A stretch of 62,633 bases of DNA from Alkalinema sp. RU_4_3 (GCA_012031975.1 JAAUSA010000004.1:1-62633); one strand, 5' to 3'. Shown: positions 1 through 62,633, counted from the stretch's first letter. A program made the numbers and translations. The notes: generated by a model not told the origin, from the sequence alone.

Positions 1-37
1 AAGTGTTGGAGATTCGAGGGTTTGAGGGTTTGGGGTT

Positions 38-592
38 TCAGGTTGGCGGGCGATCGGGGTTTCTGAATGGACGGTTTGGGTCGGGGGGGGGATCGCCCCC
101 TAGCCCCCCAAGTTGGGGGGAGCCGAGCCGTAGAGCCTGGTTCAAAGTCCCCCAAACTTGGGGGGATTTAGGGGGGCCAGCTACTGCCATTGCGATCGGC
201 TGACTTACGATCGCCCCCTGCGGACTCCGACGAATCCGAAAGGTCTGGGTTGTGGTTTCCTGCACTGGAGAGGGAACCGCGACTTCGCCTTGGCGCGATA
301 TCTGTGGGGTTTGGACAGAGGGCTCTGGAATCGGAGAGGACGATCGACGCCCAAACGCCTTTACCAATTCACCATCCGCTGGGCCGATCGCTTCCTTCCG
401 CTGCAAACGATGGCCAAGCGTCTGTAGGGAAGTGGTTTGCGTTGTGCGTTGGTATTTGGCGGCGATCACACTTGGCAGATTAAGTCGATTGCCCAGGTTC
501 GCCATCTGCGTAATGCCGGGCTCATGGCGATGCAGCGGCGTACGGTTGATCACGCCAGAGGGTGGTGGATTTTGGAGATCTTCTATTCCCAT
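38..592 (-). CDS. Putative proline-rich protein at the downstream end of the injection-system operon
   Basis: A 184-aa reading frame whose ATG overlaps the stop of the DUF6760 gene, as expected for translational coupling. The first half looks protein-like, with mixed polar residues and a stretch rich in Pro, Ser and Gln around residues 80-115. The last 60 residues run through an inverted DNA repeat (91-178) and are rich in Gly and Pro, so the true C-terminus may differ or be repeat-derived. I do not recognise a family. Position and strand suggest an accessory component of the contractile injection system, but the frame could be fortuitous. Confidence 0.35.
   Translation of the reverse strand: MGIEDLQNPPPSGVINRTPLHRHEPGITQMANLGNRLNLPSVIAAKYQRTTQTTSLQTLGHRLQRKEAIGPADGELVKAFGRRSSSPIPEPSVQTPQISRQGEVAVPSPVQETTTQTFRIRRSPQGAIVSQPIAMAVAGPPKSPQVWGTLNQALRLGSPQLGGLGGDPPPDPNRPFRNPDRPPT
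91..178. repeat. Cyanobacterial intergenic palindromic repeat with G/C-run arms
   Basis: Two near-palindromic blocks of C runs, AACTTGG or AAGTTGG, then G runs lie side by side (91-120 and 139-178). The second has the form TTCAAAGTCCC, stem, GGGATTTAGGG, a layout common to dispersed repeats in cyanobacterial genomes. A relative with the same ends but a different stem lies at 52587-52630 between chlL and chlN. Both blocks would fold as strong hairpins in RNA. Confidence 0.7.
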
Positions 593-759
593 GGGGATTG
601 TCCCTCCGGATGATTGAGTCGCTGATTAATTTGGGCGGTTTCGGCCACCCATTGCTGGCGTTCGCCATGGGGCAGATTCATTAGATCTCCGTGGCCCCAA
701 TGCATGTAATAGGCAAGGTAGGCTACCTCCTCGTAGAGCCGATCGATCGGGTAGCCAAT
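583..759 (-). CDS. DUF6760 family small protein of the contractile injection system
   Basis: A 58-aa frame directly after the tail-assembly gene. It has no ATG near its 5' end. Initiation would be at ATT (759-757) or ATA (762-760), overlapping the TAA of the upstream gene (761-759), so translation is probably coupled. The protein begins I-G-Y-P-I-D-R-L-Y-E-E-V, then A-Y-Y-M-H-W-G-H, L-M-N-L-P-H and ERQQWV, the hallmarks I know from DUF6760 proteins in cyanobacterial injection-system loci. Its precise role in the particle is unknown. The non-ATG start makes it easy to miss. Confidence 0.75.
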   Translation of the reverse strand: MGYPIDRLYEEVAYLAYYMHWGHGDLMNLPHGERQQWVAETAQINQRLNHPEGQSPWE

Positions 760-1121
760 TATTCCCCCGGTGGATCGAGCATCATTTCAAAGGCTTTCTC
801 GCAGTGGGGGCATTGGACTTGCAGCGATCGGCCCAGTCCACCGTTAATCCGATTGTACAGGTCCTGTAAATAGGCCAGATCGGCGGCAAATAGTCCCTCG
901 ATGGTTTTGGGATTAATGGCTTCGATGGCACCCAATTGCACGACCACTCGCGATAGTAAAATCACGATTAAATAGGCGGGATTGCCTTGGACTCGGGGAT
1001 CCTTGAGGGGCAGGATTTCGTCGGCGGCGGTGGCCAAACGCATGGTGCCCTCGCGGTGGAGGTTGCCTTCGCTATCCACGAAGCCCATGGGTAATGTAAA
1101 GGGGTGTTCGATCTGGAGCAT
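759..1121 (-). CDS. Phage tail assembly-like protein of a contractile injection system
   Basis: A 120-aa protein that begins with a proposed beta-sheet segment (LQIEHPFTLPMGF), followed by a REGTMRLATAADEI motif. This pattern is seen in small tail-assembly proteins encoded directly after the tube gene in extracellular contractile injection systems and T4-like tails. Near the end a C-P-H-C pair (residues 105-108) resembles half of a zinc ribbon. The gene starts 3 nt after the tube gene stop, and its own stop overlaps the next gene, so the three form a tight operon. The family assignment comes from context plus N-terminal similarity; the molecular function is inferred to be chaperoning tube or baseplate assembly. 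Confidence 0.75.
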   Translation of the reverse strand: MLQIEHPFTLPMGFVDSEGNLHREGTMRLATAADEILPLKDPRVQGNPAYLIVILLSRVVVQLGAIEAINPKTIEGLFAADLAYLQDLYNRINGGLGRSLQVQCPHCEKAFEMMLDPPGE

Positions 1122-1124
1122 AAA

Positions 1125-1550
1125 TCAAGCGCGTTGCATTCGTTCGCAGCTAACGGTGAGGGTATCTATGGCGATGTCGTTGCCCTTAGCGTTAAAACTA
1201 GGGGCTGTGTATTTACTGGGCCAGGCCCCGAAGAAGTTCCAGCGCACTTTTTCCTGGCCTTTGTCGTCGAGGATGACGACGGAGCCGTTTTTACGTTGGA
1301 GTTCGCCATTGAGGGCGGCGAGGTGCCAGTCGTAGAGTTCGCGGGAATCGGTGACGCCCCATTTGAGGGTGATGTCGGGGTATTTGGCCATGCCGGGGAG
1401 TTTGCGAGCGCTGGTGGGATCGCCCCCTTCGCGGTATTCGATGACTTGGACTTCGGAGCCGAAGCCGCTGCATTCGGAGAATCCGGCTTGGACGAGGCCA
1501 TCTATTTCGACGAGGAAGCGATAGTTTTTGTAGGGATCTTGACGTGGCAT
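1125..1550 (-). CDS. Contractile injection system inner tube protein (gp19-like)
   Basis: A 141-aa protein of the phage tail tube (T4 gp19-like) family, the usual length. The diagnostic N-terminus reads DPYKNYRFLVEIDG, followed by FSECSGF and the ITLKWGVTDSRELYDW segment, with a C-terminal LTVSCERMQ strand. Hexamers of this protein stack to make the rigid tube driven into a target when the sheath contracts. It lies 106 nt downstream of the sheath gene on the same strand, and the gap holds a G/C-rich inverted repeat that might tune tube versus sheath expression. No truncation or frameshift is seen. Confidence 0.93.
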   Translation of the reverse strand: MPRQDPYKNYRFLVEIDGLVQAGFSECSGFGSEVQVIEYREGGDPTSARKLPGMAKYPDITLKWGVTDSRELYDWHLAALNGELQRKNGSVVILDDKGQEKVRWNFFGAWPSKYTAPSFNAKGNDIAIDTLTVSCERMQRA

Positions 1551-1656
1551 AGGAGTTTCGTGGGTAGTGGTTTAGTTGGCGGAAGAGGCCCCCAACCCCC
1601 TTTCTTGAATGCCTGAAAGGCTATATACTGGGGGCTATGAACTGGGTGGGATGGTG

Positions 1657-2814
1657 TTAGCTGCCTGTGGTTTGTTGGATGCGGAAGATCACGAATTCGG
1701 CGGGTTTGACGATCGCCACCCCGATCTCCGTGACAACTTGACCCAGTTCCCGCAGTTGCGGCGGGTTTGTGTCCTTATCGCATTTGACAAAATAGGCCTG
1801 TTTTGCCGTTTCACCAAACAATGCTCCGGCTTGCCATTGGGTTAGGAGGAAATCGTCGATCGTCCGGGAAATCCGCTGCCAGAGAGCGGGACTGTTGGGT
1901 TCAAACACTACCCATTGGGTGCCGTCATCAATGGATTCCCGCAGGAAATTCATCAGCCGCCTCGTACTAATATAGCGAAACTCCGCCGCGCCATCATCGG
2001 CCATCGTACGCCCTCCCCAAACCTTCACGGCCCCGTTGAAACTCCGAATAGCATTAATGCTTTCAGGGTTGAGGCCATCCTGCATGGCTTTACTAATTGG
2101 TTTACTGGTGTCGAGCGCTCCCAATAGAACTTCGTTAGCGGGTGCTTTAAACACACCTCTGGCCCCATCGCTTCTGGAATACATCCCGGCAATATGGCCA
2201 CTGGGGGGTAGGACGATCGCCGCCTGAGTCACGGGATCGAACACCTTAATCCAAGGATAGTAAAGGGCCGCATAGCTGGCTTCCTTGCTGCGTCCCACGG
2301 GGCGAATGGTGGAGATTTCCCCAGGGCCTGCACTTTCTACGCCATCGAGAATCGCGAAGCGATCCTGCATTTTGGCACAGTGGTTAATCAGGGCCGTATG
2401 TTGAACGTTAGTAATTGCGCCGGGCACAGCGACAAGGGTGATCTCATCGATCGCCTCGAACTTCTCCAACTCTTCCGCTGGTGTGGTCAGATCAGTTTCC
2501 TCTGCCACCCGCAACACCCAACTGCGCGTTCCACCATTATTGAAGAACCCATAGACAGCCAATGCCAGAGTTTTATTCCCAGCTTGAATATCTCCGAATT
2601 GACTCTTGAATTCCTCCCAGCTTGTGATGAGCTGGGGAACACTCGCCGCTGCAACTGTGAGTTTTTCATTGGGCTTTCCAGGTTTTGGCGGCATGTCCAC
2701 GGTATTGGCCACCACCCCAATAAAGCCTGCAATACTAGTACCCACACCGGATATGGGCCTAGCCGCTGGGGGAATTTCTTCGACGTATACGCCGGGGGAA
2801 AGATAGGTCGGCAT
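1657..2814 (-). CDS. Contractile injection system tail sheath protein
   Basis: A 385-aa tail sheath protein. The N-terminus reads PTYLSPGVYVEEIPPAARPI, the standard sheath opening that forms the inter-subunit handshake, followed by GVGTSIAGFIGVV. The C-terminus (QWVVFEPNSPALWQRI, then LREL and IAIVKPAEFVIFRIQQ) matches the conserved sheath C-terminal domain that packs on the tube. The length fits the short sheaths of cyanobacterial and related extracellular systems. It is preceded 15 nt upstream by the DUF4255 gene and followed by the tube gene. In cyanobacteria such particles have been reported anchored at thylakoids; location here is not visible from sequence. Confidence 0.95.
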   Translation of the reverse strand: MPTYLSPGVYVEEIPPAARPISGVGTSIAGFIGVVANTVDMPPKPGKPNEKLTVAAASVPQLITSWEEFKSQFGDIQAGNKTLALAVYGFFNNGGTRSWVLRVAEETDLTTPAEELEKFEAIDEITLVAVPGAITNVQHTALINHCAKMQDRFAILDGVESAGPGEISTIRPVGRSKEASYAALYYPWIKVFDPVTQAAIVLPPSGHIAGMYSRSDGARGVFKAPANEVLLGALDTSKPISKAMQDGLNPESINAIRSFNGAVKVWGGRTMADDGAAEFRYISTRRLMNFLRESIDDGTQWVVFEPNSPALWQRISRTIDDFLLTQWQAGALFGETAKQAYFVKCDKDTNPPQLRELGQVVTEIGVAIVKPAEFVIFRIQQTTGS

Positions 2815-2829
2815 CTTGTAGAGGTCTCC

Positions 2830-3633
2830 TTAAAGACGAATGTTGTAGCTGTCATTGCGAATTCCCGGCACCGTGATCGCCACATTACGGCTAGGGGCAT
2901 TGGGCGGTCGGATTTGCAGGGTATAGGACCCAGACGGGATCGCCCCTAAGCGATAGCGACCCTCACCATTTGTGGTGGTGGTGAGGTTGCGTTCGGGAAT
3001 GGCGATCGCTGCATTCAAAACAGGTTCATTAGCCGCGTTCGTAATCTTGCCGCCAATTTGGAAGCTCTCCCCATCCAACCCAATTTTGTGGCTGGTCGTA
3101 AGGGGAAAGGTGAGCGGTGCGATCGTTTCAAGACTAATAGTAGCGCTCACGGTCAGGGAGGCCCGCAGGGGCGTACCGAGGGCCGACCAGAATTCCGCTG
3201 GATTTTTCAACCCATCGATCGCCGTAACCAATAGAGGTACCGCTGGCTTTTGCTCCCGCAGACTCCCCTGACAAAACGCCTCCGGAATCACCCCATAGCG
3301 CCCAAACACCTGCAACACCTGACTCAGCAGCCGATGCTCCTGGAGAATCACTTCCGCTCCGCCCACGGGCCAAGCGGTCACCAAATAGGTGCAGGCCAAA
3401 CGCATGGGGGCAGGCCGAAGATTCGCCTGGGTATTGAGGCGATCGAGGTCGAATTCGCTATTGCGCAGTTCGAGGTTTTCGCGAATGTCGTAGAGGAATA
3501 GATCGATCGCGGTTTGTTGGGGATTAAATTGGCCTGTGGGGCGATCGAATAGGATTTGGGCGGCTGCCAGATCAGGCGGTAGACCGGGCTGCGTCAACAG
3601 TGCCTGGAGGGTTTGACTGAGATCGCGAATCAT
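2830..3633 (-). CDS. DUF4255 (Pvc16-like) cap protein with C-terminal carboxypeptidase-regulatory-like domain
   Basis: A 267-aa protein. Residues 1-190 show the DUF4255 pattern: MIRDLSQTLQALL, FDRPTGQF, TAIDLFLYDIRENLELRNSE, then RLACTYLVTAWP and E-H-R-L-L-S-Q-V-L-Q. Residues about 195-267 form a separate beta-sandwich with GKITNAANEPV and GEGRYRLGAIPSGSYTLQIRPP, typical of carboxypeptidase regulatory-like domains. DUF4255 proteins are tube-terminating or cap components of extracellular contractile injection systems. It is the first gene of the visible operon. Upstream on this strand lies an AT-rich TATATATA stretch (about 3643-3656) that could contain the promoter -10 region. Confidence 0.88.
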   Translation of the reverse strand: MIRDLSQTLQALLTQPGLPPDLAAAQILFDRPTGQFNPQQTAIDLFLYDIRENLELRNSEFDLDRLNTQANLRPAPMRLACTYLVTAWPVGGAEVILQEHRLLSQVLQVFGRYGVIPEAFCQGSLREQKPAVPLLVTAIDGLKNPAEFWSALGTPLRASLTVSATISLETIAPLTFPLTTSHKIGLDGESFQIGGKITNAANEPVLNAAIAIPERNLTTTTNGEGRYRLGAIPSGSYTLQIRPPNAPSRNVAITVPGIRNDSYNIRL

Positions 3634-3919
3634 AGAGCTGATGCATATATATATAGTGTGAAGCGGAGGGCATGAATTTGATCGCGAAACGATCTGTGAT
3701 TAGGGCTGATGGTTGCCATAATCTAAGAAGAACCAGTAGATCTCATTTTTAACAAGGACTCAACTAGCAGCTTCTATAGTTGTCATTACTCTTACTGTGA
3801 TACCGCAATCGATCGGGCGCGGTTAATTTTGTAACAAACTGAAAGAAATGATCTAGTTCTTGAGAGAGGGTTCGTTGTTGCAAGCAAAGTTTGATTTGGT
3901 ATTAGCACCCAATCACAAC

Positions 3920-3953
3920 AAAAAGCCTCCCAAATAGATTTGGAAGGCTTTTT
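3920..3953 (-). terminator. Intrinsic terminator downstream of sigC
   Basis: An inverted repeat AAAAAGCCTCC(C)AAAT / ATTTGGAAGGCTTTTT with a 2-nt centre and one mismatch, ending in a T run on either strand. It lies 15 nt past the sigC stop (3969) and ahead of the divergently placed injection-system promoter region, so it most likely ends sigC transcription. The remaining intergenic DNA (3634-3919) holds no gene that I can see. Confidence 0.75.
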
Positions 3954-3968
3954 ATCGATGAAGAAACT

Positions 3969-5201
3969 CTACAGAGCTTCTAGGTAATCCCGAACCCGAT
4001 TCCGTCGCTTCGGCTGGCGCAACTTCTGGAGCGCCTTCGCTTCAATCTGGCGCACCCGCTCACGGGAAAGATCGAGCGCCCTGCCAATTTCCGCCAAGGA
4101 GTAAGGCTGACCAAAACCCAGACCAAACCGCATCTGAATCACATCCCGTTCGCGATCGGTCAGCTCCGCCATCAAGGACATCAAATCCTTGCGCAAAGAT
4201 TCCCGTGTCAGCAGCTCCTCTGGGGTAATGTCTTCCGTTTCCAAAAGATCGCCCAGCTCCGTATCCTTCTCCTGGCCAACCTTCGTCTCCAGGGACACAG
4301 CTCTCGGCACCTTCAGCAGGACTTCCCGCACCTGGGCCGGGGTCATATCCAGCTCCAACCCGATATCTTCGATCGAAGCCGTACGGCCCTTCTCCTGGGA
4401 AATCTTGCGCTGGGCCTTCTTGATTTTGTTGAGCTTTTCTGTCACATGGACCGGGAGACGGATGGTCCGGCTTTGGGTGGCGATCGCCCGCGTAATACCC
4501 TGGCGAATCCACCAGTAGGCATAGGTACTAAATCGATAGCCCTTCGTCGGATCGAATTTCTCCACCGCCCGCTCCAGACCGAGCGTGCCCTCTTGGATCA
4601 GATCCAGGAGTTCCAGCCCTCGGTTTTGGTACTTCTTGGCGACAGAAACCACAAGGCGCAGGTTGGCCTTGATCATATGTTCCTTCGCCCGAAGACCCAG
4701 TTGCTCAGTGGTTTCTAGTTCTTCGATCGGCAAATTAACCAGCTTGGCCCATTGCTGACGGCCCGCTGCCAAACTCGGCTTCAGGAGCGCCACTTCGACC
4801 TTAGCTTCCTCGGCCCAGCGTTCTAGGGAAGGACGGTGGCCCAGAATTGAAGTGAGACGATCGCGAGCGACCATCACCTCCACGTAGCGTTGAATAATCG
4901 GGTCGCCCGCAATGGCCGCCCGATCCCGCTCCTCCTGGAGGCGCATATAGCGCTGCACACGCTGAGCTTCCGTCACCTCCTCATCCCGACCCAAGAGTTG
5001 GACACGGCCAATTTCCTGGAGGTAGATTCGCACCAAATCAGTCGTACGCTTAGCTTGGTTACGGCCATTGCCGACTTCAGCTTCTAATTCGGCGAAATCC
5101 GCCGTCAGATCGAAGTCAGGTACCGAACCGATCGGATCAAAGCCAGGCGACTCGAAGGCCGGGGCATCAAATTGTTGAGCGTCAAAACGAAGGTCATCCA
5201 T
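3969..5201 (-). CDS. sigC: RNA polymerase group 2 sigma factor, SigC-like
   Basis: A sigma-70 protein of 410 aa from the MDDLRFDAQ start; an upstream in-frame ATG at 5255 would add 18 unconserved residues. Region 1.2 is TTDLVRIYLQEIGRV. Region 2 carries ANLRLVVSVAKKYQNRG, DLIQEGTLGL and the -10 recognition helix FSTYAYWWIRQGITRAI. Region 3 follows, and region 4 ends with the HTH SLAEIGRALDLSRERVRQIEAKALQKLR. The R-N-R-V-R-D-Y-L-E-A-L tail and the GRDEEVTEAQRVQRYMRL segment match what I recall of cyanobacterial SigC rather than primary SigA. SigC is a non-essential sigma factor linked to carbon, nitrogen and heat responses. It appears monocistronic, with the terminator at 3920-3953. Confidence 0.88.
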   Translation of the reverse strand: MDDLRFDAQQFDAPAFESPGFDPIGSVPDFDLTADFAELEAEVGNGRNQAKRTTDLVRIYLQEIGRVQLLGRDEEVTEAQRVQRYMRLQEERDRAAIAGDPIIQRYVEVMVARDRLTSILGHRPSLERWAEEAKVEVALLKPSLAAGRQQWAKLVNLPIEELETTEQLGLRAKEHMIKANLRLVVSVAKKYQNRGLELLDLIQEGTLGLERAVEKFDPTKGYRFSTYAYWWIRQGITRAIATQSRTIRLPVHVTEKLNKIKKAQRKISQEKGRTASIEDIGLELDMTPAQVREVLLKVPRAVSLETKVGQEKDTELGDLLETEDITPEELLTRESLRKDLMSLMAELTDRERDVIQMRFGLGFGQPYSLAEIGRALDLSRERVRQIEAKALQKLRQPKRRNRVRDYLEAL

Positions 5202-5573
5202 AGGGAAAAAAATCTCGTAGTCTGCGAGCACGCAACCGTTTCGCAGGTAGACCAAGTTTTCCTGCTGCTAGTTTAGTGTGCCCAGATTTGCTGTCTGCTG
5301 AACAGAAACCCCGAATTACTAAGCTAAGCAACAACACACGAGGCGGAATCAGCTCATAAAAACGAATCTAAGAGCAAGATAACTAATGGTTTCTCCACCA
5401 ATACGATGGCCCTATCAGGATAGTTCCCCGTAAACCGAGGGCCTGATTCGGCCAACTGGCGGATAGAAGGATCTACATCCCCCAAGAGGCGTATTCCTAA
5501 AAGAAATGTTCCTAGTTGTTAGATAAGTTTGAAGTAGGGGTAGTTATGCAGAGGTTACGCCTCAAGCAACGAT
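5202..5573. other. Intergenic region between sigC and gpsA
   Basis: 372 bp without a supportable gene. Its left side should hold the sigC promoter and 5' leader, and its right side the 3' end of the lipA-gpsA transcript. I see no clear terminator hairpin or operator. Confidence 0.5.
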
Positions 5574-6491
5574 TTAGATCTCTGCCTTACTATCGCGCCG
5601 CATCAGTTCTTCCAGGGCCATCTGGGGCGTGACTTGGCCCCGAAGTAGGCGGGACACTTGGGTGGCGATCGGCAGCTCGATGCCCTGGCGATCGGCCACG
5701 GTCAGCAAAACTTCGGTGGTATTCACCCCTTCTGCGGTCCCTTTGAGGGCGGCCATGACTTCGGCTAGCGTACGCCCCTGGGCAAGACCGTAGCCTACTT
5801 GGTAGTTCCGGCTCAGGGCACTACTACAGGTGGCCATCAGGTCCCCTAGACCCGACAAACCATAAAAGGTCTCAGGCTTTGCGCCCCAGTGGATCCCCAA
5901 CCGAATCATTTCGGCCAGCCCCCGCGTTACAAGAGCGGACTTGGCATTGGTTCCGAGGTTCAGACCATCGCAGGCCCCGACGGCGATCGCCATCACATTC
6001 TTCAGGGTGCCACCCAATTCCACCCCCAACCGATCGCCATTGGTATAAACTCGAAACCGCCTCGAAGCAAACAATTGCTGCACGATATCCACCGCCGGAT
6101 CCGCTCCACCGATTACACTGGCGGCGGGTTGGCGATCGGCGATTTCCTGGGAGAGGTTGGGGCCGGAGAGGACGGTGACGGGGTTTTGTGGGAAGGCGGC
6201 TTGCCAGATTTGGGAGGGGAGGCAGGGGAGCGCGGTGGGGGAATCTGGGGCGTCGAGTCCCTTGGTGGCCGAGAGGATGATGCAGGTGGGTTTGAGCATC
6301 GGGATTTGCTCAGAGAGGGCGCGGACGCCTTTCATGGAGACGGCGGAGAGTAGGACGTCGGCGCTGCCTGCAATTGTCGAAAGATCGAGGTTCGATCGCC
6401 GGGACCAAACCTGAACATCATGGCCATTTTCCACCAGCAGATCCGCCAGGGTCGATCCCCAGGCTCCGGCACCTAAGACGACGACCTTCAC
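5574..6491 (-). CDS. gpsA: NAD(P)-dependent glycerol-3-phosphate dehydrogenase
   Basis: Reduces dihydroxyacetone phosphate to sn-glycerol 3-phosphate for glycerolipid synthesis in the cytosol. The 305-aa protein has the N-terminal Rossmann motif [13 protein letters not shown], a second conserved block [10 protein letters not shown], and the C-terminal catalytic region [32 protein letters not shown] with the active-site Lys in [21 protein letters not shown] is also diagnostic. The start is GTG, and its first bases overlap the TGA of lipA (GTGA), so the two genes are translationally coupled. Length is at the short end of the usual range, and the N-terminal domain lacks a segment around residues 35-40, consistent with other cyanobacterial versions. 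Confidence 0.95.
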
Positions 6492-7374
6492 GCTATGGCC
6501 TCCCTGGACCGAGGATACTTGACCATCAGTTCCCGCACTTGCTCAGCATGGTAGGAACTGCGCGTCAGGGGCGAGGAAACAACCTGTAGGAAACCAATCT
6601 CTTCGCCATAGAGCCGCCAAGCCTCAAACTGCTCTGGGGTGACGAACTCCGCGACGCCAAGGTGTTTTTGGGTGGGCTGGAGGTACTGGCCAAGGGTGAG
6701 GATGTCGCAGTCTACGGCGCGCAGATCCCGCATGGCCTGGCGCACTTCGTCGTCGGTTTCACCGAGGCCCACCATGATGCCTGTTTTGGTGTAGACCCAG
6801 GGGGCGAGGGCACGGCTGCGTTGGAGGAGTTCGAGACTGCGCTGGTAGTCGCCCTGGGGACGGGTGCGACGGTAGAGGCGGGGGACGGTTTCGGTGTTGT
6901 GGTTCATCACCTCGGGGCGGGCGGTGAGGATGGTTTCTAGGGCCTGCCAGTTGCCGCAGAGGTCGGGGATGAGGACTTCGATCGTGGTCTTGGGGAGAGG
7001 CGGCGGACGCCTTCGATGCATTTGACGAATTGGCTGGCGCCGCCGTCGGGCAGGTCGTCTCGATTGACGGAGGTGATCACCACATGGTTTAGGTTCATGC
7101 GGCGGACGGCTTCGGCTAGGCGATCGGGTTCGGTGGGGTCTAGGGGCTGGGGTTTTTTCTCGAAGTCGATGTCGCAGTAGGGGCAGGCGCGGGTGCAGGC
7201 GGGTCCCATGATCAAGAAGGTGGCGGTCCCGGCTTGGAAGCATTCGCCGATGTTTGGGCAGGAGGCTTCTTCGCAGACGGTGTTGAGGGAGAGGTCGCGC
7301 AGGATGTCTTTGACGTTGCCGACGCGCTCCCACTGGGGGGCTTTGACTCTTAACCAATCTGGCTTGACGACCAC
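6488..7374 (-). CDS. lipA: Lipoyl synthase (interrupted by a 1-nt deletion)
   Basis: Radical-SAM enzyme that inserts two sulfurs into octanoyl groups on lipoyl domains. The N-terminal cluster [12 protein letters not shown] (auxiliary 4Fe-4S) and the radical-SAM motif CTRACPYC are intact, as are [22 protein letters not shown] and the C-terminal [11 protein letters not shown] serine region. The frame breaks near 6992-6995 (a run of four C on this strand). Restoring one C joins RRLSP to [10 protein letters not shown] and gives the expected protein of about 295 aa. Because both halves are perfectly conserved, I take this as a sequencing or assembly error. It is the first gene of the lipA-gpsA pair. 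Confidence 0.93.
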
Positions 7375-7693
7375 GGGGATGATGCCTCTTTTTGCTGGGA
7401 TTGCAGGTTTTCTATCTTAACAAGTTGGGGGCGGTGATTTGTTTGTAGGAGTGGATCCAATGTGTGGGGGATGGGCGGATGTTTTGTGGAAATTTGGGGC
7501 AATTGGTGTGGATAAACCCGATAAGGTAACTCTTAATTAAGTTTGCATCACACTCCCTCAATGTATATTCACCTGTTTTTAGGGGAAAGCTAAACTTGGA
7601 GCCTCTACTCAAGGCCGTTCAGCAGCCAGTTGCTCTAGAACTTGTAGGGCTGCTGCTGCGATATACTTAATATTTCTAGGGAAGCGTGCCGCA
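7375..7693. other. Divergent intergenic region lipA / HNH gene
   Basis: 319 bp between divergent genes, becoming AT-rich toward the HNH gene. No convincing gene is present. It should hold both promoters. I see no clear operator. Confidence 0.45.
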
Positions 7694-8455
7694 ATGAGTA
7701 AAAAATCATATGATACGAAGGTGACAAATTCTCTCGTTGCTCGGCTTATCTGTGAAATTTTTGACGAAACGAAGACATGGGTAACAGGAAGGGAAATTGG
7801 GACGCGAATTTTGGCTGATGCTGAAGGCAAGAAGTGTATAGAATACACGCACTTAAAAAATCCAAAGCCAAAACTGTCTAGTATTCCGCCTGAATATATT
7901 CGGCACTTCAGTCGGATGTTCGAGGAAACTGAATGGCCTACTTACATTGAGCGCGATAAGCCCAAAGCATCCTACATCTACAGACCGATAAGTAACGAAC
8001 ATAACAAATTTATAGACGAATTAAAAATAAAAGCCTTACCACTCAGTAAAATGGGAAGAAAATTACAGGAAGCCGCAAAGACACCAACGGCATCAGATAT
8101 TGAAGAAATAGACGGAAACGGCCACAAATATGGTGAAGTATATAGAATTCTGCGCGATACAGATATTGCGAGGGAAGTTAAACAGTTGCACGATTATAAA
8201 TGCCAAATCTGTGGTGAAACAATAGATTTAGGTAGCGGCAAGTTTTACGCCGAAGCCCATCATATTCGCCCCATAGGTCGGCCACATTTTGGCCCTGATG
8301 TAAAGGGGAATTTGATCTGCGTCTGTCCATACCACCACGTATTACTCGACTATGGCGTGATATCTATTGATATTAATCAACTTCGTATCAACAGATATCA
8401 TAGGATAGAAGGTACATACGTAGACTACCACAACACCGATATTTTGAAATCGTAA
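7694..8455 (+). CDS. HNH endonuclease domain protein
   Basis: A 253-aa protein with a C-terminal HNH nuclease domain. Visible are C170-x2-C173, then A-E-A-H-H-I-R-P (H189, H190), G-N-L-I-C-V-C-P-Y-H-H with N206, and C211-x2-H214. This gives a zinc-bracketed beta-beta-alpha-Me active site. Residues 1-165 are unrecognised and probably specify DNA recognition; they include a segment (TWVTGREIGTRIL) that may form a helix-turn-helix. The gene is clearly AT-richer than its neighbours and poor in HIP1 sites, a sign of recent acquisition. It stands alone without a methylase, so it could be a solitary defence nuclease or a methylation-dependent restriction enzyme. Function is inferred. Confidence 0.85.
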   Translation: MSKKSYDTKVTNSLVARLICEIFDETKTWVTGREIGTRILADAEGKKCIEYTHLKNPKPKLSSIPPEYIRHFSRMFEETEWPTYIERDKPKASYIYRPISNEHNKFIDELKIKALPLSKMGRKLQEAAKTPTASDIEEIDGNGHKYGEVYRILRDTDIAREVKQLHDYKCQICGETIDLGSGKFYAEAHHIRPIGRPHFGPDVKGNLICVCPYHHVLLDYGVISIDINQLRINRYHRIEGTYVDYHNTDILKS

Positions 8456-8932
8456 AATATTAAGAACTCAAACCAATATCCCAAGAGACACCGAATCGGT
8501 ATGAGAGTTGCCCTCACTGGATTCTGAACTTTCATCCAGCGATCGCCTATCGAAAGCAATCCCTGTTGTGCCAATCGTGTCAATCGTTAAGTAATAGTTC
8601 ATCAGCTTGGCCAGTCACGGAGATCTGTATGAGTGCGATCGATCGCAAACTAACCCTCGATCGCAGACACCTAGCCAAGCACATGCCGGACACCCCAAAG
8701 CGATCGACTCTTGTGACGAGGGCGATCGCACTAGGGCTGAACGACCAGGCGATCGATCGAAGACAGATGCTAAACTTGAGTCAGGGATATTATAGGAGGG
8801 GCGATCGCCATAACTTCAATCACTCTTGACCTTTCAGCGCCAACACCCAACAACTACCGCCTTCTACACGGAAGCTAATCATCGTGCCTCCAAGCTATAA
8901 TGAGGTCATGAAGCCGAAGCGAGGTCAACCCT
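8456..8932. other. HIP1-dense intergenic region
   Basis: 477 bp with no supportable gene. It contains several GCGATCGC octamers and overlapping CGATCG runs, notably 8540-8550, 8636-8665, 8723-8731, 8748-8761 and 8799-8808. HIP1 is a very frequent octamer in cyanobacterial genomes. A TATAAT-like element at 8896-8901 precedes the 91-aa gene. Confidence 0.6.
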
Positions 8933-9208
8933 ATGGCAGTCCGACAACCCCGATATAGCAAAGAAGAATTTGCCCAACGCGGCGACGCTCTGTATGAGTC
9001 CGAGGTGCGATCGCAAGTCGAAGAAGGCAACCACGGAAAGATCGTCGCGATCGACATCGAAACAGGAGCCTTTGAAGTTGCAGACGATATCTTACCAGCC
9101 ACCGATCGGCTATTCGATCGGCTCCCCGACGCTCAACCTTGGATCGTCCGCATTGGTCATCGAGCCGTCCACCGTTTTGGTTCACGCAGCCTCAAGAAAT
9201 CCGTATGA
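8933..9208 (+). CDS. Small conserved cyanobacterial protein (partner of clan AA protease)
   Basis: A 91-aa acidic protein. The pattern RYSKEEFAQRGDALYE, then V-A-I-D-I-E-T-G-A-F-E-V-A-D-D, and a final W-I-V-R-I-G-H-R-A-V-H-R-F-G is a small family I know from cyanobacteria, often encoded just ahead of a retropepsin-like clan AA aspartic protease. Here the partner survives only as a relic that overlaps the stop codon by 4 nt (ATGA). The two together resemble an antitoxin-toxin layout, but this is inference. Molecular function is unknown. Confidence 0.72.
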   Translation: MAVRQPRYSKEEFAQRGDALYESEVRSQVEEGNHGKIVAIDIETGAFEVADDILPATDRLFDRLPDAQPWIVRIGHRAVHRFGSRSLKKSV

Positions 9209-9291
9209 TGCAAGGCATAGTGAATCCGATGCAAATTCAAGCTGTGGAAGGTGGTCGCGTCACAATCAAGACCTTGAGTGAAATTGGGTGA
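9205..9291 (+). pseudogene. Collapsed clan AA aspartic protease relic
   Basis: A 28-codon frame that joins the start of a clan AA protease (MMQGIVNP) directly to its end (IQAVEGGRVTIKTLSE). The catalytic DTGF region, expected between these segments, is absent. This is the signature of an internal deletion of roughly 80-90 codons. It begins inside the stop of the 91-aa partner gene, preserving the original overlap. No activity is expected. Confidence 0.6.
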
Positions 9292-9377
9292 AGAACGGTT
9301 TCAAAATTTAGCAGTCCTGCATGGGATCGCGATCGAAGTTTTACTGAAAGCCAACCTCACTACCGTGGAGAAATTAC

Positions 9378-9938
9378 ATGGATAAGATCACCCAAACAAA
9401 ACAGCTTGTTAGCGAGATTAATCGTTTGCATTGTGATTTTTCAAAGGATTACTTTGAAACAGGGCGGGTAGAAAAAATCAACCTTTCTAGAACGATCGCC
9501 CATGTACCTGCCCCGCATATCTACAAGTATCGCCTCACCCTGCACGAGAGCATAAACGATTACCTAATGACGGCAGACATCGACATCAAATATTTTTACC
9601 GAGTCAAAACCCGTGAAAGCATTGACGACAAGATCGATCGTTATTCAGGTCGTGAAAATCAATACCCTGTTAATAACTGGCTCAATGACATTTTTGGCGC
9701 GCGTATTATTTTAACAGCCGAAGAAATAAAAACCGTCATGGATTTGCTCGATGACTGGCAAGATGAACTAAGCCTGAAAAACTGGTACTTGCGCAATAAA
9801 GAAGGCTATAAAGGCTTGCACGTTTACTTTAAAAATAAAATCAACTTTTACTTCCCTTGGGAGCTGCAAATTTGGGATGCACAGGACGTTCAAAGTAATA
9901 TTCAAAACCACGAGAAATTTAAACGGAACTTTATCTAA
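9378..9938 (+). CDS. Small RelA/SpoT-fold protein (possible alarmone synthetase or toxSAS toxin)
   Basis: A 186-aa protein with the nucleotidyltransferase motifs of RelA/SpoT synthetases in order: Y-R-V-K-T-R-E-S (R75, K77, S81), N-D-I-F-G-A-R-I-I (D104, G107, R109), G-Y-K-G-L-H-V (Y144, H148), W-E-L-Q-I-W-D (E162, Q164) and N-x3-H (N174, H178). There is no HD hydrolase and no regulatory TGS/ACT domain. Length fits small alarmone synthetases and toxSAS toxins, which pyrophosphorylate nucleotides or tRNA 3' ends. The usual ExQxRT is replaced by ELQIWD, favouring a divergent type. It is flanked by relics, and no obvious antitoxin frame lies within 150 bp downstream. Confidence 0.75.
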   Translation: MDKITQTKQLVSEINRLHCDFSKDYFETGRVEKINLSRTIAHVPAPHIYKYRLTLHESINDYLMTADIDIKYFYRVKTRESIDDKIDRYSGRENQYPVNNWLNDIFGARIILTAEEIKTVMDLLDDWQDELSLKNWYLRNKEGYKGLHVYFKNKINFYFPWELQIWDAQDVQSNIQNHEKFKRNFI

Positions 9939-10104
9939 AAAGCGAGTGCAAAAAGGAAGCCGAATCATGATCGCATACAATGCGATGAGCAAAAAAAATT
10001 AGAGGAGAAAAACCAATAATTAATTCGATCGCACCCCTCCACCATAGTATAATGAGCAAAGCCAGTCTGTAGCTGGCAAAACAAAACATTAAGCGTGGTA
10101 GAAA

Positions 10105-10338
10105 ATGCGTTTTTCAGTGTCTAGCAGTGCGGGTCAAGTGTTGTCTAATGGTACTTTGAGGCTCAGTGTGGATGAGACAGGGGCACAACGGCTTTGTTTT
10201 GTCAGCGATCGCGGCACAGTCATCGAAGGGGGCCTCGTGGGCGAAGATGGCGATCTATCGGCAGCGAGCGTGGACCTGTTTCGACAGTTTTTTGAGGTGT
10301 GGGGTGCCTTGGGGGTGACGATGGTGGCGCGGGGGTAG
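10105..10338 (+). CDS. Hypothetical 77-aa protein
   Basis: A small frame with a beta-rich start (MRFSVSSSAGQVLSNGTLRLSVDETG) and an amphipathic end (DLFRQFFEVWGALGV). A TATAAT-like hexamer at 10048-10053 lies about 50 nt upstream. I recognise no family. Composition is consistent with coding, but the final codons run into DNA that resembles a methyltransferase fragment on the other strand, so the end may be altered. Confidence 0.4.
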   Translation: MRFSVSSSAGQVLSNGTLRLSVDETGAQRLCFVSDRGTVIEGGLVGEDGDLSAASVDLFRQFFEVWGALGVTMVARG

Positions 10339-10345
10339 GGGCGAT

Positions 10346-10390
10346 CGTTGCGATCGGTGGCTGTGATTTGTTCGTGGGTTTCTATAACTA
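10346..10390 (-). pseudogene. Short relic of the start of a methyltransferase gene
   Basis: Read on the minus strand this stretch encodes I-E-T-H-E-Q-I-T-A, nearly the same as the METHEQITIA start of the methyltransferase beginning at 12092. The DNA around the two is almost identical over about 25-30 nt. It looks like a stub left by duplication or deletion. Confidence 0.45.
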
Positions 10391-10466
10391 TGGGCCTATC
10401 TCGTGCGATGGATGCGGATTAGAGACCATGGCATCTACGCTAGGGAAAGTCTTCAATCGATCGCCA

Positions 10467-11417
10467 ATGAATAGTGCCAAACCGCAACCAGACGAGATGG
10501 ATTCCCCATGGAAGAAAATACTGCGGCAATATTTGCAAGAGGCTTTGGAGTTCTATTTCCCGGCGATCGCAGCGATCGTAGACTGGACCGAGCCACCCGT
10601 ATTTCTCGACAAGGAACTGGTTCAGATTGCACCGAATGCGAAAGTTGGAAAGCGCCATGCCGACCAGTTGGTTAAGCTAAAACGCAAACAGGGTAAAGAG
10701 CTTGTTCTCTTGCTCCATGCCGAAGTTCAGGCATCTCCCGAGGCGATCTTCCCCGAACGGGTCTATGTCTATTCCTTCCGCATCTTCGATCTCTTTCGGA
10801 TCCCAGTGATCAGCGTGGCGATCCTTTGCGATGGCGATCCTAGATGGCGACCGGATCACTACGAATATTCTTTGCCTCACACCAAAATGCGCTTCGAGTT
10901 TGGCACGGTGAAGCTGCTGGACTATCAGCACCAGTGGTCGGCCCTAGAAGCCAGCACTAATCCCTTTGCCTGGGTGACCATGGCGCACCTGAAGATGCAG
11001 GAAACTAAGCGAGATAAGCCTAGTCGCAAGGAGTGGAAGATGCGCCTAGTGCGAAGACTGTATGAGACAGGTTATGATCGAGAGAAGGTTGTGGATCTGT
11101 TCAGGTTCATCGACTGGACTTTAAAGCTGCCCAAGGGTTTGGAGACAGCATTCTGGCAAGAGTTACAAGTTTATGAGGAGAGCCGCAAGATGCCTTACAT
11201 CACCAGTGTCGAACGAATTGGCTACGAGCGAGGACAAAAAGAAGGCAAGGTCATGATGCTTCTGAGCTTGCTCACCCGGAGGTTTGGTCCTCTGACCGAC
11301 AGCACAATCGAATCAATCAATCACCTCTCCAGCCCGCAAATCGAAGCGCTTGGGGATGAGATTTTCGACTTCACATCTGTTGATGATTTGACCCAATGGC
11401 TGGCCACACAAGCCTAG
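10467..11417 (+). CDS. Rpn family PD-(D/E)XK nuclease / putative transposase
   Basis: A 316-aa protein of the cyanobacterial Rpn/transposase-like group. The nuclease core is near residues 30-90: V-F-L-D-K-E-L followed by E-L-V-L-L-L-H-A-E-V-Q, with the E-x-Q version of the active site. VYVYSFRIFDLF and V-S-V-A-I-L-C-D-G follow. The C-terminus (MMLLSLLTRRFGPLTDSTIESI, LGDEIFDFTSVDDL) matches the DUF4351 tail. I prefer the ATG at 10467 over 10428 because the protein then opens in the usual DSPWKKILR style. Such proteins are multicopy in cyanobacteria; relatives promote recombination through DNA cleavage. Confidence 0.83.
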   Translation: MNSAKPQPDEMDSPWKKILRQYLQEALEFYFPAIAAIVDWTEPPVFLDKELVQIAPNAKVGKRHADQLVKLKRKQGKELVLLLHAEVQASPEAIFPERVYVYSFRIFDLFRIPVISVAILCDGDPRWRPDHYEYSLPHTKMRFEFGTVKLLDYQHQWSALEASTNPFAWVTMAHLKMQETKRDKPSRKEWKMRLVRRLYETGYDREKVVDLFRFIDWTLKLPKGLETAFWQELQVYEESRKMPYITSVERIGYERGQKEGKVMMLLSLLTRRFGPLTDSTIESINHLSSPQIEALGDEIFDFTSVDDLTQWLATQA

Positions 11418-11459
11418 CGCTTCGGCGTATTAGTAGCACAGAAAAATGCCTCTACAAAA

Positions 11460-12092
11460 TCACCCAGGGAGTGGCGCGGGGTTGGGGCGGTTGGCGACTA
11501 GAGCGAGCCAGGACTGTAGGGCTTGGGGCAGACCGGGGGGACGGTAGTAGTGATGGGCGATCGCGAAGCCGGCTTGTTCGAGGAGAGGGGCGATCGCACT
11601 GTATTCCCAGAAGGAGGTGTAGCGTTGGCCCGTGGGGCGATCGATGAAGCCTTCGCCCTCGCCGCGTATGATGCTCATGACGATGGCGCCGCCGGGGAGG
11701 AGCGATCGGTGTAGGTCTTTTAATACCCGCAGCATTTCGGCCTGGGGTACATGAATTAATGAGGCGTTGGCAAAAATACCGTCAAAGTATTGTTCGGGTA
11801 AATCGAGATCTAGAAAATTTTGCTGCCATACTTCACTATTGCTGACTTGTTTTGCCATTTCTACAAAGGCGGGGGTGGCATCTAGGCCGATGACTTTGTG
11901 CCCTTCGGCTTGAAAGGCGACGATATCGCGTCCGGGGCCGCAGCCGAGATCTAGGATACGGCCTGGGTTTTGGGGCATGGCGTTGATCAGGGCCGATCGA
12001 TTTTGGGAGACGTCATGGTCCCAGGTGCCGGATCTGAAGCTTTCGGCGGTGGTTTGGTATTCGGCGATCGTGATTTGCTCGTGGGTTTCCAT
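11460..12092 (-). CDS. Class I SAM-dependent methyltransferase
   Basis: A 210-aa methyltransferase. Motif I is R-I-L-D-L-G-C-G-P-G-R-D, the acidic loop is V-I-G-L-D-A-T, and the post-motif F-D-G-I-F-A-N-A-S-L-I-H-V-P resembles those of small-molecule methyltransferases of the UbiE/tellurite type. LLPGGAIVMSI is motif III-like. The substrate is not predictable. It starts 2 nt after the lipoprotein stop, suggesting one transcript, and converges with the Rpn gene at 11417. Confidence 0.88.
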   Translation of the reverse strand: METHEQITIAEYQTTAESFRSGTWDHDVSQNRSALINAMPQNPGRILDLGCGPGRDIVAFQAEGHKVIGLDATPAFVEMAKQVSNSEVWQQNFLDLDLPEQYFDGIFANASLIHVPQAEMLRVLKDLHRSLLPGGAIVMSIIRGEGEGFIDRPTGQRYTSFWEYSAIAPLLEQAGFAIAHHYYRPPGLPQALQSWLALVANRPNPAPLPG

Positions 12093-12094
12093 AA

Positions 12095-12742
12095 TTATTC
12101 GCTCTTCAATCCCTCTTCCTCCAGAATGACCTTGCCCCCATGGACCACGGTTAAAGTATAGCCAGCATTGGGCGTGGGTCGGTCGGGATTGTTCATGGCC
12201 GCAGTCAAACCATAGCCATAGTCTCCGTTACTCCAGCTCAGGCCACAGGTGCCGCGACTACAGGTTACGGTGCCGCCTTGGAGCTTCAAGCATTTGCCGT
12301 CGATGTCGCAGCTTTCATAGCCGAGATCGCCACTGCCGTTTTTACCTGACCAAGCCTGCATGCCCCGCACGGTAATGGTGCGATTTTGGTTTTTTAGCAC
12401 CAGGACATCCTCGTCCATTTTGCGAGCTATTTCAAGGCGGCGGTTGCGATCCTCAGGGGTGTCGCGGATCTCTTTCGGCGCATTCAGGGGTTGGGCAGGA
12501 GTGCGATCCTTGGCCTGAGGTTCCGGTGGCGCCTCCACTTTGGTCTCAACTTCAGCGTTGGGCTCCACATCAACTTTGGCCTCCACTTCAGCTTTAGCCA
12601 CAGGAGAAGCTGCCACAGAGGGTTTTGCCAGCTCGGGCGTGGGGGTCGGCGAGACTGGGGCCGTGGATTGGTAATTCGAGCCGCTGCAACTGGTTAGGGA
12701 CAGGAGTGCAATGGCAACGCAGGGCAACAGTTTCAAAGACAT
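12095..12742 (-). CDS. Putative secreted lipoprotein
   Basis: A 215-aa protein with a signal peptide ending in the lipobox L-T-S-C (Cys19). It then has a Pro/Ala/Glu/Val-rich linker with repeated VE, VK and AEVE units (residues 30-85) that probably spans the envelope. The C-terminal domain (about 110-215) has four Cys (E-S-C-D-I-D-G-K-C and T-C-S-R-G-T-C) that may form two disulfides, and a small beta-rich fold. No family recognised. It is probably co-transcribed with the methyltransferase downstream. Confidence 0.72.
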   Translation of the reverse strand: MSLKLLPCVAIALLSLTSCSGSNYQSTAPVSPTPTPELAKPSVAASPVAKAEVEAKVDVEPNAEVETKVEAPPEPQAKDRTPAQPLNAPKEIRDTPEDRNRRLEIARKMDEDVLVLKNQNRTITVRGMQAWSGKNGSGDLGYESCDIDGKCLKLQGGTVTCSRGTCGLSWSNGDYGYGLTAAMNNPDRPTPNAGYTLTVVHGGKVILEEEGLKSE

Positions 12743-12993
12743 GGTGGAACCTCAAGGGCGATCGAGTTTGAGAGATGGTGATTGCTACATCTACTTTAGG
12801 AAGAATTCCCGAAACCTACGGTAAAGATTTGCATGTTCAGCAGAGGTAATAATTCTCCTTTGGATTTATCGTTCTCGGCGATCGTGCCGGGTTGGTCTCT
12901 GCATGGGGTATCCCTCCTCGCCAACCTCAGCCAAACCCCGATCGCCCAATTTAGCGCTATGATAAACCCATCAATCACTGCGCAAAGCTCATC

Positions 12994-13863
12994 ATGGCCA
13001 GTATCTTCATCAATCCCAAAACTGACTTTGCCTTCAAGAAAATATTTGGCTCAGAGCAAAGCCATGACATCCTAGTAAGCTTCCTCAACGGCATCCTCTA
13101 CGCCGGAGAATCAGTCATTGAAGACCTAGAAATTCTCAATCCCTACCAAGCCCCTCGAATTCGCGGCGTAAAAGACACCTACCTAGATGTCAAAGCCAAA
13201 CTATTCAGTGGTCAGACAGTCATCATCGAAATGCAAGTGCTCAACATCGAAGGATTTGAGAAGCGCATCCTGTACAATGCCGCAAAAGCCTATTCAATCC
13301 AGTTGAGCCAGGGCGATCAATACAAGCTCCTGAACCCAGTCATCGCCCTGACCATCACCGATTTTACCATGTTCAGTGAATTTGAAGCCGTGATTTCACG
13401 ATTTGTGCTGAAGGAAAAAGACTATTTAGTTGACTATCCAAGCTGTGATTTGGAACTAGTATTTGTTGAACTACCAAAATTTAAGCAAACCTTAGAACAG
13501 ATTGATACTTTAACCGAAAAATGGATGTATTTTATGCAACATACCCGTGAACTCGAAGCCATCCCAGCAATAATGGGGGAAGTTCCGGCAATTCGACAGG
13601 CCTTTGAAGTGGCAAATCAGGCTAACTTAAATCGTGACGAATTAGAGGAATTAGAACATCAATCAATTTTTATTCAAGATCAGCGGAATGCTATTTCCCT
13701 AGCGAATCGACAGGGCCGAGAGAAAGGCCGAGAGGAAGGCGCTTTGTCCATGCAAAAGTCGATCGCGATAAACCTTCTCTCAACCATGGATAATGCGGCG
13801 ATCGCCAGTTTAACGGGTTTGACAATTGAGGCAGTAGAAGCACTACGATCAGGAAATCACTAG
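12994..13863 (+). CDS. Rpn family recombination-promoting nuclease / PD-(D/E)XK transposase
   Basis: A 289-aa protein that opens F-I-N-P-K-T-D-F-A-F-K-K-I-F-G, the classic start of the PD-(D/E)XK nuclease family transposases. The active site follows as Y-L-D-V-K-A with V-I-I-E-M-Q-V, then KRILYNAAKAYS. The C-terminus has a charged coiled segment (R-Q-G-R-E-K-G-R-E-E-G) and a short tail ending E-A-V-E-A-L-R, both typical. It is a different subgroup from the Rpn gene at 10467. The 3' end overlaps the convergent PIG-V-like gene by 15 nt. Confidence 0.88.
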   Translation: MASIFINPKTDFAFKKIFGSEQSHDILVSFLNGILYAGESVIEDLEILNPYQAPRIRGVKDTYLDVKAKLFSGQTVIIEMQVLNIEGFEKRILYNAAKAYSIQLSQGDQYKLLNPVIALTITDFTMFSEFEAVISRFVLKEKDYLVDYPSCDLELVFVELPKFKQTLEQIDTLTEKWMYFMQHTRELEAIPAIMGEVPAIRQAFEVANQANLNRDELEELEHQSIFIQDQRNAISLANRQGREKGREEGALSMQKSIAINLLSTMDNAAIASLTGLTIEAVEALRSGNH

Positions 13864-14988
13864 CAATCGCTCCCCTAACCCATCCACAACCCCTGGCCAA
13901 ACCTGAGCGCCATACTCACCATCACCATCCCAAACCCCAACAAAATCGGCTTCCCCCACCAAAGGATGCCGCGATAGCCAGAGTCCCCCAGCAATGCCAA
14001 GGGGCACGATCGCATACAGCTCCCGCGCCGCGCCAGTCCCCCACAGCAACACCCACAGCACCGCCCAAAACCCATAATGGGTCAGCACCGATCCCAACCG
14101 ATGCCGCTCCACCCACAGCAGCCCCACCGCCCCTACCACCGCCGCCAACTGAATCGCCCCATCCCCAGCCAGCCACCACAGCCACCCCCCCCAGCCCAAC
14201 CCCCCAACCCCAGGCAAAACCTCCGCCCTAACAAGCCGCCGAAACCGCCAGAGCAACACCGTAAACAGCTCGATCGCCATAAACTGCAACGGATGCCCAA
14301 TATCCTGAACCGCCCCCGTCACCCCATCGATTTGCCCCACCACCGTATGGAGCACCACCATCCCCCAATCCGATCGCAGCGCCAAGGCCCTCTGGACTTG
14401 ATAGAGGGCGATCGGATCGCCAAAGTACAACCAGCCATAGCCCATATAGGCGATTAGCCCCAAACAACTCAGCCCCGCCGCCCAATAGGCACCCTTCGGC
14501 CAGCGCCGCTGACTCGCCGTCGAGACAAACCCCACGACCAAGGGCACCCCCCCCAACCCCATCGCCGTCGTCAACATGCCAAACATCGCCGCCCGCCCAA
14601 AGGCCCCCCGCCCAAAATTCTCCAACGCCAAGGCCGTCACCAGCAAAAACAACCCTTCTGTATAGGTCACCATACAAAAGATCGACAGCGGACACCAAGC
14701 CAAGAGCTGCACCGTCCAGCGCGCAGCCTCCTCCCCATAGGGCCGCACCATCATCCGGTAAATCACCCCCAGCGCCCCGAAGAAGACCAGACTATTCACC
14801 AAGGCTCCGGCGATCGCAAACCGCTGCAAAAAGACTGACCCATCCACGATCGCCCCCTGACTCTGTGGATCCAGCCCATAGGGTGCCAGGCCGACCATCG
14901 CCACGGCTAGGACCACCCGACTCAGGAACCAAGGCCAAAACACAGGAGCAGAAAGCATACAGCCAACATTGCCATACTCAGGGAACAT
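13849..14988 (-). CDS. Multi-pass membrane protein, PIG-V-like mannosyltransferase family
   Basis: A hydrophobic protein of about 379 aa from the ATG at 14988 (14958 is also possible), with around nine predicted membrane spans. Motifs typical of the bacterial PIG-V-like group are visible: F-L-Q-R-F-A-I-A-G near the start, W-C-P-L-S-I-F-C-M-V-T-Y-T-E-G-L-F-L-L in the middle, and G-W-L-Y-F-G-D-P-I-A-L-Y-Q-V-Q. These suggest a GT-C type glycosyltransferase using a lipid-linked sugar donor. The gene is divergent from ictB with about 60 bp between starts. The substrate is unknown. Confidence 0.75.
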   Translation of the reverse strand: MFPEYGNVGCMLSAPVFWPWFLSRVVLAVAMVGLAPYGLDPQSQGAIVDGSVFLQRFAIAGALVNSLVFFGALGVIYRMMVRPYGEEAARWTVQLLAWCPLSIFCMVTYTEGLFLLVTALALENFGRGAFGRAAMFGMLTTAMGLGGVPLVVGFVSTASQRRWPKGAYWAAGLSCLGLIAYMGYGWLYFGDPIALYQVQRALALRSDWGMVVLHTVVGQIDGVTGAVQDIGHPLQFMAIELFTVLLWRFRRLVRAEVLPGVGGLGWGGWLWWLAGDGAIQLAAVVGAVGLLWVERHRLGSVLTHYGFWAVLWVLLWGTGAARELYAIVPLGIAGGLWLSRHPLVGEADFVGVWDGDGEYGAQVWPGVVDGLGERLLVIS

Positions 14989-15049
14989 CTCCACCCTACC
15001 ATGACGCTTTTCGGGTAATATGCCTTGGTCCTCAAGCCCTCCCAACAAT

Positions 15050-16420
15050 ATGAATGGCCTCTGGCAGCAGCTCACCCTGTCCCAATTGCCCCTCCATCAA
15101 TGGCAGGGGGCTAGCTATCTCAGTCGGCTATCCGGAGCTTTGGCGCGCTGGCAGTATGGATCTTGGATTCTGGGGCGATCGAGTGCCATTTCGCTCTGGT
15201 TCATGACCGTGTTTTTCGGGTTGGCACCCTTCGTCTCGACCAACTTGATGTCGGTGCTGCTGATCGGCTGTGGTCTCTTCTGGGGCATCCTCACCCTGGC
15301 GGACCAGCGGCAGGAGCAGCGGATCGGTCTGACGCCCATTCATTTGGTGGTTATCGTTTACTGGGGGCTTTCGGTGATTGCCACGGCCCTGTCCCCGGTT
15401 AAGATGGCGGCCCTGGAGGGACTGCTGAAGCTGACGCTGTACCTGGTGATGTTTGTGTTCATGGCGCGGGCCTTTCAGTCGGAGAAGGTGCGTAGCTGGA
15501 TGATTGGCATCTACCTGCATGTGGCCCTCCTGGTTAGCTGCTACGGGATTCGCCAGTGGCTCTTTGGGGCAGAACCCCTGGCCACCTGGTCCGATCCCAC
15601 CTCGGAAATGGGCAACTTCACCCGCGTCTATAGTTTCCTCGGTAACCCGAACCTGCTGGCCGGGTATTTGATCCCAGCGATCGCCTTCAGCATCATGGCA
15701 ATATTCGCCTGGAAAAATCGCACGGCAAAGATTCTCGCTGGCCTGATGGCGATCGCCAACACCGCCTGTCTGGTATTTACCTTCAGTAGAGGCGGATGGA
15801 TTGCACTGGTCGTGATCGCAGCCATGGCGGCCCTGTTGCTGGGCTATTGGTTTAACCTGTACAAGCGCAAATGGGTATTGCCTGCGGCCCTAGGTGGCAT
15901 GGTGGGGTTTATTCTATTGAGTATGGTGCTGGTGCCTGCGGTGCGTATGCGGGTCCTGAGTATTTTTATTGGGCGTGGCGATAGCAGTAACAATTTTCGG
16001 ATTAATGTTTGGACCTCGGTGCTGCAAATGATTAAGGCGAAACCTATTTTGGGGATTGGGCCGGGGAATGACGCCTTTAATTTGGTGTATCCCGCCTATT
16101 CGCGATCGGGCTTTACGGCCCTGGGTGCCTATTCGGTGCCCCTGGAAATTGCGGTCGAAACCGGGCTTCTAGGGCTGTCCTGCTTTGTTTGGTTACTCAC
16201 GGTCACGTTTAACCAGGCGGCGATTCAGTTGGGGCGGTTGCGTTTGGGGGGCGACGCCCAAGGTTTCTGGCTGATGGGGGCGATCGCCGGGATGGCGGCG
16301 ATGATGGTGATGAGTCTGACGGATACGGTTTGGTACCGTCCCCAGGTGAATACGCTATGGTGGATGATGGTGGCGGTGGTGGCTAGTTTTTACCTTCCCC
16401 TGCAACGCGAAGAATCCTAA
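15050..16420 (+). CDS. ictB: IctB-type membrane protein (O-antigen ligase superfamily)
   Basis: A 456-aa polytopic membrane protein with about ten spans. The sequence opens MNGLWQQLTLSQLPLHQW and contains LVSCYGIRQW, F-L-G-N-P-N-L-L-A-G-Y and I-L-G-I-G-P-G-N-D-A-F-N, as in cyanobacterial IctB. IctB was first proposed to support inorganic carbon accumulation, but the superfamily (Wzy/WaaL-like) joins glycans, so a role in polysaccharide ligation is an alternative. An upstream in-frame ATG at 15020 adds ten unconserved residues and is rejected. Its TAA overlaps the ATG of the next gene (TAATG). Confidence 0.9.
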   Translation: MNGLWQQLTLSQLPLHQWQGASYLSRLSGALARWQYGSWILGRSSAISLWFMTVFFGLAPFVSTNLMSVLLIGCGLFWGILTLADQRQEQRIGLTPIHLVVIVYWGLSVIATALSPVKMAALEGLLKLTLYLVMFVFMARAFQSEKVRSWMIGIYLHVALLVSCYGIRQWLFGAEPLATWSDPTSEMGNFTRVYSFLGNPNLLAGYLIPAIAFSIMAIFAWKNRTAKILAGLMAIANTACLVFTFSRGGWIALVVIAAMAALLLGYWFNLYKRKWVLPAALGGMVGFILLSMVLVPAVRMRVLSIFIGRGDSSNNFRINVWTSVLQMIKAKPILGIGPGNDAFNLVYPAYSRSGFTALGAYSVPLEIAVETGLLGLSCFVWLLTVTFNQAAIQLGRLRLGGDAQGFWLMGAIAGMAAMMVMSLTDTVWYRPQVNTLWWMMVAVVASFYLPLQREES

Positions 16421-18031
16421 TGCAAACGCCCTTTCCGGAAGAACAGTTACTTTTTACCCCCGCCAGCCCTGACAATGATGCGGTGGGGCTGGTGTTTGCG
16501 TTTCCAAACGAATATACGGTGGGGATTACCAGTCTGGGCTTTCAGATTGTCTGGGCGAAATTGGCGGGGCGATCGGATCTCGATGTCCGACGCCTGTTTA
16601 TGGATTTGCAGGAGCCTCTGCCCAGGGATTTGGAGCTGTTCGGGGTGTCTTTGTCCTGGGAGTTGGACTATGGCAATATTTTGAGTTTGCTAGAGAAGTT
16701 TGATATTCCGATTTGGGCGACGGAGCGGGGTGACTCCGATCCTCTGATTTTTGGCGGTGGACCTGTTTTGACGGCAAATCCAGAGCCCTTTGCTGAGTTT
16801 TTTGATATTGTTTTGCTGGGCGATGGCGAGCTATTACTTGACGAATTTATCGACGTCTATAAAACCGTCCGGGGTTTGAGCCGCCAGGCAAAACTCCAGC
16901 GGTTGGCCCAGGTGCCGGGGATTTATATTCCGAGTCTGTATGAGGTGCAATACGAGGCGCCGGATGGCGCGATCGCCCGCCTCACACCAATTGATGCTGA
17001 AACCCCAGCTACGGTGACGAAACAAACCTATCGCGGCAATGTCCTATCGGCCTCCACGGTGGTGACACCCAAGGCTGCCTGGGAAAATATTTTCATGGTC
17101 GAGGTGGTGCGGAGTTGCCCGGAGATGTGTCGGTTTTGTTTGGCGAGTTACCTCACGCTGCCGTTTCGTCCAGCCAGTTTGGAGGATTCGTTGATCCCAG
17201 CGATCGACCAAGGACTCAAAGTCACAAACCGCCTGGGACTACTCGGTGCTTCTGTGACCCAGCATCCGGAGTTCGACAGCCTACTCGATCACATTAACCA
17301 ACCCCAGTTTGATGATGTGCGCGTTAGTGTTTCCTCCGTCAGAACCAACACCGTGACGGAAAACTTGCTAAGACGTTAGTCAATCATGACAGTCGATCGA
17401 TCACCATTGCCGTCGAAAGCGGCAGCGAACGCATGCGCAATGTGGTAAATAAAAAACTCACCCAGGACGAAATTACCAATGCGGCGATCAATGCTAAAGC
17501 CGGAGGATTGAGCCGCCTCAAACTCTACGGCATGGTCGGCCTACCCAGCGAAACCTCCGAGGACGTTGATGCCACCGTGGTTTTGTTAAAATCCCTGAAG
17601 AAATCTGCCCCGGCCTGGGGCTTACCTGGGGCTGTAGCACCTTTGTCCCCAAGGCCCACACCCCCTTCCAGTGGTACGGCATCAACCCCCAAGCCGAAAA
17701 ACGCCTCCAGCAATTGCAAAAACAACTGCGCCCCCAGGGCATTGAATTCCGGCCCGAAAGCTACAACTGGTCGGTGATCCAGACCCTACTATCGAGGGGC
17801 GATCGCCGCCTGGCAAAACTCCTCACCCTGACCCGCCACTACGGTGACACCCTAGGCAGCTACCGCCGGGCCTTCAAGGAACTTAAGGGCCAAATTCCAC
17901 CCTTGGAGTTTTACGTCTACGAGAATTGGAGCACCGATCAAATCCTCCCCTGGGATCACCTGCAAGGCCCCCTGCCGAAGGAAACCCTAGTTAAACATCG
18001 ATCGACCGCCGAAGCCTTTTATGGAACGTGA
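16420..18031 (+). CDS. B12-binding radical SAM protein (interrupted by two 1-nt deletions)
   Basis: A radical-SAM protein of about 537 aa once two frameshifts are repaired. The N-terminal B12-binding-like half has FPNEYTVGITSLGFQIVW, LIFGGGPVLTANPEP and I-V-L-L-G-D-G-E. The catalytic half carries VVRSCPEMCRFC (C-x3-C-x2-C for the 4Fe-4S cluster), then T-I-A-V-E-S-G-S-E-R-M-R and W-G-C-S-T-F-V-P-K-A-H-T-P-F-Q-W. Frame is lost near 17365-17369 (one G missing) and near 17608-17613 (one base missing by a C run). It belongs to the TIGR03960-like family; the substrate is unknown. The start overlaps the ictB stop, and its end overlaps the following gene by 11 nt. Confidence 0.85.
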
Positions 18032-18596
18032 CTATCAAAGCATTCGATCCCTGATTAAACCCGGTGATGTGATCGCCTTCTCCGGGAAAGATCTGCCGTC
18101 GGAGGTGGTCAAACTCGCGACGCAATCTGAGTATGTCCATGTAGCGATCGTCATCTGGCGCGATGCCAACAACATACTCATCGCCGAATCCCACATCGAT
18201 CTGAGCCTGCCCAGCGTCGGCACAGGCAAAAAAGCCCTGGGGGTCCAGCTCCAATGGCTCGACGATCGGCTCGCCCAACAACAATCCCCCACCTGGTGGG
18301 CCGCGCTGAAAACACCCCTAGACGAAGCAGGCCTCGCCAAACTGCGCCAATGGAGCCAGGAAATCGAGAGCCAAAACATCCCCTACGACTTCCTCCAGGC
18401 CATCGGTGTGGGCCTCGAATCCCTCGGACTGAAGCGCTATAATCAGCAGGACGATCGCGCCTATTTCTGCTCAGAACTGGTCACCTGTGCTTTGCAGCTA
18501 GCAGGGGCCATCGACGACCAACTCAACCCAGCGCGGCAGACCCCGGCAAGCGTGATGGCCTTTTCCTGCTTTGAACCGGAGGTCTTGCTCAAATGA
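18021..18596 (+). CDS. YiiX/C92-like permuted papain-fold hydrolase
   Basis: A 191-aa protein with the circularly permuted NlpC/P60 (YiiX, YaeF) pattern. L-I-K-P-G-D-V-I-A-F-S-G is near the start, the catalytic His is in Y-V-H-V-A-I-V-I, and the catalytic Cys is in A-Y-F-C-S-E-L-V-T. Relatives cleave amide, ester or peptidoglycan-type bonds. No signal peptide is seen, so cytosolic or lipid-facing action is more likely than wall hydrolysis. The ATG overlaps the end of the radical-SAM gene, making an ictB, radical-SAM, YiiX operon. Confidence 0.83.
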   Translation: MERDYQSIRSLIKPGDVIAFSGKDLPSEVVKLATQSEYVHVAIVIWRDANNILIAESHIDLSLPSVGTGKKALGVQLQWLDDRLAQQQSPTWWAALKTPLDEAGLAKLRQWSQEIESQNIPYDFLQAIGVGLESLGLKRYNQQDDRAYFCSELVTCALQLAGAIDDQLNPARQTPASVMAFSCFEPEVLLK

Positions 18597-18654
18597 CCGG
18601 GTTTAGCTGTGTTAGGACGGTATTATAGAAAAGACGTACTTTCCCCCATACCCC

Positions 18655-18825
18655 ATGAAAAACACCGCCACCCTCTACCGTGGACATAACATTGAGCGCG
18701 TGGGCCATGGTAAACGTGTCACCTTCACCACCGAAATCAACGAAAAGCCCTGGTCGGCAGCCACACTGACCCTCGCCAAGGCGGGCATTGACGCCTGGAT
18801 TGATGGCGGCGTGGAACCCGAGTAG
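18655..18825 (+). CDS. Small conserved-looking protein, 56 aa
   Basis: A complete 56-aa frame in the gap before the helicase gene: M-K-N-T-A-T-L-Y-R-G-H-N-I-E-R-V, then V-T-F-T-T-E-I-N-E-K-P-W and a final I-D-A-W-I-D-G-G. It has an antiparallel-sheet look, with alternating hydrophobic residues and a helix (AATLTLAKAGIDAWID). No family name is known to me. The good start context, lack of rare codons and isolation from other frames support it as real. Confidence 0.6.
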   Translation: MKNTATLYRGHNIERVGHGKRVTFTTEINEKPWSAATLTLAKAGIDAWIDGGVEPE

Positions 18826-18874
18826 CTGTACAATGTGAGGTCCTAGGGCGATCGATACCTGTTTTGGGAGTTAC

Positions 18875-20258
18875 ATGTCTTTTTCTAAACTTGGTTTGTC
18901 AGCTGAAATCGTTCAGGCGGTTACGGCAAAGGGCTATACGGCACCGACCCCGATTCAAGAGCAAGCGATCCCGGTGATCCTGGAGGGTCGGGATCTTTTG
19001 GCAGCGGCTCAAACGGGCACGGGCAAGACGGCGGGCTTCACGCTGCCCATTTTGCAACGGCTGGCGCCCAAATCCACGACCCAGGGTGAACCTCGGCCTG
19101 TTCCGGTGAAGGCCCCATCCAAGGGACCGATTTTGCGATCGGCGGTCCAGGCCACGGGTCGTAGACAGCCCGTGCGGGCCTTGATTTTGGCACCGACGCG
19201 GGAACTAGCGGCCCAGGTTGAAGATAGTGTGCAGGCCTATGGCAGCCACCTCGATCTGGTTTCCTTGGCAGTCTTTGGCGGCGTGAACATTACCCCGCAG
19301 ATCCGGCGTCTGCGCAGCGGCGTGGATATTTTGGTAGCGACACCGGGGCGCCTGCTGGATCATGTGCAGCAGCGGACGGTGGATCTGTCCCAGGTGGAGA
19401 TTTTGGTATTGGATGAAGCCGATCGCATGTTGGACATGGGGTTCATCAAGGACATTCGCCGTATCCTGTCGCTTCTGCCTAAGCAACGTCAAAATTTGCT
19501 CTTTTCCGCCACATTTTCCAACGAGATCAAGGCCCTAGCAGGGACGCTCCTGCATAATCCGGCGGTGGTTGAAGTAGCCCGGCGGAATGCGAGCGCCGAG
19601 AAGATTTTCCAGCAGGTCTACCGCGTGGCCCGCACCCAAAAGGCCGCCCTCCTGACCCACCTGATCAATCACCACAACTGGTATCAAGTACTGGTGTTTA
19701 CGCGCACTAAGCATGGGGCCGATCGCCTAGCCAAACACCTGGGCCAAAACCAGATTTCGGCGATGGCTATTCATGGCAACAAGAGCCAGTCGGTGCGGAC
19801 GAAGACCCTGGCGCGGTTTAAGGAAGGGAATATTCAGGTTTTGGTGGCCACGGATATTGCGGCGCGGGGGATTGATATTAGTGATTTGCCCCAGGTGGTG
19901 AATTTTGATTTGCCCGATGTGCCCGAGGACTATGTCCATCGGATTGGGCGGACGGGCCGAGCGGGCTCTACGGGGGGGGGCTCTGTCCCTGGTCTGTGAA
20001 GATGAGGTGAAACTGTTGAAGGCGATCGAGCGATTGATTGCGCGATCGTTGCCCCAGGAAGTGGTGGAGGGGTTTGAACCCAATTCGCGGGCGTCCCAGC
20101 AGCCTCCGGTGACGGCGGAGCAGCGGGCGTCGGGTGTGGAACCTAGGCGATCGTCTGGGGGGCATCCACAGCCGGCTTCGGCGCGGCAGCAGCGTCCGGG
20201 GAGTCAGGCGAGGGGGCGACGAAGTGCAGGGGGGCGATCGTCGGGGCGATCGTCTTAG
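18875..20258 (+). CDS. DEAD-box RNA helicase, RhlE-like (one extra G)
   Basis: ATP-dependent RNA helicase of about 460 aa after repair. All core motifs are present: Q motif (T-P-I-Q), [39 protein letters not shown] and [10 protein letters not shown]. An insertion rich in basic and Pro residues (about 70-100) separates motifs I and Ia. The C-terminal tail is rich in Arg, Gly and Ser (S-S-G-R-S-S at the end), as in RNA-chaperoning helicases. The frame breaks in a run of nine G at 19972-19980; with eight it reads on to L-S-L-V-C-E-D-E. Cold or redox induction is known for cyanobacterial relatives but is not visible here. Confidence 0.9.
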
Positions 20259-20326
20259 GTAAGCCAGTGGGTGGAGAAATGGCCTATACTTCCTAACTGT
20301 TGTAAGTAAGAAAGTAGGGATTTATT

Positions 20327-21067
20327 ATGGGAATTTGTCAGATCGCTCGCTTGGGAATGATCAGCCTTTTGATGTCTGCGTTGTTCATTCCCGAACAGGC
20401 CTTAGCCCAATCTGCTAAACTCAATCCCTATCCCGACGTCATCTTGGCCGAACTCCTGAGCAATTGCCTGGATGACACGAAATCCTTAACCCTGATTGTG
20501 CCCCTCGATCGCAATAATTCAATTTCCATTCGATCGGCCACTGATAAAAAAATAGCCAACCTGGATAAACGCCTTAAGGAAAGTAAAGACACGCTTGAAC
20601 AGGAAGCTCAAAATGCCTACAAGCAAGTTGAGGTGGAAGTGAAGGATCGCCAATCACAGCTTGAGGCCTTGGTGCGCGATCCGGAGAAGTTTAATCAGCA
20701 GTTGCAAAAAGTAAAAGAGGCGATCGCTAAAAAAAATACACCGGATGGACAGCTTGCGAGTTTGAAGGTTCTCCTAAAGGATCTTGAAGACATTCAACGC
20801 GATCCTAAGATGGTCAAAGTAAAAGCCCAGGAAAGCCGAGATAGAGCCTTTCAGGAGATCCGCAATAGCCAGAAATCCTCGCTCCAGCAACTGGACCAAA
20901 ACCACACCAAATCAAAACAGCGGCTCACGGTTTGCACCTGCAAAATTGAAGGGCTGCAAGCAAAATATCCCGTTCAAGATTTCTACAAGCAGATGATGAA
21001 AGAGTTGACGGGGGAGCCTGCTATTTCTAAGGACTGGTCGGAGGTGAGCCAGACCTGTAAGAAGTAG
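20327..21067 (+). CDS. Secreted coiled-coil protein of unknown function
   Basis: A 246-aa protein with an N-terminal signal peptide (hydrophobic LGMISLLMSALFIP, likely cut after A-L-A). Residues about 65-200 are charged and heptad-like (KRLKESKDTLEQEAQNAYKQ and similar), predicting a long coiled coil. Cys are at the ends (S-N-C-L-D near 45; V-C-T-C near 200; T-C at the C-terminus), perhaps for disulfides in the periplasm. An RBS-like AAGTAGGGA lies before the start. No family recognised. Confidence 0.7.
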   Translation: MGICQIARLGMISLLMSALFIPEQALAQSAKLNPYPDVILAELLSNCLDDTKSLTLIVPLDRNNSISIRSATDKKIANLDKRLKESKDTLEQEAQNAYKQVEVEVKDRQSQLEALVRDPEKFNQQLQKVKEAIAKKNTPDGQLASLKVLLKDLEDIQRDPKMVKVKAQESRDRAFQEIRNSQKSSLQQLDQNHTKSKQRLTVCTCKIEGLQAKYPVQDFYKQMMKELTGEPAISKDWSEVSQTCKK

Positions 21068-21156
21068 TCCAGACCTCGTTGCATAAATTCCCAGACCCGA
21101 TCGTGGAGTCTCTATATCGCAAGGCGGCCTAGGCCAGCCATCGCAGTGAGTCCTAC

Positions 21157-22797
21157 ATGCTTGACGCACGGAGATATCATGGGAATTTTTGCATTTTTTC
21201 ACCTCTGAATAACGGTTCTTTGGTTGTGCTGGGGGACCAGAGCGATAATACGATCGCCATTGGACGCACGGCCTCCGGTGACCTGCTGGTCAATAACGGA
21301 GCGGTGCAAATCTTCGGGAACAGACGCTCTTTCTCTAGCAGCAGCAAGATTCAAGTCTTTGGATTTGCGGGTAACGATACGATTTCGGTGGATGAAACCA
21401 ATGGTCCTGTCCAGGCTGTGCAGATGTTTGGGGGGCTGGGGAACGATATTTTGAAGGGTGGAGCGGGGGCAGACTATTTTGCTGGAGGTGAGGGCAATGA
21501 CTTTGTCGATGGGAATGGCGGCAATGATACGGCCTTCCTTGGGGCCGGTGATGATACGTTTCAGTGGGATCCCGGCGATGGTAGCGATCGCGTCGAGGGA
21601 GAAGCGGGCCTTGATCTAATGATTTTTAACGGTTCCGCTGGGGACGAAAGTTTTGACCTGTCTGCCAATGGCGATCGCCTTCGCTTTTTCCGTAATCTTG
21701 GCAATATTGTCATGGATACGAATGATATAGAACGGGTCGATCTCAATGCCCTGGGTGGTTCTGACACGATTACATTCAATAATCTTGCGGCCACTGACGT
21801 CAAGGATTTTCGACTCAATTTAGGGGCTGATGGGAAACAGGATTCTTTGATTGTGAATGGGACTGATAATGCAGAGACGATCGATGTTACGGGAACTGGG
21901 AGTAGCTTCTCGATCGCGGGATTGTTCACAGGGATTACAGTCACGGGATCTGAATCGATCGATCGATTGACCCTGAATGCCTTGGGGGGTGATGATGTTA
22001 TCCAAGCCAGCACATTGCCAGCGGTGACTGTGCAGTTCACGGCCGATGGAGGTGCTGGGGATGATAAGATTTTCGGTGGTCTGGGGAATGATATTTTGTT
22101 CGGTGGAATTGGCAAGGATTTGATTGATGGCAATCGCGGCGATGATACGGCCTTTCTAGGTGAAGGCAATGATATCTTTCAGTGGGACCCTGGCGATGGC
22201 AGTGATCTGGTGGAAGGGGGTGCCGGACTGGATACGATGCTGTTTAATGGGGCCAATGTCAGTGAAGTGTTTGATGTTTCAGCCAATGGCCAGCGTGTCC
22301 GCTTCTTCCGAAATGTCGCGAATATCACGATGGATATGGATGGGATAGAGCAGCTCGATCTGAATGCCTTAGGGGGAATCGATACCATCACCATCAATGA
22401 TCTAACCGGGACTGCCCTGAAGCAACTCAATCTGAATTTAGGGAGTGATGGTCAAGGCGATCGCGTAATCATTAATGGTACAAATGGCGATGATGTGATC
22501 CAGGTTGCTAATGCGACGAATGGTGTTGATATTTTGGGATTATTTGCAACGGTGGCGATCTCCGGGGCCGACCCTACGGATACGCTCGTCGTCAGTGGTT
22601 TGGCTGGGGATGATGTGCTGGTGGCCACTACATTGCTACCGAATAAAATCTCGGTGGTGTTTCAGGGTGATGCTGGGGACGATGTTCTCAATGGTGGCGA
22701 GGGTAATGATGTCCTAGATGGTGGGGCGGGGGATGATGTGCTTGTGGGTGGTCCTGGGCAGGATATCTTACTGAATGGTGAGGTGAATGTTCAGTAG
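21157..22797 (+). CDS. RTX-type calcium-binding repeat protein
   Basis: A 546-aa acidic protein dominated by G-G-x-G-x-D nonapeptides, for example L-G-N-D-I-L-K-G-G-A-G-A-D near residue 100 and a second block near 305. The C-terminal block is N-G-G-E-G-N-D-V-L-D-G-G-A-G-D-D. These bind calcium outside the cell and mark type I secretion substrates. A module of about 200 aa is duplicated: both copies run through A-F-L-G-x-G-(D/N)-D-x-F-Q-W-D-P-G-D-G-S-D, then R-F-F-R-N and D-L-N-A-L-G-G. There is no N-terminal signal peptide, as expected. The start is uncertain, since the first 20 residues look unlike the rest. The function could be adhesion or S-layer-like coating. Confidence 0.85.
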   Translation: MLDARRYHGNFCIFSPLNNGSLVVLGDQSDNTIAIGRTASGDLLVNNGAVQIFGNRRSFSSSSKIQVFGFAGNDTISVDETNGPVQAVQMFGGLGNDILKGGAGADYFAGGEGNDFVDGNGGNDTAFLGAGDDTFQWDPGDGSDRVEGEAGLDLMIFNGSAGDESFDLSANGDRLRFFRNLGNIVMDTNDIERVDLNALGGSDTITFNNLAATDVKDFRLNLGADGKQDSLIVNGTDNAETIDVTGTGSSFSIAGLFTGITVTGSESIDRLTLNALGGDDVIQASTLPAVTVQFTADGGAGDDKIFGGLGNDILFGGIGKDLIDGNRGDDTAFLGEGNDIFQWDPGDGSDLVEGGAGLDTMLFNGANVSEVFDVSANGQRVRFFRNVANITMDMDGIEQLDLNALGGIDTITINDLTGTALKQLNLNLGSDGQGDRVIINGTNGDDVIQVANATNGVDILGLFATVAISGADPTDTLVVSGLAGDDVLVATTLLPNKISVVFQGDAGDDVLNGGEGNDVLDGGAGDDVLVGGPGQDILLNGEVNVQ

Positions 22798-22846
22798 AGG
22801 GGGCGATCGCATTCTGCCAGATCTCAGTCCTACATGTTAGGGTTGG

Positions 22847-22957
22847 GATCTGGGTTTACGAGCCATCGAACGAGTGACTGGGGTTCACCACACTACGGTG
22901 ATCACCTGGATCAAACAAGTGGGCAAACACCTCCCGGACGCCTATGCCCGGTCGGTC
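22847..22957 (+). pseudogene. IS1-family transposase relic
   Basis: One open stretch translates to L-G-L-R-A-I-E-R-V-T-G-V-H-H-T-T-V, then I-T-W-I-K-Q-V-G and L-P-D-A-Y. This is the helix-turn-helix region of cyanobacterial IS1-type transposases. The DDE catalytic part and terminal repeats are missing, and unrelated sequence follows. It lies alone in the 300-bp gap between the RTX gene and the giant gene; I see no other gene there. Confidence 0.75.
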
Positions 22958-23098
22958 TATCCGGCGATCGAGGTTTGGGTTAGTAGTCAGGGGACGTTGC
23001 CCATCAAACCAAAACCCTCCCGGTGCTGTATCCGAAAGGGTTTGGTGTTGGTTCTAGTTGGTGGTTAAGTTAGCTGGTTTTTGGGCAATCGCGCGATT

Positions 23099-26000
23099 TT
23101 ACTTGTTTTCCAAGTATTTCAAGGTACCGTCTTGCTGACCGACGATCGCATCCAAATCGCCATCGCCATCAATATCAGCAAAGGTGACGTTGCTGTTTGC
23201 ATCTAAGCCACTGATATTGTTCATGGGATTCGTGTTGCCGGTCTGGCGACTAAAGCTACCGCCATTATTGCGATAGTAAGCCATGCCGCCTTTACCATCA
23301 CCGATAAAGATATCCAAATCGCCATCCTTGTCGATGTCGGCAAAGCTGGGTCGTAGACTGCTACTGACTGTCATCCCATTAAATGGGTTAGCAGTCCCAG
23401 TCACTTGGGCAAAGCTAGCATTGGTATTGCGATAGAAGGCAATGGAGCCACTGGTATTACCCGCAGCGCTGACGGTGGTAATGAAGGCATCCAAATCGCC
23501 ATCGTTATCAATATCGGCAAAGGTCGGAGCCATGGTCGCCAGGGTCACCGCATTAAAGGGATTAGCCGCATCGGTGACTTGGGCAAAACTGCCGTTGGTA
23601 TTGCGGTAGTAACCGATCGTGCCCTTCGATCCGCCAATAAAGGCATCGAGGTCACCGTCGCGATCGATATCCGCAAAGGAGATGCTGCTGTTATCACCCC
23701 AATCCACGCCGTTAAAGGGATTGGCTGCGCCCGTGACTTGGGCATAGGTGCCGTTAGTGTTGCGATAGTAGCGGATAGTGCCATCGGCGGCACCCACAAA
23801 AGCATCCAGATCACCATCCTTATCGATGTCGGCAAAGGCGGGGGTCGCCTGATTGCCCACATCTAAGCCATTGAACGGATTGGCTGTGCCTGTGCGCTCG
23901 CGGAAGGTGAGTCCAGTAATGGACAGCGAAACCGTTGCTGTACTGGTACCCCCTTTGCCATCACTGATGGTGTAGGTGAAGCTGTCGTTGCCTGTATTGC
24001 CCAGGTTGAGTGCGGCGAACTTGCCGTTAGGGTTGTAGGTGAAGGTGCCGTTGGCATTGAGCGTTAGTTTTGCCCCGGAGGTGAGGGTCACCGTTGCGCC
24101 CGCAGCGATCGCCACACCATTCACCTGGGTGACATTCAGGACATCGCCCGTGTCAATATCCGTATCGTTGCTCAAGACCGTTAGGGTTGTGGCCGTATCT
24201 TCATTGGTGGTGAAGCTATCGGCGATCGCGCTGGGACCATCGTTCACACCTGTAATCGTCAGCGTGGCTGTGGCTGTGGCTGTGCCGCCTTTGCCGTCGC
24301 TGATGGTGTAGGTGAAACTGTCGTTGGCGGTCTTGCCCACCCCCAGGTACTCAAATTTACCGTTGGGATTGTAGGTGAAGGTGCCGTTGGCATTGAGGGT
24401 GACCTTGGCCCCGGAGGTGAGGGTGATGGCTGTGCCAGTGGCGATCGTCGTACCATTGACGCGAGTCACTGTCAGGGTATCAGCCACGTTTGCATCAAAG
24501 TCGTTGCTGAGGGCAGAGATATTCACCGAAGACCCTTCGTTCGTGGTGGCGATGTCATTTAGGGCCGTTGGGGTTGTGTTGGTGTTCTCGAAGTAGTTGA
24601 GGTTGCCATTAAATTCACCGATGAAGGCATCTAAGTCGCCATCGTTATTGATGTCAATGAACACGATCGTGCTGTCGTTGCCCACATCTACGCCATTGAA
24701 CGGATTGGCTGTGCCCGTTTGTTGGCTAAAGCTGCCATTGGTATTACGGAAGTAGTTGATGTTGCCATCTTTTTCACCCACAAACGCATCCGCATCACCA
24801 TCGCGATCCACATCGACAAAGGTAATCCGGCTGTCATCGCCCACATCGACCCCGTTGAATGGGTTGGTCGTGCCTGTGATATTCGCAAAGCTACCATTGG
24901 TATTGCGATAGAATTTGATGCTGCCATCGGCTTGCCCAACAAAGGCATCCAGGTCACCATCACTGTCGATGTCCACAAAGCTCGGCGCAACCTTTTCAGC
25001 AACGCTATTAAAGGGGTTGGTTGTGGCCGTTACTGCCGTGAAGCTACCATTGGTATTTTGGTAGTAAGACATTCCCCATTTGCTATTACCCACAAAGGCA
25101 TCGAGATCCCCATCTTTGTCGATGTCGGCCAAGGAAATGGAGTCGCCACTGATGCTCTCAAAGGGATTTGCACTGCCCGTGATTTGGCTAAAGCTACCAT
25201 TGTCATTGCGATAGTAACTAATGTCGCCATTACTGTTACTCACTAAGGCATCGAGATCGCCATCTTTGTCGATGTCAGCAAACGTTGGGGCACTGGAGTA
25301 GCCCACATCGATGCCATTGAAGGGATTCTCACTGCCTGTCCGTTCATAGAACGCTCCACCTTTAATGGTCATGGTCACGGTGGCGGTACTCGTACCCCCT
25401 TTGCCGTCACTGATCGTGTAGGTGAAGCTTTCGGTGCTGGTTTCACCCATGCCTAGGGTGACAAATTTGCCATTGGGGTTATAGGTGAAGGTGCCATTGG
25501 CATTGTAGATCAGCTTTGCGCCGGAGGTTAGGGTGATGGTGCTGCCAGCGGTAATGTTATTACCATTGACTTGGGTGATGCTAATGACATCGCCTGTATC
25601 AATATCAGAATCGTTGCTCAGAACGGAAATCGTCGTGGCTAGATCCTCATTGGTGCTGGCATTATCCGCTCTGGCGATCGGTGCGTCGTTGGTGCCTGTA
25701 ATGGTCAACGATACGGTGGCGGTGCTGGTGCCGCCTTTGCCGTCACTGAGGGTGTAGGTGAAGCGATCGGTGGCGCTCTGGCCTACGCCTAGGAATTCAA
25801 ATTTGCCATTGGGATTGTAGGTGAAGGTGCCGTTCGGGTTGAGGGTGACGGTGGCTTTGGAACCAATTTGCAGGGTGGAGCCGGTGCTTAAGCTGGTGCC
25901 ATTGACTTGGGTGATGCTGAGAACATCGCCCTGGTCGATGTCGGTGTCATTGCCCAGGGGCGCGATCGTCACTGCGACATTTTCGCTAGTGGTGGCGGCA

Positions 26001-29000
26001 TCGGCGAAGGCGATCGGGCCGTCATTTAAGCCCTCGATCGTCAGGGTGACGGTGGCGGTGCTGCTGCCCCCTTGACCATCGCTGAGGGTGTAGGTGAAGC
26101 TGTCGGTGGCCGATTGACCCCGTGATAGGGATTCAAACTTGCCGTTGGGGTTGTACTTAACGGTGCCATTGGGGTTGAGCGTGACCTGTGCGCCGGAAGC
26201 CAGCGTCAGTGCCCTACCCGTGATGGCAGCCATGCCATTGATTTGGGTGATGCTGAGATTGTCACCGAGGTCAATGTCGGTATCATTTGTTCTAGGGGCG
26301 ATCGTCACGACGGTTGCTTCATTGGTGGTCACCTGATCCGCCATGCTGATGGGCGCATCGTTGATCCCTTGAATTGTCATCGTCACCGTGGCGAAATCGG
26401 TGCCTCCGGCTCCATTGGTCAAGCCGTAGGTAAAGCTATCCGTGGTGGTCTTGCCTGAACCGAGCCACTCAAACTTGCCGTTGGGATTGTAGGTCAAGGT
26501 CTTGTCCGCATTCCAGGTGACGATCGCGCCGGAGCTAAGCGCCACCGATTGGCCTGCGGTAATGGTTTGACCGCTGACGGTGGTGAGGGTGAAGGCGGTG
26601 TTGCCGTTGAAGTTGATGTCGTTGCCTAAGACGTTCAAGGTGGCGCTGGTGGCTTCCGTCGTTAGGCCGCTGTCGTTGAGCGCGATCGGGGTGATCTTGA
26701 CCGTTTCGGTATTGCTATAGCTGATGGTGCCTAGGCCACTATCCATCACTTTTTGAGCCGTTTTGTCCCAGGTGCCGATTTGCTTGGCGGGTTGGACGAA
26801 CAGGGTATCGTTGCCGCCGCCACCATCGACGGTGATATCGAAGCTAGAACGCAGGGCATCGTTGCTGGTCGAGAGGGTAATGGTGTTGTCACTGTTGTTC
26901 CCCTTGATGGCCACAACGCCGCTGGTTCGCCCCGCCACATCGGCATTCAGATGGGCCAGGGTGTACAGATAGACATCTTGGGTGGTGTTGAGTTGGACGA
27001 TCGCTGCGTTTGTTAATTCCAAATCCAGGGCATTGGTGCGAGTCCCGACCGCCGTTGCGCTTAAGCTGAGGCGATCGGTTTTGATATTTGCCGTTGGATT
27101 GTTATTGTCATCGGTATTGGCATCGATGATCGCACCGATCGAAGTTAAGCTAACACTTTGTGCTGCATATACTTGATCAACATTGAGGTTACCTTTGGCA
27201 TTGTCCACATAGATGTTTTCTTTGGCACGGGCGGTTAAGCTGCCTCCGGTGCTGTTGGCGATATTGTTAGTTAGGTCGATCGTGATGGCAGCATTGCTAC
27301 TACCGATGCTGGCGTTGCCCGCTTCCATAACTAAATCGGCACCCGTGACATTGACCGCGCCCACGGTTGCCACATCGTAAATCCCCTGCGCTCCTTTAAT
27401 CCGGACTTCGCTGCCCGCTTTGACTTGATCGAGGTTGATGTCCTGCTCGGAGCCGAGGAAGACGTTGCCGCCGGCGGTGAGGTTAATTTCACCTTGAGCA
27501 TCGATATCTACATCCTGTTTGAGACTGATGCGAATCGAGGCAATCGGGTTCGCTGATTTGCGCGGATTGGTGATGACGGCTCCGTTGGCATCGTAATAGG
27601 TGAGGTCATCGCGTTCAGCCGCACTGAGGGCAAGGCGTTGCTCCTCGGTTAAATCCGTGGCCCAATTTTTCACGTTGGCCCAGTTGTTGATCACCATTGA
27701 GCCTTCAGTCCGCCCAATGCCACCGCTAGCGGTGACAGTTACGTTGCCACCCGCTTTGATGTTGGCGGCTTCGATCGTGAATTGCGTATCGGTGACGGTG
27801 CCGAAGAGTCCAGTGCCAATCTTATTGCGCAGTTGATCCAGGCTCCACTGACTGCCTTGCCGCAGGGCATTTTGCTGCGCGGTGCTGACGGTGTAGTTGC
27901 GCTCGATCAATGTGGGATTGTAGGTGGCAACATTGGTCAGGTTTTTCCCGGTGAAATCGCTGTCTTGGAATAGATCACCGATCGCTTTGGCGACATAGGC
28001 CCGATCGCCCGTCAGCGAGACGGAACCGCCACTGAATAGCGTGTTTAACGTGTGATATTCGCTGGTCTTCGCGGTAGCCATCGCAGCGATTTGACTATTA
28101 CTGTAGCCGAGGCTTTGTAATTGGGCCTTGGCGGTGTCGCTATAGCTGTAGACGAAGTTGGCGTTGTAGGCATCGGCGGTGTATTGGCCATTCGCAGCGG
28201 CTTTGACGTTGCGATAGTTCCAGTAGGTCTGATACAGGTGTGCCACCTGTTGCTTAAAGCTGTTGATCGATTGGGCACTGCGATCGGTGGTCAAGCCCAC
28301 CTGCGACCACAGACTTTCCAACTGGGCTTGGGAATAGGGATCGACCGTTTCCGATCGATTGTTGTCAATCAAACTGCCACTGGCTACGCTCAGATTCACG
28401 TCACCGCCCGCCGTAGCACTGACGAGATAGAGATCACCACTGGTTTCTGTCAGGTTGATGTGATCGGCGGCTTTCAGCTTCAATCCAGAGATGCCATCAG
28501 CACTACTCAGGATCGTCTGGCTGCCATTGCTGAATTTGATACCGGAATTAACGCGGAGTGACTGAGTCGAAGACCCGATCGAGCCATTGTTCGAGACCAA
28601 ATTGATGGTATATCCCTGAATATCACCGCTGCCACCGCTGCTCAAGAGCGATCCTTCCGTCGATAGGGTGAGATTGCCCATGGCAACACTGGCCGCCGAA
28701 ATGGTCACATCACCCGCAATATCGGTAATCACCGCATCACTGCCAGAGAAGAATTGCAATTGGTTCACATCGGTTTTGAGATTGGCCAAGCTATTCCCGG
28801 ATAGCATCAAACTATTGCTAGTCAGCCAGCCATTGCTCGACAAGTTGCTGATCGAACCCGATGTGGATTGGAGGCTGGTGGCTCCGCCTTGATTGCGGAT
28901 CGAATCAAGCAAGAGGATATTCTTGTTGGAGGTGATGTTAACGGAGCCGCTATCGTAACCGATAAAGTTAACGTTAATCGGTGCGTCCGCATTATAGCTA

Positions 29001-32000
29001 TGGGTGTTGATGATTTTCTCACCTTTCTGATAGGTATCGCGGCGATAGTACGTGGTTTCTTTGAAGATCCACCAGCCACTTGAGGTTTCTTTCCAAGTGT
29101 CTTGATCGACGAGTTTACTCGCCTCGGTCGTTACCTTTTCGCGACTATATCGGTAGCCATTCAGGTTTAATACAGCATTGTCAATGAAAGCACCTTCTAA
29201 CAAGGGGGTTTCATCCAGCAATCGGGTGGTGGATTCAATCTCCGTGCCCGGATCTCTTGCCAATTCATCCACGCCCCAAACCTTGGATTTTTTATAGGTT
29301 TTCTCAGTTTCGGTTTGGGTGGCTTGGCCCGTGACCCAGGTAAACCGCTGGTTGGCGAGTGGATTGTAGCTGGCGCTGCGAGAATTGCTGACGGTTGAGG
29401 TTTTGCCCCCGGCGATCGAGGTGTCGGTGATGGTGATATTGTCGCCGATGCGGGTATAGGTCGTGGCCAGGGCATTGCCGTCGGCTCCCTGGCGGGCGAT
29501 GTCAACGATTTTGAGTTTGCCTTCGATGCCATCGCCGCCTGTATCGAGCTGGTTAATCGCGATCGCGTAGTTTGTGTTGTTTGTCACATTGATCCGCCCA
29601 AAGCCATCCATCACTTGCAGATTGCCATTCCCGGTGCTGATGATATGGCCCACCAGTTGCATGTAGCCCCCGGCGATCGCGACGTTATCCAGTTCAATCC
29701 GGTTTTCGGCGGCGTTGTATTTGGTGGTGATGTTAGACCCCGGCACGGTTAGGTTGAGGTAAGGCATGGCAGGCGTGTTGCCAGCGGCCTTGAGGCTGTC
29801 GTAGCTGGCCTTAAAGCTACTAATCTGTGTGTTCAAATCGCTGTTGAGCGTAACGGCGCGATCGGGGGCACCGCTTTGGATCGTGCCATTGATGTTGAGG
29901 TAGCGGGCATTGATGAACACATTGTTGGCAGCGGTGATATTGCCTGTGCTTGTGGATGCGACTGTGTCACTGCCGCTACTGCTGCTCCCATTTTCAAACC
30001 TTCTAGCCGTGCTGGAGATTTGACTGCGCGGATCACCGCCCACATGCATAAAGCCCAGGTCATCGGTGAGGCTGAAGCGGTGGGCGGTGCCACTGCCGCT
30101 GCTGGTGAGGTCGATCGCGGTACCGGATTTGGCAGTACTTTCCGTTGTTGCGAGTTTGATGGTGTTGCTATTGACGACGATCGCGAAGTAACTGCGATTA
30201 TCAGTCAAGCCACCAATGCTCGTGCCATCACCATTGTCATAGAACAATTTATCCCCAGTTTGCAAGCCATGATTGGCGAGGGTAATGGTGTTTGCAGAAG
30301 TATTGACCTGGCTGGCGGGATTTAAGTTCAGCACGGTGCCTTGGTGATTCAAGACAAAGTCGCCACCGGACTGGATATCAATGGTTTTAGCATTGATATT
30401 ACCGGAGACCAGCACGTTGCCCTCGTCATTGGCCAGTCGCACGGTGCCCTTGAAATTGGTGACCGCACCCTCGACGCTCAGATCCGGCGCAGGCGGAGTC
30501 TCGACCCCCAAGGCGGCAAAGTCATTCTTCTGCACCGCAAAGGTGGGATTGTAGGTGTTTTCCACTTGAATCAGCGACTGTTCGCTGTTACTCAATGTGG
30601 TGACTTGGCTGAAGTTGGCGGTTTGGCCCCGATCGTTGCGATTGTTGATGGTGTCATTGCTGTTGACTTCAATCTGGTTAAACAGAATTCGGCCCCCGGC
30701 GACTTCCGGAATGGTCAGGTTCTTAATCCGGAGGTAATAGGGACTGCTGTTTGTGATGCTGATTTTGGCATCACCGGGGGAATTCAAGACCCCGCTGCCC
30801 TTGAGGAAATCGCCGTTCACCCGAATATCACCCACTTTGACCGCAATATCCGGCACGTCAATATAAGTCACCTGGCTGACATCGCCCAGTTCGGTCAGTT
30901 TCATTTGCCAATATTCAATTTCCGCACTGTAGGAAGCAACGGTGCTGGCATCCCCGGCATAGGTAGCTTTCAGTTCCTGAAGTTGGACAATGTGGGCGGT
31001 GATATTGTTGTACAGATTCTCGACGCTAAGGGCGACGGTCCCAACGCCATCGGATTTTTGGGTGATGTTGATCGGATAGACATTAACACCATTAACCGTT
31101 GTGGTTGCGTTCAAGTTGAGGCGTTCATCGATCGTCAGCGTTTCTTGGTTTTCAATACTCACCTCGATCGAGCCATTCACGGTCACACCAGTGGTGTTGG
31201 TAATATCATCGCGATCCACATGAACCTCCTCAACGGAAGCTCCGACCATACTTTCATAGCTATCTTGACTCTTGTGTATCCCCATCGACTCAACGTTTCC
31301 TTCAGTCGTCAGCAGATTGGTATCCAAGACAGTCTGAATCTGTGCGCCTGCGGCGATCGTCACGGTATTTTCTAAGTTCACCGTCGCATCCGCAATCCCT
31401 GCACTACTCAGCGGCAGTGCCGTGTAGTTCCAAACATTCGATCGGGCATCCACCGTAATATTGTTGGTATTCCCTTGCAGATCTTGTCCGGCCAGCAGGT
31501 TGACATCACCTTCGGAACGCAGATAGGCTCCATTGTTCAGTTGGATTTGGTTTTTGGTGTTGGTTGTGGCGACGGAGTTGGCCGCAGGCAAACCCGCAAT
31601 CCCGTAGCTGGAGGCATTAGCCGTGGCATCGAGATTTACATCGGCAAGGGCGGCGAGGGTAATATCGCGATCGCTGTACAGGTTGGCATCCTGGATTTTA
31701 ATCACGGCATCATTGCGTTCTTGCTTCAGCTTCGATTCCGCCACGGCAACGGAAATCACCCCGCCGCTATCGAGTGTGGTTTCATCCCAAGCGGAGACGC
31801 TGTTGAGCGCGTTGACGTTGAGATCGGCTTGGGTTGTGATGGTGGTATCAAAGTCGTTGGTGGTTGAGCTATCGCCGATCGTGATGGTGGTGCTGTCTTT
31901 GATCGTCGTATTGCTAACCACGGCAGAGGCATCCAGGGCACCGCCTGATCCAGCTTCGGCATTCTCATCGTTGAGCTTGGCTTTGAGAATCGTTTGCTTA

Positions 32001-35000
32001 GCATTGACCGTGAGACTGTTGGCCTTGATTGTCAATTTTTGCTGAGTATTGTCGGTATCGAGTCCAATATCAACGCTGACATTGGTATTGACGGTGTTGG
32101 TCGTACTCGCGCCACTGCCACCCACGATCGCCGCATTCACACTATTGGCTTTGCTGTTAAAGTTCGTGGTTTGGTCGGCAGTGATGTTAATGGCATTGGC
32201 GACATTAATTTCCACATTGTCGAGCGTCCTATCCCCATCTTCGATCCGAACTTTCACCGTACTCTGGCTATCCGTCGAACTGGTCGCCGCTCGGCCTGAC
32301 ACCACACCGCCACCACCGGAGATGGCATCCGCAAAGTTCGTATCATTGCCGATCGCGTCAATCTTCAGGTTCTTGGCGGTAATATTCACGCCCGTTTCTA
32401 AATAAGCCTGGGTGGTCAGGTCAGATTCGGCCTTGGCAATATTGGCTCCGACAGCCAGTAGACCCGCGTTATAGCCATCGGCTTTGGCGGTTTGGTCGCT
32501 CTGGGCATTGGCTTTGATCGATACATCATTGGCGATCGTTAGTTTGCTATTGGTTCCCATAAAGGCCGTGACTTCGCCTTCATTCGTCGCCGTACTCTGA
32601 CTGGCATTGATCGAACCCAAGAGCGCCCCACCGGAACCGGAAGCCTCGGCATGGGCCGCATCGCCACTGGTCGGCAGAATTTGTTGGGCGAGGACGGTCA
32701 AATTATTGGCGTTAATCTGGTTGCTGCTACCAATGTAGGCATCCACCTGGGGCTTCACGATCGCGGTGGCCTCGGAGTAGCCGACCTGAATCCCCCCCGC
32801 TACTGCTACCCCTTGGGCCTCGGCTTTGGCCTTGGGCTGCGCGGTTGCGGTAATCGTCAGATCCCCGCTCAGGGTCGTCGTGACGTTACTACCGACAAAG
32901 GCTTGCACCGTACTGTCCACGGTGGCATTGATGTCCGTCCCTGTTCCCGCCGCCGCTAAACCGCCCGCGATCGCCAGTCCCTGGGCATCGATCGTGCCAT
33001 CGCCCTTGGCTTTGATATTTAAATGCGTCCCTGTGATCGTGGCATCCGTCACCTGCGCTTTCGTCCGGCTTTGGGTTTTGGCATCGGCAACCGTGGCTCC
33101 GATCGCGACGAAGCCACCACTGACTCCGTAGGCATCCGCTGTGACGTTGTCGGTGCTATCGGCGGTGACGTTAATCGTTTTACCCTTAATCGTACTGCCA
33201 GCTCCAATCTTGGCTTCTCCCGTCGATTTGACCGTCCCGATCGCTTCGCCCCCAGCGCCAGCGCCACCAATACTGGCCGCGACCGAAGTGGCGACGGCCA
33301 ATGCGTCAATATCCGACGTGGCAGTGGCGGTGAGGTTGATATTGTCGGTAATCGAAGCAACTTTTGCCTGCTCGATTGTGGCTCGTACCGTATTGTTAAT
33401 CGTCGTCTCTGTCGTCGAAACGCCCACGGATGCGCCGACATAGCTGGCGACGACCGCACCACTTCCGACCGTTGCATCGATCGTTGGGGTGTCCGTCGCT
33501 GTTAGGTTAATTTCGCCGCTTGCTTGAACGTTGTAGACTCCACTGGCAGCGCTATTAACGTTGCGGATCAAGGCTTCAACTTGATTGCTGGTGGTGGTGA
33601 TGACCTTCGCTCCGGCACCGCTAAAGCTGGCGCTGGTAGGCGCCAGCCCCGCCGCTAACGAGGCGGCCACGGCAGTATTTTCCGTCATCTTCAGTTGCGA
33701 TTGGGCTTTGAGATTAATGTCATCGCCCACGTTCACAGTCGTGCTATCGCTCGTTGTGCCACCAATCACCGATTGGATCGTATTGTCAATCGTATTGGTC
33801 ACTTCGACGGCTCCGATCGCCATGCTGAAGGAGGCACTGCTACTGCCAGAAACGGCAATGCTGCCACCCACCGCCACACTCTCGATCTGGCTTTGGTCAA
33901 GCGCCGTTTGGGTCAGGTCGCCGCCGTTATTGGCATCCGCTATGGTGGTAATCGTGCTGCCGTTTTGAATCATGGCTTGGATGGTGTTGCGGAGCGTATT
34001 GGTTACGCCCGTCCCAGCTCCCGCTGCACTTACGCCCGCACTGCTGCCCACGGCAACCGATACCGCTCCTGCCATGCCAAAGGTTTCGATTTCAGCAGTG
34101 GAAGTGGCGGTTAGATTCAAATCCCCTGCTTTGACGGTGGCTTTGTCGATCGTCGCTTGCACCGTATTGCCGATTGTGTTATCGGCGATCGCCACCCCGA
34201 CGGATGCACCCACTCCGGCATTAGAACCCACTCCCACCGCCAAACTGGCTGCGCCCGCATTGGCAGTAATTTCGCTATCGTCAGTGGCGGTGAGGTTGAC
34301 CGTTTCATCGCTGGTGACTGTGGTGTTATTTTGTGTGGTGTTATTTTGTGTGGCGTTATTTTGGATTGCCGCCGCGATCGTGCTGTTAATCGTGTTCTTA
34401 ATGCTCGTCCCAGCCCCGGCCAAAGCGATGCCAGCGCCGCTGCTGGTCGCACCCACAGCGGCAGCCCCGCTGAAGGATAGGCCATCGATCGTCGCTGTCG
34501 ATTTAGCGTTCAAATTGACATTGCCATCGGCAGTAATCGTGGCATTATCCACTAACGCCTTGATTGAGTGACCTTCTTCTTGGCCGATTTTGTTAGTGGC
34601 AACGGATGCCCCGATCGATAAAGCCGCGCCAGAACCACTGCCCAAGGTCGCCGCGATCGCGACTCCCCACCGCAGTCCGCCACGATTTTGCTGCTGTCCA
34701 TCGCCATCACGTTTACGGCAGCATTATTACTCGTGGTGATCGTGGCGGTATTTTTCACTTGCGCGACGATCGTGTTATCAATGCTGTTATTCGTTCCGGC
34801 TCCTGCCCCGCTGAGGCTGAGTCCGCCCATGGAGCCGGAGGAACCCGATGCCGATCCGCCGATACTCAGTGCATCAATTTCCGCCGTGGATTGCACCGTA
34901 ATAGTGACTGCCCCGGTGGATATGAGCTTCGATTGATCAACTTCGGCGATGATGCTGTTATGAATATCATTATTAGCCAGGGAAATGCCAGTGGCCGCAG

Positions 35001-38000
35001 TCCCGCTATAGGAACTACGGGCCAACGCCAGGGCATAGCCGCCGCTATCGGCGGTGATGTCGCTATCATCCGTGGCCGTCACACCAATCTTACCGCCGTT
35101 GTTCGTTGTAATCTTGCTGTTGGTATTTACGGTCGCCGCGATCGTATTGCTAATATCATTGAACGCGCCCGCTCCGGCTCCTGCGAGGCTCACCCCAAGC
35201 ATTGAGGTATTGGAACTCACCGAACCCGCTGCCCCGATCGCAAAGGCTTCGATCGTGCCAATCGATTCTGCCGTAATCTCCACATTGCCATTGGCGGTTA
35301 AGGTGGATTGCTCGACGACCGATCGTACCGTGTTATTGATATCGTTATAGGCTAAACCTGCCCCAGCCGTGATCGAAGCCCCGTTATTATTGGAATTAAT
35401 GCTGCCTGCGATCGCGACTCCTCCGGCATTGGCCTGTAGGGTGGAATCATCCGTCGCCTTGATCGTGATTGCGCCGCCGATCGACACCGTGGACAGTGCG
35501 ATCGCCGCTTCGGTCTGGTTGCTAATGTCATTAATGGTGACAGCCCCCGCAATCCCCACATTGACAGACGAATTCACGGCCCCCGTCCCACTGGCGGTAA
35601 CCGCATAGATTTCACTGCTGTTCAGTGCATTGACCGTCAGCGTCTGCGCCCCCGTCAATTGGCTGTTATAGATATAAGCATTGGTGGTTTGGCGTACTGT
35701 GTTTTGGTTGTAGGCTCCCGCAAGGCCTAGCGAGGCTTTGGAGGTGCCCTCTTTATTCCCGATCGTGGCCGCTACCGAACCGCCGATCGCCAAAATATCA
35801 CTGTCATTATTGGCGGTGATGCTCATGGTCGCTGGATTCGCGACCTGCACCACGACCCCGCGCAGATAGGCTTCGGTATTGTCTGTCACGCTATTGAACG
35901 CCACATCCCCCGAAACCCCGATGCCAAACTTGCTGGCTGGTTTCGTTGTGCCATCGGCATTGGTGGTCTCTTCATTGCCTGTAGCGATCGCGGAGGCCAA
36001 GGAAAACGCAGCAATACTGCCCTGATTGCGGGCATTGACAATGACGTTACCCTCACTGGTGATTGATGTGGGCAAATCCGTTTCGCCGGAATCACTCAAG
36101 TTGCCAATCACAGCACGAGTATTGCGATTGATCTGGTTAAACCCGATCGTTATGCCGATCCCAATATTTTCAGCCACAGCCACACCGCCCATGATATTCA
36201 TCACGTCGGTGTTGTCCTTGGCATTCACGACTAAACTAGCATTGGTATCACTGATGAGATTATTACCAATCACCATATTCACGCCATCATTAATTTGTGC
36301 CGTGGTGGTGTTATCGACATAAACCCAACTCCCCGCCCCACTGAAGCCAAAGGTCTCGGCTTTGCCACCAGAGGCCGCCACGTCAACGTTCATGGTTTTG
36401 CTATCGGCATTCACCTTGAGGCTATCGGCATACAGCTTTACCCCATCCTCAATCCGCGCGTTGACATCACTGCTGTAATCTAATACCAACACTGTGCCGC
36501 CCACGGCATTGCTAGCCTCGCTCCCCGCTCCAGGTAACTGCGCCTGCGGTCTGTTGGCTCGACTATTCCAGACAATTCCTGGCAGTCGAATATTGCCGCC
36601 AAAATGCACCGATTCATTGATGCTCTCGGCGTTCACAATGACATTTTGCTGATCCGATCGGAGTTGGGTATTTTGGTTAATTTGGGCATTGCGATCGATG
36701 TAGGCATTGCTGGTGTGATTTAAGCCGAGAATCGTCACTGCTCCGGCCATACCGACTTTGCTGGTGCTCTTGGCCGTTGCCTGACTCCAGCTATCAAAAA
36801 CGTAGTTATCCAACCCTAAATTGCTGTCCAGATAGCCCGCTAAAGTTCCAATAAATTGACCCGCCTTGCCATACCAAGTCCCCGGCCCTTTAAAGGGTTC
36901 GGCCAAATTCACGCCCCATTGAAGGCTATAGGCGTTGAGGGCTTGGCTGGTGACGGAGAGATCTTTGTAGGCATTCACCGTTGCCCCATTACCAATGTAA
37001 GCATTGACCGTATTGGTGTAATCCCCGATCGCGAGGGCTGCCGAGCCAGCAAATTTGCCACCCGTCGAACTACTCGAACCACCCGTCGAGCCACCCGTTG
37101 AACCACCTGTCGAGCCAGCAGTAGTTGCATCCTTTGTCGTATCGAGATCAGAACTGGCTGACACATCAGGACGATTCGCCGCCACTGCTTGAACCGTAAT
37201 CGCTCCTTGGCTGGAAGTCACACTGGCCGCTATATCGTCAGCGGTGTTGCCATTTTCTGCCTTGCCGCCAATGCGCGCCGTCACGGTATTGGTGTCGCTC
37301 ATATAGGCTGATGCGGCCCCAATTTGGATGGCGGGGGCTTGTTTTTGGGTTCTCTCGCTGCCCTTGGCGGATTTTGAGGATATGAAGGATGATAATTTGT
37401 CCCAAACTGCCTTGCTTGCTGAGCCGTATATGCCACCCAGCAGACTGCCACTAGGACTACCGACCCCAGCATTGGCGCTGACCCCGCTGCCGCCCAGCAA
37501 TGAATTGCCTCCCGAAAAAACGCTGGCAATCGGGGCATTGGTCTGGGCCGCATTCACCGTAATATCACCCGTTGCGATGACAGTACCATCGATCGCGGCA
37601 TGGGTCTTCCCCTCCTCAAATGAAACCGCGACGGCCATGGCCGCATAGCCATCCTTACCCGTTTTCGACTTAGCATCGGTTTGATTGCGATCGATGGTGT
37701 TCGCCGTCACCGCGACGCTGCCGCCTGCCTTAATGATGGCCTTATCCGTCACCTCAGCGATCGAGTCACTATACAATTCACTCATCGCCACAGCTCCCGC
37801 CAGGCTAGCGGCTCCGCTGTTATCCCATCGGGCCGTATTCACTTGAACATCGACGGTGTTATCGGTCAGGGTGGTGAGGCTGACATCCCCACTGGTTTCG
37901 ATCAAGCCAGCGATGGACACTTTAGCAGTTGCATCCGCTTTGCCATAGGCTGCCCCTAACACGTAGGAAAACAGCGGCTGAATCGTGGCGTTGGTCTTTG

Positions 38001-39858
38001 CTGTGGCGGATGCGGCGACGTTGCTGCCAAAGATTTGGGTCTGGTCATCTGCCGTAATCGTGGCGTTGGATTTTGAAAGGGCCGCACCGCCAATCAGGGA
38101 AAAGTTATCTAAAAAGCCGACGATCGCATCCCCAACCGTCGAGGCATCCGTAAACGATCCAACATAGTCGGCCTCAGCGGAGAGCTTCATGTCTTTGCCA
38201 CTGAGGATGGCTTTATAGAGACTGATCGCAGCTTGGCTCGTTTCTGTACCATCGAAGCCCGTTGAGGCGGCCTGACTATCACGGGTGGTGAGGGTAATGT
38301 TGCCAGCGGTGTAGATATTGGAGAGATCAGCGATCTTGGTGTTATTATTGTTGCTAATGCTGCTCTCCACATGGGCCAACAGTTTTGCTGCCGTGGGGCT
38401 GCCACTGGTCCCGATTGTGATGTTGCGGCCAGTCAGTGCGATCGAGCCAGAGTTACCTGTGGAAGCTTCGTTCGCATAATCGGTGCCCGAAATTTTGCGG
38501 GTCGCAACGATACTCCCCGCATTAAAATTAATTGTATTAGCTGTAAAGTTAGCATTGCCGCCCTCGGTATACAGGTTGCCGCCCAGTGTAATGGTGTCAC
38601 TATCGTTGTTACCATTAATGTTCAGAGTACCCCCGCCTGTATTAACGGTTCCATTAAAAATAAGATTATCATCACCACTTGCACCACTGACACTAAAGCT
38701 ACCACCTCTAGTGTCAAAACTGCTGTTAAAGGTAACAGTATCATCACTATCACCTAAATCAATACTAAGATTGACGGCATTCGAGAAGCTATTGAAAGCT
38801 GAGGTAAAGGTCAATTCATCGGAACCATCACCCAGATTAAACTCCAGTCCCGATGTGATATTAGCCAAGGCCACCTTGACCTGATAGTCATTCACTTGGG
38901 CAACACCTGTTTGGGCCGTAATTTTTGATGCTGAATTCGCCGAATAAATATTTTCGGTAATTACCAGATCAGTCCCCGACAGGGAAACGCTCAAGCTATT
39001 TCTTTGCTCGGCGGTTGAGTCATAGCGTAATTTCCCATCATTGAGGGAAACGGTGCCTAAAACCTGTTGATAGTCAATGCTGGCAAGGCTGGCTGTGTCG
39101 ATCGTCCCTGCCCCTACTTCTAGAATCCAGTCCCCTCCCAATGCAGTATTTCCTGTTAAATCATCCGAAGCCGCAACATCTGCCCCCGTTAACTGACTGA
39201 TTTGATTGACCAAAAATTGCCCCTGTAATCCTGCCGCAAAATCACAGCCATAGATCAGAATATCTGCATTTTCGCTCAAGCTATTTTGCCAAGATTGTAA
39301 GCTCTGGCGATAGCGATCGAGGCTGTCCCCATTCAACGTCGCGTTGCCGAGTTGCAGCGTGCCATCACTCCCGTGGGCAACAATATGGACCGCCGTCACC
39401 CCCTGTCGCTGAGCCAACGTCGCACTAATTTGCTCAACCCCATCTTGGTTGGCATCGAGATAAATAATTTGCTGCGGTGGAATGCCAGCCAATAAGCCAC
39501 TGGCGTTTTCGACCGTACTGTCGATAAAAAAGAGTTCTTGGGTGCGATCGCGGCTTCCCAACGTAGTAGTGGGCCAGGGGGCGATCGCCCAGTTACTAAC
39601 CGAATTCTGGGCCAGATCACCAGTGTTTGCTATGTCGATTGTGGAATACCAATCCTGCCCTGAATTCAATGAATTCCCAAATTCATTGGTAAATTGGTCT
39701 GGTTGCGAGGACAAGGCCGAACGTAGTGCAATCGCCCCTAGCGAGGGCTGAGTCAGTCCCATTGGCAGCGGTGAAGCCATGACTTCATTCAGAGACTTTA
39801 CATCTAAAGAAGACTTCGCATCCAAAAAAGACATGCGGTTGAAATCAGCACTCATCAT
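23099..39858 (-). CDS. Giant DUF4347 surface/secreted protein, about 5,586 aa (one 1-nt deletion)
   Basis: One gene of 16.8 kb. Frame is lost in a run of four C (plus strand 34665-34668); adding one base joins the two halves inside a repeat unit. Order: residues about 108-270 DUF4347 (ELFFIDSTVEN, V-H-I-V-A-H-G-S-D-G, I-L-I-Y-G-C-D-F-A-A-G); then some 4,000 residues of beta-helix-like repeats of the form T-A-T-D-D-S-x-I-x-A, A-G-A-G-x-x-N-x-I-x-N-T-I; then four Ig-like units, an FG-GAP array, two Ig-like units and a last FG-GAP array ending in YLENK. FG-GAP units carry D-I-D-x-D-G-D-L-D calcium motifs. There is no signal peptide; type I secretion is likely, as for other DUF4347 proteins. An AGGA ribosome site precedes the tandem ATGs at 39858. 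Likely an adhesin or sheath component. It is divergent from a two-component pair. Confidence 0.85.
23102..23925 (-). repeat. C-terminal FG-GAP/VCBS repeat array of the giant gene
   Basis: About six units of roughly 47-50 codons with the form A-N-P-F-N-G, F-A-D-I-D-x-D-G-D-L-D-A-F-(I/V)-G, Y-Y-R-N-T-N-G-S-F. Each unit has a D-x-D-x-D-G-x-x-D calcium site, as in FG-GAP/VCBS propeller blades, so six units could close a beta-propeller. Units differ at synonymous sites, so the array is not very recent. Confidence 0.8.
23930..24575 (-). repeat. Second set of Ig/cadherin-like repeats of the giant gene (two units)
   Basis: Two units with T-N-E-x, V-L-S-N-D-x-D-I-D-x-G-D, V-T-x-V-N-G, N-G-T-F-T-Y-N-P-N-G-K-F and D-S-F-T-Y-T-I-S-D-G-K-G-G. 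They sit between the two FG-GAP arrays and probably act as rigid spacers. Confidence 0.8.
24580..25352 (-). repeat. Internal FG-GAP/VCBS repeat array of the giant gene
   Basis: Five units related to those at 23102-23925, beginning with F-Y-E-R-T-G-S-E-N-P-F-N-G and ending with L-N-Y-F-E-N-T-N. Each has a D-x-D-x-D-G-x-x-D site. The pairing of two arrays with Ig-like spacers suggests duplication of a whole Ig plus FG-GAP block. Confidence 0.8.
25360..26690 (-). repeat. First set of Ig/cadherin-like repeats of the giant gene (four units)
   Basis: Four tandem units of about 100 codons with the shared frame N-D-A-P-I-x-x-A-D, T-N-E, N-D-T-D-I-D, Q-(V/I)-N-G, Y-N-P-N-G-K-F-E and D-S-F-T-Y-T-L-S-D-G-x-G-G, preceded by one divergent unit (V-L-G-N-D-I-N-F-N-G). 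They link the beta-helix-like middle to the FG-GAP arrays. Confidence 0.8.
37062..37118 (-). repeat. Short STGG/Ser-Gly tandem repeat inside the giant gene
   Basis: A 12-bp unit repeated about four times encodes S-T-G-G-S-T-G-G-S-T-G-G-S-S-S-S-T-G-G. It is a flexible linker and a likely site of slippage-based length change. Confidence 0.75.
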
Positions 39859-40164
39859 TTCGTCCTCAAAAATTAGGAAAACATCGGTAAAATCGTTAAG
39901 CCAGTAAGTTTTGAACGATCATCGCTCGATCTGAAGGTTGCGGTGCGATCGCTCATTCTGCTACGAATAAATCAAGGATGGAATAGATCCAGCGATATCG
40001 TCAAAGTAGAAACACTGAAAGCCTTACAAGATATCAACTTGTATACAAATTGAGTGGCAATCAAGAGAATCTGGTATAGACTTATATAGTCTCCCTGATA
40101 CAATCTGATATTGTGATCGGACGAAGCCTGATATTTTACTCACTGAATGTAATCTAAGCAGCAG
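39859..40164. promoter_or_regulatory. Divergent promoter region: giant gene / response regulator
   Basis: 306 bp between the divergent starts. It contains AT-rich segments with TATAGACT and TATAGTCT (40075-40092) that could be -10 regions facing either way, and one GCGATCGC site (39946-39953). A ribosome-binding AGGA precedes the giant gene. No defined operator is evident. The layout allows the response regulator to control both sides. Confidence 0.45.
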
Positions 40165-40835
40165 ATGACCTTCCCTAACTCGACTAATACGCCACGACTA
40201 AATATTCTGATCGTTGATGATCATCGACTGCTGTTAATGGTATAATTGAACTGGTTCACGATCGCTTCCCCCAGGCTCAGATTTTCTCTGCCCAGGCGGT
40301 TCAAGATGCAATCACACAGGTTGCAGCGCAGCCCTTTGACTTGGTGATCGCCGACTTATCACTTCCAGAAACCGCCGCAACGATGGCGCATATTGAGCAT
40401 GGATTGGGGTTGCTGAAGCGCCTGATGCAAGAGGATCCAACGCTGAACTTGATGGTGCAGAGCAGTAATATAAAAGCCTTAATTCGGCTCATGCCAGAAA
40501 TCGATGCCCACCAGGGCGGATTTACGATCGCGGATAAAAGCCTGGATGTCGAGGCCATTCTGGCCCGGATTGACTGGGCAATGCAAGGATTTACCCATAC
40601 TAAGGATCTACAAACTGATTTGGAGGTCAAGCCAGAGTGGTTGGAAGTATTGCGACTGGCCTTTGAAGTGGGTTTGCAGGACAAGGCGATCGCCCAAACA
40701 ATGTATAAGTCAGAACGGATGATTCGGCACTATTGGTCCAAAATTCAAGATGCTTTAGCGGTTTATCCTGAAGAAGGCAAAAATATGCGGGCAATCACCC
40801 AAATTCGCGCCAGGGAAGCTGGATTGATTGACTGA
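40165..40835 (+). CDS. Response regulator, NarL-like layout (one 1-nt deletion)
   Basis: A protein of about 223 aa when repaired. The receiver domain opens L-N-I-L-I-V-D-D-H-R-L-L, and the phosphoacceptor Asp is in L-V-I-A-D-L-S-L-P. The C-terminal domain has an HTH-like segment (LAFEVGLQDKAIAQTMYKSERMIRHYWSKIQ) resembling LuxR/NarL recognition helices, though divergent. Frame is lost near 40231-40240, soon after the first acidic residues; adding one base restores continuity into N-G-I-I-E-L-V. It starts the RR-kinase operon and is divergent from the giant gene. DNA targets are unknown; the giant gene is the obvious candidate. Confidence 0.8.
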
Positions 40836-40876
40836 AATCGCCCATGAGTTACGATGGTTCCTAACTTGTACAAGCC

Positions 40877-42205
40877 ATGCCGACTATTCTTGATTCCCAA
40901 AACGCCTTGAAGCATCGGGTTATGCTCGCCATTTTGAGCCTGACCACAGTCGGGGCGGCCATTGCAACGATGCTACATCGACTGGATCCCCATCCTCACT
41001 GGGTGAATTTGATTGCGCCGCCGTTGCTAGGAATTATTGCCCTGGCCTTATTGATTCGCCTCTACACCGCACCCAAGAGCTTACAACAGGTGATAAATCT
41101 GGGCTTGCTGGGCGCAGTTCTATTCGTTGTCGTCCCCAGCTGGTATTTCACCCTGGCCGCATTCATCGCACCCGATACCACGCTCGTGGGCAGTTTGCCG
41201 CCCTTAATCTCCATCTTGTTCCTGATCATGATGATCATGATGACTGCCCTGCGCCCGCGCCACTTACTGGGAACAGCACTGATCACCTGGGGGGCGATGG
41301 CTGCGCCTATTTTGACCTATTTGCTCCTCCATCCGGCGGAATTGACGACCTTACGAGGGCTCGATTTAGTCATTGCCCTTGGCCCCGCGATGGCTGCCCA
41401 AATTGTGCTGCTGCTCTTTTTCAATCGGCTTCAAGATCTCGTCGATCGCCTCTATCACGAACGTCTCCAGTATTATGAGCAGATTATCGAGCGTCAGACG
41501 ATTCGCCAACGGGCAATGGAACAGGCCGTCACCCAAGTCCACAATGGCCCCCTGCAAACGCTGGCACTGCTGATGCGAGCCGTACAACGGGAGCAGATCC
41601 CTGCCCCCGAATTATTGCAGCGATTAAATGAGCTCAATGCCGAAATTCGGGCCGTGGGCCAGAGCCTCACCCAAGATGCCGATCTTGATCATCGATCGAC
41701 GGAGCGCTTCGCGGACCGATTAGAACAACCCCTGTTTGAGCAGACACTCAGATTAGGGGAAGGCAGCCGCGTTGACCTTAACAACCCCTTGCACAATTTG
41801 TTTCACGAAGTCTACGCGCTTACCCTAAAGCGACCCCTGCCCCACTTCCAAACCATTCGCGTCAAAGTTCGGAATTTTGCCCCCCTGGAGTCCTCCAATC
41901 TCACCCTAGAACTGAAGCAGGACCTATGTCTATGGCTTGAAGAGGCCCTATGTAATGTGGGTAAACATGCCCAGGGGGTGACGCGGTTGGTTGTCACCGG
42001 CGAACTGGTCGTGACTGAACGACAGGACCACAGGGATTACCTGTTGACAGTACGAGACAATGGATTGGGCCTAACGCCTGAACTGGGGCATCAGGGTACC
42101 CAATTCTGCCATCTCTTGGCCGATCGCTTAGACGGCACCTTTCAACGCAGATCTTTGCCCGATGGCGGCGTGATTTGTCAGATTACCTGGCCGCTTGTGC
42201 CATAA
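40877..42205 (+). CDS. Membrane-bound sensor histidine kinase
   Basis: A 442-aa kinase. Residues 15-185 contain about six hydrophobic spans with short loops, so the signal may be sensed in or near the membrane. The dimerisation/phosphoacceptor segment is Q-A-V-T-Q-V-H-N-G-P-L-Q-T-L (H222), of the HisKA_3-like type that pairs with NarL-type regulators. The ATPase domain has W-L-E-E-A-L-C-N-V-G-K-H-A as N box and V-R-D-N-G-L-G-L as G1 box. It follows the response regulator by 41 nt, so the two form a cognate pair. The signal is unknown. Confidence 0.88.
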   Translation: MPTILDSQNALKHRVMLAILSLTTVGAAIATMLHRLDPHPHWVNLIAPPLLGIIALALLIRLYTAPKSLQQVINLGLLGAVLFVVVPSWYFTLAAFIAPDTTLVGSLPPLISILFLIMMIMMTALRPRHLLGTALITWGAMAAPILTYLLLHPAELTTLRGLDLVIALGPAMAAQIVLLLFFNRLQDLVDRLYHERLQYYEQIIERQTIRQRAMEQAVTQVHNGPLQTLALLMRAVQREQIPAPELLQRLNELNAEIRAVGQSLTQDADLDHRSTERFADRLEQPLFEQTLRLGEGSRVDLNNPLHNLFHEVYALTLKRPLPHFQTIRVKVRNFAPLESSNLTLELKQDLCLWLEEALCNVGKHAQGVTRLVVTGELVVTERQDHRDYLLTVRDNGLGLTPELGHQGTQFCHLLADRLDGTFQRRSLPDGGVICQITWPLVP

Positions 42206-42245
42206 AAATTGACATCCTCCCATAGCTCGGTTCGATTCGTTTGTC

Positions 42246-42286
42246 ATTACCGAAAAGTGTAATCCTAAGTGACCGAAATCGGTAAT
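42246..42286 (+). promoter_or_regulatory. Candidate operator: nested ATTACCGA / ACCGA-AA-TCGGT inverted repeats
   Basis: ATTACCGA (42246-42253) pairs with TCGGTAAT (42279-42286). Inside the right arm, ACCGA-AA-TCGGT (42272-42283) is itself an inverted repeat. It lies about 80 bp before the CHRD gene start. It could be a protein-binding site, or a weak hairpin ending the kinase transcript; no T run follows. Inferred only. Confidence 0.35.
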
Positions 42287-42366
42287 TGCTGTTGTCTGAA
42301 ACTGGCAATGATGAGACTAATTTACTTTTCTATACTAGAAGGGTTGAGTCGGTGAGGTAATGTTTC

Positions 42367-42984
42367 ATGGGAAAATTTTTGACTGGTATATTGATCAGCG
42401 TATTGCTCGTTTTGATGATGCTATTTGCTCCCGCAATTGCAGCGCAATCCTTTGGTGATCAGTCATTCACCGAATACGAAGGCTATTTACATCCCGCCCA
42501 AGAAGCAGATCCTGACCTGAAAGTGGAATCAAAAGGCTATGGTCGGCTCAAATTTCCGCGCAATCTGAGTTCTGGTCAGGTGGATGTGCAGGTAATGGGT
42601 GTTGATCCGGCCAACATCACGGCGTTTCATATCCATTGTGGGGCACCGGGCGTACTCGGTCCGATCATCGTGGATTTTTCCCAGTTTGGTGATTTGAAAA
42701 GTACCCTCAAGACAGGAAAATTCTCAGCCACTGTTGTCAATAAAGGGTTAACCTTTGTCAAGCAAGCGCCCCTTCCGCCCAAACCTGGTTCTGGAAAACT
42801 CACCCTGCCACTCCCCGAAGGTTGTCCGAGTGATATTAATTTCCCCGTCCAACAGGTCCAGACGATCGCGGGATTAGAAGCCCTCGCCCGCAAAGGTGCA
42901 TTGTACTTCAACCTGCACACCAAGGGCCATGAATTCTATGGCGAACTGCGCGGACAGATTTATCCGGCTGAAACTGCCCATTGA
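42367..42984 (+). CDS. Secreted CHRD-domain protein
   Basis: A 205-aa protein with a clear signal peptide (hydrophobic LTGILISVLLVLMMLFAPAIA, cleavage near A-I-A-A). The mature part matches the CHRD (chordin) domain: F-H-I-H-C-G-A-P-G-V-L-G-P-I-I-V-D-F in the middle, and Y-F-N-L-H-T-K-G-H-E-F-Y-G-E-L-R-G-Q-I at the end. Bacterial CHRD proteins are extracytoplasmic, but their molecular role is unclear. It lies on the same strand as the RR-kinase pair with 161 bp between, and may share their regulation. Confidence 0.85.
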   Translation: MGKFLTGILISVLLVLMMLFAPAIAAQSFGDQSFTEYEGYLHPAQEADPDLKVESKGYGRLKFPRNLSSGQVDVQVMGVDPANITAFHIHCGAPGVLGPIIVDFSQFGDLKSTLKTGKFSATVVNKGLTFVKQAPLPPKPGSGKLTLPLPEGCPSDINFPVQQVQTIAGLEALARKGALYFNLHTKGHEFYGELRGQIYPAETAH

Positions 42985-43012
42985 TTGAATCTGCATAGAT
43001 GGATTATTCATA

Positions 43013-44442
43013 ATGTATCCCGACCCGGTGATTACTGACTGGAATAATATTCCGATGATGATTAGAAGCCAGTATCTCCAGCCTATGCAGACATTAGAAT
43101 CCCTACTGAAGTTTACGGAACAAAGTGTTTATGACGTCACGGGTGAGTATTTAAATGACTTACAACGTGTGATCCTGCGGGAAGCTTCGCAAGATCCCAA
43201 AAAAACCTATGAGGAAATTGCGATCGAGCATAAATATTCTGGCAATTACATTCAACAAATTGTTGCACCCCGGCTCTGGCGTCTTCTATCAAAGGTTTTG
43301 GGCCAGAAAGTGACAAAATCGAATCTTCGCAGTGTTTTGGAACGTTGCCGTGATGCCCACAATACCGCAATTCAGGAACCCTCGGCTTCCAATCTCGATC
43401 GCACCGCCATTGCCATCATTTCCCCCCTCGACGATCCCACTTGTAGCGTCCCCCTTAAATCCCCTTTCTATGTGCCGCGATCGAGCCAGGAATTGTTGTG
43501 CTACCAAGTGATTCACCAACCGAATGCACTAATTCGGATTCATGGACCAAGACAAATCGGCAAGACATCTTTCCTATGGCGTATTTTAGCCTATGCTCAG
43601 GCAACAAACTTGCAAACAGTTGTCTTAAATTTTCAGCAAGCGGAGAAATCAATTTTAGCGGATCTGAATAAATTACTGCGGTGGTTTTGCACCTGCATTA
43701 CCCAAAAGCTCAAACTGCCACCCCAATTGTCCATCTATTGGGATGATGATATGGGGAGTAAAACGAGTTGTACCCTCTATATGCAAGAATATTTGCTTAA
43801 AGGACTTGCTGCTCCTGTGGTTTTGGCACTGGAGGAAATCAGTGATTTGTTTGAATATCCGCGATCGCTGAGGATTTTTTTAGCCTCTTACGAACTTGGC
43901 AGGAACAGGCCAAAACGGATGAGTGTTGGCAACAGCTCCGATTAATTTTGGTGCAATCGACTGAACCCTATATCCATCTCGATCGATATCAACTCCCTCT
44001 TAATATGGGATTAGAAGTGGTATTGCCCCCTTTTACTACAGACCAAGTTGATTCCCTCATCGATTGTCATGGATTAAAACTTTCTCGCCCACAAATTCAG
44101 CAATTAATGCAGTTAGTTCAAGGGCATCCCTATCTGATTCGATTAATGCTCTACCATTTAGCCATATCGCCCCATCAGTTTGAAACGGTTATGGCCACAG
44201 CAGCCACAGATATAGGAATTTTTCATGACCACTTGCATCGTCACCTGGGGAACTTGCACCATTATCCTGATTTGAGCAATGCCTTACATCAGGTTTTGAA
44301 TGCATCGGAGCCAGTACAACTCGATCAGATGCAGGCATTTAAATTACATAGCCTTGGTTTAGTGAAGCGATTGGATAATCATGTGATGATCGCCTGTGAT
44401 CTATACCAAAATTATTTCATACAAGTTCACGGGGTAGCATAA
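43013..44442 (+). CDS. AAA-like ATPase with N-terminal vMAP-type HTH (one 1-nt deletion)
   Basis: About 476 aa after repair. Residues about 25-100 (VYDVTGEYLNDLQRVILREA, then YSGNYIQQIVAPRLWRLLS) are the winged-helix segment found at the start of many cyanobacterial AAA-like and vMAP proteins. The ATPase follows: Walker A G-P-R-Q-I-G-K-T-S-F-L and Walker B V-V-L-A-L-E-E-I-S-D-L-F. The C-terminal part (V-Q-G-H-P-Y-L-I-R-L-M-L) completes the AAA_35-like domain. Frame is lost near 43859-43862, where one G is missing before a HIP1 site. Relatives act as STAND-like signalling ATPases. No effector domain is seen here, so a partner may be encoded elsewhere. Confidence 0.8.
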
Positions 44443-44520
44443 TCTTGCAAAATCTGGGAAAAGTGTCTGACATTGCCAGATAGGGGATCTTTATTTTCGA
44501 ACAATGACAACCAGAGACCG

Positions 44521-45579
44521 CTAACCGAGCAATTTAGTGCTAGAACGTGACTCTGATAAATACGTCGCATAGGGTCGATAATAGCGATCGGCACAATTTA
44601 ACATCGCTAAATTATCACTTGCCACAGCACTGGCCGCGATCGGAATCCCGCTCTCAATCTGGCGTTTTACCGCTTCTGTCAGTAGTGAGAAGCCCCGACC
44701 CATCCGCTGAAACGGAGTTTCGACAAATAAAGTAGAATAGCGGATTGTATCAGGAGCGACCCGATGGTTGATCGTCCAGCCAATGACTTCCCCTTGGTAG
44801 CGTAGACCCAGACTATTAATTACTTCGAGCCGTGGATCATCGGTGAACGGGCTAAGGCTGTCGGGATAAGCTTGCCGTTGCTGAATGCGCTCGCGCTCCG
44901 CTTTAGTCAGTTCGATCCAGGGAAAGACGGTAAACTTCTGGGGCAAAGGGAATTGATAAACCCACGATGCCTGTTTGAGGGCCTCGATCGTTGTTTTTGT
45001 AATCAGAAAATCAGTTTTTGGGGCTTGCCAATTTTGCTGATGCAGGATCGGTTCAAGACCCTGCTGGGTCAGATCATTAGCGGAATAACTGACCTGAACC
45101 TGAAGACAGTTAAGTTGCCGTAGAGCTGTTTCTAGATACCGTAACAGTTGGGAGCCAATGCCCTGTTGACGCTGCTCCGGTGTGACAAACAGAGACAGAA
45201 TTTCCGCTCGATGCCCTTCGGGCGCTAGAGCATCGGGTAATAGTTCTGCGATTACGAGGCCGACCATTTGACCTCTGGCAATCGCCACGACTCCGCCCAG
45301 ACTTCCCCGCTGTTGATAGGTTTGCCAGCGTTTTTGGAGACTGGGAAAGGTGAGTGGCTCCAATTCTTGGCAGTTGGCCATTGTTAAGTTTTGTACCCAC
45401 TGATATTTTACGGCAATGCCATTAGTCGGCGAAACAGTCGCCCCGATCGATGCATTCTTCTCTGGTATGTCTGCCTGACCTATGGTTGGCTCGACAATAT
45501 TTTGTTGGGCTAACATAATCGTGTCATCCGCTTCTGAGCGATCGCTAAATAGACGAAAGGCTTTTTGGAAGAAGTCCAT
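44521..45579 (-). CDS. GNAT-type acetyltransferase, tandem layout
   Basis: A 352-aa protein with two acetyltransferase-like halves. The first has V-T-P-E-Q-R-Q-Q-G-I-G-S-Q-L-L-R-Y-L-E, the acetyl-CoA pyrophosphate loop (about residues 150-165). The second ends with F-V-E-T-P-F-Q-R-M-G-R-G-F-S-L-L, a weaker version of the same loop, and N-L-A-M-L-N-C-A-D-R-Y-Y. Residues 1-55 are a variable leader. The substrate is unknown. The gene converges with the AAA gene; no strong terminator lies in the 78-bp gap. Confidence 0.78.
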   Translation of the reverse strand: MDFFQKAFRLFSDRSEADDTIMLAQQNIVEPTIGQADIPEKNASIGATVSPTNGIAVKYQWVQNLTMANCQELEPLTFPSLQKRWQTYQQRGSLGGVVAIARGQMVGLVIAELLPDALAPEGHRAEILSLFVTPEQRQQGIGSQLLRYLETALRQLNCLQVQVSYSANDLTQQGLEPILHQQNWQAPKTDFLITKTTIEALKQASWVYQFPLPQKFTVFPWIELTKAERERIQQRQAYPDSLSPFTDDPRLEVINSLGLRYQGEVIGWTINHRVAPDTIRYSTLFVETPFQRMGRGFSLLTEAVKRQIESGIPIAASAVASDNLAMLNCADRYYRPYATYLSESRSSTKLLG

Positions 45580-46105
45580 GGTGGCAGTGAAGTCTCAAGT
45601 AATGGAATGAATCGGCATAAGGTGTAATCGATCTATGGCTTAGTATTCCCGTTTCAAGTCAAGACAAAACTCATAAAAACTCATATATCAATCCCTGTAT
45701 CACCTACCCGCATTAGTGATATACTTGAAGAATATTGGCCGTGAAGTCTGATCATGGGGACTACCCCCACTGCTTGAACATGTCGTTATGATCTAACCAT
45801 CATCTTCAATTATCTATCCTATGCGATCAAGCTCTGGAATTTTGACGGCAAAGTGCTGCGAACATTGACCAGTTTGTGATTGCCGACCAGCAATATCATG
45901 GGGCAGGAATTCTAGTTATTCGCATTCTAGCCCATACTCAGCCTCAAAGACCATTCTCTCCCCAAAACCTGTTTCCTTACGATAGACTAGAGAACCCCAA
46001 AGACAATCAGCTAGCTGCCCCCGGACCTCCACACTGAACCCGTTATTTGTAAACTAACGCACCTAGATTTCCCCTGCACTACTGAATCTACGATCGAGGA
46101 AACCG
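45580..46105. other. Intergenic region with gene debris
   Basis: 526 bp without an intact gene. Besides the WD40 relic (45826-45867), a reading frame from about 45861 gives D-Q-F-V-I-A-D-Q-Q-Y-H-G-A-G-I-L-V-I-R, which reads like real protein that I cannot name. The rest shows nothing I can support. Confidence 0.5.
45826..45867 (+). pseudogene. WD40 repeat relic
   Basis: Fourteen codons read I-K-L-W-N-F-D-G-K-V-L-R-T-L, the end of one WD40 blade, followed at once by a stop. No other blades are present. It is debris of a WD-repeat gene. Confidence 0.5.
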
Positions 46106-46300
46106 ATGTCTGACCCACTAGATTTGGATGACCTTGAGCTAGAAGCGCTGGAAAACCGCAACCGCAATGGTCAAGGACCGACCGGAGGTCATCGCCGCAA
46201 GCTCGAATCCGACATGGCCCTGCCTAGCCGCCAGGCCAATCGCTTCGCCTGGCCCAAGGTCCGATTGAAACCCCTTTCCGGCTGGCTTCGACGCTGCTGA
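46106..46300 (+). CDS. Hypothetical 64-aa acidic-start protein, possibly a truncated gene
   Basis: An ATG with a good ribosome site (GAGGAAAC) opens an acidic N-terminus (S-D-P-L-D-L-D-D-L-E-L-E-A-L-E) followed by a basic, Pro-containing stretch. The last 12 codons overlap a relic of an RND permease in another frame, so the native 3' part appears replaced. I do not recognise the family. Confidence 0.4.
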   Translation: MSDPLDLDDLELEALENRNRNGQGPTGGHRRKLESDMALPSRQANRFAWPKVRLKPLSGWLRRC

Positions 46301-46422
46301 CGCTGGTGGTGGTGCCTGTGATTTTCACCTATGTGGATGGGGCGCAGCATTGGCTGGGTCAACGGCTCCTGAAGGGTGTCCATAGTCGTCAAAAGGAGGA
46401 GCAACTGCCTGGGAAAGTGTAA
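46264..46422 (+). pseudogene. C-terminal relic of an RND efflux permease
   Basis: The frame reads F-R-L-A-S-T-L-L-T-L-V-V-V-P-V-I-F-T-Y-V-D and ends after 52 codons. This is the last transmembrane helix and tail of AcrB/CzcA-type RND transporters. The other thousand residues are absent. It fused to the upstream small frame by deletion. Confidence 0.65.
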
Positions 46423-46445
46423 ATTTCATTTGAGGTAACCAAATT

Positions 46446-47822
46446 ATGCAGCAATTTCTTTCATGGGGGCTACCCCTTCTCTCGGTCCTAGGATTGACCC
46501 TACCCGTTCAAGCCATGCCAACCGACACTCAAATCGAGGCCATTCTAAAACAGCGCATCGATCGCGAAAAACAAAGCCCCGGCATTGTCGTAGGCATCAT
46601 TGATCCCAACGGCCAACGCATCATTTCCTATGGTACTCTCAGCGCCACCAATGCCGATCGCGTCGATGGCAACACCCTGTTTGAAATTGGCTCCATCACC
46701 AAGGTATTCACGGCCCTCGCCCTGGTGCAACTGTCCGAACAGAAGGTGCTGAATCTTGACGATCCGATCGCCAAATTCCTCCCTCCCACCGTCAAGGCCC
46801 CCGAATTCAACGGCAAAGCGATCACCCTTCTAACGCTCGCCACCCATACCTCCAGCCTGCCACGCCTTCCCGACAACCTAGCCCCCGCCGATGATCAAAA
46901 CCCCTATGCCGACTACACTGTAGATCAGCTATACAGCTTCCTATCGAGTTACAAGCTCCCCCGTGAAATTGGCACGAAATACGAATATTCCAACCTTGGG
47001 GCTGGATTGCTCGGCCATCTACTTAGCAGCAAAGTCGGCCTAGACTACGAAACCCTCATTGCCAACCAAATCACCCAGCCCCTAAGGATGCAAGACACCC
47101 GCATCCGCCTTACCCCGGACCAAACCCGCCGATTTGCCACAGGGCACGATCAACGCAATCGCGCCGTGCCCCACTGGGATCTGCCCAGCCTCGCGGGGGC
47201 CGGAGCCCTACGATCGAGCGCCAACGACCTGCTCAAATTCCTGGCCGCCAACCTGGATTTGCAACCTTCCCCCATTAATGCCAGTCTGCAAAAGACCCAT
47301 GCCCTGCAACAGCACACAGACAGTCCGAAGAGGGCGATCGCCCTGGGCTGGCATCTGCGCACAGAAAAAGGCCCCGAGATTATCTTCCATAATGGCGGCA
47401 CAGGTGGGTTTCGCAGTTTTATCGGCTTTTCAAACAAACAGCGCCTCGGGGTTGTGGTCCTGGGGAATTCCGAGAGTGATGTGAGCGATCTAGGGTTCCA
47501 TCTATTAGATAGCCGCAGTCCTCTTGCCAAGTATCAGCCCCCCAAAGCTGCGATCGCCATCGATCCCAAGGTACTCGCGACCTATGTTGGAAACTATGAA
47601 CTAACCCCCGAGTTCAGCATCGCCATCACCCAGGACCAGGACCGTCTCTACCTCCAAGCCACAGGGCAATCGAAAGTTGAGTTGTTTGCCGAAACCCCAA
47701 CCCATTTCTTTCTCACCGTTGTAGAGGCCAAAATCACCTTTATCAAAGATGACCAGGGGAAGATCGATCGCCTCATCCTGGACCAGAACGGCCAGCGGCT
47801 ACCCGGTAAAAAAAACAAGTGA
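46446..47822 (+). CDS. Serine hydrolase, class C beta-lactamase / DD-peptidase family
   Basis: A 458-aa exported protein. The signal peptide covers residues 1-23 (cut near V-Q-A). The serine beta-lactamase-like triad is complete: S83-I-T-K86 in F-E-I-G-S-I-T-K, Y181-S-N183, and H315-N-G317 in the KTG position. Residues about 370-458 form a C-terminal lipocalin-like DUF3471-type extension. It could be a D-alanyl carboxypeptidase, an esterase or a beta-lactamase; the HNG box, rather than KTG, favours the esterase/peptidase side. It starts 24 nt after the RND relic and appears monocistronic. Confidence 0.9.
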   Translation: MQQFLSWGLPLLSVLGLTLPVQAMPTDTQIEAILKQRIDREKQSPGIVVGIIDPNGQRIISYGTLSATNADRVDGNTLFEIGSITKVFTALALVQLSEQKVLNLDDPIAKFLPPTVKAPEFNGKAITLLTLATHTSSLPRLPDNLAPADDQNPYADYTVDQLYSFLSSYKLPREIGTKYEYSNLGAGLLGHLLSSKVGLDYETLIANQITQPLRMQDTRIRLTPDQTRRFATGHDQRNRAVPHWDLPSLAGAGALRSSANDLLKFLAANLDLQPSPINASLQKTHALQQHTDSPKRAIALGWHLRTEKGPEIIFHNGGTGGFRSFIGFSNKQRLGVVVLGNSESDVSDLGFHLLDSRSPLAKYQPPKAAIAIDPKVLATYVGNYELTPEFSIAITQDQDRLYLQATGQSKVELFAETPTHFFLTVVEAKITFIKDDQGKIDRLILDQNGQRLPGKKNK

Positions 47823-47916
47823 CCCCTGCATAAATCAAACCACCCTGTTCCTATTAATGAAGCACACCTGATTCAACCTGCGAATTCGGTGCTACTCAAT
47901 AATTTGGAGCTTCCCG

Positions 47917-48804
47917 ATGAAAATTCTCACTGCAATTAAAGCGGCCTTTCTGCCCATGTCCGTCTTGGTATTGGCCGCTCAGCCCGTGCGGGCCAACACT
48001 ATTTCGCCGATCGTTGTCAATCCTGATATCCTGCGTCCGATCGATCCAGCGATCAGCCTCGTCGTTCCGCAATTTACCTGTGCCCCGCACCTGGAAACCT
48101 TCGTGGTCAAACCCTTAGACCAGCGGCCTGGCACGGGGATTCGCTGTGTCAAATTCAGCGAGGGACAACCCGGTGGTGCGCGCGTTCCCAAACTGGCCTG
48201 GTATGGTGAAGGCAACTGGTATGGCCAAACCTATCGCCACGTGGGCCATGCCTTTTACGAAAACACCTCTCTAGTGGGTGCCGCCGCCGATTTCAAAGAG
48301 CAAATTCACAATAACTTCCCCTACGGCACCCTCAAAGTTGATATCGTCAACCCTGACACCATTCAGGTGACCGGGGCTTGGAACGAGGTTTGGTATCGGG
48401 TGCGATCGGTGGCCTATAGACCGCTGCCCCGTCCGACTAGCTGTGGGCAATTCTTCAATGAGTATAAGGTGGAAGATCGTATTTCGCCGATCGCCGGTGG
48501 TCGCAAGGGCGATGGAATGCGCTGCGTTTTGACCAAGGAACATATCCCTGCCGACTTAAATAGTCCGCGTCTACCCCTTGCCCCCGGTGTCACCACCTGG
48601 TTTGGCAATGGCTACTGGGGCGTCCCCCAAAACACCTATTCCCACCTGGGGACCTATTCCTACAATGGCTACGGCGCGGGCGATATCTGCGCCAATCCCT
48701 TGGGTCCCATCTGTAATAATTTCGGCTGGGGTTCCCTGCGCCTTACGCCGACGGTGAGCGGGTATCAGGTGAACGGGGCCTGGCGGGAAAATTGGCTGCG
48801 ATAG
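47917..48804 (+). CDS. Secreted protein with a duplicated unrecognised domain
   Basis: A 295-aa protein with a signal peptide (cut near V-R-A at 26). Two copies of one domain follow. Copy 1 (C55 to about W159): G-T-G-I-R-C-V, W-Y-G-E-G-N-W-Y-G, T-Y-R-H-V-G, Y-G-T-L-K-V, V-T-G-A-W-N-E-V-W. Copy 2 (C176 to about W293): G-D-G-M-R-C-V, W-F-G-N-G-Y-W-G, T-Y-S-H-L-G, W-G-S-L-R-L, V-N-G-A-W-R-E-N-W. Each copy has two Cys likely to pair. I do not recognise the family. The aromatic, Gly-rich faces suggest a sugar- or peptide-binding fold in the periplasm. It is flanked by a serine hydrolase and a beta-helix protein. Confidence 0.72.
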   Translation: MKILTAIKAAFLPMSVLVLAAQPVRANTISPIVVNPDILRPIDPAISLVVPQFTCAPHLETFVVKPLDQRPGTGIRCVKFSEGQPGGARVPKLAWYGEGNWYGQTYRHVGHAFYENTSLVGAAADFKEQIHNNFPYGTLKVDIVNPDTIQVTGAWNEVWYRVRSVAYRPLPRPTSCGQFFNEYKVEDRISPIAGGRKGDGMRCVLTKEHIPADLNSPRLPLAPGVTTWFGNGYWGVPQNTYSHLGTYSYNGYGAGDICANPLGPICNNFGWGSLRLTPTVSGYQVNGAWRENWLR

Positions 48805-48850
48805 GAGATTTATATCGGGCAATCTGGAGCTGGCTCTAGGTTGCCCCGTA

Positions 48851-49598
48851 TTGAGGCGTGTCATCGTAAATGGTGATCTGATGACCCGTGGCAAACTTCA
48901 GTGCAAACAAACGGGGTGGGTCAATGGTAATAATGGCATTTGCCTGCGGAGTCGGAGTCGTGGTGTCATCAGTGATTGTGATATTTTTGGCAATGGGTGG
49001 CCGAATGTGGCGATTACTAGCGATGTGAATGCGGAGATTTTCAGGTCTCGGATCCATGAGGGTCTGATGGAGGGTATTAAGGTGGCTGAGGGCAGTCGGG
49101 TCAAGGTTGTGGATTCGACGATCGAGCAGCATAATGACAAGGCCGTTTGGGTGGGACAGAATTGTCATGTCAGTTTGCATCAATGCCGGATTTTGGATAA
49201 TACCAATGCTGGGATGTGGATTGAGCCGACGGGGCATGGGGTGCTGGAGCAGAGTTGCTTTGAGGATAATGGTTATGGGGGAGAGTTGGCGGCGATCGAG
49301 ATTCAGGGAAAGGCGGTTATTCGGCGTTGTCGCATTCGGCGAAATTATATGGGGATTCGGAGTGTGGGTTCGGTGATTGTGAAGCTGTTGAATGTTAGTG
49401 GTAATGCTAATGGGGCTTTTGTGTTGGTGCATAAGGGCGCGGTTGGAGCGGCAGAGAGAGGATTTGGAGAGTCAGCTTGAGCAGGTCCGTAGGCGAGAGC
49501 CCATGGTGGTGTCACCCGTTGTGTCGCAACCGAGTGTGACGACGCAGACTGAATCAACGACGACTAAGAAGCCGCCGATCGATTCTGTTGGAAGATAA
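48851..49598 (+). CDS. Right-handed beta-helix protein with C-terminal coiled coil (one extra base; possibly 5' truncated)
   Basis: About 248 aa after repair. It has repeated rungs such as G-V-I-S-D-C-D-I-F-G-N-G, A-E-I-F-R-S-R-I-H-E, V-K-V-V-D-S-T-I-E-Q-H-N-D-K-A-V-W-V, and A-V-I-R-R-C-R-I-R-R-N, typical of parallel beta-helix (pectate-lyase-like) proteins. Frame changes near 49430-49440, where one G appears extra; the restored frame continues as R-L-E-R-Q-R-E-D-L-E-S-Q-L-E-Q-V-R-R (coiled coil) and a Ser/Thr-rich tail. No ATG is found at the 5' end, only TTG, and no signal peptide, so the 5' part may be lost. An intracellular beta-helix signalling module is also possible. Confidence 0.6.
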
Positions 49599-49619
49599 GC
49601 CTGGCAGCTTGAATTTTAT

Positions 49620-49659
49620 GTGCTATAGTACATGAAAATAGCTTTATGTGCTATAGCAC
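49620..49659 (+). promoter_or_regulatory. Paired palindromic operator upstream of hipB
   Basis: GTGCTATAGCAC (49648-49659) is a perfect 12-bp palindrome, and GTGCTATAGTAC (49620-49631) differs from it at one position. They are 28 bp apart centre to centre, inside a TTTATGTGCTATAG direct repeat, and 17 nt before the hipB ATG. This fits autoregulation by HipB dimers, which bind repeated palindromes. Confidence 0.72.
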
Positions 49660-49675
49660 GTAGCAGTGAAGTCCT

Positions 49676-49918
49676 ATGCTAGTCACTTCTCCCCATCAAC
49701 TCGCCATTACAGTTCGAAATCAGCGTAAGCAGATGCAGATCAGTCAGGCAGATGTAGCCGATCGCGTTGGCTTGCGTCAGGAAACTATTTCTGCCTTTGA
49801 AAATAAAGCCGATCGCACCAAGCTGGATACACTCTTTCGCATTCTCGCGGCGTTGAACTTAGAAATTCATGTCGTACCACAGGGCACTAAGGTTTCAGGG
49901 TGGGACAAAGAATGGTGA
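49676..49918 (+). CDS. hipB: HipB-like XRE family antitoxin/repressor
   Basis: An 80-aa HTH protein with V-R-N-Q-R-K-Q-M-Q-I-S-Q-A-D-V-A-D-R-V-G-L-R-Q-E-T-I-S-A-F-E-N, the standard XRE fold; TLFRILAALNLEIHVVPQ then forms the strand used in HipB dimers. It binds operator palindromes and would normally bind HipA. The stop overlaps the ATG of hipA (TGATG). As hipA is truncated, HipB may persist as a lone autorepressor. Confidence 0.88.
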   Translation: MLVTSPHQLAITVRNQRKQMQISQADVADRVGLRQETISAFENKADRTKLDTLFRILAALNLEIHVVPQGTKVSGWDKEW

Positions 49919-50670
49919 TGTCAAATTCAATTACCTGTCTCAATGTTTTGATGAATGGATTGTTGGTTGGGCAACTCACAAAGCAATCAACGGGTGCAAT
50001 GACCTTTCAATACGAGTATACATGGCTCAACACCCCAGGAAACCGTCCTATTTCTCTGTCACTGCCACTACAACAAGATGTATACCAGGGCGATCGGGTT
50101 TATAACTTCTTCGATAACCTATTGCCAGATAGCGATCGGACCCGTGCCAAAATCCAAGCTCGTTTTCAAATTCCCAGTCGTCAACCCTTTGATCTGCTTG
50201 CGGCAATTGGTGGAGATTGTGTAGGAGCCATTCAGCTTTGTCCCGTTGGAACAATGCCAAACTCGATCGAAGGGATTCAAGCAGAACCCCTTTCCACGGA
50301 TGAGATTGCCGCCATGTTGAGCGGAGATGATCATTCACCTTTAGGTATGGTTGAATCAACCAATGAGTTTCGCATTTCGATCGCAGGGGCTCAAGAAAAA
50401 ACGGCACTCCTCTGGCATCAAAACCAATGGTGCCGACCTTTAGGCACAACCCCGACCAGCCATATCTTCAAGCTCCCGATCGGGTTGTTGTCGAATAACA
50501 ATATTGATCTGAGGGAAAGTTGTGAAAATGAATGGCTTTGCCTAGAAATATGGCTTTGCCTAGAAATTGCTAAAGCCTTTGGATTGCCGACTGCCAATGC
50601 TGAGATCCAATGTCATGGGGTGGGCGATTGCATTCTCCTGGACGTAGATTATGCGATCGGCATTGCATAA
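49918..50670 (+). pseudogene. hipA: Truncated HipA toxin gene
   Basis: The first 250 aa of a HipA kinase of about 430 aa. Present are the N-terminal subdomain (P-L-S-L-type P-I-S-L-S-L-P-L-Q, F-F-D-N-L-L-P-D-S, R-Q-P-F-D-L-L) and the F-R-I-S-I-A-G-A-Q-E-K-T-A-L-L loop with the equivalent of autophosphorylated Ser150. The frame ends soon after L-D-V-D-Y, so the catalytic and magnesium-binding Asp residues of the second half are gone. An 18-bp tandem duplication (50533-50550 and 50551-50568, 17 of 18 identical) adds a second W-L-C-L-E-I. It cannot be an active kinase, but could still bind HipB. A GCGGGATA-bearing repeat starts at the truncation point. Confidence 0.85.
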
Positions 50671-50677
50671 CCCATAT

Positions 50678-50724
50678 ATGCGGGATATTGGGGCGATCGC
50701 ATGGATTGAACATGCGGGATATTG
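50678..50724. repeat. Two copies of ATGCGGGATATTG
   Basis: Identical 13-mers at 50678-50690 and 50712-50724, separated by a HIP1 site. The GCGGGATA core is shared with the hairpin repeat at 51122-51140. The 5' copy lies just where hipA is cut. The 150 bp to 50820 hold nothing else I can support. Confidence 0.5.
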
Positions 50725-50820
50725 ACGGTGGTTGCATAACGCACGGGCGAAGCATCGGGGCATGGATCTACTGTGGGGAGATGGGGGCAATCTGCCCGAC
50801 GCTTCGCCCCTACGATCCTG

Positions 50821-51056
50821 GTACCTCAATCAATACGCGCACCTCATCCCCAACCGCTCAAAATCTCGCACATTAAACGTCAAAATGCGATCGGCAGCCC
50901 CAACGATCGCGCCCGACCAAATCAAAGCATCAAGACTAATGCCTGAAACTCCTTCCCCTTAGCCCGTTCAATCCATGGACGACAAACACTATGCATCTCA
51001 TGGTTTTCCAGCAAACCCGCCACAATCACATTTGTGTCAAAGCAAATCCTCACCAT
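50821..51056 (-). pseudogene. PIN-domain (VapC-like) toxin pseudogene
   Basis: The minus strand opens M-V-R-I-C-F-D-T-N-V-I-V-A-G-L-L, the first acidic motif of PIN nucleases. After about 38 codons the frame breaks; a second frame gives L-D-A-L-I-W-S-G-A-I-V-G-A-A-D-R-I-L-T-F-N-V-R-D-F, the last PIN motif. The middle (about 50 codons) is missing and a further shift precedes the end. The toxin is dead; no antitoxin gene is seen beside it. Confidence 0.7.
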
Positions 51057-51062
51057 CCAGCG

Positions 51063-51099
51063 AAACCCCCGATCGCATTTGATTCGCGATCGGGGGTTT
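51063..51099 (-). terminator. Intrinsic terminator downstream of chlN
   Basis: A perfect 14-bp stem AAACCCCCGATCGC / GCGATCGGGGGTTT with a 9-nt loop, ending in T on both strands. It lies 55 nt past the chlN stop and just before the PIN relic, so it should end the chlLN transcript. Confidence 0.75.
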
Positions 51100-51121
51100 T
51101 GCTATGGGTGGGATGGATAGC

Positions 51122-51140
51122 GGGTGCGGGATACGCACCC
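51122..51140. repeat. Small hairpin repeat GGGTGCGGGATACGCACCC
   Basis: A 7-bp perfect stem and GGATA loop. A copy in the opposite orientation lies at 57959-57977, with one base pair changed from T-A to C-G on both sides of the stem. It sits between the chlN stop and its terminator. Confidence 0.7.
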
Positions 51141-51153
51141 CTACCAGAGGGTT

Positions 51154-52630
<1,477 letters not shown>

Positions 52631-52637
52631 TCTTTAT

Positions 52638-53486
52638 TTACACAGGGGCCAATTCAGGCGTTGCACCCGTGGGAGGCCGCAGATAGAAATCAGACAGCAG
52701 GGCGAAGAGATCGCGATCGCTAGCATCCTGGGGCACCACGCCCTCGGGCAGCGCCAAAATCTGGTCGGCAATGTTCAGGTAGTAGTCGCAGACAGGCAAC
52801 AGCGAAGGATCGGTCTCCGCCATTTCAAACAGCGTCTTCCCCTTCACCCGCGAAACGCGAATATCCTCGATCAAAGGCAGTACTTCTAGCACAGGCATCG
52901 GCACGGCTTCGACGTACTTGTCGATCAAATCCCGCTTCGAGGTGCGGTTGCCGATCAAGCCTGCCAGTCTGAGCGAGTGGGTCCGGGCCTTCTCACGGAC
53001 CGAAGCTGCGATCCGGTTGGCCGCAAACAGCGCGTCAAAACCGTTATCCGTCACAATCAAACAGTAGTCTGCATAGTTCAGGGGAGCCGCAAACCCACCG
53101 CAGACCACATCCCCCAGGACATCAAACAAAATCACATCGTACTCATCGAAGGCATTCAGTTCCTTGAGCAGCTTCACCGTCTCGCCCACCACATAGCCAC
53201 CGCAGCCCGCGCCCGCTGGAGGACCACCTGCTTCTACACAGTCCACGCCGCCGTAACCCTTGTGGATCACATCCTCAGGCCAGACATCTTCGTAGTGGAA
53301 ATCCTTACTTTGCAGTGTGTCAATGATCGTCGGGATCAGGAAGCCAGTTAGTGTAAAGGTACTATCATGCTTCGGATCGCAACCAATCTGCAACACCTTC
53401 TTCCCGCGCTTTGCCAGGGCCACGGAAATATTACAACTGGTGGTGGACTTACCAATCCCACCTTTGCCATAAACTGCAAGTCTCAT
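52638..53486 (-). CDS. chlL: Light-independent protochlorophyllide reductase iron-sulfur ATP-binding protein
   Basis: ChlL is the NifH-like electron donor to ChlN-ChlB, working as an ATP-driven homodimer bridged by a 4Fe-4S cluster. The 282-aa protein has the P-loop [10 protein letters not shown] (8-17), switch region [11 protein letters not shown], and cluster ligands Cys95 and Cys129. Length and sequence are standard for the family. It precedes chlN on one transcript. The enzyme is oxygen-sensitive, so expression in the dark or at low oxygen is expected. Confidence 0.97.
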
Positions 53487-53883
53487 ATCAAAAATTTCCT
53501 TCTGTAGCGATTGGGCCGGAATTAAAACGGACAGGAGGGAAGAAGTTCCCCGCGCGATGACCTTAGAAGTGACCTAGGACTCAGGCGTCATCTCCACCCA
53601 TGTTCACTCGATTCGCCTTTCTCTTGGTGAACCCGCAACAAACCGCAAGGGAACGTAATCATCCGATAGGTTTATCTAACAATCGACTTGCGATCCCCGC
53701 CTCGCCCATTCCCTGAGCCATTGCCCCAAACCCCTATGCTGGGTGGCGATTTGCCGCTGTTGCCGATCGCCCCATTCTGGGCATGCTTGAAGCAACAGGC
53801 GCATCTATACAAAACTTCTTCATTACGTTTCCGACATAAGTCCCATCGCCAATATCTTTACAATCTAAAACATACCGTTCGCC
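53487..53883. other. Divergent intergenic region chlL / CBS-kinase
   Basis: 397 bp with no supportable gene. It should hold the chlL promoter on the left and that of the kinase-like gene on the right. An AT-richer segment (53800-53880) lies ahead of the GTG start. No operator recognised. Confidence 0.45.
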
Positions 53884-55314
53884 GTGCCATCTTCTAAACC
53901 CGCCGCCGCCAAACCCAACCGCACCAAAGTTGCCCGCGCCCTGCCCATGGTTCCCCTCCTCCATGAGGCCGACCAGCGCAACCTGTCCTTAGAGTCCAAG
54001 CTCAAGGATCTGCCACTCTATGAGTTCCAGGTGGCGATCGATCGCACCACAGGCCAAGAGGTGGCCAGCGTATTCGAGCAGCATCCGGGCCTGCCGGGGG
54101 TCGTGCTCAAGGAAGGCGCGCAGTTTGTGGGGATGATTTCGCGATCGCGCCTGCTGGAGTACCTCTTGCGTCCCCACGGTCGGGAGTTGTTTTTAGAACA
54201 GCCCCTAACGGTACTCTACAGCTATGCCCGTACCCATGATTTGGTCTTTCCGGGCCATACGCCGATCTTGACCGCCGCCCAGCAGGCCCTGCGGCGATCG
54301 CCCGAACTCCTTGGCGAACCCATTCTGGTCCAACTGGCCGACGACCAATACCGCCTGCTGAATTTCCACGAACTCAACATCGCCTACTGGCAGCTCCGGG
54401 GCATCGAAACCCAGGTTTGGTACGAGCAGACCCAAATGGCCATGCTGCGCAACACCCGCATGGCGAGTTTGGGCCGATTGGTGGACGGGGTTTCCCACGA
54501 GATACTCGATCCGGTGAGTTTCATCTGGGGTAACCTCAGCCACCTAAAGGACTACACCCGCGACATCCTCCAGCTCGTGGCCCTCTACGAAAAGCACCTG
54601 GCGGGCGCGAAACCTGAGGAAATCCAGCTCTACGAAGACGACATCGAAATCGACTATCTGCGCGAAGACATACCCTCGACCCTCGACAGCGTGAAGACTG
54701 GGGCCGATCGCCTCTCAAAACTCGCCACCAGCCTACAAAACTTCTGCCACATCGACGAGGTCTACCCCAAGCCCGCCAATGTCCATGACTGCCTCGAAGG
54801 GGTTTTACTCCTGCTCAAGAGTCGCCTGAGCAGCGACATTGACATCCAGAAGTACTATGGCCACCTGCCGCCCGTGCCCTGTTTTATCGGCCAACTCAGC
54901 CAGGTCTTCATGAATATCCTGACCGAGAGCCTCAATACCCTGCTAACCCGCGCGGCCAGCGATCGCGTCAACCATGAAATGCCCAGTCCCATGGGCACCA
55001 TCCCCACGACTCCGGCCAAACCCGCCATCGTGATCCAGACCGAAGCCTGCTCCCTCGACGGCAGTGGTAATCGCTGGATCTCCGTGCGAATTGCCCACAA
55101 TGCTCCAGTATGGGATCAGGATCTAGAGGCCGAGATCGCCGATCGCATGGCCACCCACAAGCCCTTCACCCAGGAGACCAGTCTGACCAGCAGCTACCGG
55201 ATCATCACCGGCAAGCATCGCGGCAAATTCCGGGTCCGGGCCGCTGAAAGTCCTGAGCTGCTGTTGGAGCATGGGATGACGAGTGCGATCGAGATCTTTA
55301 TCCCGATGAGCTAG
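53884..55314 (+). CDS. CBS-domain histidine-kinase-like protein with degenerate ATP-binding motif
   Basis: A 476-aa protein starting at GTG. Residues about 45-165 resemble a CBS pair (V-F-E-Q-H-P-G-L-P-G-V-V-L, F-V-G-M-I-S-R-S-R-L, then E-P-I-L-V-Q-L). The phosphoacceptor segment is M-A-S-L-G-R-L-V-D-G-V-S-H-E-I-L-D-P with H205 kept. In the ATPase domain the N box keeps Asn (F-M-N-I-L), but the G1 box reads V-R-I-A-H-N-A-P-V-W, where D-N-G-P-G would be expected: the adenine-binding Asp and a key Gly are replaced. It may be a pseudokinase or a divergent kinase. It is divergent from chlL. The signal could be an adenylate nucleotide bound by the CBS pair (inference). Confidence 0.78.
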   Translation: MPSSKPAAAKPNRTKVARALPMVPLLHEADQRNLSLESKLKDLPLYEFQVAIDRTTGQEVASVFEQHPGLPGVVLKEGAQFVGMISRSRLLEYLLRPHGRELFLEQPLTVLYSYARTHDLVFPGHTPILTAAQQALRRSPELLGEPILVQLADDQYRLLNFHELNIAYWQLRGIETQVWYEQTQMAMLRNTRMASLGRLVDGVSHEILDPVSFIWGNLSHLKDYTRDILQLVALYEKHLAGAKPEEIQLYEDDIEIDYLREDIPSTLDSVKTGADRLSKLATSLQNFCHIDEVYPKPANVHDCLEGVLLLLKSRLSSDIDIQKYYGHLPPVPCFIGQLSQVFMNILTESLNTLLTRAASDRVNHEMPSPMGTIPTTPAKPAIVIQTEACSLDGSGNRWISVRIAHNAPVWDQDLEAEIADRMATHKPFTQETSLTSSYRIITGKHRGKFRVRAAESPELLLEHGMTSAIEIFIPMS

Positions 55315-56682
55315 CGATCGACCAAGGATTCCAAGGCCACCGCCAAATCCGCCGTCAGCTCTTCCACCGCCTGCTTCGCCCCCCGGCGATTTTCGCGGTA
55401 CTGGGGATAGCGATCGCTAATATTCATCGGCTTGCCGATCGTAATCTTGGCCTTCTGACTGCCAAACTTAGGCCGATCGAAGGGACTGCGTCCCCCCTGA
55501 ATCCGACTCATGGCATCCCAGATCAGCAGCAGATTTTCGGAAAAGCGATCGGCGGTCAGCTTCTCCCGCACATAGCTGCCCGTGACGGCACTGAAACTTT
55601 CGACTAGACGCACATGCCAGAGGTAGGCATCGGCCTCCTGGGCGGCGCGATCGGCCAGACTGCGTTCCGTCAGGGAGAGCGTTTTGAGGTCTAGGTTCTC
55701 GGGGTACATGATGTCCCAGGCGCATTGCTCTAGGCGACGGCAGCGATCGATCCGATTGCCCTTGGGCTGGACCTTGAAATGGGTCTCGGCGACTGTGAGG
55801 GCCGTTTCGAGGAGGCGTTCGAGGCGTTTGGCCAGGCGTTGGTTGGGGTCGGTGAGGTCTTCGTCCAGGGGCGGTAGGGTGATGGGGTGGGATCGCTGAT
55901 AGTGGGTTTCCATCAGGTCCATGAGGCGCAGGCTGAGTTTGTAGAGGCGATCGTACATGGCCGTCTGGGGTGGTGCCGCTGCCGCTGAGACCAGATTCGG
56001 CCTCCAGCTCCGCCAATTGCTGATGCATGGCGGGCCAAGGCGACTCCAGGTAGCTAAACTGCACCCCCATGGGCACCAGCCAGACCTGCTCGTCCCGCCC
56101 TGCCTTTTCTAGATCCTCCGCACACCAAAAGCCAAGCTGGGCCATGCCGGGTTCCAGGGGACCAATAATCTCGTTATGGCCGTTGGTGGCGCCCTCTGGG
56201 GCCGCGATCATCGGGAACAACCCATTCACGGTCAGTTCGCGGGCCGATCGCAAGCCTGCCCGATCGACCTTGCCCCGCAGAATCGAGGTGCCGCCCATGC
56301 GGGCGTAGAGCCAGGCCATGAAGTCTCCGGCCCAGAGGGGAATGCCGCGATCGTACATAAAATGCACATGGATCGGGTTGTGGAGTTTGAACCCCTGGCT
56401 TTTCGCCGCCTTGGGGAGGTAGCGCGATAGCATGTAGCCGATGGCGATCGGGTCACTGACGCTGGGATGGCGGAAGGCCAGCAGCAGGCGGATTTTTTTA
56501 TTCTCGAAGGCCTTGTAGAGTTGGGCCAGTTCTTCTAAATTGTGGGGTTCCACCTGGCGCACGGGTGTACGGTAGCGCATCCAAATGGGCAACAGACGAT
56601 AGACCCAGCGGACCACCCTGGGCTGATAGTTCGGCGGAATAAAGGTCAGTGGTGGCTGAGCTTGATGGGTTGGACGGCTCAC
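55311..56682 (-). CDS. Acyltransferase-like (PlsC/LPLAT) protein (one extra base)
   Basis: About 456 aa after repair. The N-terminal half shows the glycerolipid acyltransferase box H-P-S-V-S-D (H-x4-D) in L-A-F-R-H-P-S-V-S-D-P, and the second motif A-P-E-G-A-T-N-G, the usual acceptor-binding site. The C-terminal half (E-T-H-Y-Q-R, Y-P-E-N-L-D-L-K-T-L-S-L-T-E-R, F-S-A-V-T-G-S-Y-V) is a helical domain found in cyanobacterial members. Frame is lost in a run of four C on this strand (plus 55967-55970); with three it reads through. It probably acylates a glycerol phosphate or related lipid at the membrane. Its stop overlaps that of the convergent kinase-like gene by 4 nt. Confidence 0.83.
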
Positions 56683-56882
56683 GATGGGGCGACTCCCGGA
56701 ACTGATGACATGGACTGAATTGGATTGGTTTCTAACCTAGCAAGCACCTTGTGCCTCATTCATGCCCCAAGGTCAGTTTCCAAAGCGGCAGCGATTCCCA
56801 GGCTAACAAGCCGCCCCTTACCCTGGCAACAGCACCTAGATGGTATCAAGAAACCACCGCCTAGCCCCCTAATTTCCACAGA

Positions 56883-57245
56883 CTAAACCTCCCCCAACTC
56901 CACCACATGGCCATCCGGGTCCTGCACAAAGAGTGCTGGGCGGCCGGATGAACTCATCTGGTAGGGGTATTGGTGGCGATCGAGCCGTTGCCGAGCCGCC
57001 TCAACACTTTCGACCGAGAAGGCAATATGGCGATTGCGGCCCCATTTCTCGGCGTTTTTCACATCCTGGGCCACGGGGGGGCAGACGATCAGGTGGAGCT
57101 GGTAGGGACCGATTTGATACCAGGCACCGGGGAAATTCAGGTTGCGATCGGCCAAGGTTAGGCCCAAAATCTCGCTGAAGAAATGGATGGACCGCTCCAG
57201 ATCGCTGACATCGAGGGACGTATGGAGAAACTGATGGATTTTCAT
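56883..57245 (-). CDS. VOC (glyoxalase/bleomycin-resistance) family protein
   Basis: A 120-aa single-domain VOC protein from the ATG at 57245 ([13 protein letters not shown]). Metal ligands expected in the two beta-alpha-beta-beta-beta halves are visible as H in F-L-H-T-S, H in Y-Q-L-H-L-I-V, H in N-R-H-I-A-F-S-V and E in G-H-V-V-E-L-G. Members include lactoylglutathione lyase-like enzymes and dioxygenases; the substrate is unknown. An upstream ATG (57308) adds 21 unconserved residues and is rejected. It is divergent from clpP with 105 bp between starts. Confidence 0.88.
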
Positions 57246-57350
57246 AGGAGAGAGTCGAGGATTCCGTACTCGATCAAAGCACCAAACATCCCACTTGACT
57301 CGATACAATGGTGGGCATGTGACTTACAACACCCCAGAGCGAGTAGCTTC

Positions 57351-57947
57351 ATGATTCCTACCGTAATTGAACAATCGGGCCGTGGCGAACGGGCCTTCGA
57401 TATTTATTCTCGTTTGCTGCGGGAGCGAATCGTATTCCTCGGCTCAGCCATCGACTCCGATGTGGCAAACCTGATCGTGGCCCAGCTCCTCTTCCTGGAA
57501 GCCGAAGACCCCGAAAAAGACATCTACCTCTACGTCAATTCCCCCGGCGGCTCCGTCTACGCAGGCATGGGCATCTACGACACCATCAAGCAGATCCGCC
57601 CCGATGTCTCCACGATCTGCGTGGGGTTTGCTGCCTCCATGGGGGCGTTTTTACTCAGCGCCGGGACCAAGGGCAAACGCATGAGCCTGCCCCACGCCCG
57701 CATCATGATCCACCAGCCCCTCGGCGGTGCCCAGGGTCAGGCCACGGACATCGAGATCCAAGCCAAGGAAATCCTCTACATCAAGGGCCACCTCAACGAT
57801 CTGCTCGCCGATCACACAGGCCAGCCCCTGTCCCGGATTCAGGAAGACACCGATCGCGACTTCTACATGTCAGCCGCAGAAGCCACGGAATACGGCCTGA
57901 TCGACCAAGTGATCACCCGTCGTCCCAGCGCCATCCACCCCGTATAA
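57351..57947 (+). CDS. clpP: ATP-dependent Clp protease proteolytic subunit
   Basis: A 198-aa ClpP subunit, the usual length. The catalytic triad is Ser96 (G-F-A-A-S-M-G-A), His121 (R-I-M-I-H-Q-P) and Asp170 (T-D-R-D-F-Y-M). The N-terminus M-I-P-T-V-I-E-Q and [12 protein letters not shown] are typical of active cyanobacterial ClpP rather than inactive ClpR, which lacks the triad. It forms the tetradecameric chamber fed by ClpC or ClpX; cyanobacteria have several paralogues and the number here cannot be set with confidence. A perfect terminator follows. Confidence 0.96.
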
Positions 57948-57958
57948 CCCTCGGGTTC

Positions 57959-57977
57959 GGGCGCGTATCCCGCGCCC
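57959..57977. repeat. Small hairpin repeat GGGCGCGTATCCCGCGCCC
   Basis: Inverted copy of the hairpin at 51122-51140: on the minus strand it reads GGGCGCG, GGATA, CGCGCCC. One stem pair differs by a compensatory change. It lies between the clpP stop and its terminator, the same relative position as the copy after chlN. Confidence 0.7.
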
Positions 57978-57996
57978 TCAACCATTGAATCAAACA

Positions 57997-58033
57997 AAAA
58001 CGGCGACAAAGACTCACCCTTTGTCGCCGTTTT
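57997..58033. terminator. Bidirectional intrinsic terminator between clpP and the 258-aa gene
   Basis: A perfect 15-bp stem AAAACGGCGACAAAG / CTTTGTCGCCGTTTT with a 7-nt loop, with T runs on both strands. It separates convergent genes ending at 57947 and 58053. Confidence 0.92.
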
Positions 58034-58052
58034 CAATGCTCAAACCACCCAT

Positions 58053-58829
58053 CTAAAACGGCAAATCCGCCATCATCGGCTGCACCTTAGCCGGCAGCGA
58101 CTTCAAATAATCCAAGAACTCAAACAGCTCCTCATCCGTCAGCTCCACCCGCGTCTTCTTGTTGTAGGTCTCCTGCAAATAGCTACTCCCCTGCTTCTTC
58201 GTCCAGCCGATTCGATCGATCTCGGCCCCAATCTGGGCGATCGTATCCGACAGATCCATCGGCGGTTTCGCCACAGCCTTCGCCTTGGGCGTCTCAACCA
58301 CAGGCTCCTCCTCAAAGCTGTACTCAAACTCCGCCTCAAAGCTCATGTCCTCATCCCCGCCAGAAATCTCCACGGGCGGCAGCTCCGGCTCTGGGGCATC
58401 GGCCTTAGTCACCTTAGTACTGCGGCGTTTTGCCTTGGAGAGGGTGGGGGACTCCGCAGGCTCGGAGAAGAGGTCGGGGACGAGCGGCTCAGGGATTGCG
58501 GCCACTGGGGTTGGGACGGGGGTTGGGACGGGGGCAGCCACGGGGGGCTCGATCGCCGCCGCCGGGGTTTCGCCTAGGATCAGGGCCTGGATGCCGAGGA
58601 CGTCCAAGACGCGCTGCCGGGCCTGGTTTTCCGCTTCCTCCACAGTAGTCGCCGCCGCCAGGGCCGTGGCCAAGGCCTGACCCTCGACATTCACCATGGC
58701 CCGGACCACATACTGGTCCCCTTGAACTTGAACCAGTTCCGCCAGTAGACAGGCCGTCGGGTAATGTGCCCGCAATTGGATCAAAAGACTTTGGGGAATG
58801 CCCCGCGTAGCTGGATTAAGGGAGGTCAT
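58053..58829 (-). CDS. Conserved cyanobacterial protein of unknown function
   Basis: A 258-aa protein. Residues 1-85 form a compact alpha-beta domain (YVVRAMVNVEGQALATALAAAT, then V-E-E-A-E-N-Q-A-R-Q-R-V-L-D-V-L-G), reminiscent of the dsRNA-binding-like fold of Rad52/ERF-type proteins. Residues 90-190 are a Pro/Ala/Glu-rich linker with P-V-P-T-P-V-P-T-P. Residues about 195-250 form a second small domain: G-W-T-K-K-Q-G-S-S-Y-L-Q-E-T-Y, T-R-V-E-L-T-D-E-E-L-F-E-F-L-D-Y-L. The layout is seen in several cyanobacterial proteins; a nucleic-acid role is only an inference. Confidence 0.75.
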   Translation of the reverse strand: MTSLNPATRGIPQSLLIQLRAHYPTACLLAELVQVQGDQYVVRAMVNVEGQALATALAAATTVEEAENQARQRVLDVLGIQALILGETPAAAIEPPVAAPVPTPVPTPVAAIPEPLVPDLFSEPAESPTLSKAKRRSTKVTKADAPEPELPPVEISGGDEDMSFEAEFEYSFEEEPVVETPKAKAVAKPPMDLSDTIAQIGAEIDRIGWTKKQGSSYLQETYNKKTRVELTDEELFEFLDYLKSLPAKVQPMMADLPF

Positions 58830-59040
58830 AGGGACAGGCAGGAGTTTGCGTGATAGTTGGAGGAAACCGTCTTCTAAGCTAGACCATTCCCTGCACTTTG
58901 GAAATCTGGCAGATGTAAATTCTCTCAGAGAGGTAAGGCAAGTTGTTTACAATACCAAACAACGGAGGGAACACTTGTTATAGTGAATGCCTTAATAATA
59001 TATTTAGAAACTCCGAGGAGCGGACTGGAAATCTAGAAGC

Positions 59041-59721
59041 ATGTTCTTTAAGAGTGCGGTATTTGTGGAAAGTAACGATTATCCTTTGAGACTCAACTTT
59101 GAGCGCAAACTCAAGCGCGTTCAGAATGATGTCCTCCGTATGGGTGCCATGGTAGAAAAATCCTGCCAGTTGGCCCGCCAAGCTGTATTTGAACGGGATG
59201 TCGAAGCCGCCCAGGCAATCCGGGTCCAGGATAAGCAGATCGATGCCCTCTACAAGCAGATCGAGCTGGACTGTGTCAACCTAATTGCCCTGCAATCGCC
59301 CGTGGCCCAGGACCTGCGTCTGTTGAGCGCCTGGATGCAGCTCGTGCGGGACCTAGAACGGATCGGCGACTATGCCAAGAACCTGGGAGACGTGGCCGTG
59401 CGCCTGATGCCCTATGAGAATCCGCCCCACCTCAAGCAGATTCAAGTCATGTTCGATCGCTGCCGTGCCCTGCTCGCCATGGGCCTGGCCTGCATCTCGG
59501 ACCTGGATGCGGATGTGGCCCTCTCCATGAGTTCCCAGGATGACCTAGTGGACTCGGACTATGAAAAGCTCTACCACCTGCTGACCCAGGAAACCCAGGC
59601 AGAGACTAGCGTTGAACCGATCGTCCTGCTGGTCTTAGCGATCCGCCACATTGAGCGGATGGCGGACCATGCCACGAATATCGGCAAGCGGGTGACTTAT
59701 ATTGTGACGGGAGAGAGATAG
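59041..59721 (+). CDS. phoU: PhoU-family phosphate signalling/transport regulator
   Basis: A 226-aa protein made of two PhoU three-helix repeats. Metal-binding motifs of E/D-x3-D type are visible in R-D-L-E-R-I-G-D-Y-A-K-N (first repeat) and R-H-I-E-R-M-A-D-H-A-T-N-I (second). PhoU restrains PhoR/SphS signalling when phosphate is plentiful and acts with the PstSCAB transporter. No pst or phoB-type gene lies near. An internal start at about L18 (L-N-F-E-R-K-L) is possible. No Pho-box (repeated CTTAACCT) was seen upstream. Confidence 0.92.
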   Translation: MFFKSAVFVESNDYPLRLNFERKLKRVQNDVLRMGAMVEKSCQLARQAVFERDVEAAQAIRVQDKQIDALYKQIELDCVNLIALQSPVAQDLRLLSAWMQLVRDLERIGDYAKNLGDVAVRLMPYENPPHLKQIQVMFDRCRALLAMGLACISDLDADVALSMSSQDDLVDSDYEKLYHLLTQETQAETSVEPIVLLVLAIRHIERMADHATNIGKRVTYIVTGER

Positions 59722-59863
59722 GAGCCTGGGGGAGACCCGAGATCTTCTTTGGGACTCGATGCGCTACAGCGGACGTTGCGCTCTATGATATTGTTTGGCA
59801 TTAAGGAAACTTAAGAAATGATGTTGGCGTTTTGAGGGTCCATGATTTGTCTGGACTGCCAGC

Positions 59864-59989
59864 ATGACGTTGCCATGGCTGATCGATGACACCGAACCCT
59901 TGCCCATGATGCAGGCATTGTTTGAATGTCCGCCCTGGTTGTCTCTTGCGATGGTTTCTGCCAAAACCTACACCGTGATTCAAGGATAG
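59864..59989 (+). CDS. Possible 41-aa leader ORF before the RNase gene
   Basis: A frame M-T-L-P-W-L-I-D-D-T-E-P-L-P-M-M ending 9 nt before the RNase ATG. It may be a leader peptide in the rnr 5' region or chance. No family match. The interval 59722-59863 holds nothing else I can support. Confidence 0.25.
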   Translation: MTLPWLIDDTEPLPMMQALFECPPWLSLAMVSAKTYTVIQG

Positions 59990-59998
59990 AGCGCTCCA

Positions 59999-62347
59999 AT
60001 GGAATTTTCGATCGCCGAACTGCTGGCCAACCTCTCCGATGACAAGCTAGTTGCACCCAAAAGCCTAGAGCAAAAGCTGGAGTGCTACGAGGAAGAGGAC
60101 GGACGCAAACTGCAAATCGCCCTCGATGCCCTGGAAAAGATCGGCATCGTCACCAAGGAGCGGGGCCGCTACAAGCGTCTGCCCGACGAAGAGGTGGTGG
60201 AGGGGCGTTTGCGCTGCTCCAGTAAGGGGTTTTGCTTCGCGATTCAGGATGTGGAGGGGGCCGACGATATCTACATTCGCGAGAGCCAGCTCAATAGCGC
60301 CTGGAACGGCGATCGCGTCATGGTCCGCGTCACCAAGGAAGGCAGCCGTCGCCGCAGCCCCGAGGGGGAGGTGCGGTTGATCCTGGAGCGATCGAATCCC
60401 TCGGTCCTCGCGCGGGTCAAGCAGGCTGAATCCGGGGAGTTCCGCGCGGTGCCCCTCGACGATCGCCTCCTGTTCGAACTCGATCTGCCCGAGGACCAGG
60501 CCGTGGTGGAAAATTCCGTGGACGAGCTGGCCCATATTGAGGTGATTCGCTATCCGATCGGTCAGCATCGCCCAAGGGGCCGGGTGGCTAAGGTGTTGGG
60601 TAAGGATGATGAAGCCGCCGATATCGATATTGTTTGCTGCAAACATGATCTGCCACGGGGTTTTCCGGAGCATGTGCTGGCGGCGGCGAAGGCGCTGCCC
60701 AGTCGGATCACCAAGGCGGAGATTAAGACGCGGCTGGACCTGCGCGATCTGCCGACCTTCACGATCAAGGCCCATGAGACCGACAGTGCCGATGATGCGA
60801 TCACCCTGGAGTCCTTGAAGAACGGCAAGTACCGTCTGGGTATCCATATTGCCGATGTGGCCCACTTTGTGGGGGCGGGGACACCGCTCGATCGCGAGGC
60901 CCAGAAGCGCGGCGTCTCCTTCTACCTCGGTGAAGTCAACATCCCCATGCTGCCGATGGAGATTACCGACGACCTCTGCACCCTGCCCCCAGGGAAGGAT
61001 CGCCTGGCCGTGTCGGTGCTGCTGACCCTGGACAAAACTGGTGAAGTCGAGGAGTTTGAGATTCAGCCCACGGTGATTCAGGTGGACTGCCGCTTGAGCT
61101 ATGCCCAGGCCGAGGCGATTTTGGCGAAGAAGAAGACGAAGGAACTGAAGCCCTTTGAGCCGATCGCCGCCACGCTGATCAACCTCAATGAGATCAGCCA
61201 CGCCCTCAAGGACCAGCGCCGCGCACGCGGTGCCTTCGAGCTAAACCTGCCCGAAAAAATCTACGCCCGCGCCGACGGCTTTGAAACGCCGGAGGAAGCG
61301 GCCAAGTTTACCTTTAGTAAGTTCCACTATGACGACGAGGGCGCCCTAGGGGCCGTGGTTTTGTCGCCGACGCTGCCGATTCACTCGATGGTGGTGGAGC
61401 TGATGCTGCTGGCGAACCAGACGGTGGCTAGCCACTTGATGGCCCTGGATGTGCCTGCGGTCTACCGGGTCCATGCCACCCCCGATCCGAAGGATGTGGA
61501 GGAGCTGATGAAGCTGGCGGCCAGCATGGGCATTGAGCTGGCCCTGGAAAACCCTGAAGAGGTCCATCCCCAGGACTACCAGATGTTCACCCAGAAGTTT
61601 GCGGAGTCCGGAGCCGAGCGCGTACTCACCTACCTCCTCCTCTCCACCCTCAAACCCGGCTTCTACGCCACGGCGGCAAAGCCCCACTTTGGTCTGGCCC
61701 TGGACCAGGGTTATGTCCATTTCACCTCGCCCGTGCGGCGCTACCCGGACCTGCTGATTCACCGGGCGCTCCATGCGGTCTTTGAGGAGGGGCGCGATCG
61801 CAAGTCTACCCGCTCCAAGGAAAGCGTGGAAATTCGCCACAGTAGCTGCCATGGCCAGATTAGCTGGGCCGTCCTGCCGCCGGAGACCCAGGGGAACCTG
61901 GAGGAGCATTTCTCTATGGTGGCGGTGCATCTGACCGATCGCGAAAAGGTCGCCCAGGAAGCCGAGAACGATCTCGAAGGTCTGAAGAAGGCCGAGCTGA
62001 TGAAGGAGCGCACCGGAGAGGTGTTCCACGGGGTGATTACGGGGGTGCAGTCCTACGGGTTGTTCGTGGAAATCGAAGAACTTCTGGTCGAGGGTCTGGT
62101 CCATGTCAGCTCCCTGAAGGACGACTGGTACGAGTTCCGCTCCCGTCAGCAGACCCTGGTGGGCCGGAAGAACCGTCAGCAGTATCGACTGGGCGATCGC
62201 ATTGAGGTCCAAGTCAAGAGTGTGGACTACTACCGTCAGCAGATCGATCTGGTGGCGGTCAGCGGGGGCCAGGAAATGACTGGGGATGACTATTCAGAAC
62301 CAGATCAAGCATCGGATGATGCTGACGACGAAGATGACGAACTCTAA
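59999..62347 (+). CDS. RNase II/R-family 3'-5' exoribonuclease with unusual active-site loop
   Basis: A 782-aa protein with the RNase R layout. It has an N-terminal winged helix (residues 1-65), cold-shock domains (about 65-210), the RNB catalytic domain (I-H-I-A-D-V-A-H-F-V, N-I-P-M-L-P-M-E-I, H-F-T-S-P-V-R-R-Y-P-D-L-L-I-H-R), an S1 domain (V-F-H-G-V-I-T-G-V-Q-S-Y-G-L-F-V-E), and an acidic tail (D-D-A-D-D-E-D-D-E-L). The active-site loop reads T-I-K-A-H-E-T-D-S-A-D-D-A-I: aligned to E. coli RNase R or II, two of four metal-binding Asp appear as Lys and Ser. It degrades structured RNA if active; the Zam-type paralogue of cyanobacteria is an alternative identity. Its end overlaps ubiX by 14 nt. 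Confidence 0.88.
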   Translation: MEFSIAELLANLSDDKLVAPKSLEQKLECYEEEDGRKLQIALDALEKIGIVTKERGRYKRLPDEEVVEGRLRCSSKGFCFAIQDVEGADDIYIRESQLNSAWNGDRVMVRVTKEGSRRRSPEGEVRLILERSNPSVLARVKQAESGEFRAVPLDDRLLFELDLPEDQAVVENSVDELAHIEVIRYPIGQHRPRGRVAKVLGKDDEAADIDIVCCKHDLPRGFPEHVLAAAKALPSRITKAEIKTRLDLRDLPTFTIKAHETDSADDAITLESLKNGKYRLGIHIADVAHFVGAGTPLDREAQKRGVSFYLGEVNIPMLPMEITDDLCTLPPGKDRLAVSVLLTLDKTGEVEEFEIQPTVIQVDCRLSYAQAEAILAKKKTKELKPFEPIAATLINLNEISHALKDQRRARGAFELNLPEKIYARADGFETPEEAAKFTFSKFHYDDEGALGAVVLSPTLPIHSMVVELMLLANQTVASHLMALDVPAVYRVHATPDPKDVEELMKLAASMGIELALENPEEVHPQDYQMFTQKFAESGAERVLTYLLLSTLKPGFYATAAKPHFGLALDQGYVHFTSPVRRYPDLLIHRALHAVFEEGRDRKSTRSKESVEIRHSSCHGQISWAVLPPETQGNLEEHFSMVAVHLTDREKVAQEAENDLEGLKKAELMKERTGEVFHGVITGVQSYGLFVEIEELLVEGLVHVSSLKDDWYEFRSRQQTLVGRKNRQQYRLGDRIEVQVKSVDYYRQQIDLVAVSGGQEMTGDDYSEPDQASDDADDEDDEL

Positions 62348-62633
62348 AACGCGGCCTCTGATTCTAGGGGTGTCGGGTGCTTCGGCCTTGATTTACGCGG
62401 TGAGAGCCGTACGCTATCTTCTGGCGGCGGACTATGCGGTGGAATTGGTGGCCTCTAAGGCGGTCTATATGGTTTGGGCCGAGGAGGAGGGCATCAAGCT
62501 GCCAGCGGATTTGGTGCTGCAGGAGGCCTTTTGGCGGGGAGAAAGGCGGGGGGTGCCGTTGGGGGGGCCGCCTTGCCTGCCATTCCTGGGGAAATGTGGG
62601 GGCCAATATTGCTAGCGGGTCGTTTCGTACCCA
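62334..62633 (+). CDS. ubiX: Flavin prenyltransferase UbiX, partial (one extra base; cut by window end)
   Basis: N-terminal half of UbiX, which makes the prenylated FMN cofactor for UbiD-type decarboxylases. Visible are P-L-I-L-G-V-S-G-A-S-A-L-I-Y-A-V-R, V-E-L-V-A-S-K-A, and, in the frame after repair, W-G-N-V-G-A-N-I-A-S-G-S-F-R-T. Frame is lost near 62536-62539 (four G; three restore it). It starts inside the RNase gene, so the two are co-translated. UbiX and RNase are otherwise unrelated; the pairing may be just an operon. Confidence 0.88.

What the first reader, a model, noticed from the sequence alone, without database searches (positions are those of the whole stretch)
23099..39858. A 16.8-kb gene for a 5.6-kDa-residue-scale giant DUF4347 protein divergent from a two-component pair
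The restored protein of about 5,586 residues combines a DUF4347 head, thousands of residues of beta-helix-like repeats, and alternating Ig-like and FG-GAP arrays. A response regulator and a membrane histidine kinase start on the other side of a 306-bp divergent promoter, followed by a secreted CHRD protein. Seen: frames, domains and layout. Known: DUF4347 proteins in cyanobacteria are usually large and secreted. Inferred: the two-component pair senses surface or envelope state and controls this giant protein and perhaps CHRD. The combination is the strongest candidate for an undescribed surface system here.
Basis: partly seen in the sequence, partly recalled or inferred. Interest (0 to 1): 0.72.

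Follow-up and report, generated by a model that had tools for sequence, protein, structure and literature searches.

The report
Giant surface protein beside unrelated regulator
A cyanobacterium carries a gene for a roughly 5,600-residue surface protein with a protease-like head, next to a two-component sensor; comparison with relatives suggests the sensor's lasting partner is a small secreted CHRD protein, not the giant, so the giant is a new member of a known kind and the shared promoter looks like a local accident.

Summary
The gene at 23099-39858(-) is real: two relatives carry it as one open frame of 5,931 and 6,116 aa. The window copy is broken near 34665, and the response regulator near 40235. 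The giant matches DUF4347, LktA_tand_53 repeats, tandem-95/Ig repeats and FG-GAP. The regulator, a six-TM kinase and a secreted CHRD protein lie across a 306-bp gap.

The proposed system is not supported. In both relatives the giant is divergent from another gene, X, and its upstream element occurs there with no regulator beside it. Among 20 other loci of this kinase type, none has DUF4347 nearby, while CHRD is near in 8 (0 of 65 control loci). So RR-HK-CHRD looks like a conserved module that came to lie beside an older giant gene.

The DUF4347 head is predicted to have a caspase-like fold. Its best solved match is the DUF4347 effector Tce1 (Z 13.1), and its His162/Cys205 align with Tce1's proposed catalytic pair. 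Most likely the giant is a type-I-exported surface filament with a cysteine-protease head, and the two-component pair controls CHRD and other secreted genes. Export, cleavage and regulation are inferred.

The parts
23099..39858 (-). giant gene, about 5,586 residues when read across the frame break; DUF4347 head, LktA_tand_53 repeats, tandem-95/Ig and FG-GAP tail
   Evidence: intact orthologues of 5,931 and 6,116 aa
39082..39534 (-). DUF4347 domain with conserved His162 and Cys205 (giant numbering); predicted caspase-like fold
32480..37815 (-). region holding the 17 LktA_tand_53 repeat matches (mostly 57-65 residues apart in the dense part)
23102..26056 (-). C-terminal alternation of tandem-95/Big_9 (Ig-like) and FG-GAP repeats
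34655..34680 (-). frame break in the giant (absent in G029 and G021)
40000..40020 (-). 21-bp element upstream of the giant; one exact match per genome in G000, G029 and G021, each time upstream of this giant
39859..40164 (.). 306-bp intergenic region between giant and response regulator
40165..40838 (+). response regulator (receiver plus unassigned C-terminal DNA-binding-like region), frame-broken near 40235
40877..42205 (+). sensor histidine kinase, six predicted TM segments, HNGPLQ His box
42367..42984 (+). secreted CHRD protein, the conserved partner of the RR-HK pair
43013..44442 (+). AAA_35 ATPase gene, split at 43945; intact 471-aa frame in G029
44521..45579 (-). GNAT acetyltransferase, the conserved neighbour of the giant in G029 and G021

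Best explanation
Two separate things lie side by side. (1) The giant is a filament-like surface or extracellular protein: an N-terminal caspase-fold (clan CD) cysteine-protease-like DUF4347 head, a long beta-rich repeat stalk, and an Ig/FG-GAP tail that probably binds calcium and ligands. It has no Sec signal and is most likely exported by a type I (HlyD-type) system, C-terminus first; the DUF4347 head would then sit nearest the cell, where it could trim or release the fibre or cleave a partner. (2) The RR-HK-CHRD block is a conserved envelope-sensing two-component module: the membrane kinase phosphorylates the regulator, which controls the secreted CHRD gene next door. In this lineage the block came to lie between the giant and its old neighbour GNAT, in place of gene X, giving a divergent arrangement by rearrangement. 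Shown: domains, conserved linkage, the giant's own upstream element, predicted fold and dyad. Inferred: export route, proteolysis, phosphorelay, promoter control.
For: Intact single-frame orthologues of the giant. In both, the order is giant - X - GNAT; X is not found in this genome. The upstream element is shared by the giants only; the RR upstream region does not match that of G029. RR-HK is linked to CHRD in 8 of 20 other loci, against 0 of 45 CHASE2-type RR-HK loci and 0 of 20 random loci; DUF4347 in 0 of 20. CHRD occurs only 1-3 times per genome where present. DUF4347: AF2 pLDDT 86; top PDB match Tce1 Z 13.1, then SAVED-CHAT Z 9.2; His in 40 of 41 and Cys in 41 of 41 sequences, at the positions of Tce1's His186 and Cys240. 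A DUF4347 gene of this genome follows an HlyD-type gene on contig C231. CHRD/RTX proteins of Trichodesmium respond to iron and dust (PMC5776111).
Against: In G029 the giant and the RR-HK block lie only about 30 kb apart, so an older proximity cannot be excluded. Two distant members of the kinase type, G379 and Snowella, are followed by FG-GAP proteins (one of 3,941 aa), which leaves room for a link between this pair and giant surface proteins. No HlyD gene was seen next to this giant, and no C-terminal export signal was tested. Kinase and receiver domains score below Pfam cut-offs in the window copy. The CHRD count is from related lineages, not independent events, and some CHRD queries came from the same loci.
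Confidence: 0.55

Rival explanations
1. One reading: RR-HK senses the envelope and, through the shared divergent promoter, controls both the giant and CHRD.
For: Divergent layout with a 306-bp gap. RR-HK of this type sits next to FG-GAP surface proteins in G379 and Snowella. CHRD linkage is conserved.
Against: DUF4347/giant linked in 0 of 20 other loci; giants in G029 and G021 stand next to X and GNAT and keep their own upstream element. A newly formed adjacency could still have become functional, which these data cannot exclude.
Confidence: 0.2
2. The giant is a decaying pseudogene in this organism; the frame break is real and the locus is non-functional.
For: Frame break in the giant and in the RR, split AAA_35; other broken DUF4347 and kinase genes in this genome.
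Against: Breaks are scattered over unrelated genes including a regulator, as expected from assembly errors in a 362-contig draft; the frames are otherwise open over 16 kb and, in the aligned parts, 56-69% identical to intact orthologues.
Confidence: 0.2
3. DUF4347 is not a protease head but an inactive fold used for anchoring or retention, as an N-terminal plug of a type I exported adhesin.
For: One of 41 sequences lacks the His; the related Tce1 showed no toxicity in its own study (PMC13323088).
Against: Cys conserved in 41 of 41 and His in 40 of 41, both aligned with the proposed Tce1 dyad; such conservation is unusual for a scaffold.
Confidence: 0.3

Closest known systems
DUF4347 / LktA_tand_53 giant proteins of cyanobacteria (PF14252, NF012206)
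   Same: Same head and repeat families well above curated cut-offs; intact relatives of 5,867-6,116 aa in G021, G029 and G040
   Different: Nothing categorical; this copy is frame-broken and has RR-HK-CHRD beside it
Tce1 (PA0256), DUF4347 type VI effector of Pseudomonas aeruginosa, PDB 9qpe
   Same: Predicted fold (Z 13.1) and His/Cys positions of the head domain
   Different: Tce1 is a 310-aa cargo loaded in Hcp3; here the domain heads a giant repeat protein, and no T6SS link was seen
CHAT / Craspase, legumain, caspases (clan CD cysteine proteases)
   Same: Fold-level similarity, Z about 6-9
   Different: About 10% identity; no shared repeats or context; activity untested here
CHASE2-type sensor kinase plus RR pairs of cyanobacteria
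   Same: Kinase C-terminus (about 40% identity) and RR (about 50-60%) are homologous; the CHASE2 label is from general knowledge of such pairs, not a domain search here
   Different: Those kinases are about 630 aa and show no CHRD neighbours (0 of 45)
HTCaB/CHRD proteins of Trichodesmium (PMC5776111)
   Same: CHRD and RTX modules in cyanobacterial proteins thought to be extracellular; in L192, L193 and L195 the CHRD next to RR-HK is fused to RTX repeats
   Different: No regulator was found named in the passages read

Membership tests
DUF4347 (PF14252) | match above gathering score | tested here: met
   181.9 bits against 24.6
LktA_tand_53 filamentous repeat proteins (NF012206) | match above curated cut-off, many tandem copies | tested here: met
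   188.1 bits against 50, 10 stretches in the first ORF; 58.7 bits, 8 stretches in the second
Clan CD (caspase-like) cysteine proteases | caspase-like fold | tested here: met
   AF2 model pLDDT 86; Tce1 Z 13.1, SAVED-CHAT Z 9.2, legumain Z 7.3; a prediction, not a solved structure
Clan CD (caspase-like) cysteine proteases | His-Cys catalytic dyad in place | tested here: met
   His 40/41, Cys 41/41; aligned with Tce1 His186/Cys240
Clan CD (caspase-like) cysteine proteases | proteolytic activity | not testable with these tools
   needs a biochemical assay
Type I secretion substrates | no N-terminal Sec signal | tested here: met
   no hydrophobic segment in the 1,768-aa N-terminal part (simple hydropathy scan)
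Type I secretion substrates | HlyD/ABC/TolC genes nearby | tested here: inconclusive
   HlyD-type gene beside a paralogous DUF4347 gene on C231, none matched beside this giant
Type I secretion substrates | C-terminal export signal | not tested
   last residues are conserved with G029 and G021 but no signal test was run
CHRD (PF07452) | match above gathering score | tested here: met
   47.4 bits against 24.1
Two-component pair | receiver domain | tested here: inconclusive
   window fragment 24.4 bits, under the cut-off 30.2; G029 orthologue 32.1, over it
Two-component pair | histidine kinase His box and ATPase domain | tested here: inconclusive
   HNGPLQ invariant in six orthologues; HATPase_c 18.2 bits, cut-off 26.4

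The most novel reading that the evidence does not exclude
Many giant cyanobacterial surface proteins carry an active caspase-fold protease (DUF4347) as their cell-proximal head that releases or remodels the fibre, and a hitherto unnamed six-TM kinase/regulator module (RR-HK-CHRD) governs secreted surface proteins across several cyanobacterial families.
Probability: 0.25. Interest if true: 0.65.

Novelty: new member of a known kind. Interest (0 to 1): 0.42.

Why it matters
It corrects a tempting guilt-by-neighbourhood reading, points to CHRD as the target to test for a conserved two-component module that I did not find described in the papers searched, and gives DUF4347, common on cyanobacterial giants, a concrete testable role as a cysteine-protease head.

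Tried and rejected
Whether CHASE2-type RR-HK pairs carry giants: 13 of 45 loci with an ORF of 1,000 aa or more against 5 of 20 random loci, no enrichment. Programmed frameshift in the giant: rejected, relatives have one open frame. A shared upstream motif between the RR of the window and that of G029: none above shuffles. Foldseek of the repeat model against PDB and viral structures: no reliable match; VIA-align gave SufB/SufD Z about 10 and secreted beta-helix adhesins Z 6-7, within what repeats can give by chance. Papers: only four in the library mention DUF4347; none usefully joined CHRD to a two-component system in cyanobacteria; none joined CHASE2, hemagglutinin and response regulator.

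Full report
Observation. The two ORFs 34552-39858(-) and 23099-34645(-) overlap in different frames. Two relatives from the same family show that this is one gene: G029 has it as a single open frame of 6,116 aa and G021 as one of 5,931 aa, both starting MSSDFNR, nearly as the window copy does. Aligned to G029, the window differs in length near 34665. The response regulator is broken as well, the AAA_35 gene is split, and other genes of this 362-contig genome show breaks. Assembly error is the simpler reading; real decay is not excluded.

Domains. DUF4347 and FG-GAP_3/Big_9 are confirmed by Pfam. The repeat stalk is a named family, LktA_tand_53, and the tail is tandem-95. A 321-residue piece of the stalk is predicted with high confidence as all-beta (pLDDT 91); its nearest solved matches are beta-helices and secreted adhesin domains, but at scores that repeats can reach by chance.

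How common it is. DUF4347 occurs in 67 of 97 relatives, often several times, with open frames up to 7,612 aa. LktA_tand_53 giants are rarer: of 16 genomes checked, this one, G029 (two), G021 and G040 have them, in two subfamilies.

The head. An alignment of 41 DUF4347 domains has an invariant Cys and a His in 40. The AF2 model (pLDDT 86) matches the DUF4347 type VI effector Tce1 best (Z 13.1), then SAVED-CHAT (Z 9.2), Craspase, legumain and caspases. A profile search aligns the His and Cys with His186 and Cys240 of Tce1, which its authors propose as a cysteine-protease dyad (PMC13323088). The sequence match on its own is weak (E 0.023), so the case rests on fold and dyad together. Activity is unproven for both proteins.

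Neighbourhood of the giant. In G029 and G021 the giant is divergent from X (about 250 aa, no Pfam match) with the GNAT gene beyond it. The window has the same GNAT gene but RR-HK-CHRD-AAA_35 in between, and X was not found in this genome. A 21-bp element upstream of the giant has one exact match in each of the three genomes, each time upstream of this giant. The giant thus appears to have kept its own upstream region, and the adjacency to the RR is seen in this lineage only. In G029 the two blocks are about 30 kb apart.

Neighbourhood of the two-component pair. The RR belongs to a widespread cyanobacterial family: 129 of 390 genomes at E 1e-30. Most copies looked at pair with longer, CHASE2-like kinases of about 630 aa. 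The window's kinase is of a rarer type, about 440 aa with six predicted TM segments. A scan of named genomes gave 17 loci (Microseira, Okeania, Brasilonema, Scytonema, Richelia, Calothrix, Limnothrix, Snowella and others). With G029, G203 and G379 that makes 20 loci besides the window. CHRD lies nearby in 8, in seven of them downstream on the same strand, against 0 of 45 CHASE2-type loci and 0 of 20 random loci (Fisher p 2.6e-6; related lineages, so not independent events). Sulfatase and peptidoglycan-binding genes follow in several filamentous lineages, RTX or FG-GAP proteins in others. DUF4347 and the giant's mid region: 0 of 20. The sulfatase count used queries from the same loci and is descriptive only; some CHRD queries did too.

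Reading. The pair's conserved partner is CHRD, with secreted proteins in general as the theme; the giant is most simply a neighbour by rearrangement. The giant is most likely a type I exported surface filament: no Sec signal, and a paralogous DUF4347 gene follows an HlyD-type gene. Phosphorelay, promoter control, export and proteolysis are inferred, not shown.

Noticed in passing
window 1657-3633: Phage tail sheath protein and Pvc16_N protein on the - strand: probably the edge of an extracellular contractile injection system cluster.
   Followed up: no
window 21157-22797: 546-aa RTX calcium-binding protein on the + strand, converging on the 3' end of the giant.
   Followed up: partly
window 34655-34680, 40235, 43945; contigs C251, C322, C127 of the same genome: Unusually many frame breaks in conserved genes, suggesting assembly errors in this draft.
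   Followed up: partly
window 12994-13863 and 49900-50670: PD-(D/E)XK transposase-family gene and a HipA-like gene.
   Followed up: no
G029:C1:6028375-6046572 (L148/L149) and G040:C20:403-18003 (L146): Second giant subfamily with a DUF4347 head (6,066 and 5,867 aa), each followed directly by an outer-membrane beta-barrel-like protein.
   Followed up: partly
L039:5089-11766: In G029 a TPR protein, a subtilase and a 1,424-aa fascin/crystallin-like protein lie between HK and CHRD.
   Followed up: no
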